From a virus: a DNA stretch of 64,000 bases. A model generated the notes under the pieces. That model made no database searches. It was not told the origin of the DNA and worked only from the letters and a program-made list of their open reading frames with translations. This document shows, piece after piece, positions 1-64,000 of the stretch. Positions within the stretch are counted from its first letter, which is position 1, and each line of letters starts with the position of its first letter. The translations under genes and the position numbers were made by a program. The stretch lies in IMG/VR virus record IMGVR_UViG_3300037468_000371, positions 1 through 64,000 of that record; one strand, given 5' to 3'.

Positions 1-421
1 CATAGCGGGGGCGCCGCGCCACTTTGGCCGGCCCCTGCTATGGGGTGGGGCGCCCCGCACTACGGGGCGGGCGCGGTGCCCGCCCACCGGGGTAGGCCCG
101 GCCAAAATGGCGCGACCGGCCAAAATGGCCGGGACGCCAAAATGGCGCGGCCGCGGCCGGCCAAAATGGCCGGGACGCCAAAATGGCCCGAGACCGCGAC
201 CCGCGACCCCCCCGGCGGCAGAACGCGGCGCCCCGCCGCGGCGGGCGGGGCGTCCTTTCCCCGCGGGTTCATGAAAACTGTAGCGAAGAACCGCGACCGT
301 AGCAACTGAGCAACAAGGACGCATCGAAGCAACGAACCCTGAGCGGCGAGGCGCGAAGCCACGATTCGTGATATCCTGACGGCACGATCATGCGATCGCG
401 CAGCGTTGTCCCCCACCAACG
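1..421. other. Left-end non-coding region with hairpins and repeats
   Basis: No convincing gene precedes the terminase. The stretch holds an imperfect inverted repeat (arms 1-12 and 31-42), a perfect 8-bp stem (65-72 with 78-85) and the GCCAAAATGGC repeat array described separately. Extreme GC bias opens long reading frames on both strands here, but none has a ribosome-binding site or recognisable product. Its position directly upstream of the large terminase would suit a packaging (pac or cos) region or a late-operon control region. That role is inference from position only. Confidence 0.6.
101..187 (+). repeat. Five-copy GCCAAAATGGC repeat array
   Basis: The 11-mer GCCAAAATGGC occurs at 101, 119, 136, 160 and 177. 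Each copy has GCC/GGC arms around an AAAAT centre. Copies two-three and four-five are parts of an exact 31-bp direct duplication (116-146 and 157-187). Start-to-start spacing is 18, 17, 24 and 17 bp. Regular short repeats beside a terminase gene resemble binding sites for a packaging or regulatory protein. Confidence 0.85.
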
Positions 422-2038
422 ATGATCTTCGATCCTTCGGTGTGGTCCCGCGCCGCGGATCTGATCGATCCGGCCCGAGCGACGGACCCGGCCGTTGCGG
501 CCGGCCCGCGGGCGGGCCGGGCGCGATGGTTGGCGCGGGCGCGACCGCAGCAGCTTCCACCGGTGGGCTACTTCTTCGTGTGGCTCATCATGGCCGGCCG
601 CGGCTGGGGCAAGACCCGCACGGGCGCGGAACTGTTCAACGATTGGGCGCGCTCTTCCCCGCCGGGCTCGCAGTTGCTCTTGGCCGGGCGCACCCCGGCC
701 GACGTACGGGACTATGCTCTCTACGGCGAGGGCGGATTGCTTACGCATTACCCGGACATTCAGTATGAGCCGACCAAGCGGGTGCTGACATGGCCGCACC
801 GCGCGACGGCGCTGATCCGTTCGGGGGCGAACCCCGAGGAGTTCCGCGGCTTCTCGGGCGAGAAGGTCTGGCTGGACGAGCTGGCCTCGTGGGATTACCC
901 ACAGGAGTGTTGGGACAACCTGATCTTCGGAATGCGCGAACGGCAGCCGCAGATGGTAATCACAACGACGCCGCGCCCGATCGATCTTCTGCGATCGATT
1001 GTCCGAATGCCCGGCACGCGGGTCGTTCGTGGTAGCTCGTACGAGAACCGAGAGAATCTGGCGCCCGAGTGGGTCACCAACGTGCTGGACCCGTTGGCGG
1101 GGACGCGCCTAGGGCGACAGGAGATCGGCGGCGAGCTGATCGAGGACGTGATCGGGGCGTTGTGGACCGCCGCGCGGATCGAGGCGGCCCGCTGGCCCTC
1201 GGGCGCGGCGTTGCCGGTGCTGGAGCGAATCGTCGTGGCGGTCGATCCGCAGGGCTCCTCGACCGGGGACGCCCCGGGGACTACGGGCATCGTCGTGGCC
1301 GGCCGCGTGGCGCGGCCGCCGGGCGGCCCGGCGGCGGATGGCGGCGGCGGCGGCGGCGGGCCACAGCAGGAGTTCGTCGTCCTGGAGGACGCGTCCATGT
1401 CCGGTACGCCCGACGAGTGGGGCGCCCGGGCCGTGGCGGCGCTGGACCGTTGGGGGGCGGACCGCGTCGTGGCGGAGCGGAACTTCGGCGGCGAGATGGT
1501 CGAGTCCACGTTGCGGACACGGCGCGGCGCGCTGCCCATCGAGATCGTGACGGCCTCCCGAGGCAAGATCCGCCGCGCGGAGCCCATAGCGGCCCTGTAC
1601 GAGCAGGCCCGTGTGCATCACCGCGGGCTGTTCGCGCGCCTTGAGGATGAGATGGTGACGTTCACGCCCGTCTCGGCCTTTTCGCCCAACCGACTGGACG
1701 CTCTCGTATGGGCCCTTGCGTCCCTGTCGGGCTTGGCCGCGGCGGGCGGGGGCCGTGGCGGGGCGTGGGGCCGCCGCCGCGGCCCGACAGCAAACCGAGC
1801 GGAGCCGGCCGCCGCCGCCGCCGCCGCCGCTGGTGTGCCGCGGCCGGCGGGCTGGCGGCCGGCGCGGCCCGGCGCCGCGGCGCCGCGCGACACGACGGTC
1901 GAGCCGACCACGGGCGCCCCGACCGCGGGCCGTGGCGGGGCGTGGGGGCACCGGGGCAAGGGCACCGGCGGCCGCCGGCGCGGCGGCGCTGGTGGGCCGC
2001 GGCGCCGGCCGCGCGGTGGCCGGGGGGGGCGCGGTTGA
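422..2038 (+). CDS. terL: Terminase large subunit (packaging ATPase-nuclease)
   Basis: Motor that cuts concatemeric phage DNA and pumps it into proheads through the portal. The ATPase domain shows Walker A AGRGWGKT (residues 58-65), Walker B VWLDEL (149-154) and a TTTPRP coupling motif (181-186). The nuclease domain has the acidic set expected of the RNase H-like fold: D275 in AVDPQG, E352 in VAERNF and D426 in NRLDALVW. A Gly-rich insert lies near residues 307-313. The last ~100 residues are Gly/Arg/Ala/Pro-rich low complexity, unusual for the family. ATG at 422 is chosen because a stop closes the frame upstream; no strong Shine-Dalgarno is seen. Confidence 0.95.
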   Translation: MIFDPSVWSRAADLIDPARATDPAVAAGPRAGRARWLARARPQQLPPVGYFFVWLIMAGRGWGKTRTGAELFNDWARSSPPGSQLLLAGRTPADVRDYALYGEGGLLTHYPDIQYEPTKRVLTWPHRATALIRSGANPEEFRGFSGEKVWLDELASWDYPQECWDNLIFGMRERQPQMVITTTPRPIDLLRSIVRMPGTRVVRGSSYENRENLAPEWVTNVLDPLAGTRLGRQEIGGELIEDVIGALWTAARIEAARWPSGAALPVLERIVVAVDPQGSSTGDAPGTTGIVVAGRVARPPGGPAADGGGGGGGPQQEFVVLEDASMSGTPDEWGARAVAALDRWGADRVVAERNFGGEMVESTLRTRRGALPIEIVTASRGKIRRAEPIAALYEQARVHHRGLFARLEDEMVTFTPVSAFSPNRLDALVWALASLSGLAAAGGGRGGAWGRRRGPTANRAEPAAAAAAAAGVPRPAGWRPARPGAAAPRDTTVEPTTGAPTAGRGGAWGHRGKGTGGRRRGGAGGPRRRPRGGRGGRG

Positions 2039-2286
2039 GCCCGCCGCCGGCCGGGGCGCCGCCGCCGCCGGGCCTCGGCCGCGAGGAGCGATGCCCCGGC
2101 TGCCGCCGGCTGTTGGGGCGCCGGGCCTACGGCGACGCGGGTCCGGTAGTGGTCATCGTCGACGGGCGCACGATGCTCATCACGGTAGGACACATCTGGT
2201 GCGGCCGTTGCTCGTGCTCTATCGAGGTCAAGGCCCTTCATGATCAACGCTTTACATCGTGGGCACCGGCCCGCGAGGAGGAGTGA
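2035..2286 (+). CDS. Com-like zinc-ribbon protein
   Basis: An 83-residue reading frame with a CPGCRR pair near its N-terminus and a CGRCSC pair downstream, a treble-clef or zinc-ribbon spacing like phage Mu Com and similar small proteins found in phage head regions. Com itself is a translational activator of a DNA-modification gene; no such role can be assigned here. The start is inferred as TTG at 2035, overlapping the terminase stop and preceded by a G-rich stretch. No ATG is available in frame before the first Cys pair, so the true start is uncertain. The run from TTGA to the zinc pair is Pro-rich. Confidence 0.55.
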   Translation: MSPPPAGAPPPPGLGREERCPGCRRLLGRRAYGDAGPVVVIVDGRTMLITVGHIWCGRCSCSIEVKALHDQRFTSWAPAREEE

Positions 2287-2292
2287 GCTAGT

Positions 2293-3087
2293 ATGAGCAC
2301 TGATGACACCGAGCGCGCCGCCCCCCGGGGCGAGAGCGCCGACAGCACCCAAGAAGCAACGACGGCGAGGGCTGGCGATACGGTGTCAGGCAGCGGCGGC
2401 GGCAACAAACAACCCCCGAGCAACGCGCACAACCCCGGACGGCGTAACGCCTCGACGCCGCTGTGCGGTTTCCGGCGCCAGCCGGGCAAGCGCCCCTGCC
2501 GAAACCCCGCAGGCCTACAGACCGATCATCCCGGCGTCGGCCGTTGCTTCATGTGTGGCGGCCGCAGCGAGATGGACCGCACGAAGGCGCACAAGGCGAT
2601 CGCCACCGCGGCGATGGACACCTACGGTCGGCCGCGGCAGGTCGGCCCGCACGACGCGCTGCTCGAAGAGGTGTGGCGCACGGCGGGACACGTAGCCTTC
2701 CTCGAACAGCAGATCCACGCGATGGAAGCCGCGGGCCTCGTGGCCGAGCGGCCGGCCGGGGCAAGCCCGGACGCCGCGCGGGCGGCCAGCGAGGTATCGA
2801 TCTGGATCAAGCTCTACCAGTCCGAGCGCTCGCATCTCGTCTCGGTCTGCCGCACGGCGATCGACTGCGGCATCGCGGAGCGGCAGGTCCGCATCGCGGA
2901 GGAGCAGGGCCGCATGATCGCCGGAGTGATCTCGGGCGTGCTCGGGGATCTGGGCATCGCAGCCGACTCCGACGAGGTTCGGCTTCGTGTCCGTCAGCAC
3001 CTGACGCTGCTCGCATCAGCCCCGGCGCCGCCGCCGTCGCTCGTGGCCGGCACCGCGCGCCGCGGCGGCGGCGAGAGGGCCAACTGA
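2293..3087 (+). CDS. Zinc-finger protein, possible terminase small subunit
   Basis: 264 residues. After a disordered Ser/Gly/Asn-rich N-terminus comes a zinc-knuckle-like motif: C58, C69, H79, C85 and C88 around TDHPGVGRC, followed by GG. This 'C..C..HPG.G.C..C/HGG' pattern occurs in many phage proteins beside terminase genes. The C-terminal half is helical (roughly residues 110-240), including GIAERQVRIAEEQG, consistent with an oligomerising DNA-recognition subunit. A GAGGAG ribosome site precedes ATG 2293. Position between large terminase and portal supports a packaging role, but the small subunit more often precedes the large one, so the call is tentative. Confidence 0.5.
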   Translation: MSTDDTERAAPRGESADSTQEATTARAGDTVSGSGGGNKQPPSNAHNPGRRNASTPLCGFRRQPGKRPCRNPAGLQTDHPGVGRCFMCGGRSEMDRTKAHKAIATAAMDTYGRPRQVGPHDALLEEVWRTAGHVAFLEQQIHAMEAAGLVAERPAGASPDAARAASEVSIWIKLYQSERSHLVSVCRTAIDCGIAERQVRIAEEQGRMIAGVISGVLGDLGIAADSDEVRLRVRQHLTLLASAPAPPPSLVAGTARRGGGERAN

Positions 3088-3088
3088 A

Positions 3089-4633
3089 ATGGCGACCAAG
3101 CCGACGCCCGTTCCCGCTGCTGCCGACGCCGAGGAGCTGAAGCGCCGCCGCCGCCGCAGCGCGCAGTTGCGCTCGGCTGTCTCGCTGCTGCTCGAACGGT
3201 CGCGGTTCGCCGCGACCGCCGGCATGACGTTCCCGGACGGAGCGGGCGGATTCCTCCGAGATCTGTACGCGCAGCTCGGCTACAAGCGCGAGCTGACTCC
3301 AAAAGACTATTGGGAACGCTACGTGCGCGGCGGCGTAGCGGCCCGCATCATCGATGCGTATCCGCGGGCCACGTGGATCGGCGGAGTCGAGCTGCGCGAG
3401 GACGAGGACCCGGGGGTCGAGACACCGTTCGAGCGGGAGATCTACGCGCTGGACCGCCGGCTGGACCTGTGGGCGCGAGTGATGCGCTCCGACATCCTGG
3501 CGGGCCTAGGCCGCTACGCCGTATTGGTCATCGGCGCCCGGGGCAATCTCTCCTCGCCGCTGCCGCGCATGTCTTCTTCCGAGGACATCCTGTACCTGAC
3601 GCCGCTGAGCGAGGGCCGCGCGAAGATCAAGTCGCTCGTCACAGATCACCGGGACGAGCGTTTCGGCCTTCCCGAGGAGTACGGTATCCAGCTCGTCGCC
3701 GAGCACGAGACTCCAGTTCACTGGTCCCGTGTCGTCCACGTAGCCGAGCGGCTGCTGGAAGACGACGTGTACGGGCAGCCGCGGCTGGCCGCCGTATGGA
3801 ACTACCTGGACGATCTGGACAAGATCGTCGGCGGCGGCGCCGAGGCTTCGTGGAAGCGGATGGATCCGGGCATGCAGTTGGACATCGACCCGACGATCGA
3901 TCTGACACCCGAGGACGAAGAGGACCTGTCGGACGAGATCGACGAGTACGTGCATGGGCTCCGCCGTGTGATGCGCACCCGCGGCGCGGACCTCAAGCTA
4001 CTGAACGCGCTGCCGTCGCCGTTCGGAACGAACATCGAGGCGATCCTGCAGCTGGTCGGTGCGGCTACCGGGATCCCGCAGCGCATCCTGGCCGGCTCGG
4101 AACGGGGCGAGCTGGCGAGCCAGCAGGACCGCGAGAACTGGAACGACCGCGTGGCGGAGCGCCGCCGCGAGTTCGCCGAGCCGCTGGTGAAGCGGCTGGT
4201 GGAGCGCCTGATCAAGCACGGGGCGTTGCCCGCTCCGGCAGGCGAGGAGGACGGCGAATACACGATCCGTTGGCCGGAGGCCGAGGAGCTCTCGGAGGCC
4301 GAGAAGGCCGGCGTAGCCTCGACGATGGCTTCTGCGAACGCTTCGCAGAAGGCATCGGAGGGCTCGGTGATCATGACGGCCAACGAGATCCGCGACCGTA
4401 TCCTAGGGCTTCCGCCCCTGGAGGTCGAGGATGCCACGGGCGAGGAGTTCATGACCGAGGAGCCCGAGATCGAAGAGCTGCCGACGGACGGGAGCCCGCC
4501 GGGCGAGGATGACGCCGACGAGCAGGGCGCGGGTGAAGATGCCGCGGATGCAGCGGAGGAGCCCGAGGCGATCGACGAAGAGAAGCCCGTTCGCCGCGCC
4601 GCGGCGGCCGCGGCGAAGGAGCCCACTTCATGA
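3089..4633 (+). CDS. Portal protein (DUF1073-type)
   Basis: 514-residue protein recognised as a DUF1073-family portal, the dodecameric ring at the capsid vertex through which DNA passes. Family-like segments include the N-terminal DYWERYVRGGVAARIIDAYP (about residues 73-92), RSDILAGLGRYAVLVIG and the GIPQRILAGSERGELASQQD segment in the clip/stem region. The last ~70 residues are acidic and Ala-rich. It overlaps the protease gene by 4 bp (ATGA) and lies in the canonical terminase-portal-protease order. Confidence 0.9.
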   Translation: MATKPTPVPAAADAEELKRRRRRSAQLRSAVSLLLERSRFAATAGMTFPDGAGGFLRDLYAQLGYKRELTPKDYWERYVRGGVAARIIDAYPRATWIGGVELREDEDPGVETPFEREIYALDRRLDLWARVMRSDILAGLGRYAVLVIGARGNLSSPLPRMSSSEDILYLTPLSEGRAKIKSLVTDHRDERFGLPEEYGIQLVAEHETPVHWSRVVHVAERLLEDDVYGQPRLAAVWNYLDDLDKIVGGGAEASWKRMDPGMQLDIDPTIDLTPEDEEDLSDEIDEYVHGLRRVMRTRGADLKLLNALPSPFGTNIEAILQLVGAATGIPQRILAGSERGELASQQDRENWNDRVAERRREFAEPLVKRLVERLIKHGALPAPAGEEDGEYTIRWPEAEELSEAEKAGVASTMASANASQKASEGSVIMTANEIRDRILGLPPLEVEDATGEEFMTEEPEIEELPTDGSPPGEDDADEQGAGEDAADAAEEPEAIDEEKPVRRAAAAAAKEPTS

Positions 4634-5958
4634 GCTACGACCTGAAGCGCATGGCCCGCCACGCAACCGAGACGGGCGGCCTGTGGCGCGAGGAGAAGTA
4701 TCGCGGCCGGCTGCATCTGGTGGTCCCTGTGATCGCGCTGGTTGGCGATTCAGTCGTCAGCCCGCTCGGCGCCGCCGGGCCGGAGTTCGTCCCCGGCCGT
4801 GAGTTGGCCTTCGCCCCCTCGGGATGGGACGGCCGGCCGGTCGTGGCGAACCATCCAGTGATGGCCGACGGATCGCCGATCTCGGCCAACCGGCCTGACG
4901 TTCTGTCGGGCGAGCAGATCGGCCTGATGTTCAACACACGGTACGAAGATGGCCGGCTGAAGACCGAAGCCTGGATCGACACCACGGCGGAAGCAGCCGC
5001 AGAGGTCATCGAACGGATCCGCGCGGGCGAGATGCTCGAAGTGTCGGTCGGCGCCTTCGTCGCGTCCGAGCGCACGGCGGGCCGGGCCGCCAGCGGCGAC
5101 GAGTACCAGTGGGTGTGGTCGTCGATCATTCCGGACCATCTGGCAATCGGCTTGAACGGCGCCAAGGGCGCTTGTTCGATCGATGCCGGCTGCGGCGCCC
5201 CGCGAGCTGCCGCTGCCGAGGATTCTCACGAGCCGGCGCAACCGGCAGAGGCGGTCGCCGTGCGAGCGGCCGGCTGCGGTTGTGACGGTGGAAGTAGCAC
5301 GGGCGAAGGGCGCAAGACCCAAGCCCCAGTCGAAAAGGAGAAGCGAATGCCCAGCGAGAAGCAGAAGGCGCTGGCGGGGCGACTCATCACCTGTGGGAAG
5401 TCGCCCTTCCAGGAGGCCGACCGCGAGCTGCTCGAGACCTTCCCAGAGGAACGTCTCGAGTCGCTGGCGGACGGTTTCGCCACCACCGAGCCGCCGGCCC
5501 CGGCGGCCCCGGCCCCGGCCGCAGTAGTCGCCGCGGCCCCGGCCGACAAGCCGAAGGAGCAGACCGACGAGGAGCTGATCGCCGCGCTGCCCGAGGCCCT
5601 CCGTTCCATGATCGCCCGGTACCAGGCCGAGGATCGCCAGAAGCGCGAGGAGCTGATCAAGACCCTCGCCGCGGGGCAGTCGGTCTTCACGGCCGAGCAG
5701 CTCAAGGCCCGCACGACCGAGGAGCTCACGGCGCTGCGCTCCATGTGCGAGCAGGTCGCGAAGGCCGCGGCCAAGGCGAACACCGCCGACGACAGCGAAG
5801 GCGCCGAGCCGCGCGCCGCCGCTGCGGACTTCTCGGGCCGCGGCTTTCCGGTCAGCGAGCCCGCGAAGGACGTGACCATCATCAATCCGCCCGACCCGTG
5901 GGATCTCGCGGGCCTCCAGGCCTCTCGTTCGGGCAAGCCGCAGAAGGGGACCAACTGA
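4630..5958 (+). CDS. Prohead protease with C-terminal scaffold (DUF2213-type)
   Basis: 442 residues. The N-terminal ~190 residues match DUF2213-like prohead proteases: GRPVVANHPV, a QIGLMFNTRYEDGRLKTEAW block and GEMLEVSVGAF, where the serine is a candidate nucleophile and His residues in the fold would complete the site. The rest is Ala/Pro/Glu-rich and helical, the usual composition of a capsid scaffold. It probably matures the prohead by cleaving scaffold and itself. An internal start at 5347 would make the scaffold part alone (separate entry). The gene overlaps the portal upstream and the decoration-like gene downstream. Confidence 0.85.
   Translation: MSYDLKRMARHATETGGLWREEKYRGRLHLVVPVIALVGDSVVSPLGAAGPEFVPGRELAFAPSGWDGRPVVANHPVMADGSPISANRPDVLSGEQIGLMFNTRYEDGRLKTEAWIDTTAEAAAEVIERIRAGEMLEVSVGAFVASERTAGRAASGDEYQWVWSSIIPDHLAIGLNGAKGACSIDAGCGAPRAAAAEDSHEPAQPAEAVAVRAAGCGCDGGSSTGEGRKTQAPVEKEKRMPSEKQKALAGRLITCGKSPFQEADRELLETFPEERLESLADGFATTEPPAPAAPAPAAVVAAAPADKPKEQTDEELIAALPEALRSMIARYQAEDRQKREELIKTLAAGQSVFTAEQLKARTTEELTALRSMCEQVAKAAAKANTADDSEGAEPRAAAADFSGRGFPVSEPAKDVTIINPPDPWDLAGLQASRSGKPQKGTN
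5347..5958 (+). CDS. Nested scaffold protein from internal in-frame start
   Basis: An ATG at 5347 lies in the protease frame, 6 nt after a perfect AAGGAG (5335-5340). Translation from it gives 203 residues beginning MPSEKQKALAG: an acidic, Ala/Pro-linked, mostly helical protein with a Lys-containing C-terminus ending GKPQKGTN, typical of a scaffold. Lambda makes its scaffold Nu3 in the same way, from inside protease gene C. The strength of this ribosome site, mid-gene and at the domain border, is the main evidence. Expression is inferred. Confidence 0.7.
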   Translation: MPSEKQKALAGRLITCGKSPFQEADRELLETFPEERLESLADGFATTEPPAPAAPAPAAVVAAAPADKPKEQTDEELIAALPEALRSMIARYQAEDRQKREELIKTLAAGQSVFTAEQLKARTTEELTALRSMCEQVAKAAAKANTADDSEGAEPRAAAADFSGRGFPVSEPAKDVTIINPPDPWDLAGLQASRSGKPQKGTN

Positions 5959-6401
5959 TGTCGATCACCAAGCGCGCCCCGAACACGATCCATCTCGGGG
6001 GACCCATCACCTACGTCAACGACCTCGCGGCGATCGAGACGATCACCCCGGGCATGCTCGTCGAGTACCACAACGACTCGGGCGTCCTCAAGTGGGGCGT
6101 CCACGACTCGGCCGACGAGCCCGTCCATCGCGCCGTCGCCCTCGAACAGATCGAGTTCAACAAGGGGGTCGACGACACCTACGCCGCTGGCGATCTCGTC
6201 AAGGTCGGTGTCCTGGTCCCGGGCTCGCAGTTCTGGGGCCTCATCCCGTCCGGGCAGAACATCACGCAGGGCGCCCGGCTCCAGTCCAACGGCAACGGCA
6301 TGCTCAAGGCCGCTGCCTCGGGTGAGGTCGCGTTCGTGGCCGTCGAGTCCGTCGACGCGTCCGCGCTCACGACCGCCCGCATCCGTGTGGAGGTGCTGTG
6401 A
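5958..6401 (+). CDS. Capsid decoration-like protein
   Basis: 147 residues directly before the capsid gene, the usual place for a decoration or head-stabilisation protein. The sequence is predicted mostly beta, rich in Gly and Val, with segments such as LGGPITYVNDLAAI and FWGLIPSGQNITQGARL that resemble small beta-barrel decoration proteins. ATG 5958 overlaps the preceding stop. No catalytic motif is visible. The role is inferred mainly from position and composition. Confidence 0.6.
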   Translation: MSITKRAPNTIHLGGPITYVNDLAAIETITPGMLVEYHNDSGVLKWGVHDSADEPVHRAVALEQIEFNKGVDDTYAAGDLVKVGVLVPGSQFWGLIPSGQNITQGARLQSNGNGMLKAAASGEVAFVAVESVDASALTTARIRVEVL

Positions 6402-7399
6402 TGAACGGTACGCAGTTCGTGAACCCCGCCGGTCTGTCGACCCCGCGGGGCCTGATGGCCGGGCTGATGAAGCACGGCTCGGTCGCTGCGTTCCGCGCGG
6501 CCTCGCCCCTCCCGAAGAACACGCAGGAGGTCCTGGACGGCGCCGTGCTCAAGGTCGGCCGCCAGCGCCTCGGGCTCGTCGAGGATCTGCTCTCGATGGG
6601 CTTGACGTACTCGCTGCCCAACTGGCTCGCGATCCCCTCGCTGTATTGGGAGCGGATCAACGACGTCGGCCACGCGCAGCGCACCATGGTCCCGAAGGCA
6701 CGGGGCGAGCGGCAGGTGCAGGACCGCGACACCGCGGCCATCCCGATCTACTGCACCTGGGACGACTTCTCGTTCAACATCCGCGAGCTCATGGCCGGCG
6801 CCCGCGTCGGCGCTCCGCTCGACACGTCGATGATCGAGCAGGCCACCCGCAACGTCAACGAGGCGATCGAGGACGCCGCGATCAACGGCGGCCCGACCAT
6901 CGCAGGGCTGACGACCCCGGGCATCCTCAACGCCCCGAACGCCAACACCGACACCTTCAAGGACAACGAGGCGTGGACGGCGGCGGCCCACGACGGCCAG
7001 GACATCTACGAAGACGTGATGGGTCTCATCGAGAAGCTTCAGGCCGTCAAGCGGTACGGTCCCTACGGCCTGTACCTGCCGACGGCGTACGACAACAAGC
7101 TCGACTCCGACTACAAGGCCAACGGCGACCGCACCATCCGCGAGCGTCTGGCCGAGATCTCGGTCGGTGGCGCGCCCCTGCGCATCCGCGGCCTGGACTA
7201 CATGCCGGCCGACACGGTCGTCATGTTCCAGATGACCTCCGACGTCATGGACGTCATCGTTGGGCAGACTCCCTCGGTCGTCTCGTGGGAGGACGCTCCG
7301 GGCTGGGAGACGAACTTCGTGGTCCTCTCGTGCATCGTCCCGCGCGTGCGCGACGACTACGAGGGCGCCTCGGGCATCGTCATCGGCACCCCGAGCTGA
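6401..7399 (+). CDS. Major capsid protein, encapsulin-like HK97 fold
   Basis: 332 residues forming the head shell. The middle and C-terminus resemble the encapsulin/linocin branch of the HK97 fold: a long helix with NVNEAIEDAAINGG, then TPGILN, DIYEDVMGLIEKLQ and YGPYGLYLPTAYDNKL, which is the pattern of encapsulin A-domains. The N-terminus is short, without a long delta domain, in keeping with a separate scaffold. A GTGGAGG ribosome site precedes ATG 6401, which overlaps the upstream stop; a GTG at 6398 is a less likely start. Confidence 0.88.
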   Translation: MNGTQFVNPAGLSTPRGLMAGLMKHGSVAAFRAASPLPKNTQEVLDGAVLKVGRQRLGLVEDLLSMGLTYSLPNWLAIPSLYWERINDVGHAQRTMVPKARGERQVQDRDTAAIPIYCTWDDFSFNIRELMAGARVGAPLDTSMIEQATRNVNEAIEDAAINGGPTIAGLTTPGILNAPNANTDTFKDNEAWTAAAHDGQDIYEDVMGLIEKLQAVKRYGPYGLYLPTAYDNKLDSDYKANGDRTIRERLAEISVGGAPLRIRGLDYMPADTVVMFQMTSDVMDVIVGQTPSVVSWEDAPGWETNFVVLSCIVPRVRDDYEGASGIVIGTPS

Positions 7400-7450
7400 C
7401 CCTGATCACAGAAGTGTAGAGATCGAACACAGAAAGGAGACAGACACACC

Positions 7451-7729
7451 ATGCAGGTCAAGCTGATCAAGGGAAACGAGGAACGCTTGTACGAGTGCGC
7501 GAACATCGGAGTCACCCGCATCACCGAGGCGATGGCCGCGGCGCAGAAGCCGATCAACCGGCAGCCGGGGATCTACATCGAGATGGCTGAGGTGAACCGC
7601 GTGAAGGGCGCGACCAAGATGATCGTCCTGCCCGACGATGCTGACGTGGTGTTCGTGATGAACGACCTTGGCAAGACCACGGACACGTACCGCTGGCCGA
7701 TCACGGCGGTGGCGGGGGCGCGCCCGTGA
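7451..7729 (+). CDS. Small head-region protein of unknown function
   Basis: 92 residues, preceded by a strong GAAAGGAG site in the recurring GGAGACAGACA-type leader. Predicted mixed alpha/beta with no motif I recognise. It follows the capsid gene after a 51-bp gap and is coupled to the next gene by GTGA overlap. A structural or assembly role is likely from position only. Confidence 0.75.
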   Translation: MQVKLIKGNEERLYECANIGVTRITEAMAAAQKPINRQPGIYIEMAEVNRVKGATKMIVLPDDADVVFVMNDLGKTTDTYRWPITAVAGARP

Positions 7730-8145
7730 GATACCGCATCCTGAAGGGAGCCCACGGCCTCGTGACCCCCAAGGGTGTGAAGTTCACGGTGAAGCCCGGA
7801 GATGAGGTGGACCTGACCGCCGAGCAGTTCGCCAGGATCGGAGCGCACCGTTCCGTCGCGCTTTCGGCGGCGCCGCCGTCGCCCGCGGCGGCAGCCCGGC
7901 CGCCGAAGGAAACCGCGCCGCCGCCCGCCGCCGCGCTCGCGGCGCCCGCAGCGGACGGGCAGGGACGTTGGGCGGACATCCTGCACCTGAAGACGAACCG
8001 CGTCAAGGAGGTCATCGAGAGGCTCGAATCGATCGAAGAGATCGAGTCGCTCGCCTCGGCGGAAGAGGCCGCGCGGAACCGCGCCGGGGTCAAGATGGCC
8101 GCCCGCGAGCGCATCGAGGAGCTGAAGCAGAAGCTGGAGGGTTGA
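7726..8145 (+). CDS. Head-region protein with Ala/Pro linker and coiled coil
   Basis: 139 residues. Residues ~1-45 look like a small beta domain (MRYRILKGAHGLVTPKG...). Residues ~46-78 form an Ala/Pro linker, and residues ~90-139 are a charged helix likely to be a coiled coil (EVIERLESIEEIESL). GTG start overlaps the previous stop. The layout recalls small proteins between capsid and connector genes in siphophages. Function not recognised. Confidence 0.75.
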   Translation: MRYRILKGAHGLVTPKGVKFTVKPGDEVDLTAEQFARIGAHRSVALSAAPPSPAAAARPPKETAPPPAAALAAPAADGQGRWADILHLKTNRVKEVIERLESIEEIESLASAEEAARNRAGVKMAARERIEELKQKLEG

Positions 8146-8152
8146 GAGCGCC

Positions 8153-8662
8153 ATGGCCCTGAACGCTACAGCAGGCGACGCGGCAGCGAACAGCTACGTC
8201 ACGACCGACGAAGCGGACGCCTACTACGAGAACCGCCTGTTCTCGTCGGCGTGGGGGGCGGCGCCGAACGACCAGGAGCCGGCGCTGATCATGGCGACCC
8301 GGCTCCTGGACACCCGAGTGGCGTTCACGGGCGCGCCGGCCACGACGACTCAGGCGTTGTCGTGGCCGCGCTCCGGGATGTCCACCCGGAACGGCGTAGC
8401 GATCCCGATCGACGAGATCCCGGCGGACCTGAAGTACGCCGTGTTCGAGATGGCGCTGGCGCTCCTCGGCTCGACCGACGACACTTCGGCCGAGAACCAG
8501 GCGACGGCGCAGGGCCTGTCGCGGCTGCGGGCGTCGAACGTCGAGCTCTGGTTCACCGAGGGGTTCGAGCAGCGGCCGTTGCCGCTGCAAGTCATGCAGA
8601 TGCTGCCGGCCTCCTGGCTGGCTTCCACTACCGCTTCGATCCTTCCGCTGCGCCTGCTCTGA
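8153..8662 (+). CDS. Head-tail adaptor (DnaT-like family)
   Basis: 169 residues with the signature order of the phage DnaT-like/adaptor family: NSYVTTDEADAYYENRL at the N-terminus, ALIMATRLLDT, QALSWPRSGM, then IPADLKYAVFEMALALL. These proteins form the first connector ring below the portal; the DnaT name is historical and does not imply replication. The position between capsid and head-closure genes fits. Confidence 0.8.
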   Translation: MALNATAGDAAANSYVTTDEADAYYENRLFSSAWGAAPNDQEPALIMATRLLDTRVAFTGAPATTTQALSWPRSGMSTRNGVAIPIDEIPADLKYAVFEMALALLGSTDDTSAENQATAQGLSRLRASNVELWFTEGFEQRPLPLQVMQMLPASWLASTTASILPLRLL

Positions 8663-8668
8663 GCCGCG

Positions 8669-9067
8669 ATGGGATACGACGCTCTGATCCGCTCGGGAAT
8701 CTCGGCGGCAGCGACCGTTACGGCCTCTTTGCAGGCCAACGTCCTGCACGAGGCCTGGACGGGGATCGACGCGTACGGCGAACCGACCTACGCGGCTGGC
8801 ATCCAGCGCAAGGCCATCGTGCTCCGGGACGCGATCATGAAGCGCGACCGGGGCGGCGAGTGGGTGCAGACGCAGGCGGAGATCCTGTTCTTGAAGCCGT
8901 TCGTCAGCAATGGCGCCCCGGGCCGAAACGGCCCGATAGATATTCGGGATCGCATCACGCTGCCGGACGGCTTCACCTGCCCTATCGTCGAGACCGAGGG
9001 GTTGTTCGACCCTTCGACCTCGGCACCCTACTTCGCGGAAGTCTGGCTCGGGTACAGGCACCGCTGA
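8669..9067 (+). CDS. Head-closure (stopper) protein
   Basis: 132 residues, predicted beta-rich, with the size and position of siphophage head-closure proteins (second connector ring, below the adaptor). The C-terminal half contains KPFVSNGAPGRNGPIDIRD and a short Gly/Pro-rich tail. Its stop overlaps the ATG of the aminotransferase, so the sugar-enzyme block is translationally coupled to neck genes. Confidence 0.6.
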   Translation: MGYDALIRSGISAAATVTASLQANVLHEAWTGIDAYGEPTYAAGIQRKAIVLRDAIMKRDRGGEWVQTQAEILFLKPFVSNGAPGRNGPIDIRDRITLPDGFTCPIVETEGLFDPSTSAPYFAEVWLGYRHR

Positions 9068-10179
9068 TGAAGACGGCAAACGAAAAGATTCGCGTGTCCT
9101 CGGCGCAGTTCTACGGGCGCGAGCGCGAGTACGTCCTCGACTGCCTGGACACCCTGGAGCTTTCGGGCGGCGGGATGTCCAAGTACGGACAGCGGCTGGA
9201 GGCGGCGTGGGCGGAGTTCTGTGGCGTCTCCTACGCGGTGTCGTGCTCTTCGGGCACCGCGGCCCTGCACCTCGCGCTTGCGGCGCTCGGCCTTCGCCCG
9301 GGTCAAGGCGTCCTCGTTCCTGCGATCACGTACGTCGCCACGGCCAATGCCGTCTCTTACCTCGGTGGCGTGCCGATCGTCTGCGAAGTCCGCCCCGACA
9401 CGTGGACGCTCGATCCGGCCGATGCGGAGCGGCTGATCCTAGAGGCCAAGCGGGGAGGCCGGGACGTTGCGGGCATGATCCCGGTCCATCTGTACGGTGT
9501 GGTCGCGGACATGACCGCGCTCACAGCGCTCGCGCGCAAGCACGACCTGTGGGTCCTGGAGGACGCAGCCGAGGCGCACGGCGCGATCTACGCGGGCCGG
9601 CGCGCCGGGGCTCTAGGGGACATCGCCGCGTTCAGCTTCTATGGCAACAAGACCCTGACAGCCGGGGAGGGAGGGATTGTCACGACGAACGATCCCAAGC
9701 TCGCCGAGTCTGTCCGAAGCCTTCGCGGTCATGCGATGTCTACGTCCAGGCAGTATTGGCACGACACGGTCGGATACGGCTACCGGATGTCGAACGTCTC
9801 CGCAGCTATCGCGCTGGCGCAGGTCGAAACCTTCTCCGAACATCTCCACCGTCGCATGGGCGTGATGGGCGCGTACCTACACGCGCTCCCTTCCACCTTC
9901 GTGCTCCAGTCCGCGCCGGACGGCACGTCCCCGTGGATGTGTGCAGGGTTGCTTCCACAGGGAGTGTCGCCGACCCGTGTCGCCGAGCAGATGTCGCTGG
10001 GCGGAATCGAGACGCGCCCGGTATTCTTCCCGCTATCCGATATGCCGATGTACCGCTCCACGGCTCCTCATATCGCGGCTGTGATCGCGGCGCGGGGCCT
10101 GTGCCTTCCAACCCATGCGGGCTTGACCCGTGACGACGTTATGCGGGTCGTCGACTCACTGAAGCGGAGCCTGATGTGA
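9067..10179 (+). CDS. DegT/DnrJ/EryC1/StrS-family sugar aminotransferase
   Basis: 370 residues of full family length. This PLP enzyme family transfers an amino group to a keto-sugar nucleotide. Visible hallmarks are the phosphate-binding CSSGTAALHLAL (residues 60-71), EDAAEAHGA with the ring-stacking Asp (near 166-174) and the Schiff-base lysine K195 in SFYGNKTLTAGEGG. The substrate cannot be told. ATG 9067 overlaps the head-closure stop. It opens a run of coupled sugar-handling genes placed between connector and tail genes, so its product may decorate virion proteins or feed another phage modification. Confidence 0.92.
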   Translation: MKTANEKIRVSSAQFYGREREYVLDCLDTLELSGGGMSKYGQRLEAAWAEFCGVSYAVSCSSGTAALHLALAALGLRPGQGVLVPAITYVATANAVSYLGGVPIVCEVRPDTWTLDPADAERLILEAKRGGRDVAGMIPVHLYGVVADMTALTALARKHDLWVLEDAAEAHGAIYAGRRAGALGDIAAFSFYGNKTLTAGEGGIVTTNDPKLAESVRSLRGHAMSTSRQYWHDTVGYGYRMSNVSAAIALAQVETFSEHLHRRMGVMGAYLHALPSTFVLQSAPDGTSPWMCAGLLPQGVSPTRVAEQMSLGGIETRPVFFPLSDMPMYRSTAPHIAAVIAARGLCLPTHAGLTRDDVMRVVDSLKRSLM

Positions 10180-10742
10180 ACATTCCCGAGACTATCGCGT
10201 CATTGCCCGCCGGATCCCTGTGGCAGCATCATGCAGAGTTCATCGCGTTCTGCGAGTGGATCGCCCGCAACGAGATCAAGAGCATCCTCGAGATCGGCAC
10301 GGGCATCGGCGGCTCTGCGTACGTGTTCGGGAAGGCGACCGGCGATGCGCGGATCGTGTCCGTGGACTTCGCCCGGCGCTATGACCCGGACGGTCCGACC
10401 GCCCCAACCCGCAACCCCAACTTCACGCAGATCCTCGGCAACAGCCGCACGGACGAGGCCCAGGCCGCGATCGCGGCGCATGGTCCCTTCGACCTCGTGT
10501 ACTTCGACACGGCGCACCCGTACGAGGAGTGCGTCGACAACTACACCCGCTACGGCCCGATGGCGGCGCGCTACATCGCGCAGCACGACATCAATATGGA
10601 CGAAGAGAATTGGCCGGACGCGGGCATTCCTCGGTTCTGGCGCGAGTTGACGACGAAGCATCGCGTGGTCGCTGAGTTCGTCAACCCGTCGCCCGATCCG
10701 CGCTTCCCGCGCTGGGGCGGGCTTGGCGTGGTGAGCGCATGA
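10176..10742 (+). CDS. Class I SAM-dependent methyltransferase
   Basis: 188 residues with a Rossmann methyltransferase core: motif I ILEIGTGIGGSAY (about 36-48), an acidic strand end at VSVDFA, and FDLVYFDTAHPYEE (motif IV region). It resembles the CmcI/cephalosporin-hydroxylase-like group often found in sugar biosynthesis clusters. GTG start overlaps the aminotransferase stop. O- or N-methylation of a sugar is plausible from context; substrate unknown. Confidence 0.8.
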   Translation: MNIPETIASLPAGSLWQHHAEFIAFCEWIARNEIKSILEIGTGIGGSAYVFGKATGDARIVSVDFARRYDPDGPTAPTRNPNFTQILGNSRTDEAQAAIAAHGPFDLVYFDTAHPYEECVDNYTRYGPMAARYIAQHDINMDEENWPDAGIPRFWRELTTKHRVVAEFVNPSPDPRFPRWGGLGVVSA

Positions 10743-10837
10743 ACATCTCTCCGCGTCGCGTCTACTCGCAGTGCTCGGCGCACGCTGAGCCGACAGCCGA
10801 GCGCGCACGACTGTTCGAGGTGTATCCGTGCGCGTGA
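10739..10837 (+). CDS. Possible 32-residue coupling ORF
   Basis: ATG 10739 overlaps the methyltransferase stop (ATGA), and the frame runs to 10837, 10 bp into the following glycosyltransferase gene, exactly filling the only gap in this coupled block. The peptide is basic with no recognisable motif. It may be a small protein, a device to keep ribosomes moving into the next GTG start, or chance. Confidence 0.35.
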   Translation: MNISPRRVYSQCSAHAEPTAERARLFEVYPCA

Positions 10838-11583
10838 ACATCCGGGTCACAGAGCCCGATATGGGCTGGATCGTCGGTCGCTACGCGCGCGAGCTGGTCA
10901 AGTACCTGCCGCAGTTCGGAATCGACGCGGCGATCAACGACCCGCGCCGCACGGACTTGGAGTACCTCGCCAACGTCTACTTCCCGCCGTCTCGCCGTCC
11001 AGCGGTGGGGCTGTTCGCGCACGATCGCTTCCATCTCGCCCCCGAGTTCGACGGGCACATCGCCCTGAACCCGCACGTCGCCGACACGCTGCGCTCGTCC
11101 GGGGCGGCGAACCCGGTGGTCATCGAGCAGGCCGTGGACGAGTGCTACGTCACGAAGACAAAGGCGTCGACGGTGTTCGGCGTAGCGGGTAGCGTCAAGC
11201 GCGACAATCGTAAGGGGCAGGATCTCGTCGAGCGCATGGTCGAGGAAGGCTACAACATCATCGCGTGGGGCTCCGGCTGGCCGTGCCCGATCTTCAGCGA
11301 CCGGATCGAGCTGCTCCATGAGTTCTACAGCCAGCTCGACTACTACGTCGTCACGTCGCGGCTGGAGGGCGGCTGCACGCCGATCATCGAGTGCTTCGCC
11401 TGCGGCGTGCCGGTCATCAGCCCAAAGACCGGGTTCGCCATTCGCCGCCCCGTGATGGCCTACGAAGCCGGCGACTGGGACAGCCTGCACTCCGTTTTGC
11501 GCTTCGTCACCGAGCATAAGACCTACGAGAGCTTCGCGAGCGACCACGCGGCCTACTTTCGCGCCGTGCTGGAGGGGCTGTGA
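10828..11583 (+). CDS. Glycosyltransferase, GT4-like (short GT-B)
   Basis: 251 residues, shorter than typical GT4 enzymes (about 350-400), so part of the N-terminal domain is reduced. The C-terminal half keeps the family pattern: FGVAGSVKRDNRKGQDL, then DYYVVTSRLEGGCTPIIECFACGVPVIS, the E-x7-E-like donor-binding segment. It probably moves a sugar from a nucleotide donor. GTG 10828 follows the mini-ORF, and the stop is coupled to the next transferase gene by GTGA. Confidence 0.78.
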   Translation: MRVNIRVTEPDMGWIVGRYARELVKYLPQFGIDAAINDPRRTDLEYLANVYFPPSRRPAVGLFAHDRFHLAPEFDGHIALNPHVADTLRSSGAANPVVIEQAVDECYVTKTKASTVFGVAGSVKRDNRKGQDLVERMVEEGYNIIAWGSGWPCPIFSDRIELLHEFYSQLDYYVVTSRLEGGCTPIIECFACGVPVISPKTGFAIRRPVMAYEAGDWDSLHSVLRFVTEHKTYESFASDHAAYFRAVLEGL

Positions 11584-12089
11584 ACGTCACTGCCGTCCTG
11601 ATCACGCGCGAGCGGGCATATCCGCAGGACATCAGGGTCGACTTCCCGTTCGACGAGGTACTGGTCGAGACGAGCTGTCCGAACGTCCGCCGGCGCTACG
11701 AGCTGGCGCTTCGGGCAAAGAGCGACGTGATCTACACGCAGGACGATGACGCCGAGATCGACATCCCAGCGCTGTGGGCGCACTACGACGGGAGACTCAC
11801 GAACGCGATCACGCCCTACCATCGCGACGTCTACGCGCCGACCGGCATGACGCTCGTCGGCTGGGGCTGCTTTTTCCCGAAGTTGCTGATCGACTTCTCT
11901 CGGTGGGAGGCACGGTACGGCGAGGTCGACGAGGTCGAAGCCGACCGGATCTTCACCTACCTCGCGCAGCCGCACAACACCGTCGTCATGCCAATCGCAG
12001 AGCACAAGCGTCGCGAGCAGCTCTGCCAGCGGCCCGATCACTACCCGGCGCGCGATCGCATTCTGGCGAAGCTGAGGGCGCTTCGATGA
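11580..12089 (+). CDS. Small GT-A-type glycosyltransferase
   Basis: 169 residues with a GT-A-like pattern: a beta strand leading to a metal-binding acidic cluster YTQDDDAEID (about residues 58-67), then WGCFFPK. This resembles compact GT2/GT64-like enzymes. A nucleotide-sugar donor and metal dependence are expected from the DxD motif. Coupled on both sides within the sugar block. Confidence 0.65.
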   Translation: MNVTAVLITRERAYPQDIRVDFPFDEVLVETSCPNVRRRYELALRAKSDVIYTQDDDAEIDIPALWAHYDGRLTNAITPYHRDVYAPTGMTLVGWGCFFPKLLIDFSRWEARYGEVDEVEADRIFTYLAQPHNTVVMPIAEHKRREQLCQRPDHYPARDRILAKLRALR

Positions 12090-12943
12090 AGGTAGCGGTC
12101 GCCATCGAGACGAAGGATCGCCGGATCCCGAACTGGATGTCTACTGGAGGCGAGAACTACCTCGGCCAGACGCTGAACAACCTCGGGCGTAGCGGCTTCT
12201 GGTCGTCTCCGTATCTGCACTCGCTTCAGATTGTAGGCGGTGGCGAGCTTTCCGGATTCTGGGACGAACAGGTCCGCCCGTTTGTCCCGGCGGGCGCGCC
12301 GTTCGCGCTCCACGAGTGCCCGCCCGGGGGGCGCACCCGTCAGCAGAACGGGGCGATGGCGATCCGTGTCGCCGCCGAGACGGATGCCGACATCGTTCTC
12401 AAGCTGGAAGACGACCTCGACTTCTGTCACGACTTCCTAGGCAGCGCCGTGCGCTGGCTGTCAGACGTGCTCAGTGAGCGCGGGGTCTGCTTCTACGCGC
12501 TGGCCGCTCCGTTCCAGGCTTTCAGCGAGGCCCGCTACGCCCGCGAGGATGAGTACGTCGGAGGTCCTGGCAAGTCCTTTCCGTTCATTCGGGGCCTGAT
12601 GCAGAAAGGCGTGAACTTCGCCCGCCATCCGGCCGAAGCATTTTGGGCTGCGCAGGCGATCGCGTTCCGCCGGCACCGAGCGCTGGAGCTGGTCAAGTGG
12701 CTGGGCGACGACCCGTGCTACCGTAGCAGGCACCCCGAGTCGCTCCGCAAGACGGGGCACGACCTGCTACTCGGATTGTGGGCAAAGTCCGCCGGAGAAG
12801 TGATCGGCGCGGCCGTTCCGTCGTTTGTGCAGCACATCGGGAGACAGTCAAGCATCTCGTCGCGCGGCCGGTTCTTTCAGTTCCCGTGGCCGGGGCGCGA
12901 GTGGTCCTATGCAGGCAGGCAGACAGAGGAGGCCACCGCATGA
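12086..12943 (+). CDS. GT-A-type glycosyltransferase
   Basis: 285 residues. The acidic motif IVLKLEDDLDFCHDF (about residues 107-121) fits a GT-A metal site and follows a helix rich in small residues (GGRTRQQNGAMAIRVA), the usual layout before the DxD strand. The C-terminal region has TGHDLLLGLWA and a basic aromatic tail. Probably acts in series with the neighbouring transferases; donor and acceptor unknown. ATG overlaps the previous stop. Confidence 0.65.
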   Translation: MKVAVAIETKDRRIPNWMSTGGENYLGQTLNNLGRSGFWSSPYLHSLQIVGGGELSGFWDEQVRPFVPAGAPFALHECPPGGRTRQQNGAMAIRVAAETDADIVLKLEDDLDFCHDFLGSAVRWLSDVLSERGVCFYALAAPFQAFSEARYAREDEYVGGPGKSFPFIRGLMQKGVNFARHPAEAFWAAQAIAFRRHRALELVKWLGDDPCYRSRHPESLRKTGHDLLLGLWAKSAGEVIGAAVPSFVQHIGRQSSISSRGRFFQFPWPGREWSYAGRQTEEATA

Positions 12944-14163
12944 AAGTCCTATGGAACGGAGACGCCGTAGTCTCCAGCGGCTTCGCCCGCTGCACTCACG
13001 CCGTGTGCGACGAGCTCGCTCGGCGCGGTCACGAGGTCACGGTGCTGGGGATCAACTACTACGGTGACCCGCACCCGTACCCGTATCCGATCTACCCGTG
13101 TCGGCATCCGTTCGCGAGCGCGCGCGATCTGTTCGGCGTGGATCGGCTGCCCCGGTTGATCCATGAGCTGGGGCCGGACGTGGTTGTGCTGCTGAACGAC
13201 CCGTGGAACGTCCCGGCCTATCTGGACATGCTCGCGGCCGTCCGCGATCTGAACGAGGGATTCCCGCAGCCTCTGATGGCGGCGTGGCTGGCCGTGGACG
13301 GCAAGAACCAGAAGGACTCCGACCGGCTCGATGAGCTGGACGCCGTAGCGGTGTGGACCGAGTTCGGCGCCCGCGAGCTGAAGGCCGGCGGATACACGGG
13401 CGAGCCGGCCGTGATCCAACTCGGTGTGGACCTGGAGCGGTTCGGCCCCCGGTCGAAGGCCGAGGCGCGCCGGCTGCTGATGCCCGAGAGCCTTCCGGAC
13501 GATGCGTTCATCGTTGGCGCCGTGGGCCGAAACCAGCCGCGCAAGCGCCTGGACCTGACCATCGCCTACTTCGCCGAGTGGGTCCGCCGCGGCCAGCACG
13601 AGAACGCCTACCTCTACCTGCACGTCGGGCCTACGGGTGATACGGGCTGCGACATCCGGTCGCTCGTCAAGTACTATGGCATCAACGGCCGGGTGTTCAT
13701 CGGCGCGCCGCCGATCGGCTCAGGGATCCCCGAGCAGAACATGCCGGACGTGTACTCGGCCATGGACGTCTACATCTCTACGAGCCAGGGCGAGGGATGG
13801 GGCCTGACGGCGCTGGAGGCGATGGCGTGCGGTGTCCCCTGCATCCTTCCCCGCTGGTCGGCCTATGCCGACTGGTCCGGGCGCGGCGAGGCTGTTCTCG
13901 TGCCGTGTCATGAAACGGCGCTGACGGCGCCGATGAACGGCCTGATGCACACGGTTGGCGGCGTGCCCGACCGGCGGACCTTCATCGCGGAGCTGGAGAC
14001 GATGTACAGCTCCGAGGTCACGCGGCGGACCTACTCGCGGCGCGGTCTGCGGCTCGCGGCCGAGTATCCGTGGAGCCGCTCGGCAGCCGAGATGGCAGAC
14101 TTCCTCGAAAAGCAGGTAGAGTCCAAGCGGCAGCAGAAGCCGGCGGAGGAGGTCATCGTCTGA
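12940..14163 (+). CDS. Glycosyltransferase family 4 (GT-B)
   Basis: 407 residues, full length for GT4. The N-terminal acceptor domain starts MKVLWNGDAVVSSGFARCTH, with the glycine loop typical of the family; the donor domain has FIVGAVGRNQPRKRLDLTI and the E-x7-E motif in EGWGLTALEAMACGVP. A strong AGAGGAGG site precedes ATG 12940. It closes the sugar block, and its stop overlaps the tail-completion gene, so the whole block lies inside the structural operon. Confidence 0.9.
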   Translation: MKVLWNGDAVVSSGFARCTHAVCDELARRGHEVTVLGINYYGDPHPYPYPIYPCRHPFASARDLFGVDRLPRLIHELGPDVVVLLNDPWNVPAYLDMLAAVRDLNEGFPQPLMAAWLAVDGKNQKDSDRLDELDAVAVWTEFGARELKAGGYTGEPAVIQLGVDLERFGPRSKAEARRLLMPESLPDDAFIVGAVGRNQPRKRLDLTIAYFAEWVRRGQHENAYLYLHVGPTGDTGCDIRSLVKYYGINGRVFIGAPPIGSGIPEQNMPDVYSAMDVYISTSQGEGWGLTALEAMACGVPCILPRWSAYADWSGRGEAVLVPCHETALTAPMNGLMHTVGGVPDRRTFIAELETMYSSEVTRRTYSRRGLRLAAEYPWSRSAAEMADFLEKQVESKRQQKPAEEVIV

Positions 14164-14711
14164 TGGCAGGGTATACGCCCACGGCCCCGATCCTCATCGA
14201 GTTCAATCTCGGCGGTTCCCGCGAGATGAAGGCGGCGCTCGCGGCCCTGGATGGCGAGATTCGCCAGCGGGCCGCGGCGGCGTTGCGCCTAGAGGCCGAT
14301 CAGATCATTCGGAATGCGAAGGATAAGTACGTCCCGGTCGATCTCGGGAACCTGAAGAACTCGGGCCGCGTGGAGGCCCCGGCGTCGAAGGGCAAGGAGA
14401 TCTCGGTTGCGATGCACTTCGGCCTCGGGATTCCGCGGCCGTATGCCGAGGCGATCCACGAGTACCCGACCGCTCACCAGCCGCCGTCGTGGGTCGGCAA
14501 GGACGTGCATTTCAAGCCCGCCGGAACCGGGGCGAAGTACCTGGAGCGCCCGATGAAGGAGCAGTTCAAGGGCATGTCCATACGGCTGAAGAAGGCGATC
14601 TTCTCTACGGTGCGGTTGCCCGGGGTCCACCTGCGCCACTCGGGCGGCGGCGCGATCGGCCAAGCCCCGCCGCAGCCCGGCGGCGCCGCCGGAGAAGGCT
14701 CCATGCCATGA
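14163..14711 (+). CDS. Tail-completion protein (HK97 gp10-like)
   Basis: 182 residues with the HK97 gp10-like pattern: a helical N-terminus, then KYVPVDLGNLKNSGRV, PRPYAEAIHEYPTAHQ and GAKYLERPM. These proteins join tail to the neck. A Gly/Pro-rich tail ends the protein. ATG 14163 overlaps the glycosyltransferase stop. Confidence 0.8.
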   Translation: MAGYTPTAPILIEFNLGGSREMKAALAALDGEIRQRAAAALRLEADQIIRNAKDKYVPVDLGNLKNSGRVEAPASKGKEISVAMHFGLGIPRPYAEAIHEYPTAHQPPSWVGKDVHFKPAGTGAKYLERPMKEQFKGMSIRLKKAIFSTVRLPGVHLRHSGGGAIGQAPPQPGGAAGEGSMP

Positions 14712-15136
14712 TCCGCCGCTACGTCGAAGTGCTCGCAGCGCAGCGGCCGTTCCCGGTCGGTCTGGACGAAGAGCGCCGCGCGATATTCTCGTGCAACTAC
14801 GATGGACTCGTCACGGCGCCCGCGTGGGTCAGCTCGGGCGCGGTGAATACCAGCTTCGAAGAGGACATCGCTATGTTCATCACGAGCGCCGGGCTCGGTG
14901 TCCTCGGGAGCAGCCTGTACATCGGCCCGCTGGCCCTCCTGCAACCGGGCGCCGGGCCGTACACGACGTTGATCGATACAGGCGGCGCTCAGCCGGTCGA
15001 AACGCATGATGGCGCGCTGTACGAGCGCATCTCGTTTCAAGTTCTTGTCCGGGGCGCCTCTTACGCAGCAGCCCGCGGCCGGGCGCTGGCCATCTGGTCG
15101 GCGCTGGACGGCTTGCGGAACGTGACCGTGGCCTAG
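14708..15136 (+). CDS. Tail terminator protein
   Basis: 142 residues in the position and size of siphophage tail terminators, which cap the tube at the capsid end. It has a conserved-looking ERISFQVLVRGASYAAARGRAL stretch in which a beta strand is followed by the helix of the terminator fold, and an ending at GLRNVTV. Coupled to the tail-completion gene by ATGA. Confidence 0.72.
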   Translation: MIRRYVEVLAAQRPFPVGLDEERRAIFSCNYDGLVTAPAWVSSGAVNTSFEEDIAMFITSAGLGVLGSSLYIGPLALLQPGAGPYTTLIDTGGAQPVETHDGALYERISFQVLVRGASYAAARGRALAIWSALDGLRNVTVA

Positions 15137-15166
15137 CAATAGGGCCACACAGCAGAGGAGAAAACG

Positions 15167-15634
15167 ATGTCTCAGGCAGTGGCAGGCCACGGCGCGACGA
15201 TCGCGATCGAGCTGGATCCGACCGGCTCCGCCGGCACTTTCACCGTCGTCGCCGAGCTGAACGGCGACATCACCTGGCCGGAGCTGAACCGTCCCGAGAC
15301 GGAGACGACCCCGCACCAGGACACGATCGACGACTGGGTTCTCGGCCGCCTTGGCCGCGGGCCGTTGACCTTCTCGGTCAACTACATCTTCGACGACTCG
15401 ACCCACGACGCCTCGACGGGCCTGTACTCGAAGATCGTGTCGAACGAGCTGTTCGGCATCCGCATGCGCGGCCCGGCGGGCACGACCGACTCGGACGAGT
15501 GGATCGCCTCGGGTCACGTGCAGGCGATCACCCAGGTCGCTCCAGTCCGCGAGGGTGTCCGCTCCAGCGACGTCACCATCCGGCTCCGGAAGGCGATGAA
15601 GATCGACGGCGCGCTCATCGGCACTTCCATCTGA
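15167..15634 (+). CDS. Major tail (tube) protein
   Basis: 155 residues, beta-rich, with TVVAELNGDITWPELNRPE, TPHQDTIDDWVLGRLGRGP and EWIASGHVQAITQVAPV, which fit the tail-tube fold (NGDITWPE and strand-loop-strand order). It has its own AGAGGAG site and sits immediately before the chaperone pair and tape measure, the standard order. It would polymerise into the hollow tube. Confidence 0.85.
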   Translation: MSQAVAGHGATIAIELDPTGSAGTFTVVAELNGDITWPELNRPETETTPHQDTIDDWVLGRLGRGPLTFSVNYIFDDSTHDASTGLYSKIVSNELFGIRMRGPAGTTDSDEWIASGHVQAITQVAPVREGVRSSDVTIRLRKAMKIDGALIGTSI

Positions 15635-15668
15635 ACCAACGGCAACTAGAGAACTAGGAGACAATGAC

Positions 15669-16100
15669 ATGGCACCCAGCAAGAAGACAGGCACCGTAGC
15701 AACGACGGCGGCACTGACGGCCGAAGACCTCCTCTCGTTCAACGAGAGCTCGCGCAAGATGCTCGAGATCCCCGAGCTGCCCAAGGACGGCCGCCCGGGT
15801 GTGGTGTGGCTCCAGCCGCTCACGGCGGGTCAGGTCATGGACTTCGCCGCCCGGCAGGCGGACAACATGACCGAGGCTGAGAAGAGCCAGGCGATGCTCG
15901 AGATGATCGCCCGGGCCGTGGTCGATCAGAACGGCCAGCAGCTCTTCTCCGAGGAGCAGGTCGGTCGCCTGCGGGACATGTCGATGGCGGTGTTCTCGCG
16001 GCTGACCGCGGCCGTCAACGAGCTGACCGGCGTGGGTAAGAGGGTCGAGGCGGGAAAAGATTCGAGCGCGACGGCCTCCGGCGATTCGCCTTCCGCCTAG
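15669..16100 (+). CDS. Tail assembly chaperone, gpG-like
   Basis: 143 residues ending with a hydrophilic Ser/Ala-rich tail. Helical and acidic, in the gpG position between tube protein and tape measure. A slippery heptamer at 16052-16058 lets a fraction of ribosomes shift -1 and read into the gpT-like frame. The chaperone coats and aligns the tape measure during tail assembly and is absent from mature virions in the lambda model. Confidence 0.85.
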   Translation: MAPSKKTGTVATTAALTAEDLLSFNESSRKMLEIPELPKDGRPGVVWLQPLTAGQVMDFAARQADNMTEAEKSQAMLEMIARAVVDQNGQQLFSEEQVGRLRDMSMAVFSRLTAAVNELTGVGKRVEAGKDSSATASGDSPSA

Positions 16101-16426
16101 CGCTCACCATCGGGGAGGTTGATGTGGACTCAATGCTGGCGCGCCTTTCCTGGGATCAGTTCCTGGAGTGGGCCGCCTTTGCCGAGATCGAACCCTTCGG
16201 CGAAGAGCGGGCTGATTGGCGCGCTGGCATGGTAGCCTCGGTGATCGCTAACGTCAACCGCGACCCGAAGAAGGGCAAGCCGTTCGGCCCGCGGGATTTC
16301 ATGCCCGACTTCTCGTCGTCGAAGAAGGCGGCCACCGGGAGTCGTGAGCCGCTCATGAGCGGGAAGGCTTGGGGTGAAGCGAAGTCGATGGCTCGTATCT
16401 ATGCCGCCGCGGCGGGGGTGAACTGA
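15669..16426 (+). CDS. Tail assembly chaperone fusion, gpGT-like (-1 frameshift)
   Basis: The zero frame reads 15669-16058 and, after -1 slippage, continues from 16058 to 16426, giving about 252 residues. The shifted frame is open at once (RFERDGLRRFAFRLALTIG) and leads into LSWDQFLEWAAFAEIEPFGEERADWRAG, typical of gpT regions, which have no good independent start. Known families make a small amount of the fusion, which links the tape measure to the tube protein. Confidence 0.85.
16052..16058 (+). promoter_or_regulatory. Programmed -1 ribosomal frameshift site GGGAAAA
   Basis: The heptamer fits the X XXY YYZ rule in the gpG frame (G GGA AAA): both tRNAs can re-pair after slipping one base. 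It is placed 42 bp before the gpG stop, and the -1 frame is open through to the gpT-like end. A downstream GC-rich stretch could form the stimulatory structure. Confidence 0.85.
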
Positions 16427-16428
16427 CA

Positions 16429-19400
16429 ATGCAGCTCGGCCCCATCAAAGGCTACCTCCAGCTCGTTGATCAGTTCACGCAACCGCTGGCGAAGATCCGG
16501 ACGCAGCTCTCGGCCTTCGAAAAGAGCCTTGGCAAGATAGGGCAGATCGGGATGCTGCATGAGATGTCCACGACTCAGCTCGTGACACTCACTGCGGGCT
16601 TCACGGGTCTGTCCGTTGCGGTGGGTGCAGCGATCCGCACCAGCGCGGACTTCGAGAAGTCGATGGACGCGGTCGGTGCGATCGCCGAAGCCTCGGGCAT
16701 GCAGCTGGAGATGATGTCGAATGCGGCCATGGCCCTTGGCCGCGGCGCGCAGTTCTCTGCGAATGAAGTGGCTCAGGGCATGGAGGACATGGCCCGGGCC
16801 GGCTACACCGTGCAGCAGACGATCGATGTGATGCCCGTGGCCCTGAACCTTGCCACGGCGGCTCAGGAGAAGCTCGGGCACACTTCGATGATCCTGGCGC
16901 GCTCGCTCGCCACTTTCGGAATCGAAGCGACGAACGCATCGAGCGCGGCGGACGCGCTGACCTCCGCAGCCAACGCAACGAACACGTCGATCTCGGGCCT
17001 GGCGACCGGTCTCCGCTACGTGGGTCCCGTGGCGGCCTTGGCCGGGATCTCGATCCAGGAAACGACGGCCGCGATGGGTGTGCTGGCCGACTCGGGCATG
17101 GACGCTTCCATGTCCGGCACGGGCCTTCGCCGCATCTTCTCGGAGCTGGTAGATCCGACCAAGGCTGCTAAGAAGGCGTTGGCCGACATGGGCCTGACGC
17201 TACAGGACGTCGATCTGCCCACCAAGGGGATCATCGGAGTCCTGGAGCAGCTCCGCTACGGGTTCATGGCGCTCCCGAACGATACGGAGCGGGCGGGCGC
17301 TGCGTTCAAGATCTTCGGCGATCGCGGCGCGCCCGCGATGCTGGCCCTAACGAACAACTTGGATCGTTTGCGGCAAGTCACGGAGGAGGTAGCCAACAGC
17401 GCTGGCGTCACAGCGAAGGTCGCGGGCGCGATGGTCGACAACCTCGCGGGCGACTTCACGAAGCTCAAGAACAACCTCAACGACGTTCTTCTCGGCATGG
17501 GCGGCCAGATGAACGACGGCGTTCGCAAGCTGGTTCAGTCGATGACTGATCTGGTCATTGCGATGAAGCCCTTGCTTGAGTTCACCGGGGAACTCGTTGG
17601 CCGATTCGCGGAGTTCTTGTCGGTCATTGTCGAGTTCATCGAAAAGGGCGCCGTCCCGCTCAAGATGGCCATCGTCGCGTTGGTGGCGAGCGCGATGATG
17701 CCACTGATCACGGTGTGGTCGCAGTTCCTCACGATGGTCATCGTGTTCGGGGCGCAGGCGATCGCCGCGACCGGCGCTCTCGCCGCGCTGACGGCCGGAG
17801 TCACGGCGCTCGGGCACGCCATCAAGGCTGCGTTCATGAACAACCCGATCGGCATTCTCCTGGTCGCGTTGTCTACCCTGGCGGTGTACCTGTACGAGCG
17901 GTGGAAGAAGTCCATCGCCGAGTCGGATAAGGCCATCGCCGAGATGGCGCGGCTGTCGGACGCGGCCGCCAGTTTCCGTACGACCATGCAGAAGGCGCTG
18001 GCGACGCCGGCCGAGATTCACCTCATCGACGTAGAGGCTGCGCAAAGGGAATTCCAGGCCATCGCGGCAGCGTTCAAGGCGTTCACCGAGAAGATGGCCG
18101 CCGAGAAGGCCAGGACCGGAATGCTCTCGCCCGAGACTCTGCAGGAGTACAGGCGCCTGTCCGATCTGCTCGAGATGACTGCCCGCTGGATGGGAGTCGT
18201 CACGGACGCGTACGACGCGAACGCCGGCGCCCTTGAGCGGAAGAGGGTCGAGGAGCTGCAAGCGAAGCAGGCCACGGCAGCCCACGCCGAAGAAGTCGAG
18301 AAGATGCTGCCGAAGCTGGAGTCGCTCATCGGCAAGTACGACAAGGTCTACGCAGCGAGCATTGACCTCAGGGATGCGCAAGAGCTGCTGACGGAAGCGA
18401 TGGGCCTCGGGATTGTCGACGCGGCCGAGAAGCAGCAGGAGGTCATCGCGGCCGCCGTCATCGAGATGGCGAAGGCCTACGCCGAGGCCGGGAATCTGAA
18501 GAAGGGCCTGGAGTTCCTCGACAACGCCTTCGCTCTCGGTATCTTGGAGATGGAGCAGTACAACTACGGGATGTACGAGGTCGTCTCCGCGACTGAAGAG
18601 GGCAAGGAGGCAATCAAGCGGGTAGAGAAGGCGCAGAAGGACCTGAAGAAATCCACCAAGGAGCTAAACGAGGAGCAGCAGAGGCTCGCGGATGAGTCAA
18701 TCGCGAAGCTCGTCGATGCGTTCGAGAAACTGAACGAGCTGGAGGTAAAGGCCGCGAACGACATGGCGCTCGTCGAAGCTGCCAAGCAGGGCGCGGCGGC
18801 GCTGCGGGAAGTTTCGATCGAGCTCGCAGTGCAGGAGTTCATGCTCAGCGCTGAGGTCAGAAAGCTCAACCTGAACGCTGAGGCTTGGGAGCAATATGCG
18901 GCGCGGGTCAGGGCGGCGATGACCCTGTCGTACGACGCCAGGAACCTGTCGGTCTCGGACAAGCTCGCGACGGAGCTGGAGGAGTTCAAGGAACAGGTTG
19001 ACGAGATCCTGATTCGCGGCATACAGAGTTCGATGCAGGGTCTGTTCACGGACTTGATGAAGGGAAGCGAAGACGCGTTCGAGAACTTCGTCGACAGCAT
19101 GAAGAACCTGTTCATCGAACTGATCGCCGAATACCTCGCCCGCATGATCGCTGCCCAGCTCGCTGCTCATGTTCAGCAGATGGCGTTGATCATGAGGGAG
19201 ACAGAGGCGCGGGCTGCCGGCGCGGCCGTCGGCGGTGGCGCGGGCGGCGGCGTCGGGGGCCTCTTGGGCGGCGGCGGCAGCCTTTCCAGCATCAGTGACA
19301 TCGTGGGGCTCGTCGGGGCGATCGTCCCTGTGCTCGCGGTGGCTGTCGTTGCGATCGCGGTTCTGGCGAATCAAGTTCAGAAGGCCAAGGAGAGGAATCG

Positions 19401-21885
19401 CTACGACACCCAGGCCTTCGTGAACTTCGACAACGGCCAGATGACCGCGAGCTGGCAGGGAAAGCTGGACCAGACCGGACCGAAGATCGCGGCGGCGATG
19501 GCGGGCCTACTCCAGTCGATCCAGAACACGACCGGCTCCTTCATCACAGGGGTCGTCGAGGCCTGGATCAACATCAAGAACGACAAGACGATGTTCGATG
19601 CGGTCGTCAACGACGTGTGCATCGGCACGTTCAGAACGATGGAAGAGGCGATCATCGCGGCGGCGAAGGAGATCTTCCTCAATTCGGATCTCTCCAAGGC
19701 GCTCGATCCGATCGTCAAGCAGGTCATCGAGAACTACGAGGGCGATGACCCCGAGGAGCTCGTAAAGGCCGTCTCGAAGGTCCAGGGAATCATGGACTCG
19801 ATCTCGGGCCTCACCGATATCGAACTGGCCCTGAAGAACCTTCCGGCGCAGGCCGCGGCCCTTGCGACCGAGCTGCGCGGGATGGGCGTCTCGATGGAGG
19901 ACGCCAACGCCGTCGCAATGAAGTGGCGCGTGATGCAGATGAACAATCTGCGCGACCAGATCACCGGGCATCAGCGTACCGCGGCCGAGGAGATGGCCGA
20001 GCGGCAGCGGCAGGCGACGATGTTCAACGCCGAGCTGGCGTTGATGCGCGCCGAGCTTGAGATGAAGCGCGCCGAGCTGATTGCCAAGGGGGCGGTTGCA
20101 CAGACGTCCGCTACGATCATGAAGGCGGACATCGCCGCGCAGCAGTCGAAGCTGCAAGCAGACGGCGAGTTCCTGAAGGCGCGCATCAACCTCGAGAACG
20201 CTGACATCAACGTCCGCCGCGCGGCCCTGGAGGCGCAGTCTGCGATCGTCGGGGCGAGCGTCGATCTCCTCAACGTGCAGCTCGCAGCGATCGACGCGAT
20301 GATCGCCAGCTTGCCGGCCGCGATCGACTTCAAGGAGATCAAGATCAACACGGGCGGCGGCGGCGGCGGCGGGGCCGCCGGCGGCGGCGGGGCCGCCGGC
20401 CCGTCGAAGGCCGAGCGGCGCTCGACCGTTCAGCAAGAGATCGCCGGGCTGGCCGAGCAGCTGCTGCCGGCGCTGGTGGCGCAGTCGCGGCAACTGACGG
20501 CGCAGTTCGCGGCGCTGCGTGCCGAGATGGTCGCGCTCGGGATGTCGACCGCTGAACTCGATGCCTTGGAGGCGCAGCACCGCGCCCTGCTGCAGCAGCA
20601 GGCGATGGCCGAGGTTGCGCAGTACACGCAGAACCCGTACGCAGCACAGCTCGCCGAGATCCTTGCGTGGGGCATCGAGATGACGGCGGTCTACGAGGAG
20701 CTGGGCCTTTCGCTGGAGGATGTCGAGGAGGCCGAGCGGGCGCGCATCGAGCAGCTTGGCAACGAGATCCTCGCGGGCCTCGGTGACCCGCTCGCGACGG
20801 CCGCGGAGATGGCGCAGGATCTGGCCGACAAGTTCGCTTTCCTCCAGGAGCACATGGAGGAGATGGGAATGACGGCGGAGCAGGTTGCCGCCGCGATGCA
20901 GAACGCCGCGAACGAGTGGGGCCTCGACATCCTCGAAAACCTGCTCAAGTACGTCGATGACGAGGAGCTGAAGGCCCAGCTGGCCGAGGCGCGATACCAG
21001 ATCGAGATTGCGATGCTGAAGGCGCAGTTCGAGATCCTTCTGGCGATGGGAAAGCTCGCGCCGGAGATCGCCGAGGCGATCCGTAGGGCTCTCGCTGGCC
21101 TGCCGCCCAACGCGCCGACCGGCGAGCCCGGCACCGGCGGCGGCGGCTTCTCCGGCGCAGCCGAGGGCGGGCCGCGCGACGTCGGCAAGGGGGACGACCT
21201 CGCCGAGCAGATCAAGAACCTAGTCAAGGCGCTGCGCGACTGGCTCGACTCGCTGAAGCAGGACACGAACGTCTCGCCCCTGACGCTAGCGCAGCGGTTC
21301 GCGCTGGCGCAGCAAGAGTGGCAGCAAACTCTCTGGCAGGCAACACACGGTACAACGACGCAGCGGCTCGAAGCGGGCGAGCGGCTCCAAGAGGTCGGGC
21401 AGCAGTATCTGGAGCTCGCCGCGCAGATGTTCGGCACGTCGAGCATGGGCTATCAGGAGATCTTCGGGTCGGTCGTCTCGGCGATCGAGGAGCTGATCGG
21501 CGCGTTCGAGACGCGCACGGACTGGCAGCTCTGGTTCCAGTACGCGGACCGTTGGGACGACTACCTCTACGACATGACCGACTACCTCGCCTACCTCGCC
21601 GACGCGGAGTGGGGAACTCCGGGGGTGCCGGGTGGCGCAGAGGCGCGCATGGCTGACACAACGACCGCCGGGACCCGTGCGCTGGCGAGCGAGGCAGTCG
21701 AGCGCGCCGTGCGCGAGGGTTCGGCAATGGTCGCCGACGAGGTCTGCCGCACCGGGGACGCGAACAACGACGAGCTGCGCGCGATCCGCCGCACGCTGGA
21801 GCGCGGCGCGGTGCGCCCATCGCCCGCCGAGCGGCGGCTCGCGGCTGGAGCGCCCACCGTGACGCTGCGTCGGAGGATCGCGTGA
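16429..21885 (+). CDS. Tape measure protein
   Basis: 1,818 residues. The N-terminal ~380 residues match the TP901-type tape-measure core (ADFEKSMDAVGAIAEASG, MARAGYTVQQT, TGLRYVGPVAALAGI). Hydrophobic segments lie near residues 425-460 and 958-982, likely membrane-active during DNA entry. Long helical stretches dominate, with Gly-rich linkers near residues 930-945 and 1308-1325. At the usual 0.15 nm per residue the tail would be near 270 nm, long for a siphophage. It follows the chaperones, starts 2 bp after them and overlaps the tail-tip gene by GTGA. Confidence 0.95.
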   Translation: MQLGPIKGYLQLVDQFTQPLAKIRTQLSAFEKSLGKIGQIGMLHEMSTTQLVTLTAGFTGLSVAVGAAIRTSADFEKSMDAVGAIAEASGMQLEMMSNAAMALGRGAQFSANEVAQGMEDMARAGYTVQQTIDVMPVALNLATAAQEKLGHTSMILARSLATFGIEATNASSAADALTSAANATNTSISGLATGLRYVGPVAALAGISIQETTAAMGVLADSGMDASMSGTGLRRIFSELVDPTKAAKKALADMGLTLQDVDLPTKGIIGVLEQLRYGFMALPNDTERAGAAFKIFGDRGAPAMLALTNNLDRLRQVTEEVANSAGVTAKVAGAMVDNLAGDFTKLKNNLNDVLLGMGGQMNDGVRKLVQSMTDLVIAMKPLLEFTGELVGRFAEFLSVIVEFIEKGAVPLKMAIVALVASAMMPLITVWSQFLTMVIVFGAQAIAATGALAALTAGVTALGHAIKAAFMNNPIGILLVALSTLAVYLYERWKKSIAESDKAIAEMARLSDAAASFRTTMQKALATPAEIHLIDVEAAQREFQAIAAAFKAFTEKMAAEKARTGMLSPETLQEYRRLSDLLEMTARWMGVVTDAYDANAGALERKRVEELQAKQATAAHAEEVEKMLPKLESLIGKYDKVYAASIDLRDAQELLTEAMGLGIVDAAEKQQEVIAAAVIEMAKAYAEAGNLKKGLEFLDNAFALGILEMEQYNYGMYEVVSATEEGKEAIKRVEKAQKDLKKSTKELNEEQQRLADESIAKLVDAFEKLNELEVKAANDMALVEAAKQGAAALREVSIELAVQEFMLSAEVRKLNLNAEAWEQYAARVRAAMTLSYDARNLSVSDKLATELEEFKEQVDEILIRGIQSSMQGLFTDLMKGSEDAFENFVDSMKNLFIELIAEYLARMIAAQLAAHVQQMALIMRETEARAAGAAVGGGAGGGVGGLLGGGGSLSSISDIVGLVGAIVPVLAVAVVAIAVLANQVQKAKERNRYDTQAFVNFDNGQMTASWQGKLDQTGPKIAAAMAGLLQSIQNTTGSFITGVVEAWINIKNDKTMFDAVVNDVCIGTFRTMEEAIIAAAKEIFLNSDLSKALDPIVKQVIENYEGDDPEELVKAVSKVQGIMDSISGLTDIELALKNLPAQAAALATELRGMGVSMEDANAVAMKWRVMQMNNLRDQITGHQRTAAEEMAERQRQATMFNAELALMRAELEMKRAELIAKGAVAQTSATIMKADIAAQQSKLQADGEFLKARINLENADINVRRAALEAQSAIVGASVDLLNVQLAAIDAMIASLPAAIDFKEIKINTGGGGGGGAAGGGGAAGPSKAERRSTVQQEIAGLAEQLLPALVAQSRQLTAQFAALRAEMVALGMSTAELDALEAQHRALLQQQAMAEVAQYTQNPYAAQLAEILAWGIEMTAVYEELGLSLEDVEEAERARIEQLGNEILAGLGDPLATAAEMAQDLADKFAFLQEHMEEMGMTAEQVAAAMQNAANEWGLDILENLLKYVDDEELKAQLAEARYQIEIAMLKAQFEILLAMGKLAPEIAEAIRRALAGLPPNAPTGEPGTGGGGFSGAAEGGPRDVGKGDDLAEQIKNLVKALRDWLDSLKQDTNVSPLTLAQRFALAQQEWQQTLWQATHGTTTQRLEAGERLQEVGQQYLELAAQMFGTSSMGYQEIFGSVVSAIEELIGAFETRTDWQLWFQYADRWDDYLYDMTDYLAYLADAEWGTPGVPGGAEARMADTTTAGTRALASEAVERAVREGSAMVADEVCRTGDANNDELRAIRRTLERGAVRPSPAERRLAAGAPTVTLRRRIA

Positions 21886-24506
21886 GCGGCTACTCGGTCA
21901 GCTACAAGGACTTCCTCACGGACCCTGAGCGCCGCGACGTCTACCTCGTCGAGCTGTCGCCCTACGACGAGGCGACCCCGGCGGTCGAGACGCTGTACTA
22001 CTCCAGCGACATCTACGTCTCCGGCCCGGCGGACACGCCCGCCGGTCAGCCGTACGTGCCGCAGGCGATCGTCGCGCTGAACATCGAGCAGGGCATCGTG
22101 CTGCCCGGCACCGTGCGCGACACGCCGCCCGTCTCGGGTGGCGAGGTGCGGATCGCGCAGATGTTTGGCTCGACTGACGCGCTCGACGGCTACCTGTGGA
22201 ATGGGCGCGCGGCCAAGATCATCCACGTCGGTTACTCTCCGACCGGGAACGGATGGGTCAGCCGGGCGAACGGGCGCGTGCTCTACGATGGAGAGGTCGA
22301 GTCGATCCAGATCGGCCTCGAAGAAGTCACGATCGCGCTGCGCGATCAAGGCGCGCGGCTGCAAGGGCCGATGCAGTCGGCGGCGCTGATCGGCTCCGGG
22401 TGGATGCTGAACTACGACGGCTCGACGACGGTGGCGACGACGACCGGCCCGGAGCCGAAGCTCACCGCGCTGGTCGATGACATCACGGTCGAGTTCTTCA
22501 TCTACTGCGAGGACTCGACGCCAGCCGCCGTGACGAACATCGTTGGGCTCAGCGGAACGACGTGGCCTTGGGAGGTGCAGCTCACGGCGGCGGGCAAGAT
22601 CCGCTTCCGGTCGAACGCGACAACTTACTACACGACCACGGCGGGGCTCTCTGACAAGAAGTGGTTTCACGTCACCGTCGCGTGCGACGCGACCTCGACG
22701 ATCGTCTACCTTCACGACGTTGCAGGGGACGCGACCACGGTCGAGACAGACGCAGCCGACAACACGGGTCGCGCTGCGGCTTCCGCCGATGCGAGCTTCA
22801 ACATCGGCGGGCGGCCTTCCCCGGCGACGGACCGGATCGACGGCTACGTCACCCAAGTCCGCGTGTGGAACGTCAAGCGGACCGAGGCCGAGATCCGCGA
22901 GGCGCGGTTCCGCCGCCTGACCGAAGGCGAGGAGACGGACGCGACGTTGGTCGGCCTCTGGCGCGGCGAGGACGGGCCGGGCGACGGCACCGCCGCGACG
23001 AACGCGCTGATGGAGGACGCCTCGACGATCGTCACGACGCAGGCGACGCTGACCGCCGACGAGACGGCGGGCGTCTACTCCTACACGCGCGCCTCGGGCT
23101 CGTTCGTGACGGACGGTTGGGTCGCGGGGATGCGCGGGCGAGCGAGCGGCTTCGGCACCGCCGGGAATAACGGGCTGTTCACCGTCTCGACCGCCGTCGC
23201 GCTGACGCTGACCGTGACTGGGATCACGCTGGTCGACGAGGCGTCCGTGGTCGCCGCGCTGCTGACCTCCGCGCCGCTGTCGATCGCCTACTCGGGCGCT
23301 CCGGTCTGGGTCGCCTCGCTCGAAGGCTCGCCCGACACGGCGGGCACCCTGCGCCCGCTGGCCTTCGGGCGCTGCGAGTCCGTGCCCGGCGTGCTCGTCC
23401 ACGTGCCGACCGCAACCTACATGGTGGCGGGGAACATCTGCGAGGAGGTCGTCGCGGCCTACGCGGGCGGCGTGCTGCACGGGAAAACGGGCGACCCCGA
23501 CCTCCCGTTCGAGAACGCCTACACGGACCTGCGGACGTTCCTGCTCGCGGAGACGACGGCGGGCCTCTGCGAGACGCTGACCTACGCGGGCGGCACCTTC
23601 GTCCGGTTCGGGAGCCAGCCGTCCTTCCCCGTGACGTTCGACCTGAAGGGCGACAACACCGCGACCGCCGTGCTCGGGGCTCAGTACGAGAACTACCAAG
23701 AGACAACCGCCGGGATCGCGTGGAAGGTCGCCACGCTCTGCGGCACCGAGCCGCTCGTGAACCCCGACGAGCTGGACTACGCCTCGTTCGAGCAGCTCGA
23801 CATCGACAACAGCGCGCCATGCGGCGTCTACGCCTTCGGCAGCGAGACGATCGCCGAGATCATCGCCTTCGTGCTCGGCTCGGTCGGCGCGGCGGGCTAC
23901 TTCGACCGGCAGACGGGCCTGTTCACCGTGCAGCGGTTCGGCGGTCAGGCCGGTTCTTACGATGCCGCGTTCGACGAGCGCACGGTCATCTCGGTCACGC
24001 CCGAGTCGGTCGATCCGCCGATGTACGCCGTGGCGCTCGGCTACCGGCGGCAGTACACGACGCTCGGGCTCGAAGACATCGCTGGGGAGATCCTCCAGAA
24101 CGACGACCCGATCGTCGCCCGGCTCACGCAGGGGTACCTGACCGCCCGTGTCGAGGACCTCGCGGTGCTCGCCCGGTTCCCGCGCGCCGGGACCTACGTC
24201 GCCGACACGGGGCTTGCTCTGGAAAGTGACGCGATCGCCGAGGCGACCCGGCGGCTCGGGCTGTACGGCGGCGCGGCGAAGGCGTACAAGATCACCATCC
24301 CGGACGCCGAGTCGTCCAATGCGGGCGAGGGCTGGACCGTGCAGTTCACGCTCGCCGAGTTCGATCAGGACGGCCAGCCGTTGCAGCGGCTCGGGCTCAT
24401 CCCGAGCGATCCGAGTTCTCTGTTCATCGTGCTGCACGTCGCTCCGCTCAGCGACGAGGAGGGCGTGCCGCAAGTCGAAGTCACGATCTGGAAGGGAGGC
24501 GGTTGA
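21882..24506 (+). CDS. Tail-tip/baseplate hub protein with LamG-like insert
   Basis: 874 residues, directly after the tape measure, where distal-tail and hub proteins sit. The first ~165 and last ~350 residues form the hub-like part (ERRDVYLVELSPYD; FGSETIAEIIAFVLGSVGAAGYFDRQTGLFTV). Residues ~170-345 resemble a LamG/concanavalin-like lectin domain (ITVEFFIYCEDSTP; KKWFHVTVACDATSTIVYLHDVA; DGYVTQVRVWNVKRTEAEI). Such an insert can bind carbohydrate, so this protein may contact the cell surface as well as build the tip. GTG start overlaps the tape measure stop. Confidence 0.75.
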   Translation: MSGYSVSYKDFLTDPERRDVYLVELSPYDEATPAVETLYYSSDIYVSGPADTPAGQPYVPQAIVALNIEQGIVLPGTVRDTPPVSGGEVRIAQMFGSTDALDGYLWNGRAAKIIHVGYSPTGNGWVSRANGRVLYDGEVESIQIGLEEVTIALRDQGARLQGPMQSAALIGSGWMLNYDGSTTVATTTGPEPKLTALVDDITVEFFIYCEDSTPAAVTNIVGLSGTTWPWEVQLTAAGKIRFRSNATTYYTTTAGLSDKKWFHVTVACDATSTIVYLHDVAGDATTVETDAADNTGRAAASADASFNIGGRPSPATDRIDGYVTQVRVWNVKRTEAEIREARFRRLTEGEETDATLVGLWRGEDGPGDGTAATNALMEDASTIVTTQATLTADETAGVYSYTRASGSFVTDGWVAGMRGRASGFGTAGNNGLFTVSTAVALTLTVTGITLVDEASVVAALLTSAPLSIAYSGAPVWVASLEGSPDTAGTLRPLAFGRCESVPGVLVHVPTATYMVAGNICEEVVAAYAGGVLHGKTGDPDLPFENAYTDLRTFLLAETTAGLCETLTYAGGTFVRFGSQPSFPVTFDLKGDNTATAVLGAQYENYQETTAGIAWKVATLCGTEPLVNPDELDYASFEQLDIDNSAPCGVYAFGSETIAEIIAFVLGSVGAAGYFDRQTGLFTVQRFGGQAGSYDAAFDERTVISVTPESVDPPMYAVALGYRRQYTTLGLEDIAGEILQNDDPIVARLTQGYLTARVEDLAVLARFPRAGTYVADTGLALESDAIAEATRRLGLYGGAAKAYKITIPDAESSNAGEGWTVQFTLAEFDQDGQPLQRLGLIPSDPSSLFIVLHVAPLSDEEGVPQVEVTIWKGGG

Positions 24507-24509
24507 GTC

Positions 24510-25931
24510 ATGGCAGCCGGAATGATCATCGCGGGAATCCCGAACGTCATGCAGGGCGGCATCTGCTCGGTCGGCGGCGCGGACGGCGGCAACCACGCCG
24601 ATCAGGAGCCGTCGAGCTACTCGACCGCTGCGAGCAACCTTCCGTCGGCCTCGACGTTCCTCGTGCAGTCCCGGGCCGTGCTGGAGCAGGTGAACTTCGT
24701 GGCGATCGTCAACCACAACCTCGATAAGCAGAAGGGCAGCTATTGGCGCGTGTGGGCGGACTCGAAGGCTCCGTCGTCGAGTAACGCGATCGTCGGGACA
24801 CAGGAGCTGTACCCGACCAGCCGCGATGCTTCGTCGAACCTGACCGGCACCTACTCGGCGATCGATGACAACCCGTTTCTGTCGGCGAGCGAGTCGGACT
24901 ACATCACGTTCGGCGCGAGCTCCTACGGCACCTTCGGCTTCGGCACGCCGACCGATGATCCGGCGCAGCAGGCCGGGAACGAGCACGCGATTGTCCTGCG
25001 CGGCAACGCGACCGGCCTCAAGGTCACGGTCATCCCGGGCGGCGTCGGAACGACGACCGTGCTCTGCGATGGCGAGACGATCGGCGACGAGGACCCGCTC
25101 GCGCGCCGCGTGCTGATCCTTCCGTTCGGCACGGGTATCCTTGACCCGGACCTCTCGACGTTCCAAGTCAAGGTCGAGGCGGACAACGGATCGCGCATCT
25201 ACTCCCTCATGTGGTCGCACGGCTACTACGCCACCGGCACGATGCCGCAGTTCGACAGCGGGTGGATGCTGATCGCGGGTGAGTCGTCGACGACGCAGCT
25301 CGTGGCCCCGTCGCCGTGGCTGAACAAGTACGAGAAGCAGCAGACCGACATCTGCTACATCGACGCGGACGGAGTGATCCACAAGACGATCGGAGCCACG
25401 GGTCAGGGTTTCGCAGAGTACGGGACGTGGATCGCCGCGCCCGACGTCGTTGGCGACGCGGCCTACGTCTACGTCTCGTTCCTCAACGCGGCGACCGACG
25501 ACCGGCTGAACCGCCTCGGCGTTCTCGCCGCCGGGCAGTTCTACCAAGTCCCGGCGGAGCGGAACTTCACGGGCCTGTCCTTCGGCATCGAGGACGCCTC
25601 GAAGAAGGTGATGACGTTCGGCGGGCAGGAGCTTCCATCGAACCGACACCGGCGGCGCAAGGCGACCTTCACGCTGCCGCGCGTGACCCGGCTGGACATG
25701 GCCGCGCTCGCCGAGCGGATCGACATCGCCAAGGGCGTCACGGGCGCGTTCCTCGTGGCGTTCTACCCGGAGGACGACGCGGCGTTCCTCTCGGACCTGA
25801 TGACGTTCTGGTGCACGCAGGACGAGGCGATGCAGGGAGCGTGGGTCCACTCGCCGATGTCGGTCGTCAACGATGAGGACAGCGCCCCCTTCCGCTTCGA
25901 CCGGACCTACTCGGTCAAGGAGAAGATCTGA
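24510..25931 (+). CDS. Tail-tip protein of unknown function
   Basis: 473 residues, beta-rich, in the baseplate region. It carries a run of Gly/Ser/Thr-rich strands (residues ~90-260) and a basic segment LPSNRHRRRKATFTLPRV. No motif allows a firm name. Order (hub, this gene, fibre-associated proteins) suggests a baseplate or fibre-anchoring component. ATG 24510 follows the hub stop by 3 bp; its stop is coupled to the next gene by TGATG. Confidence 0.7.
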   Translation: MAAGMIIAGIPNVMQGGICSVGGADGGNHADQEPSSYSTAASNLPSASTFLVQSRAVLEQVNFVAIVNHNLDKQKGSYWRVWADSKAPSSSNAIVGTQELYPTSRDASSNLTGTYSAIDDNPFLSASESDYITFGASSYGTFGFGTPTDDPAQQAGNEHAIVLRGNATGLKVTVIPGGVGTTTVLCDGETIGDEDPLARRVLILPFGTGILDPDLSTFQVKVEADNGSRIYSLMWSHGYYATGTMPQFDSGWMLIAGESSTTQLVAPSPWLNKYEKQQTDICYIDADGVIHKTIGATGQGFAEYGTWIAAPDVVGDAAYVYVSFLNAATDDRLNRLGVLAAGQFYQVPAERNFTGLSFGIEDASKKVMTFGGQELPSNRHRRRKATFTLPRVTRLDMAALAERIDIAKGVTGAFLVAFYPEDDAAFLSDLMTFWCTQDEAMQGAWVHSPMSVVNDEDSAPFRFDRTYSVKEKI

Positions 25932-26755
25932 TGCGCCGTTCCGCGCTCGCTCTGCTGCTCGCGCTCTCGGCCTCGCTCGCCTCCGCGCACGAGTCGTCGC
26001 GGCGGTTGCCGATGTCGCCCAACGAGTGCCGCAACGGCTCGCCGCTGGCCGTGTGGGTCGTCAACGCCCTGACAGCCTCCGACTGCTCGACGGGCGGCGG
26101 CACGCTCGAACACTGGTGCGCGTGCATCGACGGCGCGTGGGCGGCGGTTCCGGCTTCGAGCTTTGTGAACATCGCGGCGGACGGGCACGTCACGTTCAGC
26201 GGGACGGCGACCTACTGGGACGACATCCAGATCCCGGGCTACAGCCTGCGGCTCGGCGCGTCCGCGCCGACCTTCGCCTCGTGGGCGACGCACTCGCCGA
26301 TCTACGCCTACTTCTTTGCGGCCGGGAGCGACGAGGAGGTCCACGGCTCGATCCAGATGCCGCACCGATGGGCGGGCACGTCGATCGAGTTCCACGTCCA
26401 TTGGTTCCCCGAGGCGACGGCGGACGGCGCCCCGGCGAATCAGGCCGTGGTCTGGTGCATCGACTACACATGGGCTGACTACGGCGTCGTCTTCCCGGGG
26501 ACGACGACCGCGCAGTGCGGCTCGACCCCGGCACCGAACGACGCCAACGTCGTGATCGACAAGCACTACATCACGGCGGTCGCCACCGTCGCGCCGGGCA
26601 CCGGAGCGGACGGCGGCAGCTCGGTCTTCTACTTCCGGCTGTACCGCGACGCGAACGCCGGAGGCGACACGTACGAGAGCCGCGCCGGGCTACTCTCGGC
26701 GGACGCACACTTCGAGTCGAACAAGCTCGGCTCGAACACACAGACGTCGGACTGA
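25931..26755 (+). CDS. Secreted-type virion or fibre-associated protein
   Basis: 274 residues beginning with what looks like a Sec signal peptide: basic MRRS, a hydrophobic ALALLLALSASLASA core and a small-residue cleavage site before HESS. The rest is a beta-rich domain with WDDIQIPGYSLRLG, SIQMPHRWAGTSIEFHVHW and CIDYTWADYGVVFPGTTT, a pattern I recall from conserved proteins near phage tail fibres. Several Cys residues could form disulphides. A signal on a gene inside the virion operon is unusual; the product may act in the periplasm or outside the cell. Confidence 0.7.
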   Translation: MRRSALALLLALSASLASAHESSRRLPMSPNECRNGSPLAVWVVNALTASDCSTGGGTLEHWCACIDGAWAAVPASSFVNIAADGHVTFSGTATYWDDIQIPGYSLRLGASAPTFASWATHSPIYAYFFAAGSDEEVHGSIQMPHRWAGTSIEFHVHWFPEATADGAPANQAVVWCIDYTWADYGVVFPGTTTAQCGSTPAPNDANVVIDKHYITAVATVAPGTGADGGSSVFYFRLYRDANAGGDTYESRAGLLSADAHFESNKLGSNTQTSD

Positions 26756-26776
26756 CTGATACACATGGGAGACGAC

Positions 26777-27250
26777 ATGACCTTGGACCGCGAGGAGCTG
26801 GAGGAGCTGATCCGGCGGGTGATCGCCGAGGAGCGCGCCGAGGCGATGTCGCATCCTCTTCATCGCGAGAAGTTCACGCGCTACACCGACCCGGATGGCA
26901 AGACGTGGGTGAGCGCGACGATGGAGCGAGCCGAGGTCGCCCAGAAGATGATCGCCTTCGTGCTCGCCCTGATAGCCCTGCTCTCGTCGGTCAACTACGC
27001 CGTCCTCACCTATGCCGTCCGCCCGGCGATCGAGGTCGAGATCAAGCGGGAGATGGCGGCTCACAACGAGGACGCCCGCAGGCGCATGGACGAGATGCTC
27101 CCGCACATCGTCAACCGCGAGGAGTGGGTGGCGTGGACCGCCGAGAAGAAGCAGATGTGGGATCGACAGCAGGAAGTCAACGAGCTGATGGAGAAGCGCC
27201 TGACCCGGATCGAAGAAAAACTCGACCGCCTCATCGAGCGCGGGCGTTAG
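26777..27250 (+). CDS. Single-span membrane protein with coiled coil
   Basis: 157 residues. A charged N-terminal ~55 residues is followed by one membrane span (about 60-82, IAFVLALIALLSSVNYAVLTYAV), then a long charged helix rich in Glu, Lys and Met, likely a coiled coil. ATG 26777 is preferred to ATG 26765 because GGGAG lies 5 bp upstream. Shape and position beside tail and lysis genes could suit a membrane-bound tail or lysis accessory; no family recognised. Confidence 0.7.
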   Translation: MTLDREELEELIRRVIAEERAEAMSHPLHREKFTRYTDPDGKTWVSATMERAEVAQKMIAFVLALIALLSSVNYAVLTYAVRPAIEVEIKREMAAHNEDARRRMDEMLPHIVNREEWVAWTAEKKQMWDRQQEVNELMEKRLTRIEEKLDRLIERGR

Positions 27251-27285
27251 ACTTGCACCTCAACCGACGACCATAGGAGACGACG

Positions 27286-27678
27286 ATGCCTTTCACCGAA
27301 GCCTTCCGCAACGCCCTGCTGGACCACGCGGTCGGGACGACCGAGTACACCTTCGACACCGACCTGTTCGTCGCCCTGTTCAACGGCGACCCGGCAGGCG
27401 CGGGGACGGAGGTCGAGATCACCGCCACGGACGGCTACACCCGTCAGGCGCTCTCGTGCGGGGCGGCGGCATCGGGCGCGACGTCGAACAGCGGTACGAT
27501 CACCTTCGGCCCGAACTCGGGCGCGGGCTCGTGGACGGTGACGCACTTCGCCATCTACGACACGGTGACTCCGGGCGCGGGCACGCTGAAGATCAGCGGC
27601 ACGATCACGAACCGGACCGTGGCGCAGAACGACAGCTACCAGATCGCCGCAGGCGACCTCGACATCACGGCGACCTAA
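27286..27678 (+). CDS. Small tail-tip/fibre protein
   Basis: 130 residues, with the pattern FVALFNGDPAGAGTEVEI then YTRQAL and HFAIYDT that I associate with small fibre or tip proteins of many siphophages, predicted beta-sandwich. Good TAGGAGACGACG leader before ATG 27286. Precise role unknown. Confidence 0.7.
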   Translation: MPFTEAFRNALLDHAVGTTEYTFDTDLFVALFNGDPAGAGTEVEITATDGYTRQALSCGAAASGATSNSGTITFGPNSGAGSWTVTHFAIYDTVTPGAGTLKISGTITNRTVAQNDSYQIAAGDLDITAT

Positions 27679-27685
27679 GCGCGCG

Positions 27686-28261
27686 ATGCGCTCCGTGCTC
27701 AACGTCGGGGGCGGTCCGGGCCGCGTTCTGCCGCTGGTCTTTCGAGGCTGGCGGCAGGTGCTCCTCGACATCGACGCCGGGGTCCAGCCGGACATCGTGC
27801 TCGACGCGCGGCGGCTCTCGACGCTGCCGCCCGCAGGGTACGATGCGGTCTACTGCTCGCACACGCTGGAGCACTTCTACGGGCACGAGGTCGCGGGCGT
27901 GCTCGCGGGCTTCCGCCACGTCCTGAAGCCGCACGGCTTCGCCGAGGTCGCGGTGCCGGACCTCGGCGCGCTGGCGCGCGACCTCGCGGCGGCGGGCGGC
28001 GACCTCGACGCGCGCTGGTACGACTGCCCGACCGGACCGATCACGTTCCACGATGTCCTCTACGGCTGGAGCGAGCAGCTCCAGCGCGGGAACCTCTACT
28101 ACGCGCACCACTGCGGCTTCGACGCGCGGCGGCTCACCTCGGCGCTCCAGCGCGCCGGGTTCTCGAAGGTCTACGTCGAGGCGGCGAACCTTGAGCTGCG
28201 CGCCGTCGCGTTCCTGAAGCCCCCGTCGCGCGAGCGGCTGCGGCAGATTGGAGTCGCCTGA
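27686..28261 (+). CDS. SAM-dependent methyltransferase (COG4627-like)
   Basis: 191 residues with a type-11-like methyltransferase core: motif I LNVGGGPGRVLPL (about 5-17), acidic strand end LLDIDAG, YDAVYCSHTLEHFYG and FRHVLKPHGFAEVAVPD. The target cannot be inferred. It lies between fibre genes, next to a glycosyltransferase and a second methyltransferase-like protein, so it may modify a glycan or a virion protein. Its stop overlaps the next ATG. Confidence 0.78.
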   Translation: MRSVLNVGGGPGRVLPLVFRGWRQVLLDIDAGVQPDIVLDARRLSTLPPAGYDAVYCSHTLEHFYGHEVAGVLAGFRHVLKPHGFAEVAVPDLGALARDLAAAGGDLDARWYDCPTGPITFHDVLYGWSEQLQRGNLYYAHHCGFDARRLTSALQRAGFSKVYVEAANLELRAVAFLKPPSRERLRQIGVA

Positions 28262-29292
28262 TGCCTATTACTGTTCAACATGCTAAGAGTGTCACTGTAG
28301 CGGACTGGACCGGAACCGTCACGGTCGGGAATAGTAGCGGTGGAACCCAGACCGCTGAGGCGTCTGTGCTTGCGCGCCCGAGTGACTGGAACTCGGTCCA
28401 CGCCGTCTCGTTCTCGATTGCCGGGAGCGATCTCCCCAAGGTGTTCACTTGGGAGAACCAGCCGCTCGATGCGGCCGTGACGCACACCGCGATCTACACG
28501 GGAGGCTCCTCTGTCTACGTGCATCCGGTCGAGTTCGCCTTCGCGCTCGACTCCGGGCAGTTCATGGTCCCGGCGGTCGTCGGCTCGTGGGGCTACGGCC
28601 TGACGACCTTCTCGGCCACGAGCACCGGATCGTTCAGCCGCGTGTGGAACATGGCCTTTGAATTGGGGATCTACTCGCTCGCCACCGTTAGCTCTACCCG
28701 TCGAGCCGAGACGGTCTGGACGACGCGGCTGAGCTACGCTTCGTCACAAAGTCTCTCGGTCAACGGTACGGTGTCGAACAACATGACGGTCACGAACGCG
28801 GCGACGATCAGCGGCCCGAAGTCGTTCGACTACAGCGGCGGCATGACCTACGGGACGTGGACCGCTTCGGGGACGCGGAGCACGAACGTCTCGACGGCTC
28901 CTTCCAGCTTCGCGAACTCACTCATCGTGGCAGCGACCAACCGCTTCGGCGCGTCGGTGAAGTTCCTCGTGCCGTTCGCCTCGACGCTCCCGGCTGGGAC
29001 CTTCATCATGGCGCACTACTTCTCCTCGACGCACGCCTCTACCACGACGCGCTACAACGCCTCGCAGTTCGGCGTCGGTATTCTAGGGAAGGTAGCGCAC
29101 TCTTTCAACAACTGGGTGGCCGCAGGGATGTCTACGAACACGTTGCCTTACACCAGCGTGGTTCCGTTTCTCGGGCAGATCGCGTCGGGTGGCGCGTGGT
29201 CGTCTCTGGCGACGAGCTTGGACATGGAATCTGCAAGCTTTTTGTCCGCTCGCCCCTATATCCAGTTTGGCCGCATGAGTTTCAACGGGTGA
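28261..29292 (+). CDS. Tail fibre-like protein
   Basis: 343 residues rich in Ser, Thr, Gly and Ala. The N-terminus includes RPSDWNSVHAVSFSIAG, a segment common near the start of small phage fibre and tip proteins. Predicted beta throughout. Its first ~100 bases and several later stretches are visibly less GC-rich than neighbouring genes, which is common for receptor-binding genes exchanged between phages. Receptor-binding role inferred. Confidence 0.65.
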   Translation: MPITVQHAKSVTVADWTGTVTVGNSSGGTQTAEASVLARPSDWNSVHAVSFSIAGSDLPKVFTWENQPLDAAVTHTAIYTGGSSVYVHPVEFAFALDSGQFMVPAVVGSWGYGLTTFSATSTGSFSRVWNMAFELGIYSLATVSSTRRAETVWTTRLSYASSQSLSVNGTVSNNMTVTNAATISGPKSFDYSGGMTYGTWTASGTRSTNVSTAPSSFANSLIVAATNRFGASVKFLVPFASTLPAGTFIMAHYFSSTHASTTTRYNASQFGVGILGKVAHSFNNWVAAGMSTNTLPYTSVVPFLGQIASGGAWSSLATSLDMESASFLSARPYIQFGRMSFNG

Positions 29293-29296
29293 TGCC

Positions 29297-30019
29297 ATGA
29301 AGCCGCAGCTACTCATCCAAGACCTCTCGACGCTCGGCGCGCACAACGCGGAGCCGAGCCGCACGCGCTCGCGGCTGCTCAAGGCCGGATCGTACAAGCG
29401 GCAGCGCGTCGTGGTCATCGTCCCGGCGCTCGACGCGATCCCGGCGAAGGTCTACCTCTCGCACCTGAACCTGATCTTCCCGCCGAACAACGGCGTGGCG
29501 CGCCTGCTCGCGCTCGGCATGGAGGTCGGCGCGGCGTACTCGACCGCGATCGAGCAGGTGCTCGCGCACCCGGAGCTGTCGACGTGGGAGTACTTGCTCA
29601 CGCTGGAGCACGACAACCTCCCCCCGGCGGACGGCGTCGTGCGGCTGGCCGAGAGGATGGAAGCGAATCCGAAGCTATCCTGCATCGGCGGGCTCTACTT
29701 CACCAAGGGTGAGGGAGGAGTGGCGCAGATCTGGGGCGACCCGCGCGACCCGATCCTGAACTTCAGGCCGCAGCCGCCCGACCCGGCGGGCGGTCTGGTC
29801 GAGTGCTGCGGAACGGGGATGGGCTTCAACCTCTGGCGGCTCGGGATGTTCCGCGATGCGCGGCTGCGCCGCCCGTGGTTCGTCACGCAGAGGCACGACG
29901 GCGTGATGACGCAGGACCTCTACTTCTGGTCCGACGCGCGCAAGTACGGCTACCGCTGCGCGATCGACTGCTCGGTCAAGGTCGGCCACTACGACGCGGC
30001 AGCGGACATGATCTGGTAG
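29297..30019 (+). CDS. GT-A-type glycosyltransferase
   Basis: 240 residues. A Rossmann-like start (KRQRVVVIVPALDAIP) leads to YLLTLEHDNLPP (about residues 96-107), where EHD takes the DxD place, followed by IGGLYFTKGEGG and VECCGTGMGFNLWRLGMF, the GT-A acceptor-side layout. It is flanked by a fibre gene and a methyltransferase-like gene, so protein or glycan decoration in the tail region is plausible. The start is 4 bp after the fibre stop. Confidence 0.68.
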   Translation: MKPQLLIQDLSTLGAHNAEPSRTRSRLLKAGSYKRQRVVVIVPALDAIPAKVYLSHLNLIFPPNNGVARLLALGMEVGAAYSTAIEQVLAHPELSTWEYLLTLEHDNLPPADGVVRLAERMEANPKLSCIGGLYFTKGEGGVAQIWGDPRDPILNFRPQPPDPAGGLVECCGTGMGFNLWRLGMFRDARLRRPWFVTQRHDGVMTQDLYFWSDARKYGYRCAIDCSVKVGHYDAAADMIW

Positions 30020-30035
30020 CGGGGAGACAGACACG

Positions 30036-30602
30036 ATGGCGACGAATTCCGTCACGACTTGGATCAGGCCGAGCGCGAAGGCGAAGCGGAAGGCGAAGTT
30101 CACCGAGGCGGCGAAGCTCGTGCTGCTCGACTTCGGCACCGAGAACTCGGCGCGCATCCCGCCCGGGTTCAAGTGGGTTCTCGGTGCCGTCGAGGAGATG
30201 GAGCGGATGGCCGACAACAGCGTCGATGAGGCGCAGTCGATCGGCTACATTCAGCGGCTCGTGATGGCCGAGCGCGTCGCCTTCTTCAACGCGCTGCACC
30301 GCATCCTCAAGCCCGGCGCGAAGTGCCTGATCGCCGTGCCGTATTGGGCGAGCGGCGCGGCCTACGGCGACCCGCGAGCGCAGTGGCCTCCGGTCAGCGA
30401 GCACTTCTTCGCCTACCTGAGCCGTGAGTGGCGCGCGGTGAACGTGCCCGGAATCGACTGGATCACCTGCGACTTCGATCACACGCTCGGCTACAACCTT
30501 CACCCCGCCGTGGCGATCCGCGCGCAGGACTACCAGCAGCACGCCGTCACCTTCTTCAAGGAGGCGGCACAGGACTTGTTCGTGACTCTCGTGAAGCGAT
30601 AG
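30036..30602 (+). CDS. Methyltransferase-like protein, possibly degenerate
   Basis: 188 residues resembling the C-terminal half of class I methyltransferases (AERVAFFNALHRILKPGAKCLIAVPYWAS, then HFFAYLSREWRAV). The glycine-rich SAM loop is weak: the N-terminus has VLLDFGTENSARIPPG instead of the classic GxGxG. It may bind SAM poorly, use a variant site or have lost activity. Preceded by GGGGAGACAGACACG. Confidence 0.55.
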   Translation: MATNSVTTWIRPSAKAKRKAKFTEAAKLVLLDFGTENSARIPPGFKWVLGAVEEMERMADNSVDEAQSIGYIQRLVMAERVAFFNALHRILKPGAKCLIAVPYWASGAAYGDPRAQWPPVSEHFFAYLSREWRAVNVPGIDWITCDFDHTLGYNLHPAVAIRAQDYQQHAVTFFKEAAQDLFVTLVKR

Positions 30603-30606
30603 ACCG

Positions 30607-32733
30607 ATGAGCAGCGGTTTCCAGCCGAACGGCTTCCAGCCCGACGCCCATCAGGGCTCGGGCTCGTCCGGCGCTGGAAACATCTTCTTCGGCGCGGGCG
30701 CGGCCTCGCTCGCGCTAGAGACGACCGCGACCGGCTCGACGGCGAACGAGACGGTTTGGACGGGCTCGGGCTCCGCCTCGCTCGCTCTCGACGCGACCGC
30801 GGCGGGCGGCGTTCTTTGGCGAAGCAACGCGGGAAGCGCGGAGCTCGCGCTCGACACGACGGCGGCCGGCGAGGACCGTAAGGTCACGCGCTGGTACTTC
30901 CACGGCGACGCCGTCCAGAGCACGACACCGCCCGTCTCGCCCGCCTACGACGCGGCGTGGGACTACACCAGCGAGACGGTCCGGCGGAAGCCGACGAAGG
31001 GGAGGTTCTCCTCCTCGGACTACGACGCGCAGCCGAACTGCGGGCCGTTCACCTCGGGCGATCTCGCGCTGGTTCGGCAGTACGTCAGCGATCCGCTTCC
31101 GGCGCAGACGTTCGGCGGCACCGTGCGAGCGGTGTTCCCGCTCCTTGAAGCCCAGCAGGTCGACAACATCGTCCAAGCTCCGGTCGGGATCAAGGTCGTC
31201 TCGAACGACGGCGCGACCGTTCGCGCCGTCCTCCTGCCCGTGGCGATCTACCGCACCTTCGCCGAGGTACCGGCGACGGACAGCGGGAGCGGCTACTACA
31301 ACAGCCGCAAGATCGTCATTGACGAGGCGCTCGCACCTTACACCTGCATCGAGGGGGACCGGCTCGTCTTCGAGTTCGGTTTGTCGGACAACGCCGCTGG
31401 AGACGCGCCGACCGGATCCTATGCTTGGCTCGGGACAACCGCCGAGCCGGATCACAACTTCGCTGACGGCGAGTCGCACACCGGCGGAAACCCGAGGAAC
31501 GGCTGGCTGGAGTTCCACGCCGAGGACTACGTCACCGTCATCAACCTCGCGGTCGGCTCGGCGACCGTCGCGCTGGCGACCACGGCGAAGGGCGGGAGCG
31601 TCCATCGTGGAATCCCGACAGCGGTCGGGCTCGCGCTCGGCGCGACGGCAGTCGGAGCCGCGACCGCCAACGGCTCGGGTTCTGCGGACCTCGCGCTGGA
31701 TGCGGCAGCTACCGGGAGCATCGTCGCAGCTGGGTCGGCTAGTGCAGCGCTCGCTCTGGATGCTACCGCCAGCGGTCGCCTCGCGGCGGTGGGCTCGGCG
31801 AGCGCCGGGCTCGCCCTCGACGCCACGGCGAGCGGAAGCGCGGTCCTGCGGGGCTCGGCAGCGGCGGACCTCGCACTCGCCGAGGCGGCGGTCGGTTACC
31901 TCGACGCGGTCGGTTCTGGATCGGTGGCGGTTGCCTTCGATGCGACGGCGGTCGGCGATACCGTCAGCAACGGCACGGTCTGGGCCGGCTCGGGCTCGGC
32001 GGCGCTCGCGTTCGAGGAGGGCGCGGCGGGTTCGCTCCTCGCCCGGGGCGCGGGCGCGGCAACGATCGAAACGGCGGCGACGGGGTCCGGCTCACTCCTC
32101 GCTCGTGGCGCGGGCCTCGCAGCAGTCGGGATCGTCTCGACTGGAGCGGGTCACCTCGTCGCCGCCGGTAGCGCGGCGGCCGGGCTCGCGCTCGGCGCGA
32201 CGGCCGCCGGAAGCCTCCGCGCAAGCGGCAGCGGCTCCGCAGCCGTCACGTTCTCCGCGACCGCGGCCGGCGGCTCGGTTTTCGCCGCCGCGGCCGCTGC
32301 GGACCTGACAGTAGCCGCCTCGGCCGTGGGCGGAGCGATATGGCGTGGCCTTGCGGCCGCGGCCGTCGTGCTGGTGGCCGTGGGCGCGGGCTCGATCACG
32401 GCGGCCGGGCGCGGCGCGGCGGCCGTGGCATTCGCGGACGCGGCGGCCGGAAGCCTGACCACCCGCGGCACGGCCACGGCCGCGCTCGTGTTCGCCGAAA
32501 CGGCCAAGGGCAAGCTGCTCATCGCTCCGGACGCCGGGCAGGGTGCAATGGTCCCGGCGGTCGAGCGCGGCGCGGCGCTCGGGTTCACGTCGCTCGGCGC
32601 GATCGTTCCGGCGATCGAGCCCGAAGCCGTCCTCGCCGACACCGAGCGCGGGGCCGTGGTCCCGGCGGTCAGTCGTGGCGCTATCCTTGCCGCCTTCTCG
32701 CGCGGCGCAACCGTACCTTCCGAGGAGGTGTGA
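30607..32733 (+). CDS. Repeat-rich fibre protein (GSASLALDATAAG repeats)
   Basis: 708 residues. Three short repeat units precede a unique domain (about 95-320), then more than a dozen units of about 17-20 residues on the theme GSASLALDATAAG cover residues ~320-600, followed by a second repeat class with AIVPAIEPEAV / AVVPAVSRGAI near the C-terminus. Such regular small-residue strands suggest a beta-solenoid or similar fibrous shaft. The unique domain may attach to a receptor or partner. No clear ribosome site precedes ATG 30607. Confidence 0.72.
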   Translation: MSSGFQPNGFQPDAHQGSGSSGAGNIFFGAGAASLALETTATGSTANETVWTGSGSASLALDATAAGGVLWRSNAGSAELALDTTAAGEDRKVTRWYFHGDAVQSTTPPVSPAYDAAWDYTSETVRRKPTKGRFSSSDYDAQPNCGPFTSGDLALVRQYVSDPLPAQTFGGTVRAVFPLLEAQQVDNIVQAPVGIKVVSNDGATVRAVLLPVAIYRTFAEVPATDSGSGYYNSRKIVIDEALAPYTCIEGDRLVFEFGLSDNAAGDAPTGSYAWLGTTAEPDHNFADGESHTGGNPRNGWLEFHAEDYVTVINLAVGSATVALATTAKGGSVHRGIPTAVGLALGATAVGAATANGSGSADLALDAAATGSIVAAGSASAALALDATASGRLAAVGSASAGLALDATASGSAVLRGSAAADLALAEAAVGYLDAVGSGSVAVAFDATAVGDTVSNGTVWAGSGSAALAFEEGAAGSLLARGAGAATIETAATGSGSLLARGAGLAAVGIVSTGAGHLVAAGSAAAGLALGATAAGSLRASGSGSAAVTFSATAAGGSVFAAAAAADLTVAASAVGGAIWRGLAAAAVVLVAVGAGSITAAGRGAAAVAFADAAAGSLTTRGTATAALVFAETAKGKLLIAPDAGQGAMVPAVERGAALGFTSLGAIVPAIEPEAVLADTERGAVVPAVSRGAILAAFSRGATVPSEEV

Positions 32734-32734
32734 T

Positions 32735-33031
32735 GTGGCGTACCTGATTTGGGCGGAGAAGGACCCGGACGATATCGAGGATCGCTTCCTCGACTGGACC
32801 GAGCGGCTGTCGGAGGCGGGCGACACGGTCGCTACGGCGGTCTGGACCGCGACGCCGAGCGCCGACTCGGACGACCTCGCGCTCGGCACGCAGTCCGAGA
32901 CGACGACGCACACCTACGTCTGGCTCTCGAAGGGCCGTCCCGGCATCACCTACCTCGTCACCTGCCACATCGTAACGGCGGGCGGCCGCGAGCTGGACCA
33001 GACCGTGAAGATCAAGGTCAAGGAGCACTGA
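32735..33031 (+). CDS. Fibre-tail adaptor-like protein
   Basis: 98 residues, beta-sandwich pattern with AYLIWAEKDPDDIEDRFLDW, TTHTYVWLSKGRPGITYLVTCHIVTAGGRELDQT, like small Ig-type adaptor proteins that link fibres to the tail in many phages. GTG 32735 is chosen because GAGGAGG lies 6 bp upstream. The gene begins 2 bp after the fibre stop. Confidence 0.65.
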   Translation: MAYLIWAEKDPDDIEDRFLDWTERLSEAGDTVATAVWTATPSADSDDLALGTQSETTTHTYVWLSKGRPGITYLVTCHIVTAGGRELDQTVKIKVKEH

Positions 33032-33414
33032 TGCCCGGCGCTGCGGGCGGACCGAACGTCGAGCTGTGGATCGCCCGCAGCGGCGTCGTGATCGCGCTGT
33101 TCATCTGCGTCGCCATCACGACGATCGGCGTGCAGGTCGCGCGGCACTACATCAAGCTCTGGAAGACGCAAGGGTTCAACGACGTCTCGTCGAACCTGTG
33201 GATCGCGCTGACGTTCACCGTGGTCCTCGACCTGTTCCTGTTCGCCGTGATGGACATCGGGCAGGCGTTCTCGCTCGTGGTCGACGGGTGGGGCGGGATC
33301 GTCGGCATCTCGACGGCGCTGCTCGGCTTCGCGTTCGGCTATAAGGCGACCACGAAGATCATCGGAAGCAAGGGCGGCGGCGTCGAGGTGATTCCGCCGG
33401 GCGGAGGTGGATAA
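33031..33414 (+). CDS. Putative holin (three membrane spans)
   Basis: 127 residues with three hydrophobic stretches (about residues 13-38, 49-72 and 82-105), a charged C-terminus with a Gly-rich tail and AAGGAG before ATG 33031. Size, topology and place just before lysis-type genes suit a holin, the membrane pore that triggers lysis. No sequence family recognised, so a membrane protein of other function is possible. Confidence 0.55.
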   Translation: MPGAAGGPNVELWIARSGVVIALFICVAITTIGVQVARHYIKLWKTQGFNDVSSNLWIALTFTVVLDLFLFAVMDIGQAFSLVVDGWGGIVGISTALLGFAFGYKATTKIIGSKGGGVEVIPPGGGG

Positions 33415-34712
33415 TGCAGCGACATGAGCTGGCGCAGCTCGCTCTGGATGCGGCGCTCCACGGCCTGCCGGAACCCGAGGTGCCGTGGCGCACGCAACTG
33501 CCCGCGAAGCCGTTCTACCTCGGCCGAGACGGCCGCGGCTACCTATCGACAGGACGCTCGGCCAACATCGAAACGATGGCCGTGGCCGCGTGGCTGATGT
33601 TCGTCGCCGCGGGCATCGCCCCGAGGAAGGAGCGGGCCGCGGCGATCCGCGCGGCCTCGGACCTGCTGCTGGCGAACCGGGCCTGCTTCATGTTGAACGA
33701 GTTCGGCTCGACGACCTACTCGGGCTGGCCGCTGATCGCGTGGGGCGTCGCGGCCCGGGCCGCCGAGCTACTCGGCGAGACGGCGCTGTCCCTTGGGTTC
33801 CGCGAGCTACTGACGCAGTGGTTCGCGCTGGCGCGAGCGTCGATGGCTCCGTGCCCGGCCGATGGCCTGCACGTCGGGGTCGAGTACACGGGGAAGAGCG
33901 GCTCGCGCGAGGTGCTCGACGAGTCCAAGAGCGCGGGGAAGATGGTCGTCACGATCTGTGGCGAGCGTTCCTGGGGGCACGGGCACGGCCTCGGCTACGT
34001 GCATCACACGCTCGCCCGCATCGCATTCAGCATGGAGCAGCCGAAGCCCGTTCGGCAGTTGCCGGATCCGGGCCGGCTCGACTGCTGGCAGGAGCGGGCG
34101 CTCGCCCGGCTCGCGCCGCTGTTCATCACGTGTGCCGCGCCGGCTATGAAGCGTTTCGCCGTGGCGGATTGGCCCGGAATCGTGGCGCTGCTCAAGTACC
34201 CGACCGCGCAGCCGTGCGAGCTGCGCCTGTATGGCGACGGCTCCCGGGTGTTCATCGAAGGCGGCGACGAGCCGGAGCCCGCCGACGAGGACGACAACAG
34301 CAACACGCCGCGGATCGCCCTGATGGCGGTGTACCGCACGCCGCCGCGCATCCTGTCGCTACCGGCATGGCCCGCGCCGAACACCGGGGACACGCGCATT
34401 CGGCAGACAGCGGTCTGGTCCGATGTGGATCGGGACGTCCACGGCGGCGGTTGGGTGCTGCTGCATTCGGAGATCGGAGTCGAGCGGAACTCGGATGGCA
34501 AGTGGGTCTCGAAGGCCCCGGACCCGACCGCGCCGCTGCTGGCCCGGATCACCAGCTTCGGCGGCGGCGGTTGGGTGCTGACGGGGCCGCGTGCCGAGCC
34601 GCCGATCACGCCCGCGGGGCCGGCTGGCGCGGCCGGCGAGGGGGCGCGCGGCCGCCGGCGGCGGCGGCGACCGTTCTGGAGGCGGTTGCTTGGATTGGAC
34701 AAGGAGGATTGA
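33414..34712 (+). CDS. Unrecognised 432-residue protein in lysis region
   Basis: Mostly helical to about residue 265, with repeated helix-turn-helix pairs (AAWLMFVAAGIAPRKERAAAIRAA; SGWPLIAWGVAARAAELLG) and conserved-looking SWGHGHGLGYVHHT and YTGKSGSREVLDES. The second half is beta-rich, with an acidic segment near residue 285. The C-terminus is a strongly basic tail (GRRRRRRPFWRRLL), plausible as a membrane- or DNA-binding amphipathic helix. The helical layout suggests an alpha/alpha-toroid enzyme such as a lyase or hydrolase, but no catalytic motif is certain. Confidence 0.6.
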   Translation: MQRHELAQLALDAALHGLPEPEVPWRTQLPAKPFYLGRDGRGYLSTGRSANIETMAVAAWLMFVAAGIAPRKERAAAIRAASDLLLANRACFMLNEFGSTTYSGWPLIAWGVAARAAELLGETALSLGFRELLTQWFALARASMAPCPADGLHVGVEYTGKSGSREVLDESKSAGKMVVTICGERSWGHGHGLGYVHHTLARIAFSMEQPKPVRQLPDPGRLDCWQERALARLAPLFITCAAPAMKRFAVADWPGIVALLKYPTAQPCELRLYGDGSRVFIEGGDEPEPADEDDNSNTPRIALMAVYRTPPRILSLPAWPAPNTGDTRIRQTAVWSDVDRDVHGGGWVLLHSEIGVERNSDGKWVSKAPDPTAPLLARITSFGGGGWVLTGPRAEPPITPAGPAGAAGEGARGRRRRRRPFWRRLLGLDKED

Positions 34713-35140
34713 TGCCTGACCCACCGCTTGTGCTCACGCGGTTCTACTACGGCGCGACCGCCACGATCGGCGCGCTGGAGTTGCCCGACCGGAGGATAGT
34801 CTACACAGCCGAGGACGGCTGGTACGACAACCAGCGCATGGTCTCCTGCATCCCGGATGGCACCTACGCCGTCGTGCCGCGGCGGTTCAACCGCGGCGGC
34901 TACGATGCCTGGGAGATCACGGGGGTTCCCGGCCGCTCGCAGATCCTGATCCATCGCGGTAACACCGCGAACGATGTGACCGGCTGCATCGTCGTCGGCC
35001 GGGAGATCGCCTGCATCGGTGGCGTGCTCGGCGTAGCGAACAGCGCGGCAGCATGGAGCGTGCTGCACGGAGCGATGGGAAACAAGACGTTCCGCCTGGA
35101 GATTCGCCCGTTCGGTGGGCTGAAAGGAACGGCAGCATGA
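34712..35140 (+). CDS. DUF5675 protein, candidate endolysin-type enzyme
   Basis: 142 residues matching the DUF5675 pattern: TAEDGWYDNQRMVSCIPDGTY, PGRSQILIHRGNTANDVTGCIVVG and IRPFGG. The IHRGN...TGCI motif resembles the His/Cys active site of L,D-transpeptidase-like peptidoglycan enzymes, although the family's biochemistry is not known to me. AAGGAGG precedes ATG 34712. Place between a holin-like protein and a membrane-anchored coiled-coil protein suggests cell-wall lysis. Confidence 0.72.
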   Translation: MPDPPLVLTRFYYGATATIGALELPDRRIVYTAEDGWYDNQRMVSCIPDGTYAVVPRRFNRGGYDAWEITGVPGRSQILIHRGNTANDVTGCIVVGREIACIGGVLGVANSAAAWSVLHGAMGNKTFRLEIRPFGGLKGTAA

Positions 35141-36000
35141 CCTACGGATGGCTGCGCCTGATGGTGTCGCGCCCTGCCCTGATGATCATGGCGGCGCTCG
35201 GCGGGGCCGTAGCGCTCGGCTTGGCGCAGCGCGCGTGCGCGCCGCCGCCGCCGCCGGCCGTAGGCGGAATCACGCCGGAGTCGCCGCGCACCGAGCCGGC
35301 GAAGGATGTGCGCGATGCGCCCGAGGAGCGGACGCCACCGCCGCCGCAGATCATCGTCATCCGGCCCGGGGAGCGCGACCGCGCCCGGATCGCCGGCGAG
35401 ATCCAGCGGCCCGACATGGCCCGCGAGTTCACCGAGGAGTCGATCGACGCGGCGCGCCGCCTCGGCGTGATCACCGAGGAGGAGGCCGCCGCGGCGCTCG
35501 CGTCGTACCGCGCAGAGCAGGAGCGACTGGCCCGAGACAACCGCGATCTGAAGGAGAAGCTGATCCAGTTTGAGCGCGAGCTGGTGGCCCGCCGCACCAT
35601 TCCCCCCGCGCCGTGGGGCGGCACCGCGACGGCGACGACCTCGCGCGTCACGGGTCGAACCGACGTCGATTTCGTGCGCGCCCCGCGGCCTCGCGTCAAT
35701 TGGCTCTGGGACTTCGGTGTCGGTGCTCGCTACACATGGTCCGACGCGGAGGTGACAAGCACGACGGGCGAACCGATCGAGGCAGACACTTCGGCGCAGA
35801 CCGTCGATGCCCATCTGTTCGCGGAGCCCGTGGAGTTCGGTCGCAGGTTCCCGACCGTTCTGCGGCTGGAGGCGGCCTACGAGAAGTCGATCGAAGGGGA
35901 CCTGGAGCTGAAGGGCATGAAGTACTCAGTCACGATGGACACCCATTTCAACCGCGACCGCCGCGTGCGGCGGCGCATGACACAGGAGGAACAGCCATGA
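35137..36000 (+). CDS. Membrane-anchored coiled-coil protein, spanin-like shape
   Basis: 287 residues. An N-terminal membrane anchor (about residues 12-32) leads to a Pro/Glu-rich linker, then an alpha-helical coiled-coil stretch (residues ~85-150, RAEQERLARDNRDLKEK), then a beta-rich C-terminal domain. The shape resembles an inner-membrane spanin but is longer than usual because of the C-terminal domain. There is a cysteine after the anchor, yet no good lipobox. It follows the putative lysis gene by ATGA overlap. Confidence 0.55.
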   Translation: MTYGWLRLMVSRPALMIMAALGGAVALGLAQRACAPPPPPAVGGITPESPRTEPAKDVRDAPEERTPPPPQIIVIRPGERDRARIAGEIQRPDMAREFTEESIDAARRLGVITEEEAAAALASYRAEQERLARDNRDLKEKLIQFERELVARRTIPPAPWGGTATATTSRVTGRTDVDFVRAPRPRVNWLWDFGVGARYTWSDAEVTSTTGEPIEADTSAQTVDAHLFAEPVEFGRRFPTVLRLEAAYEKSIEGDLELKGMKYSVTMDTHFNRDRRVRRRMTQEEQP

Positions 36001-36536
36001 GCCTGCCGGGGATCAGGAAGTGGGACGACGCGAAGGTTCTCGACGAAGCGGCGACGCGGCTCGCCAAGCTCGCGCTCGGCGCGTGCGACGGTCAGAAGCA
36101 CGGCAACCCGTTCTACGGCGACTCGGCCTTCATCGGCTACCCGACCCGCCGCAACACCGAGGCGCTCGTGCGGCTCGCGCTGACGACCGACCCGCTCGCC
36201 GTCAGCGACAACTACGACCGTGGCTTCTCGCTCAAGGAGCTGTTCGCCGCCGCGTGGGAACGTGTCGTCGCGGACGAGGGCGACGACGCGGCGGCCGAGG
36301 CGCTGCTGATGAAGAAGTACGAGGAGATCCTCGCGGGCGAGGTGTGGTCCGGCACGCCCGAGATGATCGACCGCGCGGTCGCGGCGCTCGCCTCCTACGA
36401 CCCGGAGTCGCTCTGGGTTCAGTACGTCCAGGCCGCGTGGCCGAACCATCCGCAGACGCCCGGCTCGCCCGGATGGGAAGCGGCCGAGGCCGCCGGCAAC
36501 CCGCACGAGACGGTGGACAACCCGTTCCTGCGCTGA
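35997..36536 (+). CDS. Protein of unknown function
   Basis: 179 residues, last gene of the structural/lysis operon. Helical, with GYPTRRNTEALVRLAL and FSLKELFAAAWERVV, and a Pro/Gly-rich C-terminus near the terminator. No motif recognised. ATG overlaps the preceding stop. Confidence 0.65.
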   Translation: MSLPGIRKWDDAKVLDEAATRLAKLALGACDGQKHGNPFYGDSAFIGYPTRRNTEALVRLALTTDPLAVSDNYDRGFSLKELFAAAWERVVADEGDDAAAEALLMKKYEEILAGEVWSGTPEMIDRAVAALASYDPESLWVQYVQAAWPNHPQTPGSPGWEAAEAAGNPHETVDNPFLR

Positions 36537-36566
36537 TCTAAGAGGCTTCCGGCGCGTCGCCGGAGA

Positions 36567-36632
36567 AGCCCGTCCCGGACGCCCGCACTCATCCCGCTGC
36601 GCGATCCGGGGCGGGCTTTCGTTTGTTTTCAG
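36567..36632 (+). terminator. Rho-independent terminator closing the structural operon
   Basis: A 13-bp stem pairs AGCCCGTCCCGGA (36567-36579) with TCCGGGGCGGGCT (36605-36617), with one G-T wobble and a 25-nt loop. A T-rich tail (TTCGTTTGTTTTC) follows. It stands 30 bp after the last structural/lysis gene and just before a promoter. Confidence 0.85.
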
Positions 36633-36650
36633 TCAGTTAGCGCTCAGGCT

Positions 36651-36678
36651 TTGCGGCTAACCCTGGCGGGTGTAAGGT
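36651..36678 (+). promoter_or_regulatory. Probable promoter for the DNA-metabolism operon
   Basis: TTGCGG (36651-36656) and TAAGGT (36673-36678) are spaced 16 bp, similar to -35 and -10 boxes. An inverted repeat GGGTG/CACCC straddles the -10 box and could be an operator. The -10 box ends only 10 bp before ATG 36689, so the mRNA would have almost no leader. Match to consensus is partial. Confidence 0.5.
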
Positions 36679-36688
36679 TCACCCCGTC

Positions 36689-37024
36689 ATGAGACCCATG
36701 GATATCGAAAGTCCGGAGCTGTTGGTGCGCGTCGCGCCCGACGACGGCGTGAAGCGCGAGCTGGCCGCCGCGGCCGAAGTCACGATGATCCCGCCGCGTG
36801 TCATCGCGGCGGCCGTGCTGAGGCATTGCCGCGGTCGGTTCCAGGAAATCACGGAGGAGGCGCTGGCCGAAGGGTCCATCGGCCCCGTCCTTGGCTACCG
36901 CGTCCACCAGCAGCTAGCACCCCGGCCGCGCCGCCGCCCGACCGAGAAGCCGGCGGAACGGCGCCGGCCCGCCACCGACAGAGAAGTCGCCGCCGTCGCC
37001 GCCCGCCGCCGTCGCGAACGCTAA
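36689..37024 (+). CDS. Small basic protein of unknown function
   Basis: 111 residues. The N-terminal two-thirds is likely helical (VAPDDGVKRELAAAAEVT...), and the C-terminus is strongly Arg-rich with a Pro-rich start (PRPRRRPTEKPAERRRP), a likely nucleic-acid-binding tail. First gene after the putative leaderless promoter; no Shine-Dalgarno is visible. ATG 36698 is an alternative start. Confidence 0.65.
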   Translation: MRPMDIESPELLVRVAPDDGVKRELAAAAEVTMIPPRVIAAAVLRHCRGRFQEITEEALAEGSIGPVLGYRVHQQLAPRPRRRPTEKPAERRRPATDREVAAVAARRRRER

Positions 37025-37033
37025 GCACCGGCG

Positions 37034-38812
37034 ATGCAGCCGCAAGAGCCGCAGGTCGAGCTGCTCGACGATCGGACGCTGGCCGTCCGTGGCGCCTTCT
37101 TCATCCGTGAGGCAATCAAGGAGATCCCCGGGCGCCGTTGGGATGCGGCCCGCAGCCTATGGCTGCTGCCGCGGTCGCCGTTCGCGGCCCGCGCGCTGCT
37201 CAGCGTCGTGCCCTCGGCCATCGACGTGCCCGAGGTCGTGGAACTTGCCGGCCATGTGGCCCCGGGGCGCCGGACAGATCCGGAGCTGGACGAGCCGCTG
37301 GACAATCACTCGCCCGTAGGCCCCGCGTGGCTTCACCAGACGCGGGCGGCCCGCTGGCTCCTCGGTAACGATGCGGCCCTGCTGCAATACGGCATGCGCA
37401 CGGGCAAGACCCGCTCGACCCTCGATGCGGCCCGCGCCGCGGGCGCTCGGCTCATTCTGGTACTCGCGCCGCTTCGTGCCTGCATGGTCTGGCAGCGCGA
37501 GGCCGAAGCCCATCATCCCGGCTACTTCCGCGTCGTGCGGCTCGATCGCCGCTCCATCCAGCAACGGGCGGCGCAGCTGCGTGAAGAGGTGCGGCTCGCC
37601 CTTGCCCCCGGCGGGCAGCCCGCGGTGATCGCCCTGAACTACGAGGCCGCATGGCGCCCGCTGCTCAGTGAGCCGCTGCTGTCCATTCGGTGGGACGTGC
37701 TCGTCCTGGACGAGTGCCATCGCATCAAGTCGCCCGGCTCACACCAGTCGAAGTTCTGCGGTCGCCTCCAGCGCGCCGCGCGGCGCCGTTGGGCGCTGTC
37801 GGGGACACCGCTGGCCCACTCGCCGATGGACGCCTACGCGATCTTCCGCGCGCTGGACCCCGGCATCTTCGGCACGGCCTTCGGCGCCTTCCGCTCCCGC
37901 TACGCGATCCTCGGCGGCTACCTCGGCCGCGAGGTCGTCGGCTACCGGAACCTTGAGGAGTTCCGCGAGCGCTACTTCTCGATCACGCTCGCGGCCTCCC
38001 GTGATGTCCTAGACCTGCCCGAAGCGATCCACGAGACGGTCGTGATCGAGCTGCCTGCCGAGGCGCGGCGGCTACACGCGCAGGTGAAGGACCATGCGAT
38101 GGCGATGCTGGCGAGCGGCGACGGCGAGATCGTGGCGACGAACGTCCTGACCCAGATGCTGCGGATGTGCCAGATCGCTTCCGGCCATACGCGCGTCGAC
38201 GACCCCGTGGCCGTGACCGATGGGCAGATCGGGATCTTCGATCCCGAGGCCGCGCCGGCCGCGCCCGGCGGCCCGCGCACGGTGGAGGTCCATCGCGCGA
38301 AGGAGGAGGCCGTCGTCGAGATCCTGGGGGACCTCGACCCGCGCGAGCCCGTTGTGGTGTTCTGCCGCTTCCGGCACGACTTGGATCAGGTCGAGCGCGC
38401 CACGGCCGCGGCCGGCCGCCTGTATCGGGAACTGTCGGGCCGCCGCAACGACCTTGAGGACTGGCTCGGCTCGGCCGGCGGCGAGGTGCTCGGCGTGCAG
38501 TATCAGGCCGGGGGCGAGGGGATCGATCTAGCGCGGGCGAGCTACTGCATCCTGTACAACGATACGTTCGAGCTGGCCAAGTCCGACCAGGCGATTGCCC
38601 GCATCCACGGGCCGAAGTCACGCAACCGTGTGGTCTACTTTCACCTGGTCGCCCGCGGCACCATCGACGAGTATGTGCGGGACACGCTCGTGCGCCGCCG
38701 CGATGTGATCGCCCGCGTGCTGGACGAGCGCGCCCTCGGTAACGGCGGCGGCGGCGCGCCGATCATAGACGAAGACGGGCAGCAGGCCGAAGACGAGGAG
38801 GAACCGTTCTGA
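37034..38812 (+). CDS. SNF2-like superfamily 2 helicase
   Basis: 592 residues. After an N-terminal accessory domain (HARP-like in position, about residues 5-60), the ATPase core has Walker A GMRTGKT (120-126), LVLDECH (a DEAH-type Walker B) with RIKSP, WALSGTPLAHSP (motif III) and a C-terminal RecA domain with GEVLGVQYQAGGEGIDLARA and QAIARIHGPKSRNRVVYFHLV (motifs V-VI). A short AAPAAPGG linker separates the halves. It would remodel or unwind DNA structures in replication or repair. Its stop overlaps the next ATG. Confidence 0.88.
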   Translation: MQPQEPQVELLDDRTLAVRGAFFIREAIKEIPGRRWDAARSLWLLPRSPFAARALLSVVPSAIDVPEVVELAGHVAPGRRTDPELDEPLDNHSPVGPAWLHQTRAARWLLGNDAALLQYGMRTGKTRSTLDAARAAGARLILVLAPLRACMVWQREAEAHHPGYFRVVRLDRRSIQQRAAQLREEVRLALAPGGQPAVIALNYEAAWRPLLSEPLLSIRWDVLVLDECHRIKSPGSHQSKFCGRLQRAARRRWALSGTPLAHSPMDAYAIFRALDPGIFGTAFGAFRSRYAILGGYLGREVVGYRNLEEFRERYFSITLAASRDVLDLPEAIHETVVIELPAEARRLHAQVKDHAMAMLASGDGEIVATNVLTQMLRMCQIASGHTRVDDPVAVTDGQIGIFDPEAAPAAPGGPRTVEVHRAKEEAVVEILGDLDPREPVVVFCRFRHDLDQVERATAAAGRLYRELSGRRNDLEDWLGSAGGEVLGVQYQAGGEGIDLARASYCILYNDTFELAKSDQAIARIHGPKSRNRVVYFHLVARGTIDEYVRDTLVRRRDVIARVLDERALGNGGGGAPIIDEDGQQAEDEEEPF

Positions 38813-39960
38813 TGAAGACGATAGCGGGTCGTACCGTCAACGAAGTCTACCCGCTGGTGATGTGGCTGATCGGTGAGGATGGCATCCGCACCACAAGCCG
38901 TAACGGCCCGGTTCTGCAGCTGCCCGGGCCGCTCACGATCACCACGGCCGCGCCGGGCGCTCGCGTGTTGTTCGACACCGCCCGGGACGCGAACCCGTTC
39001 TTCCACGTGGCCGAGGCCATCTGGATGCTCGCGGGCCGGGACGACGTGGAGTGGCCGGCGCGGTTCGTGCCGCGGATGCTCACGTACTCGGACGATGGCC
39101 GCACGTTGCACGGTGCCTACGGTGCCCGCTGGAGGTGCTGGGACAACGCGGACTACCGCGCCGAGCCGATCGACCAGCTCGTCGAGATCATCCAGATGCT
39201 GCGCGATGATCCGTGGACCCGCCGCGCGGTGCTCGGGTTCTGGAATCCTGCCACCGACCTAGCGATGGCTCGCTCGGGCGGTCGCGACGTGCCGTGCAAC
39301 CTGACCGCGACATTCCAGGCTGCGGCGGACTGGAATGGCAACGGCAGCCCGCGCATCGACATGACGGTGTTCCAGCGTTCCGGCGATCTGATCTGGGGCG
39401 TCACGGGGGCGAACGCCGTCCACCTGTCGATGCTGCACGAGTTCGTCGCCCGCGGCGCCGGGGGATGGCAGGGACGGATGCATCAGGTGGTCGTGAACCC
39501 TCACGTGTACTGTGATATCTACGAGCGGATCATGGCGCGGTCCCCTCACCTGCGCGACAGCGCCCGAGCGGCGCTCGCCTCGGTGTCGGACCCGTACTTC
39601 GCCGATAGCCAGCGCCCGCTGACGCAGCTGCTGTGGCCGGACGAGGAGAGCGAGATCCCGAGTGGGCGGAGCGAGATGTGCGGACACGAGATGTTCACCC
39701 GGGGCTGTCACGAGTTCCTGAAGAACGACTGGCCCGACAACCATCCGTTCCTTCCGTGGTTCAAGAAGGTGGCGCTTCCGCTGCGCGAGTCGTACTTCGC
39801 GTACCGGCGCGCTCGGGCCAACGGCTTGACCCCGGCGGCGGCTGCGCCGATCGGCTTGGGGCTCCTGAGCGGGATGGATCCGATGGGCGACTGGTACCTT
39901 GCGGCGCGGAACTGGTTCGCGCGCCGCGCCGAGGCAACGAAGGAGACAGACAGTGAGTGA
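38812..39960 (+). CDS. Thymidylate-synthase-family dUMP methylase or hydroxymethylase
   Basis: 382 residues. Catalytic Cys C162 in GRDVPCNLTATFQ, then QRSGD (188-192), N201 in GVTGANAVHLSML and HVY (231-233), the key positions of thymidylate synthase. Asn at the pyrimidine-recognition position favours dUMP; hydroxymethylases acting on dCMP usually have Asp. Phage members of this branch make dTMP or 5-hydroxymethyl-dUMP; the hypermodification genes next door favour the latter. The chain is longer than E. coli ThyA (264 residues), with extra C-terminal sequence. It overlaps the helicase stop. Confidence 0.85.
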   Translation: MKTIAGRTVNEVYPLVMWLIGEDGIRTTSRNGPVLQLPGPLTITTAAPGARVLFDTARDANPFFHVAEAIWMLAGRDDVEWPARFVPRMLTYSDDGRTLHGAYGARWRCWDNADYRAEPIDQLVEIIQMLRDDPWTRRAVLGFWNPATDLAMARSGGRDVPCNLTATFQAAADWNGNGSPRIDMTVFQRSGDLIWGVTGANAVHLSMLHEFVARGAGGWQGRMHQVVVNPHVYCDIYERIMARSPHLRDSARAALASVSDPYFADSQRPLTQLLWPDEESEIPSGRSEMCGHEMFTRGCHEFLKNDWPDNHPFLPWFKKVALPLRESYFAYRRARANGLTPAAAAPIGLGLLSGMDPMGDWYLAARNWFARRAEATKETDSE

Positions 39961-40678
39961 AGACAGAGCAGGCGATGCGAGCATGGACTACCTGAGGCAC
40001 CTCGTCGCGATCGCCGACAAGGACGTCGAGGTCTTGCGCCAGAAGGAGCGCACCTACCGCGGCTCGTGGAAGAAGCGCGGCGGGGCCGGAGCATTCCACA
40101 TGCTGGCGCGGAAGTGGGACCGGCTCGAGAACATCGCGAACGGCTCCGGCGGCGACATCTTCCAGGCCATCGACGACGACTGGAAGCTGCACGGCCCGGG
40201 CTCGCCGGACGGGACGGCGCTGGCCGAAGTCCAGGATCTGCGCCGGTACCTGATGCTCGTGGAAGCTGAGATGATCCAGCGCAGCGGCGTGGACATCGAC
40301 ATCGACGCGGACGGCGGCGGCGTGTCCGTGGACACGACGGCGTTCGGATACCCGGACTGCTTCCGGAACATCAAGTTCGCCGCCGCCGGGCCGCTCGTGC
40401 AGCATCCGGACTTCCCGGTGGACGAGCGCGAGATGGCCGAGGACGCCGCCGAGCAGGAGCGCTACTACCGGGGCCGGGGCGCGCGGCGCGCCGCGGACCG
40501 GGAGCGCTCGCTCGCCGAGGAGGCGCTCGGCCTGCTGCCGAAGCTTCGCTCGGCGCTCGAAGACGCGCACCGGAAGAAGGAGTACGACCCCGCGGTGCAG
40601 CGGGGCATCATGCTGCTGCAGGAGATCATCCACTCCATCGAACGGGCGTACGTCCCGCCGAGCGCCCGCGGCATCTGA
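39953..40678 (+). CDS. Possible Nmad1-like protein in hypermodification cassette
   Basis: 241 residues. The first ~110 show a helical pattern (RTYRGSWKKRGGAGAFHMLARKWDRLENIA, then LAEVQDLRRYLMLVEAEMI) that recalls the nucleotide-modification-associated domain 1 (DUF1599) family. The next part has an acidic stretch DIDIDADGGG and the C-terminal third is helical and basic. GTG 39953 is chosen for AAGGAG 7 bp upstream and the 8-bp overlap with the preceding gene; ATG 39983 is an alternative. Function unknown; context suggests a role in modified-nucleotide metabolism. Confidence 0.55.
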   Translation: MSEDRAGDASMDYLRHLVAIADKDVEVLRQKERTYRGSWKKRGGAGAFHMLARKWDRLENIANGSGGDIFQAIDDDWKLHGPGSPDGTALAEVQDLRRYLMLVEAEMIQRSGVDIDIDADGGGVSVDTTAFGYPDCFRNIKFAAAGPLVQHPDFPVDEREMAEDAAEQERYYRGRGARRAADRERSLAEEALGLLPKLRSALEDAHRKKEYDPAVQRGIMLLQEIIHSIERAYVPPSARGI

Positions 40679-40702
40679 ACACGAGAGAGGAGACAGACAG
40701 AG

Positions 40703-42043
40703 ATGAAGGCTCCAACGATTCACCCGCCGGCCGCGCGCCTCGGCATTCTGTTCGCCGGGCTCGGCGCGGTAGCCACAACGACAATCGCCGGCATCATCAT
40801 GGGCCGGCTCCACCCCGGGATGGCGCTGATCGGCTCGCTGACCGAGATGCAGCGCATCCGGCTCGGCACCGGGCCGGACCGCCGGAACCCGCTGATCAAG
40901 GAGCTGCTGCCGCTCGCCCCGCTCGACTCGATGGTGTTCGGAGCGTGGGACCCGATCGGAGACAGCGCCTACGAAGCCGCGCTCCGGGCCGGAGTGCTGA
41001 GCGATCTGCATCTGGAATCGGTGCAGCCTGATCTGGACCAGATCGAACCGATGTCCGCGGTGTTCTCGAGCGACTGGGTGCGCCGCCTCGCCAGCGAGGC
41101 CAACAACGTCAAGCCCGCGAGCGCGGGCCGGGACACCGGGATGGCGATCGTCGATGCGCTCTGCTCCGACATCGAACGGTTCCGCGTCGCTCACGGCAAC
41201 TGCCCGGTCGTGGTCGTTTGGACTGGCTCGACCGAGTCACACAGCCTGTCGTACCCCGAGCGGGACGGGGATCTGGTGGCGCTGCGCCACGAGTTCGAGA
41301 CCAAGCAGGCCGGCGGCCCGCTGGCGCACACGCCGCCGTCGATGTTCTACGCCTACGCCGCGGCGCTCTGCGGCGCGCCGTTCATCAACGCCTCGCCGAA
41401 CCTGTGCATGGATACCGTGGCCATGCTCGAAGCCTCGCTGGTGCTGAACGCGCCCGTGGCCGGCAAGGACCTGAAGACGGGCCAGACCCTGATGAAGACC
41501 GTTCTGGCCCCCGCGCTGAAGGCCCGCTCGCTCGGGCTGGCCGGCTGGTTCTCGACAAACATCCTCGGGAACCGCGACGGTCAGGTGCTGGACGATCCAG
41601 CGGCGTTCCGCACTAAGGAGGAGTCGAAGCTGGGCGTGCTGCAGTCCATCCTGGATCCGGACATGTATCCCGAGCTCTATGAGGACGCGTACCACAAGGT
41701 ACGGATCGAGTACTACCCGCCGCGCGGGGACGCGAAGGAGGGATGGGACAACATCGACCTGGTCGGTTGGCTCGGCTACCCGATGCAGCTGAAGGTGAAC
41801 TTCCTGTGCCGCGACTCGATCCTGGCCGCGCCGCTCGTTCTGGACCTGATCCGACTGATCGATCTGGCGCGCCGGGCCAACCTTGCCGGAGTGCAGGAAT
41901 GGCTCAGCTTCTACTTCAAGTCCCCCGTGGTGTACCCGGGTGGAATCGCAGAGCACGACCTGTTCATCCAGCACCGCAAGCTGAAGAACTTCTTGCGCAT
42001 GCTCGCTGGCCACGCGCCGCTGACGCATGCCGAAGAGGGGTGA
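40703..42043 (+). CDS. myo-Inositol-phosphate synthase (MIPS)
   Basis: 446 residues, full length. MIPS cyclises glucose 6-phosphate to 1L-myo-inositol 1-phosphate with NAD+. Clear signatures: nucleotide-binding GLGAVATTTIAG (19-30); GSLTEMQRIRLG; RRNPLIKELLPLAPLD; the catalytic KDLKTGQTLMKT; GWFSTNILGNRDGQVLDDP; YPPRGDAKEGWDNIDLVGWL; and KVNFLCRDSILAAPLVLDLI followed by QEWLSFYFKSP, close to the bacterial MIPS family. Catalytic lysines appear present, so it should be active. GGAGACAGACAGAG precedes the start. Embedded in a DNA hypermodification cassette, it most likely serves base modification (inference). Confidence 0.93.
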   Translation: MKAPTIHPPAARLGILFAGLGAVATTTIAGIIMGRLHPGMALIGSLTEMQRIRLGTGPDRRNPLIKELLPLAPLDSMVFGAWDPIGDSAYEAALRAGVLSDLHLESVQPDLDQIEPMSAVFSSDWVRRLASEANNVKPASAGRDTGMAIVDALCSDIERFRVAHGNCPVVVVWTGSTESHSLSYPERDGDLVALRHEFETKQAGGPLAHTPPSMFYAYAAALCGAPFINASPNLCMDTVAMLEASLVLNAPVAGKDLKTGQTLMKTVLAPALKARSLGLAGWFSTNILGNRDGQVLDDPAAFRTKEESKLGVLQSILDPDMYPELYEDAYHKVRIEYYPPRGDAKEGWDNIDLVGWLGYPMQLKVNFLCRDSILAAPLVLDLIRLIDLARRANLAGVQEWLSFYFKSPVVYPGGIAEHDLFIQHRKLKNFLRMLAGHAPLTHAEEG

Positions 42044-42054
42044 GGGCGAACGCC

Positions 42055-43128
42055 ATGCCCCGAGGAGTGTACCCACGCCAACCGCGCGACCCGAACCGGC
42101 CGAAGAAGGAGCGGAAGCCGCGCCAACCGCGCGACCCGAACCGGCCGCGGAAGGAGCGGAAGCCACGCCAACCGCGCGACCCGAACCGGCCGCGGAAGGA
42201 GCGGAAGCCGCATGAGGTGAAGCGCGACGCAGACGGTCGCGTCAAGAAGTACGCACGGGGCGCGGGGTTAGTCCCGGCCATCAGGACGCCGGCCGTGGCG
42301 CGCCCGCCATTCATCCTGGAGATCCGCGGGGCCGGCGGCTCGGGCAAGACCACAGTAGCCCGCGCCGTGATGTCCCGTTACGCTTCGGGGCGGCCGATGC
42401 AGTTGCACGAGCCGTGGGAGCTGGAGACGCTGGAGAAGGGCCGTCGAGTCTGGTGGGGAAGCGGCGCGCTGCTCAAGCCGGGCGCCACGCTGACACACCG
42501 TGGCACAGTAGCGCGGGTGAACAACCGGGTGTACGGGCACCTGCTCGAACGGCACGACGAGCATGGGCGTATCGCCGGCCGGCCGCTTCTGGCCGTGGGC
42601 AAGTACGCGAAGGACTGCGGCGGCGTGGACACGGTAGCGAACATGGACGTGGCCTACGAGATTATCCGCCGCTACCACGAGCTGGGGTTCGACGTCCTGG
42701 CCGAGGGCAAGGTCCTTTCCCACTCGACGAACGAGCGGCCCCTGCGCTTCAAGGATCACCTGGTTGTGATCTTCTTGGAAGTCACCGAGGAGTTCTCGTT
42801 CGAGAACCAGGTGAAGCGCCGCACCGAGAGCGGCTCAGAGACGGATATGGCGAAGCTGGAATCGATCCGCTCGAACGCGCGGGCCGAAGTCCGCGCCGCC
42901 CGATCGTTCGCGCGCCGCCTCGGCGAAGAGGGCGTGGAGGTCTTCCCGACCGACTCGCACGAGGCCGCCGTGCAGTACGCGCTGGAACGGCTCGGGCTCG
43001 AGAATGCGCCGATCCACGAGGACTTCTGGGAGCTGTTCGAGATGCCCCCGGAAAGCGACGGCCGCTCGCGGCCGCGCGGCCCCCGCTACGGAGACAGGGA
43101 CCCGGATCCGCAGGTGACGCTGTGGTAA
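42055..43128 (+). CDS. P-loop kinase of 5-hydroxymethyl-dU DNA kinase type
   Basis: 357 residues. A basic N-terminal tail holds three near-perfect 15-residue repeats (theme PRQPRDPNRP.KERK). Then comes a P-loop kinase: RGAGGSGKTTVARA (Walker A), VGKYAKDCGGVDTV, ELGFDVLAEGKVLSHS, VVIFLEVTEE and the Arg-containing lid region QVKRRTESGSE. The pattern matches enzymes that phosphorylate hydroxymethyl groups of bases in DNA, starting thymine hypermodification. GAGGGG site before ATG 42055. Confidence 0.75.
   Translation: MPRGVYPRQPRDPNRPKKERKPRQPRDPNRPRKERKPRQPRDPNRPRKERKPHEVKRDADGRVKKYARGAGLVPAIRTPAVARPPFILEIRGAGGSGKTTVARAVMSRYASGRPMQLHEPWELETLEKGRRVWWGSGALLKPGATLTHRGTVARVNNRVYGHLLERHDEHGRIAGRPLLAVGKYAKDCGGVDTVANMDVAYEIIRRYHELGFDVLAEGKVLSHSTNERPLRFKDHLVVIFLEVTEEFSFENQVKRRTESGSETDMAKLESIRSNARAEVRAARSFARRLGEEGVEVFPTDSHEAAVQYALERLGLENAPIHEDFWELFEMPPESDGRSRPRGPRYGDRDPDPQVTLW
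42076..42210 (+). repeat. Three tandem 45-bp repeats in the kinase N-terminus
   Basis: Units start at 42076, 42121 and 42166 (period exactly 45 bp), each encoding a Lys/Arg/Pro-rich 15-mer. Copies one and two differ only near KK versus RK codons. The result is a flexible positively charged tail. Confidence 0.85.
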
Positions 43129-44060
43129 ACGCCCTGAACGCCGATGGAACGCCGCGGATGAACCCCGAGCACATCAACGGCTTCTTCTCGACGGCGCGCG
43201 AGCGCTACTCTATCCTGCTGCGGCGCCGCGCGGGCGCGCCGTGGCCGTGGACCGAGGACCCGGTCTTCCTCCGCTGGCGATTCTGCAACGTACACCGCGA
43301 GGACGACCGCACGACCCGCTGGTTCGCCCGCGAAGTTCGCGGCCCGCTGGCCGCGAACCCGCGCGCCGTGTACCGCGCAACGGTGGCTTTCCGCTGGTAC
43401 AACCGCATCGAGACCGGCTCGCTGCTCAGGCCGTGGCTGCTCGCGGACGAGTGGCCGTTGCGCAAGGTGCTGAACCGCCTGAAGCGGAACAGCCCGCCGT
43501 ACGTCACGGGTGCGTACATCGTCCAGGGCCTTCGTGGCTACAAGAAGGCCGAGGGCGTTGCGCGGGCAATCGACGAGTTCAGGCGCACGGGGCCGCGCAT
43601 CGACGACATCACGGCCGAGGGGACCCTCCAGGCCGCGCACTGGTTGATCGCATCGCGCGTCCGGGCGCAGGGGACCTTCACGGCCTACGAAGTGGTCACC
43701 GACCTGCGCCACACCTGCGCCCTGTGTGAAGCCCCGGACATCTTCGGCTGGTGCTATGTCGGCCCCGGCGCCCGGCGGGGCCTGAGCCGCCTGTTGTTCG
43801 GGCATCCCGATGGGCTCGGGAACCCGAGCAGCGATCGGTTCACCGTGTCCGCGTACGAGCTGGGGCTCTGCCAAGACCTGCTCGCTCTGGCGCGCATCGA
43901 ATCCTATTGGCCGGCGGAGTGGCCTGCGTGGGAGATGCGCGAAGTGGAGCACTGGCTGTGCGAATACGACAAGTACGAGCGCGGCGCTGCGATCCTGGCC
44001 GGCCGTCCCGGCTCGATGAAGCGCCGCTACCTAGAGAAAGAACGCAAGGAGCTGATCTGA
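43122..44060 (+). CDS. aGPT-pyrophosphorylase-like protein (thymine hypermodification)
   Basis: 312 residues from GTG 43122, which overlaps the kinase stop; ATG 43158 is an alternative. The N-terminal region matches alpha-glutamyl/putrescinyl-thymine pyrophosphorylase-type proteins: ERYSILLRRRAGAPWPWTEDP and RWRFCNVHREDDRTTRW (about residues 28-67), then GAYIVQGLRGYKKAEGVARAI. In known pathways these enzymes act on activated (phosphorylated) hydroxymethyl-uracil in DNA and attach an amine or other nucleophile. Position immediately after the kinase supports this. Confidence 0.8.
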   Translation: MVNALNADGTPRMNPEHINGFFSTARERYSILLRRRAGAPWPWTEDPVFLRWRFCNVHREDDRTTRWFAREVRGPLAANPRAVYRATVAFRWYNRIETGSLLRPWLLADEWPLRKVLNRLKRNSPPYVTGAYIVQGLRGYKKAEGVARAIDEFRRTGPRIDDITAEGTLQAAHWLIASRVRAQGTFTAYEVVTDLRHTCALCEAPDIFGWCYVGPGARRGLSRLLFGHPDGLGNPSSDRFTVSAYELGLCQDLLALARIESYWPAEWPAWEMREVEHWLCEYDKYERGAAILAGRPGSMKRRYLEKERKELI

Positions 44061-44545
44061 TGGCACGAGAAGATGGGATCGAGGAGATGCCGGCGCTCGT
44101 TCGCGCCGAACTGCCGGATCGCGTGACGCTCCTGGTCGAGAAGTCACGGGAGCTGGACCGGAAGAAGGCAGAGCTGTCGGAGCTGACCGATGAGATCCGC
44201 GCGCTGAAGAACCAGATCCAGGAGGAGTTCATCGCCGCCGGAATGCGGCAGGTCAAGACCTCCGATGGCGCGACGGTGTTCCTCGAACGGCGCGAGTACC
44301 TTTCGGTGCGCCCGCTCGACGGCGAGACTTCGATGGAGGCTCAGCAGCGCGCCGCCGGGGCGTTGGGCGAAGCCGGGCTGGACTTCCTGGTGCAGACCGC
44401 CATCAAGATCGACCTCACGGGCCTGCGCGCTCACTTCGATGAGCTGCTCGCCACGGGTGACGATACGCAGCAGCAGATCGCCACGGGGCTGAAGTCGATG
44501 TTCGACTCGGCCGAGGTCTTCGACATCAAGGTTCGTAGGCGCTGA
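44060..44545 (+). CDS. Coiled-coil protein of unknown function
   Basis: 161 residues with a charged helical coiled coil (residues ~25-60, ELDRKKAELSELTDEIRALKNQIQEEF), then a short beta motif (VKTSDGATVFLERREYLSV) and further helices. No enzyme motif. Overlaps the preceding stop by TGATG. It lies between the hypermodification block and other replication genes. Confidence 0.65.
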   Translation: MAREDGIEEMPALVRAELPDRVTLLVEKSRELDRKKAELSELTDEIRALKNQIQEEFIAAGMRQVKTSDGATVFLERREYLSVRPLDGETSMEAQQRAAGALGEAGLDFLVQTAIKIDLTGLRAHFDELLATGDDTQQQIATGLKSMFDSAEVFDIKVRRR

Positions 44546-44649
44546 TCGATCAGCGCCCGATGCCCGCTCGGCCCGAGTGCGCGGTTGGCGGCCGCGGCCG
44601 GAGCATCGAAGAAAAGAAGCCAACCGCGCAACATGAACGGAGGCGAAGC

Positions 44650-44943
44650 ATGAGCACCAAGAAGGAAGCGAAGGAACCGGCCGCGCGGCACGAGCAGGGG
44701 GGCATCCTCATCAGCCTTCCGGCCCGTCTCATCCGCGACATCCCGACGGTCGCCGCCGGGGCGAACATGAAGGTGGCCGAGCTGTTCCAGTCGCTGCGGC
44801 TGCGGGCCGAGGCCGCCGTGAACAAGGAGCTGGGTTCGGTGACAGCGCAGGAGCTGGCGATCGAGATCATCGAGCGGCGGGCGATGCAGGCCGAGGAAGA
44901 GACGAAGCGGAAGATCGCCCTGCTGAAGGGCGAGGGGGTGTGA
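44650..44943 (+). CDS. Small protein, possible DNA-binding
   Basis: 97 residues. N-terminal disordered part, then GGILISLPARLIRDIPTVAAGANMKVAELFQSLRLRAEAAV, a beta-helix-helix pattern that could be ribbon-helix-helix or similar, then a charged helix. GGAGG precedes ATG 44650. The 104-bp gap upstream shows no gene. Confidence 0.6.
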   Translation: MSTKKEAKEPAARHEQGGILISLPARLIRDIPTVAAGANMKVAELFQSLRLRAEAAVNKELGSVTAQELAIEIIERRAMQAEEETKRKIALLKGEGV

Positions 44944-44944
44944 G

Positions 44945-45700
44945 ATGACTGCGAAGCCGAACGACGAGAAGGCCATCGCCCGAGTCGACGTCAGCACGCT
45001 GCTCCCGGCCGCTCTGGCCGAGGGCTTCGGCTCAGTCGGCGACATCATGCGGGACAACCTCGGCGGCGAGCCGCTGACTCCGTTCGATCTCGAGCGGATC
45101 AAGGTCCCGAGCGGCGGCGGGCAGTACTGGATGGTCGCCACGCCCGAGAAGCCCAACGGGACGCCGGTCGAGGACCTGAGTGGCGTGATCGTCTACCAGC
45201 GGCTCGGCCGTCAGTACTGGTCCGTGTCGATGGAGGAGGGCGGGGGCGGAACGCCGCCCGACTGCTCTTCGGAGGACGGTGTCACGGGCTCGGGCAATCC
45301 GGGCGGTTCCTGTCACGACTGTCCGATGGCGCAGTGGGGCTCGGCCTCCAAGGGCGGCCGCGGTCAGGCTTGCAAGTCGTCGCGGCTGCTGTTCGTCGTG
45401 TCGCCCGACTCGTTCCTGCCGCGCGTCGTCGTGGTTCCGCCCACGTCGCTCTCGGCCGTCAAGAAGTACATGACGCGACTCGCCTCCCTGGGCCGGCCGT
45501 TCTGGTCGGTCGTCACTCGGTTCCGTCTCGAGCGCGCCACGAACGCGCAGAACATCGCGTACTCGCGGATCGTACCCGAGCTGGATCAGGTCATCCCGAC
45601 CGAGGCCGTGGGCCGAATCAAGGAGTACGCCGACGAGCTGCGCCCCGTGTTCACGCAGGTTCGCGTGGACCGCGGTGACATCGACGGCGACGCCGACTAG
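44945..45700 (+). CDS. Conserved-type phage protein with Cys cluster, unknown
   Basis: 251 residues. A beta-rich N-terminus (GGGQYWMVATPEKPNGTP; YQRLGRQYWSVSM) is followed by a Cys-rich centre C..DGV...C..C (PGGSCHDCPMAQWG, then GQACKSS), likely a metal site, and a helical C-terminus. I recall similar proteins beside recombination genes in phages but cannot name a function. It starts 2 bp after the small preceding gene. Confidence 0.6.
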   Translation: MTAKPNDEKAIARVDVSTLLPAALAEGFGSVGDIMRDNLGGEPLTPFDLERIKVPSGGGQYWMVATPEKPNGTPVEDLSGVIVYQRLGRQYWSVSMEEGGGGTPPDCSSEDGVTGSGNPGGSCHDCPMAQWGSASKGGRGQACKSSRLLFVVSPDSFLPRVVVVPPTSLSAVKKYMTRLASLGRPFWSVVTRFRLERATNAQNIAYSRIVPELDQVIPTEAVGRIKEYADELRPVFTQVRVDRGDIDGDAD

Positions 45701-45716
45701 TTCGCTGCCACGCGGG

Positions 45717-45743
45717 GCTCCCCCGGGCCTTGCCCGGGGGAGC
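45717..45743 (+). other. Perfect 12-bp hairpin between two replication genes
   Basis: GCTCCCCCGGGC (45717-45728) pairs exactly with GCCCGGGGGAGC (45732-45743) across a 3-base CTT loop. No T-run follows (TTCGGGGGCG), so a classic rho-independent terminator is unlikely. It may slow polymerase, protect an mRNA 3' end or control translation of the following gene. Confidence 0.7.
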
Positions 45744-45761
45744 TTCGGGGGCGATAGCGCG

Positions 45762-47456
45762 ATGGCCGAACAAGACGATGAACTCGGCGGGCAGGCGACT
45801 GACGACCGCAAGGTCTACCGGGTCGTGGGGCCGCCCGGCTGTGGCAAGACAACGTGGCTCGCCCGGCAGTGCGCCGCGGGCGTGCGCCACTACGGCTCGG
45901 CGGGCGTTCTTGTCAGCTCGCTGACCCGCGCGGCCGCGGCCGAAGCGGCCGGCCGAAACACGGGATTGGCCAAGGGGCAGGTCGGCACCCTGCACTCACA
46001 CTGCTACCACTCGCTCGGGCGCCCGAAGATCATCGGCGGCGCGGAGCTGGCGCAGTGGAACCGGGACTTCCCCGAGTACCCGATGAGCGGCGTGACCGTA
46101 GGGGCCGCGGCCCTGGACGGCGATTCGCTGTCGATCGGCGGCGCCGGCTCCGTCGAAGGGCAACGACGCGGCGACGAGATCATGATCCGCACGGACATGC
46201 TCCGCTCACGCAACGTACCGGTGATGGCGTGGCCGAACGATCTACAGGCGTTCCACCGCTCGTGGTCGGAGTTCAAGCGCACCTCCGAGGTCATGGACTT
46301 CACGGATCTGATAGAGCACGCCCGCGACAACATGGACCACGCGCCGGGCCGGCCCCGCCGGATCTTCATCGACGAGGCCCAGGACCTTTCGCGCCTGGAG
46401 CTGGACGTGATCGAGAAGTGGGCCGAGCACACGGACTCGACCGTCCTGGTCGGCGACGAGGGTCAGGCCCTTTACTCGTGGCGTGGCGCGTCGCCCGACG
46501 TGCTGGCCGGCGATCTGTTCCTCGTGCTGCGTCAGTCGTACCGTGTGCCTCACGCTGTGCAGCGACTGGCGATGCGCGTGGCGAAGGCTTCGGGCAGTTG
46601 GCGCGAAGAGACCGAGTACTTCCCGCGACGGACCGACGGAAACGAAGGCGAAATCGTCGAGGGAGAAGTCCTCCCGTCGTTCGGGATCACGTGGAGGCGC
46701 CCGGACCGCGTGCTGGATCTGATCGAAGAGGCGGAGAAGGCCGGCGAGAACCTGATGATCCTCGCGACCTGCGCCTACCTCCTTGGGCCGACGCAGGCGT
46801 TGCTCGGCCGGAACGGCATCCGTTGGCACAACCCATTCTCGCGCCGCTTCAACCCGATCGGCGATAAGGCGCGCGAGTCTGCGGCGGCGATCGCATACCT
46901 CGGGCAGCCGGAAGCCGCGGGCTGGTCCGCGAAGCAGTTCGCTGCCGTTGTGCGGGCAATCCGCACCGTCTCACCCGACGAAGTCGCCTCGGGCGTCGAC
47001 GGCGTGCTCCGCGGCGGGAAGAGCGCCGCTCTGCAGCTGCACGACCGTGCGGATGGGATGGAAGTCGCGCGGGCCGCCGTGCGGTGGCTTACGCCCGGGG
47101 CGCTGATGGCGTTGGAAGAGGGGGATATCGATTGGGCGATCGCGAACATTGGCCCAACCGCACCGGCGTCCATGGAGCTGGCTTTGCGGTCGATGCTGCG
47201 CCGCGGCCAGAACGCCCTCCAGGAAGAGCCTTCGGTCATCCTCGGGACGATCCATTCAGTCAAGGGCGGCGAGGCAACGCGCGTCCTGGTCTTCCCGGAC
47301 ATCTCGCCCCAAGCCGCCGTGCAGATCCGGCGGCCCGGTTGGGACGGCGCCGGGGCCGTGTTCCGCACGTTCTACGTCGGGGTGACCCGCGCCCGTGAGC
47401 GACTATACGTGGCCGGCCGCGCCAGCGCACTATCTGTTCCATTGATGAAGCTCTGA
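45762..47456 (+). CDS. UvrD/Rep-like superfamily 1 helicase
   Basis: 564 residues. Walker A VGPPGCGKTT (22-31), Walker B FIDEAQDLS, VLVGDEGQALYSWRGA (motif III), SYRVP, ILGTIHSVKGGEATRVLVFPDI (motif V) and FYVGVTRARERLYVAG (motif VI) are all present. It would unwind duplex DNA during replication or repair. ATG 45762 is preferred as it follows the hairpin and GGGGCGATAGCGCG; an upstream start at 45675 would overlap the preceding gene. Confidence 0.9.
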   Translation: MAEQDDELGGQATDDRKVYRVVGPPGCGKTTWLARQCAAGVRHYGSAGVLVSSLTRAAAAEAAGRNTGLAKGQVGTLHSHCYHSLGRPKIIGGAELAQWNRDFPEYPMSGVTVGAAALDGDSLSIGGAGSVEGQRRGDEIMIRTDMLRSRNVPVMAWPNDLQAFHRSWSEFKRTSEVMDFTDLIEHARDNMDHAPGRPRRIFIDEAQDLSRLELDVIEKWAEHTDSTVLVGDEGQALYSWRGASPDVLAGDLFLVLRQSYRVPHAVQRLAMRVAKASGSWREETEYFPRRTDGNEGEIVEGEVLPSFGITWRRPDRVLDLIEEAEKAGENLMILATCAYLLGPTQALLGRNGIRWHNPFSRRFNPIGDKARESAAAIAYLGQPEAAGWSAKQFAAVVRAIRTVSPDEVASGVDGVLRGGKSAALQLHDRADGMEVARAAVRWLTPGALMALEEGDIDWAIANIGPTAPASMELALRSMLRRGQNALQEEPSVILGTIHSVKGGEATRVLVFPDISPQAAVQIRRPGWDGAGAVFRTFYVGVTRARERLYVAGRASALSVPLMKL

Positions 47457-47476
47457 AAGGACGGTTCGAGATCGCC

Positions 47477-47932
47477 ATGCCAGGGACCGGGAAGATTCAC
47501 AACCCGAGGGAGTCATCGGTCGGCCGCGACTTCCGCAAGAAGGCCACGGCGCAAGGGCTGAAGGTAATCAAGATCCACGGTGGTCCCTACCAGGAGAAGG
47601 GCCTCCCGGACTATCTCATCCGGCCCCGCCGCACGCTGAACCGCTTCCGCGGCGCCGGGGACCTGCGCATGGGGCGACCGTGCTGGGTCGAGCTGAAGAA
47701 GGTCGGGGGCCGGCCGCCGGAGGGCCTTCAGTTACACACGGCTGCGGAGCTGGCTGAGCGGGGCGACGTTGTCATCTTCGCCAACGATTCCGCCGCCGCG
47801 GTCGAGTGCATCATGGCTGAGCGCATCGGCGAACGAGAGATCGAGTGGCCCGGGCGCGGCGGCGTAATCGACCTGATCGGCATCGCGGACGAGTGGCTCA
47901 AGTCGTGCGGGATTTGGGCGGTGGTCCGATGA
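47477..47932 (+). CDS. VRR-NUC-type nuclease
   Basis: 151 residues with a PD-(D/E)XK core in the VRR pattern: KGLPDYLI (Asp D45), CWVELKKVGGRPP (E72 and K74) followed by QLHTAAELAERG. These nucleases act on structured DNA such as branched or flap substrates. It sits between a helicase and the primase, with TGATG coupling to the latter. Confidence 0.82.
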   Translation: MPGTGKIHNPRESSVGRDFRKKATAQGLKVIKIHGGPYQEKGLPDYLIRPRRTLNRFRGAGDLRMGRPCWVELKKVGGRPPEGLQLHTAAELAERGDVVIFANDSAAAVECIMAERIGEREIEWPGRGGVIDLIGIADEWLKSCGIWAVVR

Positions 47933-49752
47933 GCAATCCATCGGCAAAGGGGCCGGTCGATTCCAAGCGGGCCATGCAGGAGCGCGCCGACGAAGCCGTT
48001 CGCCTTCTCGATGCCCTGTGGCCCGGCGAAACGCTGGCCGAGTCGGGGGTCAAGCTCGCCATGTGGCGCCCGAGGAAGCGCACCGAGTTCTTCGACGCGA
48101 AGCCGGCGCTGGCGGCCCGCTCGGTCGAGATCGCGGCCGGGGGCGAGGACGTGTACTTCTCCACGTGCGCGTTGCGCGGCGACTATGCGCCGCCCGATGG
48201 GCGTCATGGCGCACGGGGCACCGCGGCCGATGTGCGATACGCCCCGGCGCTGTTCGTCGATCTCGACGTGAAGATCGGAGCGTTCACCTCGGTCGATGCC
48301 GCGCTGCGGTTCCTGGAAGGGCTGCCGATTAGGCCGACCGCTGCCATCAAGTCGGGCACAGGGGTTCACGCTTGGTGGATCTTCAAGGAGCCGTTCGATC
48401 TCGGCTCCAGCGAAGGGCTCGCCGGCTTCGATTCGCTGTCGCGCGGCTGGCTGGAGTTCATGCGGCGCGCCGCCGGCTCTCACGTGACGATCGACTCGAC
48501 GGTCGATGCCGCCCGGGTGCTGCGGTTGCCCGGGACGGTGCGCGTCAAGGGCGGCCCGCCGATACTGGTTGAGATGGCCTACCTGAACGACCGGCGCGCT
48601 AACCCGACCGACTTCCTCGAATACGCCGTGCCGGTCCAGGCGCGCACGGCCGAGATCGTCACGGCCGAGTCGGGCCTGTACCTCGACCCGGATGCGCAGC
48701 CGCCCCTGGAGAAGTTCGTGGCCCTTTCGGCCAACGAGGAGCGGTTCGCGGCGTCGTTCGCGCGGCGCGACCGGAAGGACATCAAGGATAACTCCCCATC
48801 GGGCCATGACATGAGCCTGGCTTCACTGGCGGTGAGGGCCGGTTGGGCGGACCAGGAGATGATCGACCTGATCGCCGCCGCGCGCCGCCAGCACAAGGAC
48901 GACCAGAAGCCGCTGGACTGGTACATCCGCACGGTGCGGAAGGCGCGGGCCGAGTACGTCAGTTCGCAGTCGGAGGAAGCCGAGCAGGAGCGTCGCGAGG
49001 ACTTCGTCGCCCGCATCGCAGAGGCCGAAGCGGCGCCGCCCGGAAGCGAAACCCGCAAGACGGCCGCGGTCGAAGCGGCGCGGCGGTTCACCGGAGTCGA
49101 GATCGCATCGCTCGTCCGCTACATCCCAGAGCCCTACCGCTACGCTATCCAAGTGACCCACGGAGCTAGATACCTGATCGGCACGGCTTCAGACCTGCGG
49201 TCGTGGGATCGTTGGGTCGACACCGCCATCGACCTGAAGTTCCGCATCAACCCGCACCGCCCGAAGGCGGCGGAGTGGTTGCGGTGTGTGCAGTTGCTCA
49301 GCGAATTCGCCGAGGACAAGGAGCAGGTCGAGTTCTCGATGCAGGCGCGCTGCGAGGCGTTGATCTGCTCGTACCTGTCGACGTTCGGCTCCTCGGTGGT
49401 GTGCTCCGATGCCGTCGAGCGAAACGAGCGCGCATTCCGCCGCGCCCCGTTCGCCCACGACGGGTACCTGTACCTGTCGATTCCGGACCTTCTGGCGGAT
49501 GTCGAACGGCGGGGCGGCGGAGCGCAGCGGCTGATCACACACGAGGACTTGTACCGGCTCGGATTCACGACCATCACCGTGGCCGCCGCCCGGCCGACCG
49601 GGCCGGGCTCCGCGAAATCAAAGCAAACGACCCGTAAGTACCAGCGCGCACCGTTGAATAGGCTTCCTTTGGTCAGGCAAACCGTTGGCATCGACGATCC
49701 GGATCCGGAGCTGATCGCGCAGCTCGACCTCCACGGAGTGGAGCTGAAGTGA
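47929..49752 (+). CDS. Primase-polymerase (AEP/RepB-like)
   Basis: 607 residues. The N-terminal domain has the archaeo-eukaryotic primase signature: LFVDLDVK (D111 and D113), KSGTGVHAWWIFK (His in the nucleotide site, about 141-153) and D...D.ARVLRLPGT (189-203). The C-terminal half contains helical accessory regions (residues ~310-410 and 430-600), possibly primer- or helicase-interacting. It may synthesise primers and short DNA stretches. No separate DNA polymerase is visible in this window. Confidence 0.85.
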   Translation: MSNPSAKGPVDSKRAMQERADEAVRLLDALWPGETLAESGVKLAMWRPRKRTEFFDAKPALAARSVEIAAGGEDVYFSTCALRGDYAPPDGRHGARGTAADVRYAPALFVDLDVKIGAFTSVDAALRFLEGLPIRPTAAIKSGTGVHAWWIFKEPFDLGSSEGLAGFDSLSRGWLEFMRRAAGSHVTIDSTVDAARVLRLPGTVRVKGGPPILVEMAYLNDRRANPTDFLEYAVPVQARTAEIVTAESGLYLDPDAQPPLEKFVALSANEERFAASFARRDRKDIKDNSPSGHDMSLASLAVRAGWADQEMIDLIAAARRQHKDDQKPLDWYIRTVRKARAEYVSSQSEEAEQERREDFVARIAEAEAAPPGSETRKTAAVEAARRFTGVEIASLVRYIPEPYRYAIQVTHGARYLIGTASDLRSWDRWVDTAIDLKFRINPHRPKAAEWLRCVQLLSEFAEDKEQVEFSMQARCEALICSYLSTFGSSVVCSDAVERNERAFRRAPFAHDGYLYLSIPDLLADVERRGGGAQRLITHEDLYRLGFTTITVAAARPTGPGSAKSKQTTRKYQRAPLNRLPLVRQTVGIDDPDPELIAQLDLHGVELK

Positions 49753-50231
49753 TTAGCGGACTTATAAGGAACGATCGTACGCGGAGCTCAGGGGCGCCGA
49801 GGGTTCTAGTACTGCGTTCCGCAGCGGACCGCTGAGAATAATGCAATGGCCTATCTAGATCCAATGTCCACTCGAATTTCGCCGCGCTTAGGGGATCGAT
49901 CGAGGCCGGGCCGGTCGTCGAAAAAGGCCGATCCGGCCCTTTTGCACGCCCGCGTGGAGGCGCGAGAGGCTCCGCAAAAACAGAGAAGTGAAAACTCGGT
50001 AAATCGAGTACTTTTGGGGAAATCGATGAGCAACGGAGGACTTCGCCGTGATCGATGCCGGGTAAAGGCCCCAGAAAGCGCGGGAAATTTTGGAGGGTTT
50101 TCTGGCAGGATTTCGAGGGGCTGCGGCAGGCTTAGGGGCCGCGCGCTTCCGTTGGGGCGATTTTGTGCCAAAAACTGGTGTCCTTGCAAGGAGCATCTTC
50201 CAAGGACCGTAAATTCGAGGTTCAAATCCGA
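49753..50231. other. Lower-GC intergenic island with terminators
   Basis: About 480 bp without a convincing gene. It is visibly richer in A and T than its surroundings. It includes a bidirectional stem GGCCG-ATC-CGGCC flanked by A and T runs (49921-49943), a second stem ACTCG-GTAAAT-CGAGT with flanking A/T (49994-50009), and an inverted repeat GTCCTTG/CAAGGAC (50180-50207) just before the next gene. The place, after the primase-polymerase, would suit an origin or a regulatory region. A 134-codon frame (49846-50250) has atypical composition and no good start. Confidence 0.6.
49921..49943. terminator. Bidirectional rho-independent terminator
   Basis: AAAAAGGCCG-ATC-CGGCCCTTTT: a GC stem with A-run on one side and T-run on the other, so it can terminate transcripts in either direction. 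It lies 169 bp after the primase-polymerase stop. Confidence 0.75.
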
Positions 50232-50813
50232 ATGTCAATGCACTCGCTAAACCTATGGCTTGGCTCGGAGATAGACCTCATTGCGCCGGACGTAAATCAG
50301 ATTTACGCGGACGATATTGCGGTCGCCCTCAGCCGGATCTGCCGATTCGGTGGCCACACGGTGGACTTCTACTCGGTCGCGCAGCACTCCGTTTTTGTCT
50401 CCCGCTACTGCGGCGAACACGGTGGCCCGGCCGCTGCCCGTTGGGGTCTGCTGCACGACGCTTCGGAAGCCTACCTCGGCGACATCGTCTGGCCGCTCAA
50501 GCACGTCCCCGAGATGCGGGCGGCCTACGCCCCGATCGAAGAGCGCATGATGGAGGCGATCGCTCGCAGGTTCGCGCTCGGGCCGAAGCCCGCCGCGATC
50601 GTCCACGACGGGGATCGGGCTGTGCTGCTGGCCGAGGCGCGTGATCTCCACCGAAGCGGCCGGCTCCTTGGTCGCGTAGCAGCATCGAGGGTCGAAGCCG
50701 AGATCGACCAGATCAAGCCCTGGCCCGCGGAACCGATCTTGGCGCTGGAACCGCACCGAGCCGCGCGGCTATTCCGCACGGAATTCGAGAAGCTCTGGAA
50801 GGGAGCATCATGA
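50232..50813 (+). CDS. HD-domain phosphohydrolase
   Basis: 193 residues. HD-type metal site: H52 in SVAQHSVFV, H75-D76 in GLLHDASEAY and a further Asp in GDIVWPLK. The start-side SRICRFGGHTVDFYS is typical of phage YfbR/5'-nucleotidase-like HD proteins. A role in dephosphorylating nucleotides, perhaps tuning dNTP pools, is inferred. ATG 50232 is chosen; ATG 50238 is close by. Stop coupled to the next gene by ATGA. Confidence 0.85.
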   Translation: MSMHSLNLWLGSEIDLIAPDVNQIYADDIAVALSRICRFGGHTVDFYSVAQHSVFVSRYCGEHGGPAAARWGLLHDASEAYLGDIVWPLKHVPEMRAAYAPIEERMMEAIARRFALGPKPAAIVHDGDRAVLLAEARDLHRSGRLLGRVAASRVEAEIDQIKPWPAEPILALEPHRAARLFRTEFEKLWKGAS

Positions 50814-51874
50814 GACACGCCGAAGCGCAAGAGACGGCAGCGCGGATGATCGACAACATGCGCATGGGCGACCGGCCCGAACGGCTTCACTGGGAACTGT
50901 TCCCGCAGTTCGCCGAGGCCGAATGCTGGGCCGGAGGGCCCGATCCGCAGATCGCGCTGATTGGCTCAATTGGCGCCGGATTGCCGCCCAATGAGATGGT
51001 TTGGTTGATCGGCTGCTACTGCGCTCAGCACTGCGTCCCGTCCGCGCTGGCGGTGTGGCGCCGCTGGCCGCGGCCCGAATCGATCCTCAAGGCGCATTTC
51101 ATCGAAGTCGCCGGATGGCTCGAAGCCAATTGGCCGGCGCTTCCGGTCCGTCCCGAGATGCGTCACCATCGGATGCCCGAGAAGCGGGCCAAGGCCCTGC
51201 TCGGCTTCGCCGCCTACGCTCAGTCCTGGCCCCGGACACCGCGCTACGCCGACGCAGCCGATCCGTACGAGGCCGCATGGACCGATACGATCCGGTCGAT
51301 CCCCTACTACGGCCGCTACATGGCGATCAAGTTCCTGGAATTCCTGAGCCGTTCGGTCGCTCCGGAGCTGCGGCTTTCCGATCTGCGGCCCGAGGGCGGA
51401 TGGTCGCCGCGGCGGGTGCTGTCGTGGATGTTCCCGCGGCAGGCCGAGATCCTCAACTCGACGGACACGAAGCCCCGTGCCCGAGCGGCCGTGCATGGCG
51501 TGGCCAGCGAGATGCTGAAACACATCAGGGCAACCCGCGTGCCGAACCTGTCGTGGTTCGATCTGCAGGTGCTGCTCTGCGAGTACCGCGAGCACTGGGA
51601 TGGCGGGTTCTACGCCGGCTGCACTCACGACGAGGAGGTCCTGTACGCCGAGCGGGCGTTGCCGGCGATGGGCGATGGTGTCGCATCAATCTTCTACGAT
51701 CATCGGTCACGCCTCTTCCCCGACCGTGTGCTGGGCGAACGGCGAGGCTGGCACGGAATCAGGAAGCCGTGCGCGCTGACGCTGAAGAAGCAGGGCTTCA
51801 TCTGGTCGGATCGCACGCACGACTACCCGTCGATGGAACTGATCTGGAAGAACGAGCAGGGGGAGAGGGCCTGA
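50810..51874 (+). CDS. aGPT-pyrophosphorylase-like protein, second clade
   Basis: 354 residues with features of a second aGPT-pyrophosphorylase-type group: IPYYGRYMAIKFLEFLSR, LRPEGGWSPRRVLSWMFPRQAE, and SWFDLQVLLCEYREHWDGGFYAG followed by THDEE. Mostly helical; the family relationship to helical base-handling enzymes is known for the group as I recall it. It probably acts with the other hypermodification genes, although it is 7 kb from the first cluster. Coupled to a GT-A glycosyltransferase. Confidence 0.72.
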   Translation: MRHAEAQETAARMIDNMRMGDRPERLHWELFPQFAEAECWAGGPDPQIALIGSIGAGLPPNEMVWLIGCYCAQHCVPSALAVWRRWPRPESILKAHFIEVAGWLEANWPALPVRPEMRHHRMPEKRAKALLGFAAYAQSWPRTPRYADAADPYEAAWTDTIRSIPYYGRYMAIKFLEFLSRSVAPELRLSDLRPEGGWSPRRVLSWMFPRQAEILNSTDTKPRARAAVHGVASEMLKHIRATRVPNLSWFDLQVLLCEYREHWDGGFYAGCTHDEEVLYAERALPAMGDGVASIFYDHRSRLFPDRVLGERRGWHGIRKPCALTLKKQGFIWSDRTHDYPSMELIWKNEQGERA

Positions 51875-52728
51875 TGGCGAAGAAGGCAGCAGAATCCACG
51901 GTGATCATCGTTCCGTCGCGGCGCCGGCCGCCGCTCGTCGTATTCGAGCATCACGAGATGCCCGCCGGGATCCCGGTCGTGGTCCTTGCGGACCCGGACG
52001 TCTACGAGGAACACCGCGTGGCTTACGGGGATCGCTACTCAGTCATCCGGGGGGATCATGGCTGCGCGGCACAGATGCACCGATCCTACCTGGTCGGGTA
52101 CGCCATGAAGATGGACTGGGTGTTCCGGGTCGACGACGACATGCACGACCGTTCGTTGGTCGGCCTGCCGGGGTTTGAAAACCTGGTGGACCGCGGAAGT
52201 GTTGGAAAGTACCGCACGGTAGCGGATGCCTTCACCCGCGCGTGTGAGGCAGCCGATGGGTTGCCGGGGGTATCGCTGGTCGGGTTCTCGAACACCACCC
52301 GTGTGGACTGGCTCTCGCCCGGGTTCGGCCGGACGTGGGGCCTGATCACCGGGAATATCCAGCTGTACCGCTCGACGACGGAGCCGGGCCGGTTCATCAA
52401 TCCGGAGCAGGCGATGTACGAGGATGTGTGGCGCACCTGTTCACACCGTGAGGACGGGGGCGGGTGGACGGGCCGGGTGAAGTCGATCGGCGTGGACAAG
52501 AAGACGGTCTGTAACCCGAAGACGACGGCCTACGCGGCCGGGGATCTGGCGCAGCGCGAAGAGGCGATCCGGGCGATCACCACGCGGTTCCCAACCATCG
52601 TGTCCTGCGACGGAACGCGGACGATCAACGGCGGCAGCCTCACGATCGCCTACTGGAAGTTCCGGCCCCCGCCCGGGGCGCGCAGGGGGAAGGGGCAGGG
52701 CGCGCAGGAAGCTCCGCCAGCTTCCTGA
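51874..52728 (+). CDS. GT-A glycosyltransferase, TAGT-like (candidate base glycosylation)
   Basis: 284 residues. N-terminal STVIIVPSRRRPPL and a DWVFRVDDDMHDRS motif (D87-D89) give a GT-A fold similar to phage TET-associated glycosyltransferase-type enzymes. The central region includes GRTWGLITGNIQLYRSTTEPGRF and YEDVWRTCSHRE, and the last ~35 residues are basic. Its coupling to the aGPT-like gene suggests it may act on modified bases in DNA. A 9-bp inverted repeat overlaps its stop codon. Confidence 0.65.
   Translation: MAKKAAESTVIIVPSRRRPPLVVFEHHEMPAGIPVVVLADPDVYEEHRVAYGDRYSVIRGDHGCAAQMHRSYLVGYAMKMDWVFRVDDDMHDRSLVGLPGFENLVDRGSVGKYRTVADAFTRACEAADGLPGVSLVGFSNTTRVDWLSPGFGRTWGLITGNIQLYRSTTEPGRFINPEQAMYEDVWRTCSHREDGGGWTGRVKSIGVDKKTVCNPKTTAYAAGDLAQREEAIRAITTRFPTIVSCDGTRTINGGSLTIAYWKFRPPPGARRGKGQGAQEAPPAS
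52705..52727. terminator. Perfect hairpin at operon end
   Basis: CAGGAAGCT (52705-52713) and AGCTTCCTG (52719-52727) form a 9-bp stem with a 5-base loop over the glycosyltransferase stop. No long T-run follows. It marks the junction where the plus-strand operon meets the minus-strand operon. Confidence 0.55.
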
Positions 52729-52803
52729 GCGCTCCGCTGCCTTCCTGAAACACAGAACCCTCAGCCCGGGGCCGCGCCGGGAGAGATCATTCCTCCTGCG
52801 TCC

Positions 52804-52992
52804 TTAAGTGCGTTTGGTCAGGGGGGCGACATACAGCCGCGCCGACCGACCGCGGGCGGCTTCGATCAGCCGGCGGCGCATGCGGTATACGGTCAGCTCG
52901 GGTACGCCGAGGGCGACAGCCCGATGGAGCAGCTGCCGCCCGCGGCGAATCTGGATCAGCTGCGCGAGCCGCCTTTGGCGTTCCGCGTCCAT
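52804..52992 (-). CDS. Small basic protein, last gene of minus operon
   Basis: 62 residues, Arg-rich (DAERQRRLAQLIQIRRG), helical, possibly helix-turn-helix (ALGVPELTVYRMRRRL). GGGAGGAG lies before its ATG 52992. It overlaps the previous gene by 37 bp, more than usual here. The 75 bp beyond its stop, up to the plus-strand operon end, hold no gene. Confidence 0.5.
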   Translation of the reverse strand: MDAERQRRLAQLIQIRRGRQLLHRAVALGVPELTVYRMRRRLIEAARGRSARLYVAPLTKRT

Positions 52993-53159
52993 CGTGATAG
53001 CTCCTCCCTGGCCCCCTCGACCTGAGAGCGCAACGCGGCGACCTCGCGCCGCAGCCGCAGGCACTCGGCCGCCAGCCCGCCGCGCATCGTCCCGGGGCCG
53101 CCGTAGGCCCGCACGGCGGCCTCCAGCATCTGGTCAGACAGCTCGTTGATCTTCGTCAC
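52956..53159 (-). CDS. Small coiled-coil protein
   Basis: 67 residues from GTG 53159, with a heptad-like segment LRLRREVAALRSQVEGAREELS. The start overlaps the upstream stop (GTGA) and GGGGGAG precedes it. Function unknown. Confidence 0.55.
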   Translation of the reverse strand: MTKINELSDQMLEAAVRAYGGPGTMRGGLAAECLRLRREVAALRSQVEGAREELSRWTRNAKGGSRS

Positions 53160-53404
53160 TTGACTCCCCCAACGGTCACGGCCCCTGACTGAGCGACCGT
53201 GCCGCGCAGTACGATGTCGCCCGAGCCGTTCTTGGCCGGGCCGTAGTACTCGCCCGCCGGAATCGGTCGCCCCCGCTCGTGGACGTAGCGTTCGACGTTC
53301 CACGCGAGGCTGGTGTCCTGAAACACGCGGAAGATCGAGCCCGTGTGCCGGCTCAGCGCCCGGGCGCGGCAGAGCGCCGCGCTATACCCGCCGAGGATTC
53401 TCAC
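53156..53404 (-). CDS. Small protein of unknown function
   Basis: 82 residues from GTG 53404. Mixed composition with LGGYSAALCRARALSRHTG and AGEYYGPAKNGSGDIVLRG; the latter beta-type stretch suggests a compact fold. AAAGGAG precedes the start and the start overlaps the upstream stop. Confidence 0.6.
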   Translation of the reverse strand: MRILGGYSAALCRARALSRHTGSIFRVFQDTSLAWNVERYVHERGRPIPAGEYYGPAKNGSGDIVLRGTVAQSGAVTVGGVK

Positions 53405-53823
53405 TTGCCTGCTCCTTTCTCGCGGCTTCCGTAGAAGCCGTACAAAGCCCGCAGCGGCTCGACCCAGCAGTAGGGCGCCGCGGCCATGCAGGCCGGGCTG
53501 CTGGTCGCGTAGTCGTACGTCAAGAAATAGCCGCTCCCGCCGAACTCGCCATCGTCGTTCATCACGGTTCCGTGCTCAAGGACTCCGGCGGCGCCGAGGC
53601 GATGAACTTCGCGCTTTACCATCTTGCAATCAACGCAGCCGTTGATCGCCCAGGAGTTCAGGTCCGCCGCGAGCCGCTCGAAGCCGTGCCAATTGTTGGT
53701 TTCTTCGCCGACCCACTCGTCCCGCAGCACGCCGACGATCGCATCGCGCAGCACGCCGCTCTTCGTCAGTCGCCCGCGGGTGGTCACCTGCTTGATCGCC
53801 CGGATCTTGATCTGCTTCGCCAT
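53401..53823 (-). CDS. Protein with possible winged-helix pattern
   Basis: 140 residues from ATG 53823. KSGVLRDAIVGVLRDEWVG and DCKMVKREVHRLGAAGVLEHGTVMND look like a winged helix-turn-helix layout, with helix then wing. Cysteines in the C-terminal third. A DNA-binding role is possible. AAGGAGGAGG precedes the start. Confidence 0.6.
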   Translation of the reverse strand: MAKQIKIRAIKQVTTRGRLTKSGVLRDAIVGVLRDEWVGEETNNWHGFERLAADLNSWAINGCVDCKMVKREVHRLGAAGVLEHGTVMNDDGEFGGSGYFLTYDYATSSPACMAAAPYCWVEPLRALYGFYGSREKGAGK

Positions 53824-54200
53824 CAGTCGCCCTCCTCCTTGAACAGCTCCTTCGCGTCGTCGATCGTTCGGCGCAGGTTCCGTTCCAGCTCGACCTTGCG
53901 TACCGGGCGCGGCCGGTCGAGGAATAGGTCGTAGGCCCCGAGGATCTTGAGCATCGCATCCTCCAGCTTCACGATGCGCTGCACGAGTAGCTCGCGCGAT
54001 TCGCCGCCCGCCTTCAGGGCCGCATCGATCATGATGAAGTGAGCTCCGCCGCAGGCCGGGCAGCGGTGCGCGCCGTCGCTTGATGAGCGGACTTCGATGG
54101 CGAACACGCGCCCGCAGTCTGCCTCGGCGCAGATCGCAGCACTCTCGATCGGGAAGTGGAAGTCGCCGCGCGCAGCGGCAAGTTCTGTGTCGTGAGTCAC
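53823..54200 (-). CDS. Zinc-ribbon protein
   Basis: 125 residues. AAICAEADCGRVF and HRCPACGGAHF supply four cysteines for a zinc ribbon (residues ~23-52), followed by a long charged helix. GTG start overlaps its neighbour. Function unknown; small zinc proteins are frequent in phage accessory regions. Confidence 0.65.
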   Translation of the reverse strand: MTHDTELAAARGDFHFPIESAAICAEADCGRVFAIEVRSSSDGAHRCPACGGAHFIMIDAALKAGGESRELLVQRIVKLEDAMLKILGAYDLFLDRPRPVRKVELERNLRRTIDDAKELFKEEGD

Positions 54201-54370
54201 CTATCGCCCCTTTCATCGAATTCGTGAGTCATGATGTAGCCATAGGTCACGATAATACCGATCGAAATTCCACCGCCGAAGGCGACGCCGAACTCCGCGC
54301 CGAACAGGGCTCCGATGCCGAGCACGGCAACGGCCAGCATGACTGCGATGATCCAGCCGCCGAGCGTCAT
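54197..54370 (-). CDS. Small membrane protein (MTLGGWII-type)
   Basis: 57 residues from ATG 54370 with a strong GAGAGGAGAGG site. One or two hydrophobic stretches (residues 5-47, Gly-rich) and a charged, acidic C-terminus. Its start resembles that of the next gene upstream, suggesting a tandem duplication. Confidence 0.65.
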   Translation of the reverse strand: MTLGGWIIAVMLAVAVLGIGALFGAEFGVAFGGGISIGIIVTYGYIMTHEFDERGDR

Positions 54371-54477
54371 GTCCTCTCCTCTCTCGACTCGTGGATGATG
54401 AGCAGCGCGACGCCGACGCCGATTCCGAGCCAGATGCCGAGCACAGCAGCGGTGATGATCCAGCCGGTCAGGGTCAC
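54367..54477 (-). CDS. 36-residue membrane miniprotein
   Basis: GTG 54477 to stop 54367. The peptide begins VTLTGWIITAAVLGIW, one hydrophobic span, and ends with a charged HESREERT. GTGA overlaps the gene upstream and its stop overlaps the next ATG (ATGA). GGAGG precedes the start. Its N-terminus aligns with the following 57-residue membrane protein. Confidence 0.6.
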   Translation of the reverse strand: MTLTGWIITAAVLGIWLGIGVGVALLIIHESREERT

Positions 54478-54695
54478 CAGAACCTCCTCTCCGGCACAAG
54501 GAACTCATGCCGGTGCTTGACGGGGAAGAACCGCGCGAGCCCGAGCCGGGTCAGCGCGCGGCGATACCAGCGCGAGCGCACCTCGGCCTCGTACCGCTCG
54601 CGCTCGGCTTCGACCATCGTTCGGTACTCGCAGTACGCCTCCTCGAAGCCGTCGCGGAACAGGCGGCGAAAGTCGTTGACGTCCATCTCGTTCAC
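54474..54695 (-). CDS. Small charged protein
   Basis: 73 residues from GTG 54695, helical (FRRLFRDGFEEAYCEYRTMVEAERERYEAEV), then an Arg-rich aromatic C-terminus. AAGGAGGG site. Overlaps neighbours by 4 bp. Function unknown. Confidence 0.6.
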   Translation of the reverse strand: MNEMDVNDFRRLFRDGFEEAYCEYRTMVEAERERYEAEVRSRWYRRALTRLGLARFFPVKHRHEFLVPERRFW

Positions 54696-54955
54696 GCGCC
54701 CTCCTTTCCTCGCGCGGCGCGCATCACCGCTGCGGTCATCGCGGCGTGTGCCACCGAACTCACGCTGTACAGCATCGCTATCTCGGGCGTCTGCTCGTCG
54801 GGCTGAATGCACGCGAGTCGGTAACTGCCGAAACAGTGGATCAGGACCCAGATCGGCGAATTCGACCACCCCGGTCCAGAGGCCGCTTCGGCGTAGGCGG
54901 CCACGATCCTCTCGCCGGTCTCAAGGCGCAGCGCCTCGGCTACCTTGTTCTTCAT
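54692..54955 (-). CDS. Protein of unknown function
   Basis: 87 residues from ATG 54955 (GAAGGAGAAG site). Mixed helical pattern with GERIVAAYAEAASG and SSVAHAAMTAAVMRAARG near the end. No motif recognised. Confidence 0.6.
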   Translation of the reverse strand: MKNKVAEALRLETGERIVAAYAEAASGPGWSNSPIWVLIHCFGSYRLACIQPDEQTPEIAMLYSVSSVAHAAMTAAVMRAARGKEGA

Positions 54956-55197
54956 GGCTTCTCCTTCCGCTCCAGCGCCCGGCGGACGGCGGGATGCTTC
55001 TCGAACTTGCACGCCTCGCAGTCGTCGCCGCACGGTTCGACATCGAGGTCAGGGTCCTTGGTGTGGTACGTCTCCTGCCACCACGAATCTGCATGGCGGA
55101 TCGCCTCCTCCGCCTCCGCCAGATCCCGCCGCGCCTCGTCCCGCTCGGCCTCCGCTTCAGCCAACCGTTGCAGCACGTCGTATGCGTCGCCGTCCAT
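54952..55197 (-). CDS. Small coiled-coil protein with Cys cluster
   Basis: 81 residues from ATG 55197. The first half is a charged helix (AEAEAERDEARRDLAEAEEAI), the second has CGDDCEACKFEKHP, possibly a metal site. AGGAGG is better spaced for this ATG than for GTG 55200. Confidence 0.6.
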   Translation of the reverse strand: MDGDAYDVLQRLAEAEAERDEARRDLAEAEEAIRHADSWWQETYHTKDPDLDVEPCGDDCEACKFEKHPAVRRALERKEKP

Positions 55198-55532
55198 CAC
55201 GCCCTCCTCAGATTGACAGGAATGTCCGTCTCGTCTCGCAGCGGAACGCCGACCAGTTCAGCAATGATCGCAGCGCGAGCCCGCACGGCCTTCGCGTTCA
55301 TCGGCCCGTTGCCGCGCTCGCGGTCGAGCGGAAACGACGTGACGTGCTTCGACCATCCGCGAAACGTCTCGGTGGGCGGCATCGAATCGAACCGGATCTC
55401 GCTGCGGATCTTCCCGCTGCGATGCTCGGGGCAGGTGCAGCACGGGCAGCAAATCGTGTCGTAGACAATGGCGATGGCCGTGGCGTAGTGCGGGGCCAGC
55501 GGCTTGGGGGGCTTCTTTGCTCGGCTCACCAT
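55197..55532 (-). CDS. Protein with Cys-rich centre
   Basis: 111 residues from ATG 55532. ICCPCCTCPEHRSG gives a dense cysteine cluster near residues 33-46, a likely metal site, followed by RSEIRFDSMPPTETFRG. GTG 55529 is another possible start. Function unknown. Confidence 0.6.
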   Translation of the reverse strand: MVSRAKKPPKPLAPHYATAIAIVYDTICCPCCTCPEHRSGKIRSEIRFDSMPPTETFRGWSKHVTSFPLDRERGNGPMNAKAVRARAAIIAELVGVPLRDETDIPVNLRRA

Positions 55533-56203
55533 CGCCCCTCCTTCTGCCCCTTGCGCCACTCCGCCAGTTCCCGCCGCGCCTCGTCGCGCTCGGCCTCCGC
55601 ATTCTTGGCGCGCTTGCGATGCTTCTCGACTGCGGCGCAGGCCAGTTCGTATGCCTCCGCAGTTGGGTAGGGCTGTCTGTCGTGGGCGATGGCTAAGTCG
55701 CGGTCGCGCTCCGCCGCCTCGGCCCGCTCCATTAGCGACAGGGCGAAGGCGGCGAGCGGTTGCGTCTGCGCCCAATACTCAAGCTGCTCCTTCGTGAAGG
55801 TCGTCACTCGCTCATCTCCGCGCGGTTGATCCCAGTCCTCGTACCCCCACTCGCCTTCGTTGCTCATGCTGTCATCCTTCTCCGCTCCTCCAGCGGCGGC
55901 TTTCGCCAGCAGCTCGATCAGGATCTCTCCGCTATCCCCATCGCCGCCGAACTTGAGACCCAAGCTGTCTCCGTCGGCGTAGTCCATGTCGGCTACCCTG
56001 CGAGCCAGCTTTTCGGCGTCGAATGCGGCGGGCGGCTTCCACGTCCGCGCCCGGAACTCCATGATTGCATCGACCGTCAGGCACTTCCACTCGGACATCG
56101 TCATCGCGACCGAGTAGTTCGGCTTGACGGTTCCGATCGTGTTGATGAACACGGCGGTCGCCACCTCCCAGGCAAGGATCTCGTCCTCTCGTGGCTCGCT
56201 CAC
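55526..56203 (-). CDS. Two-part protein with coiled coil
   Basis: 225 residues from GTG 56203. The N-terminal ~105 residues contain WEVATAVFINTIGTVKPNYSV and DADSLGLKFGG-like segments; after MSNEGEWGYEDWDQP (residue ~113) comes a charged helix-rich C-terminus (AEAYELACAAVEKHRKRAKNAEAERDEARREL). An internal ATG with an AAGGATG-like site could make the C-terminal half alone. Function unknown. Confidence 0.6.
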   Translation of the reverse strand: MSEPREDEILAWEVATAVFINTIGTVKPNYSVAMTMSEWKCLTVDAIMEFRARTWKPPAAFDAEKLARRVADMDYADGDSLGLKFGGDGDSGEILIELLAKAAAGGAEKDDSMSNEGEWGYEDWDQPRGDERVTTFTKEQLEYWAQTQPLAAFALSLMERAEAAERDRDLAIAHDRQPYPTAEAYELACAAVEKHRKRAKNAEAERDEARRELAEWRKGQKEGRW

Positions 56204-56277
56204 GCGCCCTCCTTCCGCGCCCTCGCCCGGCGGAGCCGATCCCCGTAGAGCTTCTTCATCGTCGCCAGTTCAGGCAT
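56200..56277 (-). CDS. Possible 25-residue miniprotein
   Basis: ATG 56277 to stop 56200, basic peptide MPELATMKKLYGDRLRRARA... It overlaps genes on both sides and has a GGGGATGG site. Could be a functional miniprotein or a coupling ORF. Confidence 0.45.
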   Translation of the reverse strand: MPELATMKKLYGDRLRRARARKEGA

Positions 56278-56554
56278 CGACCATCCCCTTCCCCGGGATG
56301 AATGCGTTGCGGTGGAACAGCAGGTTCCGGGCACACTCGACGTGAACCACGACAGGTCGCATCGACAAGTCACGCAGCTCGATCGCGCGCCCCATGCGCA
56401 GTCGCTTCGCGCAAGCCCAGCACGCCGCTCCGGAATGGATGCGCGGCAGTCGCTCGACGATACGGTCGATGCGCCGGATTCGCGCGGCCTCCTCGAGACC
56501 AATGTGCGTGGCGTTCAGCTCCAGGTCCGCCATCTCTCCGCCTTCGGCGCTCAC
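56270..56554 (-). CDS. Protein of unknown function with Cys motif
   Basis: 94 residues from GTG 56554, which overlaps the upstream stop. ATG 56533, preceded by GGAGAG, is an alternative start. SGAACWACAKRLRMG and VHVECARN carry cysteines that may bind metal. Mixed alpha/beta. Confidence 0.58.
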   Translation of the reverse strand: MSAEGGEMADLELNATHIGLEEAARIRRIDRIVERLPRIHSGAACWACAKRLRMGRAIELRDLSMRPVVVHVECARNLLFHRNAFIPGKGMVDA

Positions 56555-56841
56555 TGTTCGTTCTCCACCCACTTCATCAGCGACTTGGGGGCGGAGATCG
56601 AGATGATGCCACCGTTGACGGTCTCGACCGTGACGACCGAGCCGTTCTTGCGGCAGTCTTGCAGCACGCGGCACTCACGCCAATCGATCGAGTTCGGCTT
56701 CATGTCGGCCGCCGGGAACGCCACCAGCACTCGGCCCCCGGCCGTGGCTTCCATCAGGGAACGGAGCGAGACCCATCGGCCGTCTTTCGCTTCGATCGTC
56801 ACGCGCTTGCGGCTGTCCTTCTTCTTGCCCTTGTCGGTCAC
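56551..56841 (-). CDS. Protein of unknown function
   Basis: 96 residues from GTG 56841. Beta-rich, with KRVTIEAKDGRWVSLRSL and GSVVTVETVNGGIISIS, perhaps a small OB- or SH3-like domain. GTGA coupling on both sides. Confidence 0.6.
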   Translation of the reverse strand: MTDKGKKKDSRKRVTIEAKDGRWVSLRSLMEATAGGRVLVAFPAADMKPNSIDWRECRVLQDCRKNGSVVTVETVNGGIISISAPKSLMKWVENEQ

Positions 56842-57179
56842 TCTTCATCCTCCTCGGCTGCGTCCGGTCCCATCAGGCTCATCTGCCCATCGTTCGTGGG
56901 CGGCGGGGGCTCTTCGTCGAACTCCGAGAACATCTCTTCGTCTACGACCGTGTTCACCGGATACCCGCGCTCCAGCAGCGCACGGACCGTGTGGACCTGA
57001 CCGGCCGCGAACAGCAGGGCGCGCCGCACGGTCATTCGATCACCCGGGTTGCGCTCGGCCACGCCGATGTTGTGCTCGGCGTTCTCGAGCACGTCCAGGA
57101 TCGTCACGTCAGGGTGCGGCGGCATCGGGGCCGCGACGGCGGTAACTTCCGCGGCCGCGGCGGCTTCCTCGTCACTCAT
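56838..57179 (-). CDS. Acidic protein of unknown function
   Basis: 113 residues from ATG 57179. Helical core (HNIGVAERNPGDRMTVRRALLFAAGQVHTVRALL) and an acidic C-terminus ending EEDEE. Function unknown. Confidence 0.6.
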   Translation of the reverse strand: MSDEEAAAAAEVTAVAAPMPPHPDVTILDVLENAEHNIGVAERNPGDRMTVRRALLFAAGQVHTVRALLERGYPVNTVVDEEMFSEFDEEPPPPTNDGQMSLMGPDAAEEDEE

Positions 57180-57535
57180 GGCGTCAGCTCCTTGATCCGC
57201 TCGACGTAAGCGACTTCGCGCTGTTCCAGCTCGGCGGCTCGCTCCTGCTCCTCCTTGAGCTCGGCGTTCAGCCACTCGATATCCGACTCGGCCTCGTCCA
57301 GTTTCTTCTCGAGCGCCGCGGCGGCGTTCTCCATCGAGTCGATCGTCATCTGCGAGACACTCCGCGCCGAGGCGACCTCTCGTGCGATCAGATCGTTGAT
57401 GTGCTCCTCGATCTCCTCGGGATCGTCGTTCTCGTACGCTCGCCGCACCAGATCGGCGAACTCCGGGCTCGTCTCGAAGTACTTCGGCTTGTCATCGGCC
57501 ACTTTGGCAGACCTCCCATCTCGCGCCTCGGTCAC
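57176..57535 (-). CDS. Coiled-coil protein
   Basis: 119 residues from GTG 57535. Acidic first third, then an uninterrupted charged helix (residues ~55-119, ENAAAALEKKLDEAESDIEWL). Likely oligomeric or a partner-binding protein. Function unknown. Confidence 0.6.
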   Translation of the reverse strand: MTEARDGRSAKVADDKPKYFETSPEFADLVRRAYENDDPEEIEEHINDLIAREVASARSVSQMTIDSMENAAAALEKKLDEAESDIEWLNAELKEEQERAAELEQREVAYVERIKELTP

Positions 57536-57801
57536 GGCTTCGCCTCCTCGTAGTGCGGGCAGTCGACGGCCAGCGCGATCAGGGCGCGGAACTGGGCCAA
57601 CGATTCGATCTCGTCGAAGCGGATGCCGTATTCCCCGCGCCGGGCTGCCGGTCCCTTCTTCTTGAACTCATCGAGATTCCACGGAAACAGCGACTTCGCG
57701 CACGCCAAGCTCGCGCCGCAGCCGGGAGTCATCTCCGAGTACCCGGGCTCGCTTGCGTCGAACCCGAAGTGCCGGCAGGTGACACAGAGTCGCGCGCTCA
57801 C
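57532..57801 (-). CDS. Cys-motif protein
   Basis: 89 residues from GTG 57801. Cysteines in RLCVTCRHFGF, PGCGASLACAKS and VDCPHYEE look like a metal-binding pattern across the chain. Function unknown. Confidence 0.6.
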   Translation of the reverse strand: MSARLCVTCRHFGFDASEPGYSEMTPGCGASLACAKSLFPWNLDEFKKKGPAARRGEYGIRFDEIESLAQFRALIALAVDCPHYEEAKP

Positions 57802-58145
57802 GGCTCCACCAGCCCGGTCGCCCGCTCGCTCGGCTTCGGCGCGGGCGTCTCGCCCCGCAGGAACTCCACGTCCACGACCGCGCCGGACTCGATCTCGTCG
57901 AAGTGGGCGAGCAGGTGCTCGTGAGCGGCGCACATCGTGCGGCCCCCGCCCGCGTGGCCGAACGGATCGTACGGCGCATCCTCCAGCCGCAGCAGCAGAA
58001 CGTACTCGCCCTGCTGCCACGGTGTGGAGCCGTAGCCAGCCCGCGCGAGCAGATACGAGTCCATGGGGCACCCTGGCTCCAGCTTCACGGCCAGCGCCGG
58101 GATGAACGTTGCGGCGTCACGGATCTCAACGGTCTTGCAGATCAT
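57798..58145 (-). CDS. Protein of unknown function
   Basis: 115 residues from ATG 58145. YVLLLRLEDAPYDPFGH and AAHEHLLAHFDEIESGAVVDVEFL suggest a compact alpha/beta fold. No catalytic motif certain. Confidence 0.6.
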   Translation of the reverse strand: MICKTVEIRDAATFIPALAVKLEPGCPMDSYLLARAGYGSTPWQQGEYVLLLRLEDAPYDPFGHAGGGRTMCAAHEHLLAHFDEIESGAVVDVEFLRGETPAPKPSERATGLVEP

Positions 58146-58148
58146 CGG

Positions 58149-58577
58149 TCAGCCCTCCTCTTCGCTGCCAGGGATGGACATCTGCGCTTCGGCTTCCGCG
58201 GCGCTCGCTTGCATCTGCTCGATCAGCTTGCGGGTCGAAGCGGCTTCGGCCACGAACTGTGAGATCAGCCGCGACTTCACGGCCGCGATCAGCTCACGCC
58301 ACGCTTGGTCCCGCTGCTGCTTGCCGGCGTCGGAATCTTCCCGGCGCAGATCGTAGTACCGGCCGGCGCAGTACTCGATCTGGCTCTCCCACGGCACTTC
58401 CACGAGCGGGCCGCCACCCTTGACATCGGCGCGGCCGCTCATCGCCTTGATCGCGGCGGTCCGGACTTTCTTCCAGGTCTCGTCGGCCTTGCCGATCTCG
58501 GCCCGAATCAGCGCCTCGGCCCTCTTGGAGAACAGCGCCTCGATCGCGGGCGCGTCCAGCATCGGTTCGTTCGCCAT
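58149..58577 (-). CDS. Helical protein of unknown function
   Basis: 142 residues from ATG 58577, strongly helical and charged (FSKRAEALIRAEIGKADETWKKVRTAAIKA; QFVAEAASTRKLIEQMQASAAEAEA). A GAGGAAG-type site precedes it. Function unknown. Confidence 0.6.
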   Translation of the reverse strand: MANEPMLDAPAIEALFSKRAEALIRAEIGKADETWKKVRTAAIKAMSGRADVKGGGPLVEVPWESQIEYCAGRYYDLRREDSDAGKQQRDQAWRELIAAVKSRLISQFVAEAASTRKLIEQMQASAAEAEAQMSIPGSEEEG

Positions 58578-58604
58578 TTCTCGCTTCCTCCGTTCTCGTT
58601 CTTG

Positions 58605-58778
58605 CTACTTGATGAACTTCCAGTACAGGTACGATCCGACGGTGAATCCGGCCGCCGTCAACGCGATCCATGCGGCCCGGGGCGGCTCGTGATTCCAGCC
58701 CCACTTGATCGCCACGACGCACCCGAACAGGATCACGTTCGTGGCGATGTACTCGGTTCGCTCAGCCGCGGCGTTCAT
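58605..58778 (-). CDS. 57-residue membrane protein
   Basis: ATG 58778 to stop 58605, just below the usual length cut-off. Two likely membrane spans (residues ~10-26 and 35-54), short charged N-terminus, Trp-rich centre (IKWGWNHEPPRAAW). Coupled by TGATG to the membrane protein upstream. Confidence 0.65.
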   Translation of the reverse strand: MNAAAERTEYIATNVILFGCVVAIKWGWNHEPPRAAWIALTAAGFTVGSYLYWKFIK

Positions 58779-59002
58779 CAGTCTTCCTTGCCGGGCGTCA
58801 CGTCGAGCATCACGAACACGAGCCCGCCGCCCATCGATACGGCGGCGCAGCTCGCGATGCAGGCGCGCCAGAGTGGCCGCATGTCATCGAACGGGCTCAC
58901 GAGCAAACTCGCCTGCTCGTAGGCGTACTTCAGCAGCAGGTAGATGCAGAAGTAGATGACAGCACTGAGAACCGTGCGCCATCCAGCATCGAGCTTCGTC
59001 AT
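58778..59002 (-). CDS. Small membrane protein
   Basis: 74 residues from ATG 59002 with two hydrophobic segments (about 12-30 and 45-66), the second containing Cys and Gly. Stop overlaps the ATG of the next small membrane gene. Function unknown. Confidence 0.65.
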   Translation of the reverse strand: MTKLDAGWRTVLSAVIYFCIYLLLKYAYEQASLLVSPFDDMRPLWRACIASCAAVSMGGGLVFVMLDVTPGKED

Positions 59003-59331
59003 CAGTGGTCGCCTCCTCCGCCCTTCAGCATGTTCTTGCGCCAGCGGCGCCGCCGTAGCGCATCTTCGAGTCGGGCCGGGTCCATCGCCAGTATCGTTTC
59101 GGCCTCCTCGGCCCGCGCTCGCGCCAGCCGGCCAAGCGCCGGCCCCAGCTCGATCGTTACCCACGTGGCTGCCTCCCGACACTCTAGGGCGTCTTGCTCC
59201 AGGGCGCCCCGCCCGTTGGGGCGGGCAACGATCTCCATGTACTCTTCGAAACAGGCGCGCCTGAACTCGGACATGTTGCCCGAGTAGGCCGATCTGATCC
59301 GAAGCGTTGCGGCGGGTTCGAATGGTTCCAT
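59002..59331 (-). CDS. Helical protein of unknown function
   Basis: 109 residues from ATG 59331, preceded by GGAGCAGGGACT; GTG/ATG near 59358 are less likely. Helical, charged (RRACFEEYMEIVARPNGRG; LARARAEEAETILAMD), with a Gly-rich C-terminus. Confidence 0.6.
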   Translation of the reverse strand: MEPFEPAATLRIRSAYSGNMSEFRRACFEEYMEIVARPNGRGALEQDALECREAATWVTIELGPALGRLARARAEEAETILAMDPARLEDALRRRRWRKNMLKGGGGDH

Positions 59332-59380
59332 AGTCCCTGCTCCATCCTGTGGCATCACTGCCGGTCCGCTGCCGTCCGAA

Positions 59381-59418
59381 CCGGAACGGGGGCGGCCACG
59401 CGCCGCCCCTCGTTCCGG
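59381..59418 (-). terminator. Long hairpin after the DUF932 gene
   Basis: CCGGAACGGGGGCGGC (59381-59396) pairs with GCCGCCCC-T-CGTTCCGG (59402-59418) with one bulge and a 5-base loop. It follows the DUF932 stop in the direction of minus-strand transcription and precedes the next operon gene. No clear T-run. Confidence 0.55.
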
Positions 59419-59440
59419 CCCGGACGCCCTGCGCGTCCTG

Positions 59441-60541
59441 CTAGGCCGCTGCCGCGGCCGAGCCGAGCGAACGCCACGCCGTCGCGGGCAGATCGATCAG
59501 CGCGGCGCCGGCCGTCTCCAGCTCGTACGCCCGATCGTAGTCAGGGGCGTCCTCGGCCGTCCGCGTCACGGCATTGAACAGGCCGTAGCGCGTCAGGTCG
59601 CCGCCGCGGATCAGGTGCCGCAGCACTCCGCCCCTCTCGCCTTCGTTCAGGCCGAGCACGCGGCCGGCCGCTTCGACGACAACGACCGGATCACCGTCGA
59701 TCGGCTCGGCCGCGGTCTTGCCGATCTTCTCCGTCAGGGCGTCGAACCGTGCTCGGTCGAACGCGCCCTTCACCACGTCGCGAACCTTGAGCCACACCGC
59801 CCGATCGTCGGCGCGCCGGGTCTCGTCCGTCAGCAGCGCGGCCACGTCCTCGCCCATGTCGAAGCGGCCGCCGACGTGGTACTTGCGCATGGAGCGCTCG
59901 CTGAACACCGCGAGATTCGTGCAGGCGCGGGTCCACACGGCGGTCTCGACCGCGAGAGCGCCGCATCCGACCTCGCTGTTCCTCAGCACGATCGCCGGGC
60001 TCACGGTGTCGAAGATCGTGTGCGAACCGTCCCCCATCCGTCCCGTGGGGATGTCCTTCTGGATGTCCATCGAGACCGCCTTGAAGTACAGCCGCCGCTC
60101 CGTCACCTCGGAGGAGATCACCTCCAGGTTCAGGTCCGCGAGCACGGGCAGGACCGCCTCGGCGAAGTCGAAGTAGTCGAGCGCCCGGTACTTCGACGAC
60201 AGCCACGCGCGAGCCTTGCCGTCCAGCGTGCGCAGCATCCGCGTCTCCGGGTTCTTCACGAGCCAGGTGTTCACGTTCTTCACGAGCAGCGTCGGATCCT
60301 CGTCGAGCATACGGCGGTAGTAGGCTCGCGGGATCTCCAGGCTACCGGCCAGCTGCTCGTGCGCCAGCTCGTTCAGCCCCACCGAGCCGTTGCCCTTGAT
60401 GGCGAGCTTGATCTTGTTACCGTCGTCGAAGTCCTCGTGCATCTCGATCCCTCGCGCGGTGTCCACGACGTAGTCGCGCTTCGTCTCGCGCTGCCGCTCC
60501 AGCTCCTGCGCCAGCTCCATCAGGCTGCGTCCGGTCTTCAT
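59441..60541 (-). CDS. DUF932 family protein
   Basis: 366 residues with the DUF932 pattern: NGSVGLNELAHEQLAGSLEIP, KARAWLSSKYRALDYFDF and EVGCGALAVETAVWTRACTNL. Found in phages and plasmids, function unsettled, sometimes linked to DNA or nucleotide processes. It is much larger than its neighbours and flanked by hairpins, suggesting separate control. Confidence 0.85.
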   Translation of the reverse strand: MKTGRSLMELAQELERQRETKRDYVVDTARGIEMHEDFDDGNKIKLAIKGNGSVGLNELAHEQLAGSLEIPRAYYRRMLDEDPTLLVKNVNTWLVKNPETRMLRTLDGKARAWLSSKYRALDYFDFAEAVLPVLADLNLEVISSEVTERRLYFKAVSMDIQKDIPTGRMGDGSHTIFDTVSPAIVLRNSEVGCGALAVETAVWTRACTNLAVFSERSMRKYHVGGRFDMGEDVAALLTDETRRADDRAVWLKVRDVVKGAFDRARFDALTEKIGKTAAEPIDGDPVVVVEAAGRVLGLNEGERGGVLRHLIRGGDLTRYGLFNAVTRTAEDAPDYDRAYELETAGAALIDLPATAWRSLGSAAAAA

Positions 60542-60630
60542 GGTTCCCTACCTTTCGTGCCGGCCGGCGGCTCTCGTGTCCGCGCGGCGGCGGTCGACTC
60601 GTGCGGCTTCAGTGCCGCAGAGCACCGAGA

Positions 60631-60656
60631 GATGCACGGGCGGCTGCCCGTGCATC
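60631..60656 (-). other. Perfect 11-bp hairpin upstream of DUF932 gene
   Basis: GATGCACGGGC (60631-60641) pairs with GCCCGTGCATC (60646-60656) around a 4-base loop. It lies in the 139-bp leader between a 58-residue gene and the DUF932 start, so it may be a terminator for the upstream gene or a leader structure. Confidence 0.7.
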
Positions 60657-60680
60657 CTTGCGCTGCCCTGCGACTGCCCC

Positions 60681-60857
60681 CTACTTCCAGGACGCCGGGG
60701 TCACTTTGATGTGATCGGCCTTCGGCGGCCGGGGGTTCCGTTCCTTCAACAGCCGCAAGGCGGCCTGCGCTACCTCGCGGACGTCAGCGTACCTGTACTC
60801 CACGGCGATCGCTGCGAGGTCTTGGATCGTCAGGATCTTTCGGTCGACCTTCATCAT
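60681..60857 (-). CDS. 58-residue protein of unknown function
   Basis: From ATG 60857 (or 60854). Helical, with LTIQDLAAIAVEYRYADV, and a basic Lys/Arg/Pro C-terminus (KERNPRPPKADHIKV). GGGGGAAGG precedes the start; it overlaps the preceding metallopeptidase stop. Confidence 0.65.
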   Translation of the reverse strand: MMKVDRKILTIQDLAAIAVEYRYADVREVAQAALRLLKERNPRPPKADHIKVTPASWK

Positions 60858-61432
60858 CTGCCTTCCCCCTTAGCCTTGATTGCGGCCATCTTCCGTTCGA
60901 TCTCCCGGCGACGGCGCTCCAGCTTCTTCAACGCGGTCTGAGCACGCCGCAGCCGCGTGGTCCATGCCTTAGAGCGCGTCTCGATCGACGTGCGCTCCCG
61001 CTCCATCCGTTCGACCGGCCCGGGCTTCACCCGCTGGGGCTCGGGCCGATGTGCGATACGCCAGCGGTCCTCGGCGGCCCACGCGAATCGCTCGTCGTAG
61101 CCGGACCACCGATACCGCGGTCCCATGTCACGGTGCTCGACTCCGCGGAGGTGCGCGAACTCGTGCGCCAGCACGAACGCCACCATCGGCGCGTTCGCCT
61201 CCTCGGGCTCGCCGGCCGCTGGACGAGGGATGCGGATCACGCACCAGTTGCCCCGCAGGATCGCTCGGCCCGTCACGTACCGTCCGTTTCGGCGGGCTCG
61301 CGGCGGCGGGTACCGCACGTTCACGGTCACCCGCTCCACCTTCGCCGGATCCAGCTCGCCCCTGCGCGCCACGGCCATCGCCAGGCGCCGCAACGCGCGG
61401 GTGTCGAACCGTGTCTCGTTGACGATCTTCAC
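60854..61432 (-). CDS. HExxH metallopeptidase-like protein (SprT-like)
   Basis: 192 residues from GTG 61432. FVLAHEFAHLRGVEH is a HExxH zinc site with a further His six residues on, resembling SprT-type or related phage metallopeptidases. The rest is basic, with a long charged helix at the C-terminus. It may cleave DNA-bound or host proteins. Overlaps neighbours at both ends. Confidence 0.75.
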   Translation of the reverse strand: MKIVNETRFDTRALRRLAMAVARRGELDPAKVERVTVNVRYPPPRARRNGRYVTGRAILRGNWCVIRIPRPAAGEPEEANAPMVAFVLAHEFAHLRGVEHRDMGPRYRWSGYDERFAWAAEDRWRIAHRPEPQRVKPGPVERMERERTSIETRSKAWTTRLRRAQTALKKLERRRREIERKMAAIKAKGEGR

Positions 61433-61671
61433 GGCTTCTGGACCCTCCACAGCTTCCTCTCGACTTCGCGGTGCCGGGCGCCCTTGCGATCCTCTAACGT
61501 CAGGTAGCGCACGCCGAACATGATCTCCTCCTTGATCACTCGGCAGATCCATGCCGGGTCGGGCCATCCGGCCACTTCCGTGCCGTCGTAGAAGGTCGGC
61601 GGCTGCTGAGTCACGTGATCACCGACCGCGATCGTCGGCTTCGGCGCTGCCAGCTTCGTCGTCACTGTCAT
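61429..61671 (-). CDS. Protein of unknown function
   Basis: 80 residues, mixed beta/alpha (VGDHVTQQPPTFYDGTEV; EIMFGVRYLTLEDRKGARH), perhaps an SH3-like fold. Function unknown. Confidence 0.6.
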   Translation of the reverse strand: MTVTTKLAAPKPTIAVGDHVTQQPPTFYDGTEVAGWPDPAWICRVIKEEIMFGVRYLTLEDRKGARHREVERKLWRVQKP

Positions 61672-61684
61672 GTATGCTCCCTCC

Positions 61685-62032
61685 TCAGTCTTCCGGGCTC
61701 TCGTCGCCCAGGTCGTGGATGTCGATCAGGTCCAGGGCCGTCAGGGCTTCCATGCGGCAATGCCGACCGGCGGCGTATCCGCGCACCCAGATCGCGCGCA
61801 GCTCGGCACTCGGCGGGTCCGTGTCGATCTCCGTGATCGGCCGGCCCTGCTCGCCAGCGTGCCAGCCGTGCTCGAAGTAGAACTGCCCTTCGGGCATCGC
61901 GTCCGACGCCGGCATCGGATCATCGTACGCAGCGCCTCTCTCGCGCCGCAGCCGCTTCGCGCGGATCCGCTCGGCGAGCGGCGCCGCGTCCCATCCACCC
62001 TCGATCCAGCGGTCCTGCCTCGTCATGGTCAT
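61685..62032 (-). CDS. Protein of unknown function
   Basis: 115 residues from ATG 62032, overlapping the upstream stop (ATGA), with GGAGGCGAGG before it. Helical, with FEHGWHAGEQGRPITEI and IWVRGYAAGRHCRM, the latter containing a conserved-looking GYAAGR loop. Function unknown. Confidence 0.6.
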   Translation of the reverse strand: MTMTRQDRWIEGGWDAAPLAERIRAKRLRRERGAAYDDPMPASDAMPEGQFYFEHGWHAGEQGRPITEIDTDPPSAELRAIWVRGYAAGRHCRMEALTALDLIDIHDLGDESPED

Positions 62033-62247
62033 GGCCTCGCCTCCATCGCTGCCCTCCAATCATCCACGAGCTGGTCGCAGCTGATCGGTCGGGCAAGGTA
62101 GTAGTCGTAGCATCGATCGCCCATGCCGCGCCAGCGCATCGCGGCGCGCACGTCCGAGACGGTGATGTCGTTGCGGACAGAGAACTGGTCCAGGCCGATC
62201 TTCACGATTCGTCGGCCCGCGCCCGGCCACTCGTCACGAGGGATCAT
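62029..62247 (-). CDS. Protein of unknown function
   Basis: 72 residues. Small alpha/beta protein (DQFSVRNDITVSDVRAAMRW). Preceded by AGGAGACAACG-type leader. Function unknown. Confidence 0.6.
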   Translation of the reverse strand: MIPRDEWPGAGRRIVKIGLDQFSVRNDITVSDVRAAMRWRGMGDRCYDYYLARPISCDQLVDDWRAAMEARP

Positions 62248-62281
62248 GGTTGCGTTGTCTCCTGTCTGTCTTCCGGCGTGT

Positions 62282-62596
62282 TCACCACTTCGCCCAGCTG
62301 GGCAGTCCGTCGTAGATGCGATCGCAGATCAGCTCGTAGATCTCCGCTGCGCTCACGTTACCCTGCTCGCGCTGCCGGCGCGCGACCGCAAGGTTGCACG
62401 CGTAGTTGGCGAGATCGCCCGTGGCCATCACCGTTCCGGCGCCACCCTGCGGGAACAGCGCGCGGGACAGGCGGCCGCCGGAGTGGCGCGACCAGAACGA
62501 CCACAGCTCGTCGTAGTCGGCCGCGTCCAGGTTCGGCACTTCGACCTGGGGCGGCGGTTTCATCATGCTTGCGGGCTTCGTCTTCACGTTCGTCAC
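62282..62596 (-). CDS. Protein of unknown function
   Basis: 104 residues from GTG 62596. Helical (DLANYACNLAVARRQREQGNVSAAEIYELI), ending with an aromatic WAKW. Function unknown. Confidence 0.6.
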   Translation of the reverse strand: MTNVKTKPASMMKPPPQVEVPNLDAADYDELWSFWSRHSGGRLSRALFPQGGAGTVMATGDLANYACNLAVARRQREQGNVSAAEIYELICDRIYDGLPSWAKW

Positions 62597-62925
62597 AGTC
62601 CCTCCAGTCCAGCCTCACCCGGCGTGAAGTACTCGCGCAGTGCCACACGCACCATCGCTCGCCGTTCCGTGCTCGTCAGGCCACCCCATGCCAGAACCGC
62701 GGCGGGGTTCAGGCCGCCGTGGTCTACGATGTAGTCGAGGACCGCCTCACAGGCCATCCAGTACGTCAGCCGGTAGCCGGTCGGCACCAGCGCAGATCGC
62801 AGATCAGCGTCGACCATCTCGTAGGTGTGGCCGATGGCATCCAGGAATTCCGAGCGCGTGGCCCGGTATCCATGAACGTCCAGTTCGCTGTTGCGAACGC
62901 CGCCCTTCGCTGTCTTGCAGATCAC
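62593..62925 (-). CDS. Protein of unknown function
   Basis: 110 residues from GTG 62925. Mixed helical pattern (SEFLDAIGHTYEMVDADLRSALV) and a C-terminal helix. Function unknown. Confidence 0.6.
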   Translation of the reverse strand: MICKTAKGGVRNSELDVHGYRATRSEFLDAIGHTYEMVDADLRSALVPTGYRLTYWMACEAVLDYIVDHGGLNPAAVLAWGGLTSTERRAMVRVALREYFTPGEAGLEGL

Positions 62926-63119
62926 CGCCCGCGCCTCCGGTTGTACTCGCGCTGGTAGTAGCCACGGGCCGTCTTGATCTTGTCGCGGAGCGCAGTCTTG
63001 TCCAGCATCGACAGCCCGAGGTCGTTGGCCTCGGTCGCGAAGCCGTGTCGCAACAGCAGCCGCTCCAGGAACTCGGCTTCCGTGTCGCTGATCTTCAGGT
63101 TGACATTCGGCAGATTCAC
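62922..63119 (-). CDS. Small basic protein
   Basis: 65 residues from GTG 63119, ending with a basic helix (KTARGYYQREYNRRRGR). Function unknown; overlaps both neighbours. Confidence 0.6.
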   Translation of the reverse strand: MNLPNVNLKISDTEAEFLERLLLRHGFATEANDLGLSMLDKTALRDKIKTARGYYQREYNRRRGR

Positions 63120-63415
63120 TTGTCACCTCCGCTGGGTCGGAAGAATCGGAACTCCCCGTCCACGACCATCACGAATCCGATACGGGTGCGGTCCGGCCGT
63201 GCCGGGATCGTGAAGTAGCTGTCCGGCACGCCGAGCCGAACGCGTCGCAGTCGGCCGTCAGGGAACCGGACCAGACCGCGACGGTTCGACTCGCTTGCAC
63301 TGCCGTACGGTGTGTTGTACGCCAGCTCCTCGGGCTCGATCCACGTCTCGCCAAGCCACGTCACCCGCTCTTCCATGCCGGGGCGTGGCTTCAGGTACTT
63401 CCGCGCGATGCTCAT
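63116..63415 (-). CDS. Protein of unknown function
   Basis: 99 residues from ATG 63415. Beta-rich (VTWLGETWIEPEEL; RTRIGFVMVVDGEFRFF). Function unknown. Confidence 0.6.
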   Translation of the reverse strand: MSIARKYLKPRPGMEERVTWLGETWIEPEELAYNTPYGSASESNRRGLVRFPDGRLRRVRLGVPDSYFTIPARPDRTRIGFVMVVDGEFRFFRPSGGDK

Positions 63416-63954
63416 CGCACTTCCTGCCCGTGCCACTTTCGCGTCTTGCCGACGCTGAGCGTCCAGACCATCAGCAGGTTGCCGTGGTCGGACAGCTCGA
63501 ACACGATGTCGCCGGGGCCATCGCTGGCCGCGGCGTCATCGAGCATGTCCGGCGTCACGTTGCCCACCTTTGGGCAAACACACGGGATCTCCTCGCTCGC
63601 CCAGACACCGATGTCCGCGCCGTCACCCGGGTGCGCTCCGACGTAGTGTCCGGGCGGAGCGTACATCGTGAGGATGTCTTCGAGATCGCTCCAGGCTTCC
63701 GACAGCGTCTCGATCGCGTGCTCCTGCTCCTGCTCGTAGGTGTCGGCGTCCCAGACCGAATTCATGGCCGCTGAGACCTCCGCTCCGATCCGACGGACCC
63801 GGTTGCGGTCCGCGCGGCTCATGCTGACCCAGTGTTCTGCTGCGTGCAGAAGATCCGGCACCACGTCCTCGGCCCGGAGCGTTCCGCTCGAGATCGAGCC
63901 GGTCGGCAGCCAGCGCGGTCGCACCCGGCGCTTCGCTCGGATGTTGCGAGTCAT
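63412..63954 (-). CDS. Protein of unknown function, first gene seen of minus operon
   Basis: 180 residues from ATG 63954, preferred over 63960 because AAAGGGG is 6 bp upstream. Basic N-terminus, helical centre (QEQEHAIETLSEAWSDLEDIL), then a region with Cys pair EEIPCVCPK and beta strands (GDIVFELSDHGNLLMVW). The window ends 46 bp beyond, so an upstream gene or promoter may lie outside. Confidence 0.65.
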   Translation of the reverse strand: MTRNIRAKRRVRPRWLPTGSISSGTLRAEDVVPDLLHAAEHWVSMSRADRNRVRRIGAEVSAAMNSVWDADTYEQEQEHAIETLSEAWSDLEDILTMYAPPGHYVGAHPGDGADIGVWASEEIPCVCPKVGNVTPDMLDDAAASDGPGDIVFELSDHGNLLMVWTLSVGKTRKWHGQEVR

Positions 63955-64000
63955 GTGCATCCCCTTTCTGCTCGGCTTCAGCCGTTGTCCTTCGGGTTGG

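Follow-up and report, generated by a model that had tools for sequence, protein, structure and literature searches.

To our knowledge, glycosylated particles of tailed phages are known from few isolates. Mycobacteriophages Che8, Corndog and Myrna are reported to glycosylate their capsid and tail tube proteins with glycosyltransferases of their own (Freeman et al. 2023, cited in PMC12363180 and PMC11256854). The locus described here likewise contains phage-encoded glycosyltransferases, and the virion-protein glycan reported there is proposed here. In F1 phage Maravista, which is related to those mycobacteriophages, the glycosyltransferase genes lie near the genome 3' end (PMC11256854), whereas those in our locus lie inside the neck module. 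A dedicated amino-sugar aminotransferase and a slot content that varies across the lineage also distinguish this locus from the mycobacteriophage systems.

Three isolates from other virus groups, S-CBS4, phiPsal1 and Mae-JY09, carry glycosyltransferase clusters in head/neck modules, between portal/capsid and neck/protease genes, and in S-CBS4 and phiPsal1 these clusters include methyltransferase genes, as does our block. The exact position differs from ours, however, and no aminotransferase is annotated in their clusters. Bacterial O-antigen clusters are similar in that constant genes flank a polymorphic locus encoding nucleotide-sugar enzymes, glycosyltransferases and modifying enzymes, but our block is viral, lies within structural genes and lacks a polymerase, a flippase and a lipid-carrier step. 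In the literature searched, which included few subscription papers, we found neither a sugar cassette among phage structural genes nor a lineage-wide polymorphic neck slot. We regard the cassette as genuine and non-random. Virion glycosylation itself is already known, and our best inference is that the neck-module slot represents a new form of it, with a putative target.

Position and coupling of the sugar-gene block

The window analyzed here is bases 1-64000 of the 72,722-base record IMGVR_UViG_3300037468_000371, a virus of bacteria. Up to about 52.7 kb its genes are encoded on the plus strand (terminase, portal, protease, capsid, neck, tail, replication), and those further on lie on the minus strand. 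The sugar-gene block (9067-14163) is a head-to-tail series of plus-strand ORFs bridging the head-closure gene and the tail-completion gene. The first-pass annotation had described six genes among neck genes, joined by 1-4-bp overlaps, and a mini-ORF in one 85-bp gap; both descriptions hold at the level of the ORFs. The 32-codon mini-ORF (10739-10837, plus strand) also closes the gap, and once it is included all block junctions are 1- or 4-bp overlaps. It looks like a translational coupler of the methyltransferase gene to the next gene, because its ATGA start lies inside the methyltransferase stop and its GTGA end lies inside the next start. This overlap is also why the next gene probably starts at the GTG at 10834 rather than at 10828.

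To the left of the block, an Ad1 adaptor gene (8153-8662, plus strand; phrog_477, 1.5e-31) is followed by a small neck gene (8669-9067, plus strand) for which Pfam and PHROG searches gave no match. The initial assignment of this gene to head closure thus stands by position only, between Ad1 and the block, while the tail-completion assignment of the right flank is borne out by a match to phrog_5 (Neck1, 14163-14711, plus strand; 3.2e-6), a gene sharing 1 bp with the end of the block. In resolved loci of relatives, the slot is bounded on the left by homologs of 8669-9067 and on the right by homologs of 14163-14711.

No promoter-like sites were found in 7400-15200, and the sole terminator-like site in that interval is a weak one at 15014, downstream of the block. 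The absence of internal signals is in line with co-transcription of the block and the neck genes. Position beside neck genes likely indicates co-expression, while saying nothing on the substrate. An assembly chimera was considered and set aside: the block genes share strand, overlaps and a GC content of 0.64-0.68, and contigs obtained independently contain the slot as well.

Predicted enzymes of the block

The first gene (9067-10179, plus strand, 1-bp overlap with 8669-9067) has a full-length PF01041 domain (6.9e-96), which confirms its initial naming as a DegT aminotransferase; its membership in the DegT/DnrJ/EryC1 sugar aminotransferases is certain from sequence comparison. The top PDB match is the Caulobacter perosamine synthetase 3bn1 (2e-93), with which it shares the DegT family over its full length and the PLP lysine motif GNK..GEGG, as seen in the alignment to 3bn1. 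The enzyme thus resembles GDP-perosamine synthase, a specificity predicted from its nearest solved relative; matches to equivalog models such as PseC are below cut-off. Unlike its Caulobacter counterpart it is a phage gene, and no GDP-mannose 4,6-dehydratase was noticed beside it. Its homologs in isolate phages are distant, with at most about 39% identity among the matches listed.

Support for the methyltransferase (10176-10742, plus strand, 4-bp overlap with the DegT gene) is modest, with a Methyltransf_24 match just under cut-off (1.8e-5) and a weak match to the NanM sugar O-methyltransferase (2.6e-4). Its homologs occupy the same slot in relatives, and the protein is probably a class I SAM methyltransferase with a sugar as its substrate. 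A second SAM methyltransferase gene, apart from that of the block, is found amid the tail genes (27686-28261; Methyltransf_23, 7e-9).

Four glycosyltransferases had been proposed at first, three of which are supported while the remaining one is a possible case. The last gene of the block (12940-14163, plus strand, 4-bp overlap with the preceding gene) matches Glyco_trans_1_4 (PF13692, 1.7e-13) and PF00534, both above cut-off, and phrog_2170 (3.6e-36). Residues E285 and E293 of its EX7E motif are invariant in ten relatives, and by these features it is a GT4 enzyme with a GT-B C-terminal domain; we refer to it as the core GT4 gene. The gene at 10834-11583 (plus strand) is predicted to encode a short GT-B glycosyltransferase with a GT4-type C-terminal half, on the basis of matches to Glycos_transf_1 (Pfam, 7.3e-7) and to the profile of D-inositol 3-phosphate glycosyltransferase 7qsg (3e-9). 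For 12086-12943 (plus strand, 4-bp overlap with the preceding gene), Pfam and a profile search against PDB sequences found nothing and a PHROG glucosyltransferase match was weak (0.0027). An EDD motif is nonetheless invariant in a nine-member alignment of this protein, and the AlphaFold2 model built from that alignment (pLDDT 72, pTM 0.79) matches the GT-A enzymes POMGnT1, GnT-I and LH3 in Foldseek with probability 1.00, so that a GT-A fold glycosyltransferase is supported by the model.

The small protein of 11580-12089 (plus strand, 4-bp overlap with the preceding gene) is a possible GT-A glycosyltransferase candidate, with a QDDD motif invariant in three sequences. It gave no useful family match in Pfam, PHROG or a further family search, no PDB or glycosyltransferase profile match and none to GT-A profile A4, and its single-sequence model was unusable (pLDDT 36). 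Two homologs belong to clusters of sugar genes on other viral contigs (L176, 198-5516; L177, 1396-5525) with PIG-L-like, DegT-like and epimerase-like neighbors, as judged by eye.

The slot in related viruses

A scan of IMG/VR with a GT4 alignment returned 413 relatives; in the best 24 of these 413 loci, which were inspected, the structural genes are largely common with the window. The scan was repeated from the major capsid protein, since the GT4-based sample had been chosen for GT4, and dereplication left 28 distinct loci with both slot borders, window included. The relatives are mostly metagenomic contigs, some of them incomplete. Scans of viral contigs with the single DegT, capsid or 12086-12943 protein found no relatives, whereas alignment-based scans did; an alignment of six GT4 sequences proved too diverse for this purpose. 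The only hint at a host comes from one lineage member (L096), whose contig is part of a Sulfuricaulis metagenome-assembled genome and may be a binned phage contig.

GT4 lies between the head-closure and tail-completion genes in 24 of the 28 loci, with slot lengths of 1.2-6.6 kb. In one further locus (L105), GT4 genes lie close by but the gene order is rearranged. In the other three (L103, L106 and L108) the slot is empty, at 11-215 bp, and GT4 is missing from the whole record, which for L108 spans 120.8 kb. The capsid tree groups these three as a single clade (91/92 support), so one loss of GT4 is the simplest history.

Pairwise distances of GT4 correlate with those of the capsid (r 0.64), TT1 (0.75), tail completion (0.51) and head closure (0.56) over 24 loci, at least as strongly as distances of the structural genes do with those of the capsid (r 0.35-0.51); Mantel p is at most 0.008. 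These correlations indicate that GT4 has been inherited mostly together with the structural module. The cargo beside it ranges from nothing to about 5 kb in the 24 loci. For example, one locus has GT4 alone (L111) and another has GT4 with six further ORFs (L109), and their capsids are 85% identical. Amino-sugar cassettes require three changes on the tree, no fewer than random labels do. DegT is accompanied by a hexapeptide acyltransferase in five loci (L021-L024, L107) and by an FdtA-like cupin in three (L125, L126, L128). The set DegT-GT1-GT3-GT4, most of the gene order of the window, is present in L128 and L126. Methyltransferases, GT-A enzymes, GT2, GT10 and CAP59-like transferases, a sulfotransferase and radical SAM enzymes were also found, and the cargo of the relatives is largely concerned with glycan chemistry. 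B12-binding radical SAM enzymes are a recurrent cargo, for example at 13848-15452 of L109 and in relatives.

Such variability, with slots from 11 bp to 6.6 kb, could also be that of a free-standing cargo hotspot kept by recombination and having a mixed virion function or none. We regard this as very unlikely, since the identified cargo is mostly glycan chemistry, the GT4 gene is almost constant and the loci devoid of it are a single clade.

A second alternative is that the cassette remodels the host surface polysaccharide late in infection, for superinfection exclusion or to avoid adsorption to debris. DegT/perosamine and GT4 enzymes are typical content of O-antigen loci, and the authors of a pelagimyophage survey prefer host O-chain modification as the role of phage glycosyltransferases (PMC7029224). 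The block, however, encodes no membrane protein, flippase, lipid-carrier transferase or polymerase by Pfam and hydropathy, and none of its six proteins has a membrane-spanning segment (top 19-residue Kyte-Doolittle mean 1.45). With respect to gtr-type serotype conversion, we found no strongly hydrophobic segment and no match to a flippase or membrane-bound transferase family in the block. Cassette expression appears tied to the late neck genes, and both the slot and GT4 divergence go with virion genes, so we consider a host-surface role unlikely.

Proposed pathway and acceptor

We consider it probable that the block is a late-expressed virion-glycosylation cassette. Its expression would coincide with that of the late genes for head-tail joining, and DegT would convert a host-made NDP-4-keto-6-deoxyhexose (GDP-4-keto-6-deoxymannose, judging by its nearest relative) to GDP-perosamine or another 4-amino-4,6-dideoxy sugar. 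Cytoplasmic glycosyltransferases could then build a short glycan onto a structural protein, either ahead of particle assembly or in its course, and this glycan may be modified by the methyltransferase. GT4 would catalyze the constant step, probably the transfer that comes first or lies nearest the protein, and the type of glycan would be set by the remaining genes as exchangeable cargo. Gene content, coupling, slot conservation, cargo turnover and the co-divergence of GT4 with structural genes are observed; the substrate sugars, the order of transfer and the protein target are predicted.

The same genome offers a real rival sugar acceptor, which was absent from the first-pass annotation. A thymidine-hypermodification set (38812-44060) comprises a thymidylate-synthase-like enzyme (38812-39960), an uncharacterized ORF (39983-40678), a myo-inositol-1-phosphate synthase (40703-42043), a P-loop kinase (42217-43128) and a protein with the 5-hmdU-DNA-kinase helical domain (HMUDK_hel, 43158-44060; PF18723, 1.4e-33). 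The myo-inositol-1-phosphate synthase in this set suggests an unusual modification. The block glycosyltransferases might thus act on hypermodified thymidines of phage DNA, but this cluster is about 25 kb away from the block and the GT4 gene is inherited alongside capsid and neck genes. All 15 long relative records (43-101 kb, possibly incomplete) have GT4, whereas PF18723 occurs in only 2 of them and PF00303 in only 3, and no regular co-occurrence of the GT4 block with 5-hmdU hypermodification genes was found in these 15 records. In the first relative set, which comprised 16 records, neither PF18723 nor PF07994 was found, and searches of S-CBS4, TJE1, phiPsal1 and Mae-JY09 gave no PF18723 or PF00303 either. 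A TET/JBP search had no match anywhere and is hence uninformative. Overall, DNA appears to be an improbable acceptor.

A virion-protein target is the best reading, favored by the slot, the timing, the inheritance of GT4 and the mycobacteriophage precedent. The initial proposal of late co-expression and a phage-encoded amino-sugar glycan on the virion fits the anatomy of the block, the conserved slot, the co-divergence of GT4 and the relatives devoid of the tested DNA-modification genes, while the sequence shows no recognizable target protein, sequon or glycan, and the acceptor, the linkage and the sugar transfer itself are predicted. The tail tube proteins of the GT4-less clade (L103, 13643-14278; L106, 11915-12550; L108, 15067-15702) are 211 residues long, against 139-163 residues in most GT4-bearing relatives, and near the N-terminus they contain some 60 additional residues that GT4-bearing relatives lack. 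Since a single clade counts as one event, this difference no more than hints that the tail tube could be the glycosylated surface. Two adjoining ORFs beside a YfbR-like gene (50810-51874 and 51874-52728) have no Pfam or PHROG match, and the start of the latter is GT-A-like by eye.

More tentatively, and with somewhat less than even confidence, the slot may be a lineage-wide, O-antigen-like exchangeable glycotype locus in the head-tail joining module. GT4 would start glycosylation of a neck or tail protein, cargo swaps would change the sugar coat of the particle, and the GT4-less clade would have the extra tail-tube domain instead. If this is true, particle glycotyping would be a trait stably maintained in a diverse lineage of environmental phages. 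Its natural variants, with an empty slot, with GT4 alone or with GT4 and different sugar pathways, may then prove useful for testing the role of a sugar coat without animal antibodies, be it in adsorption, diffusion or particle stability.
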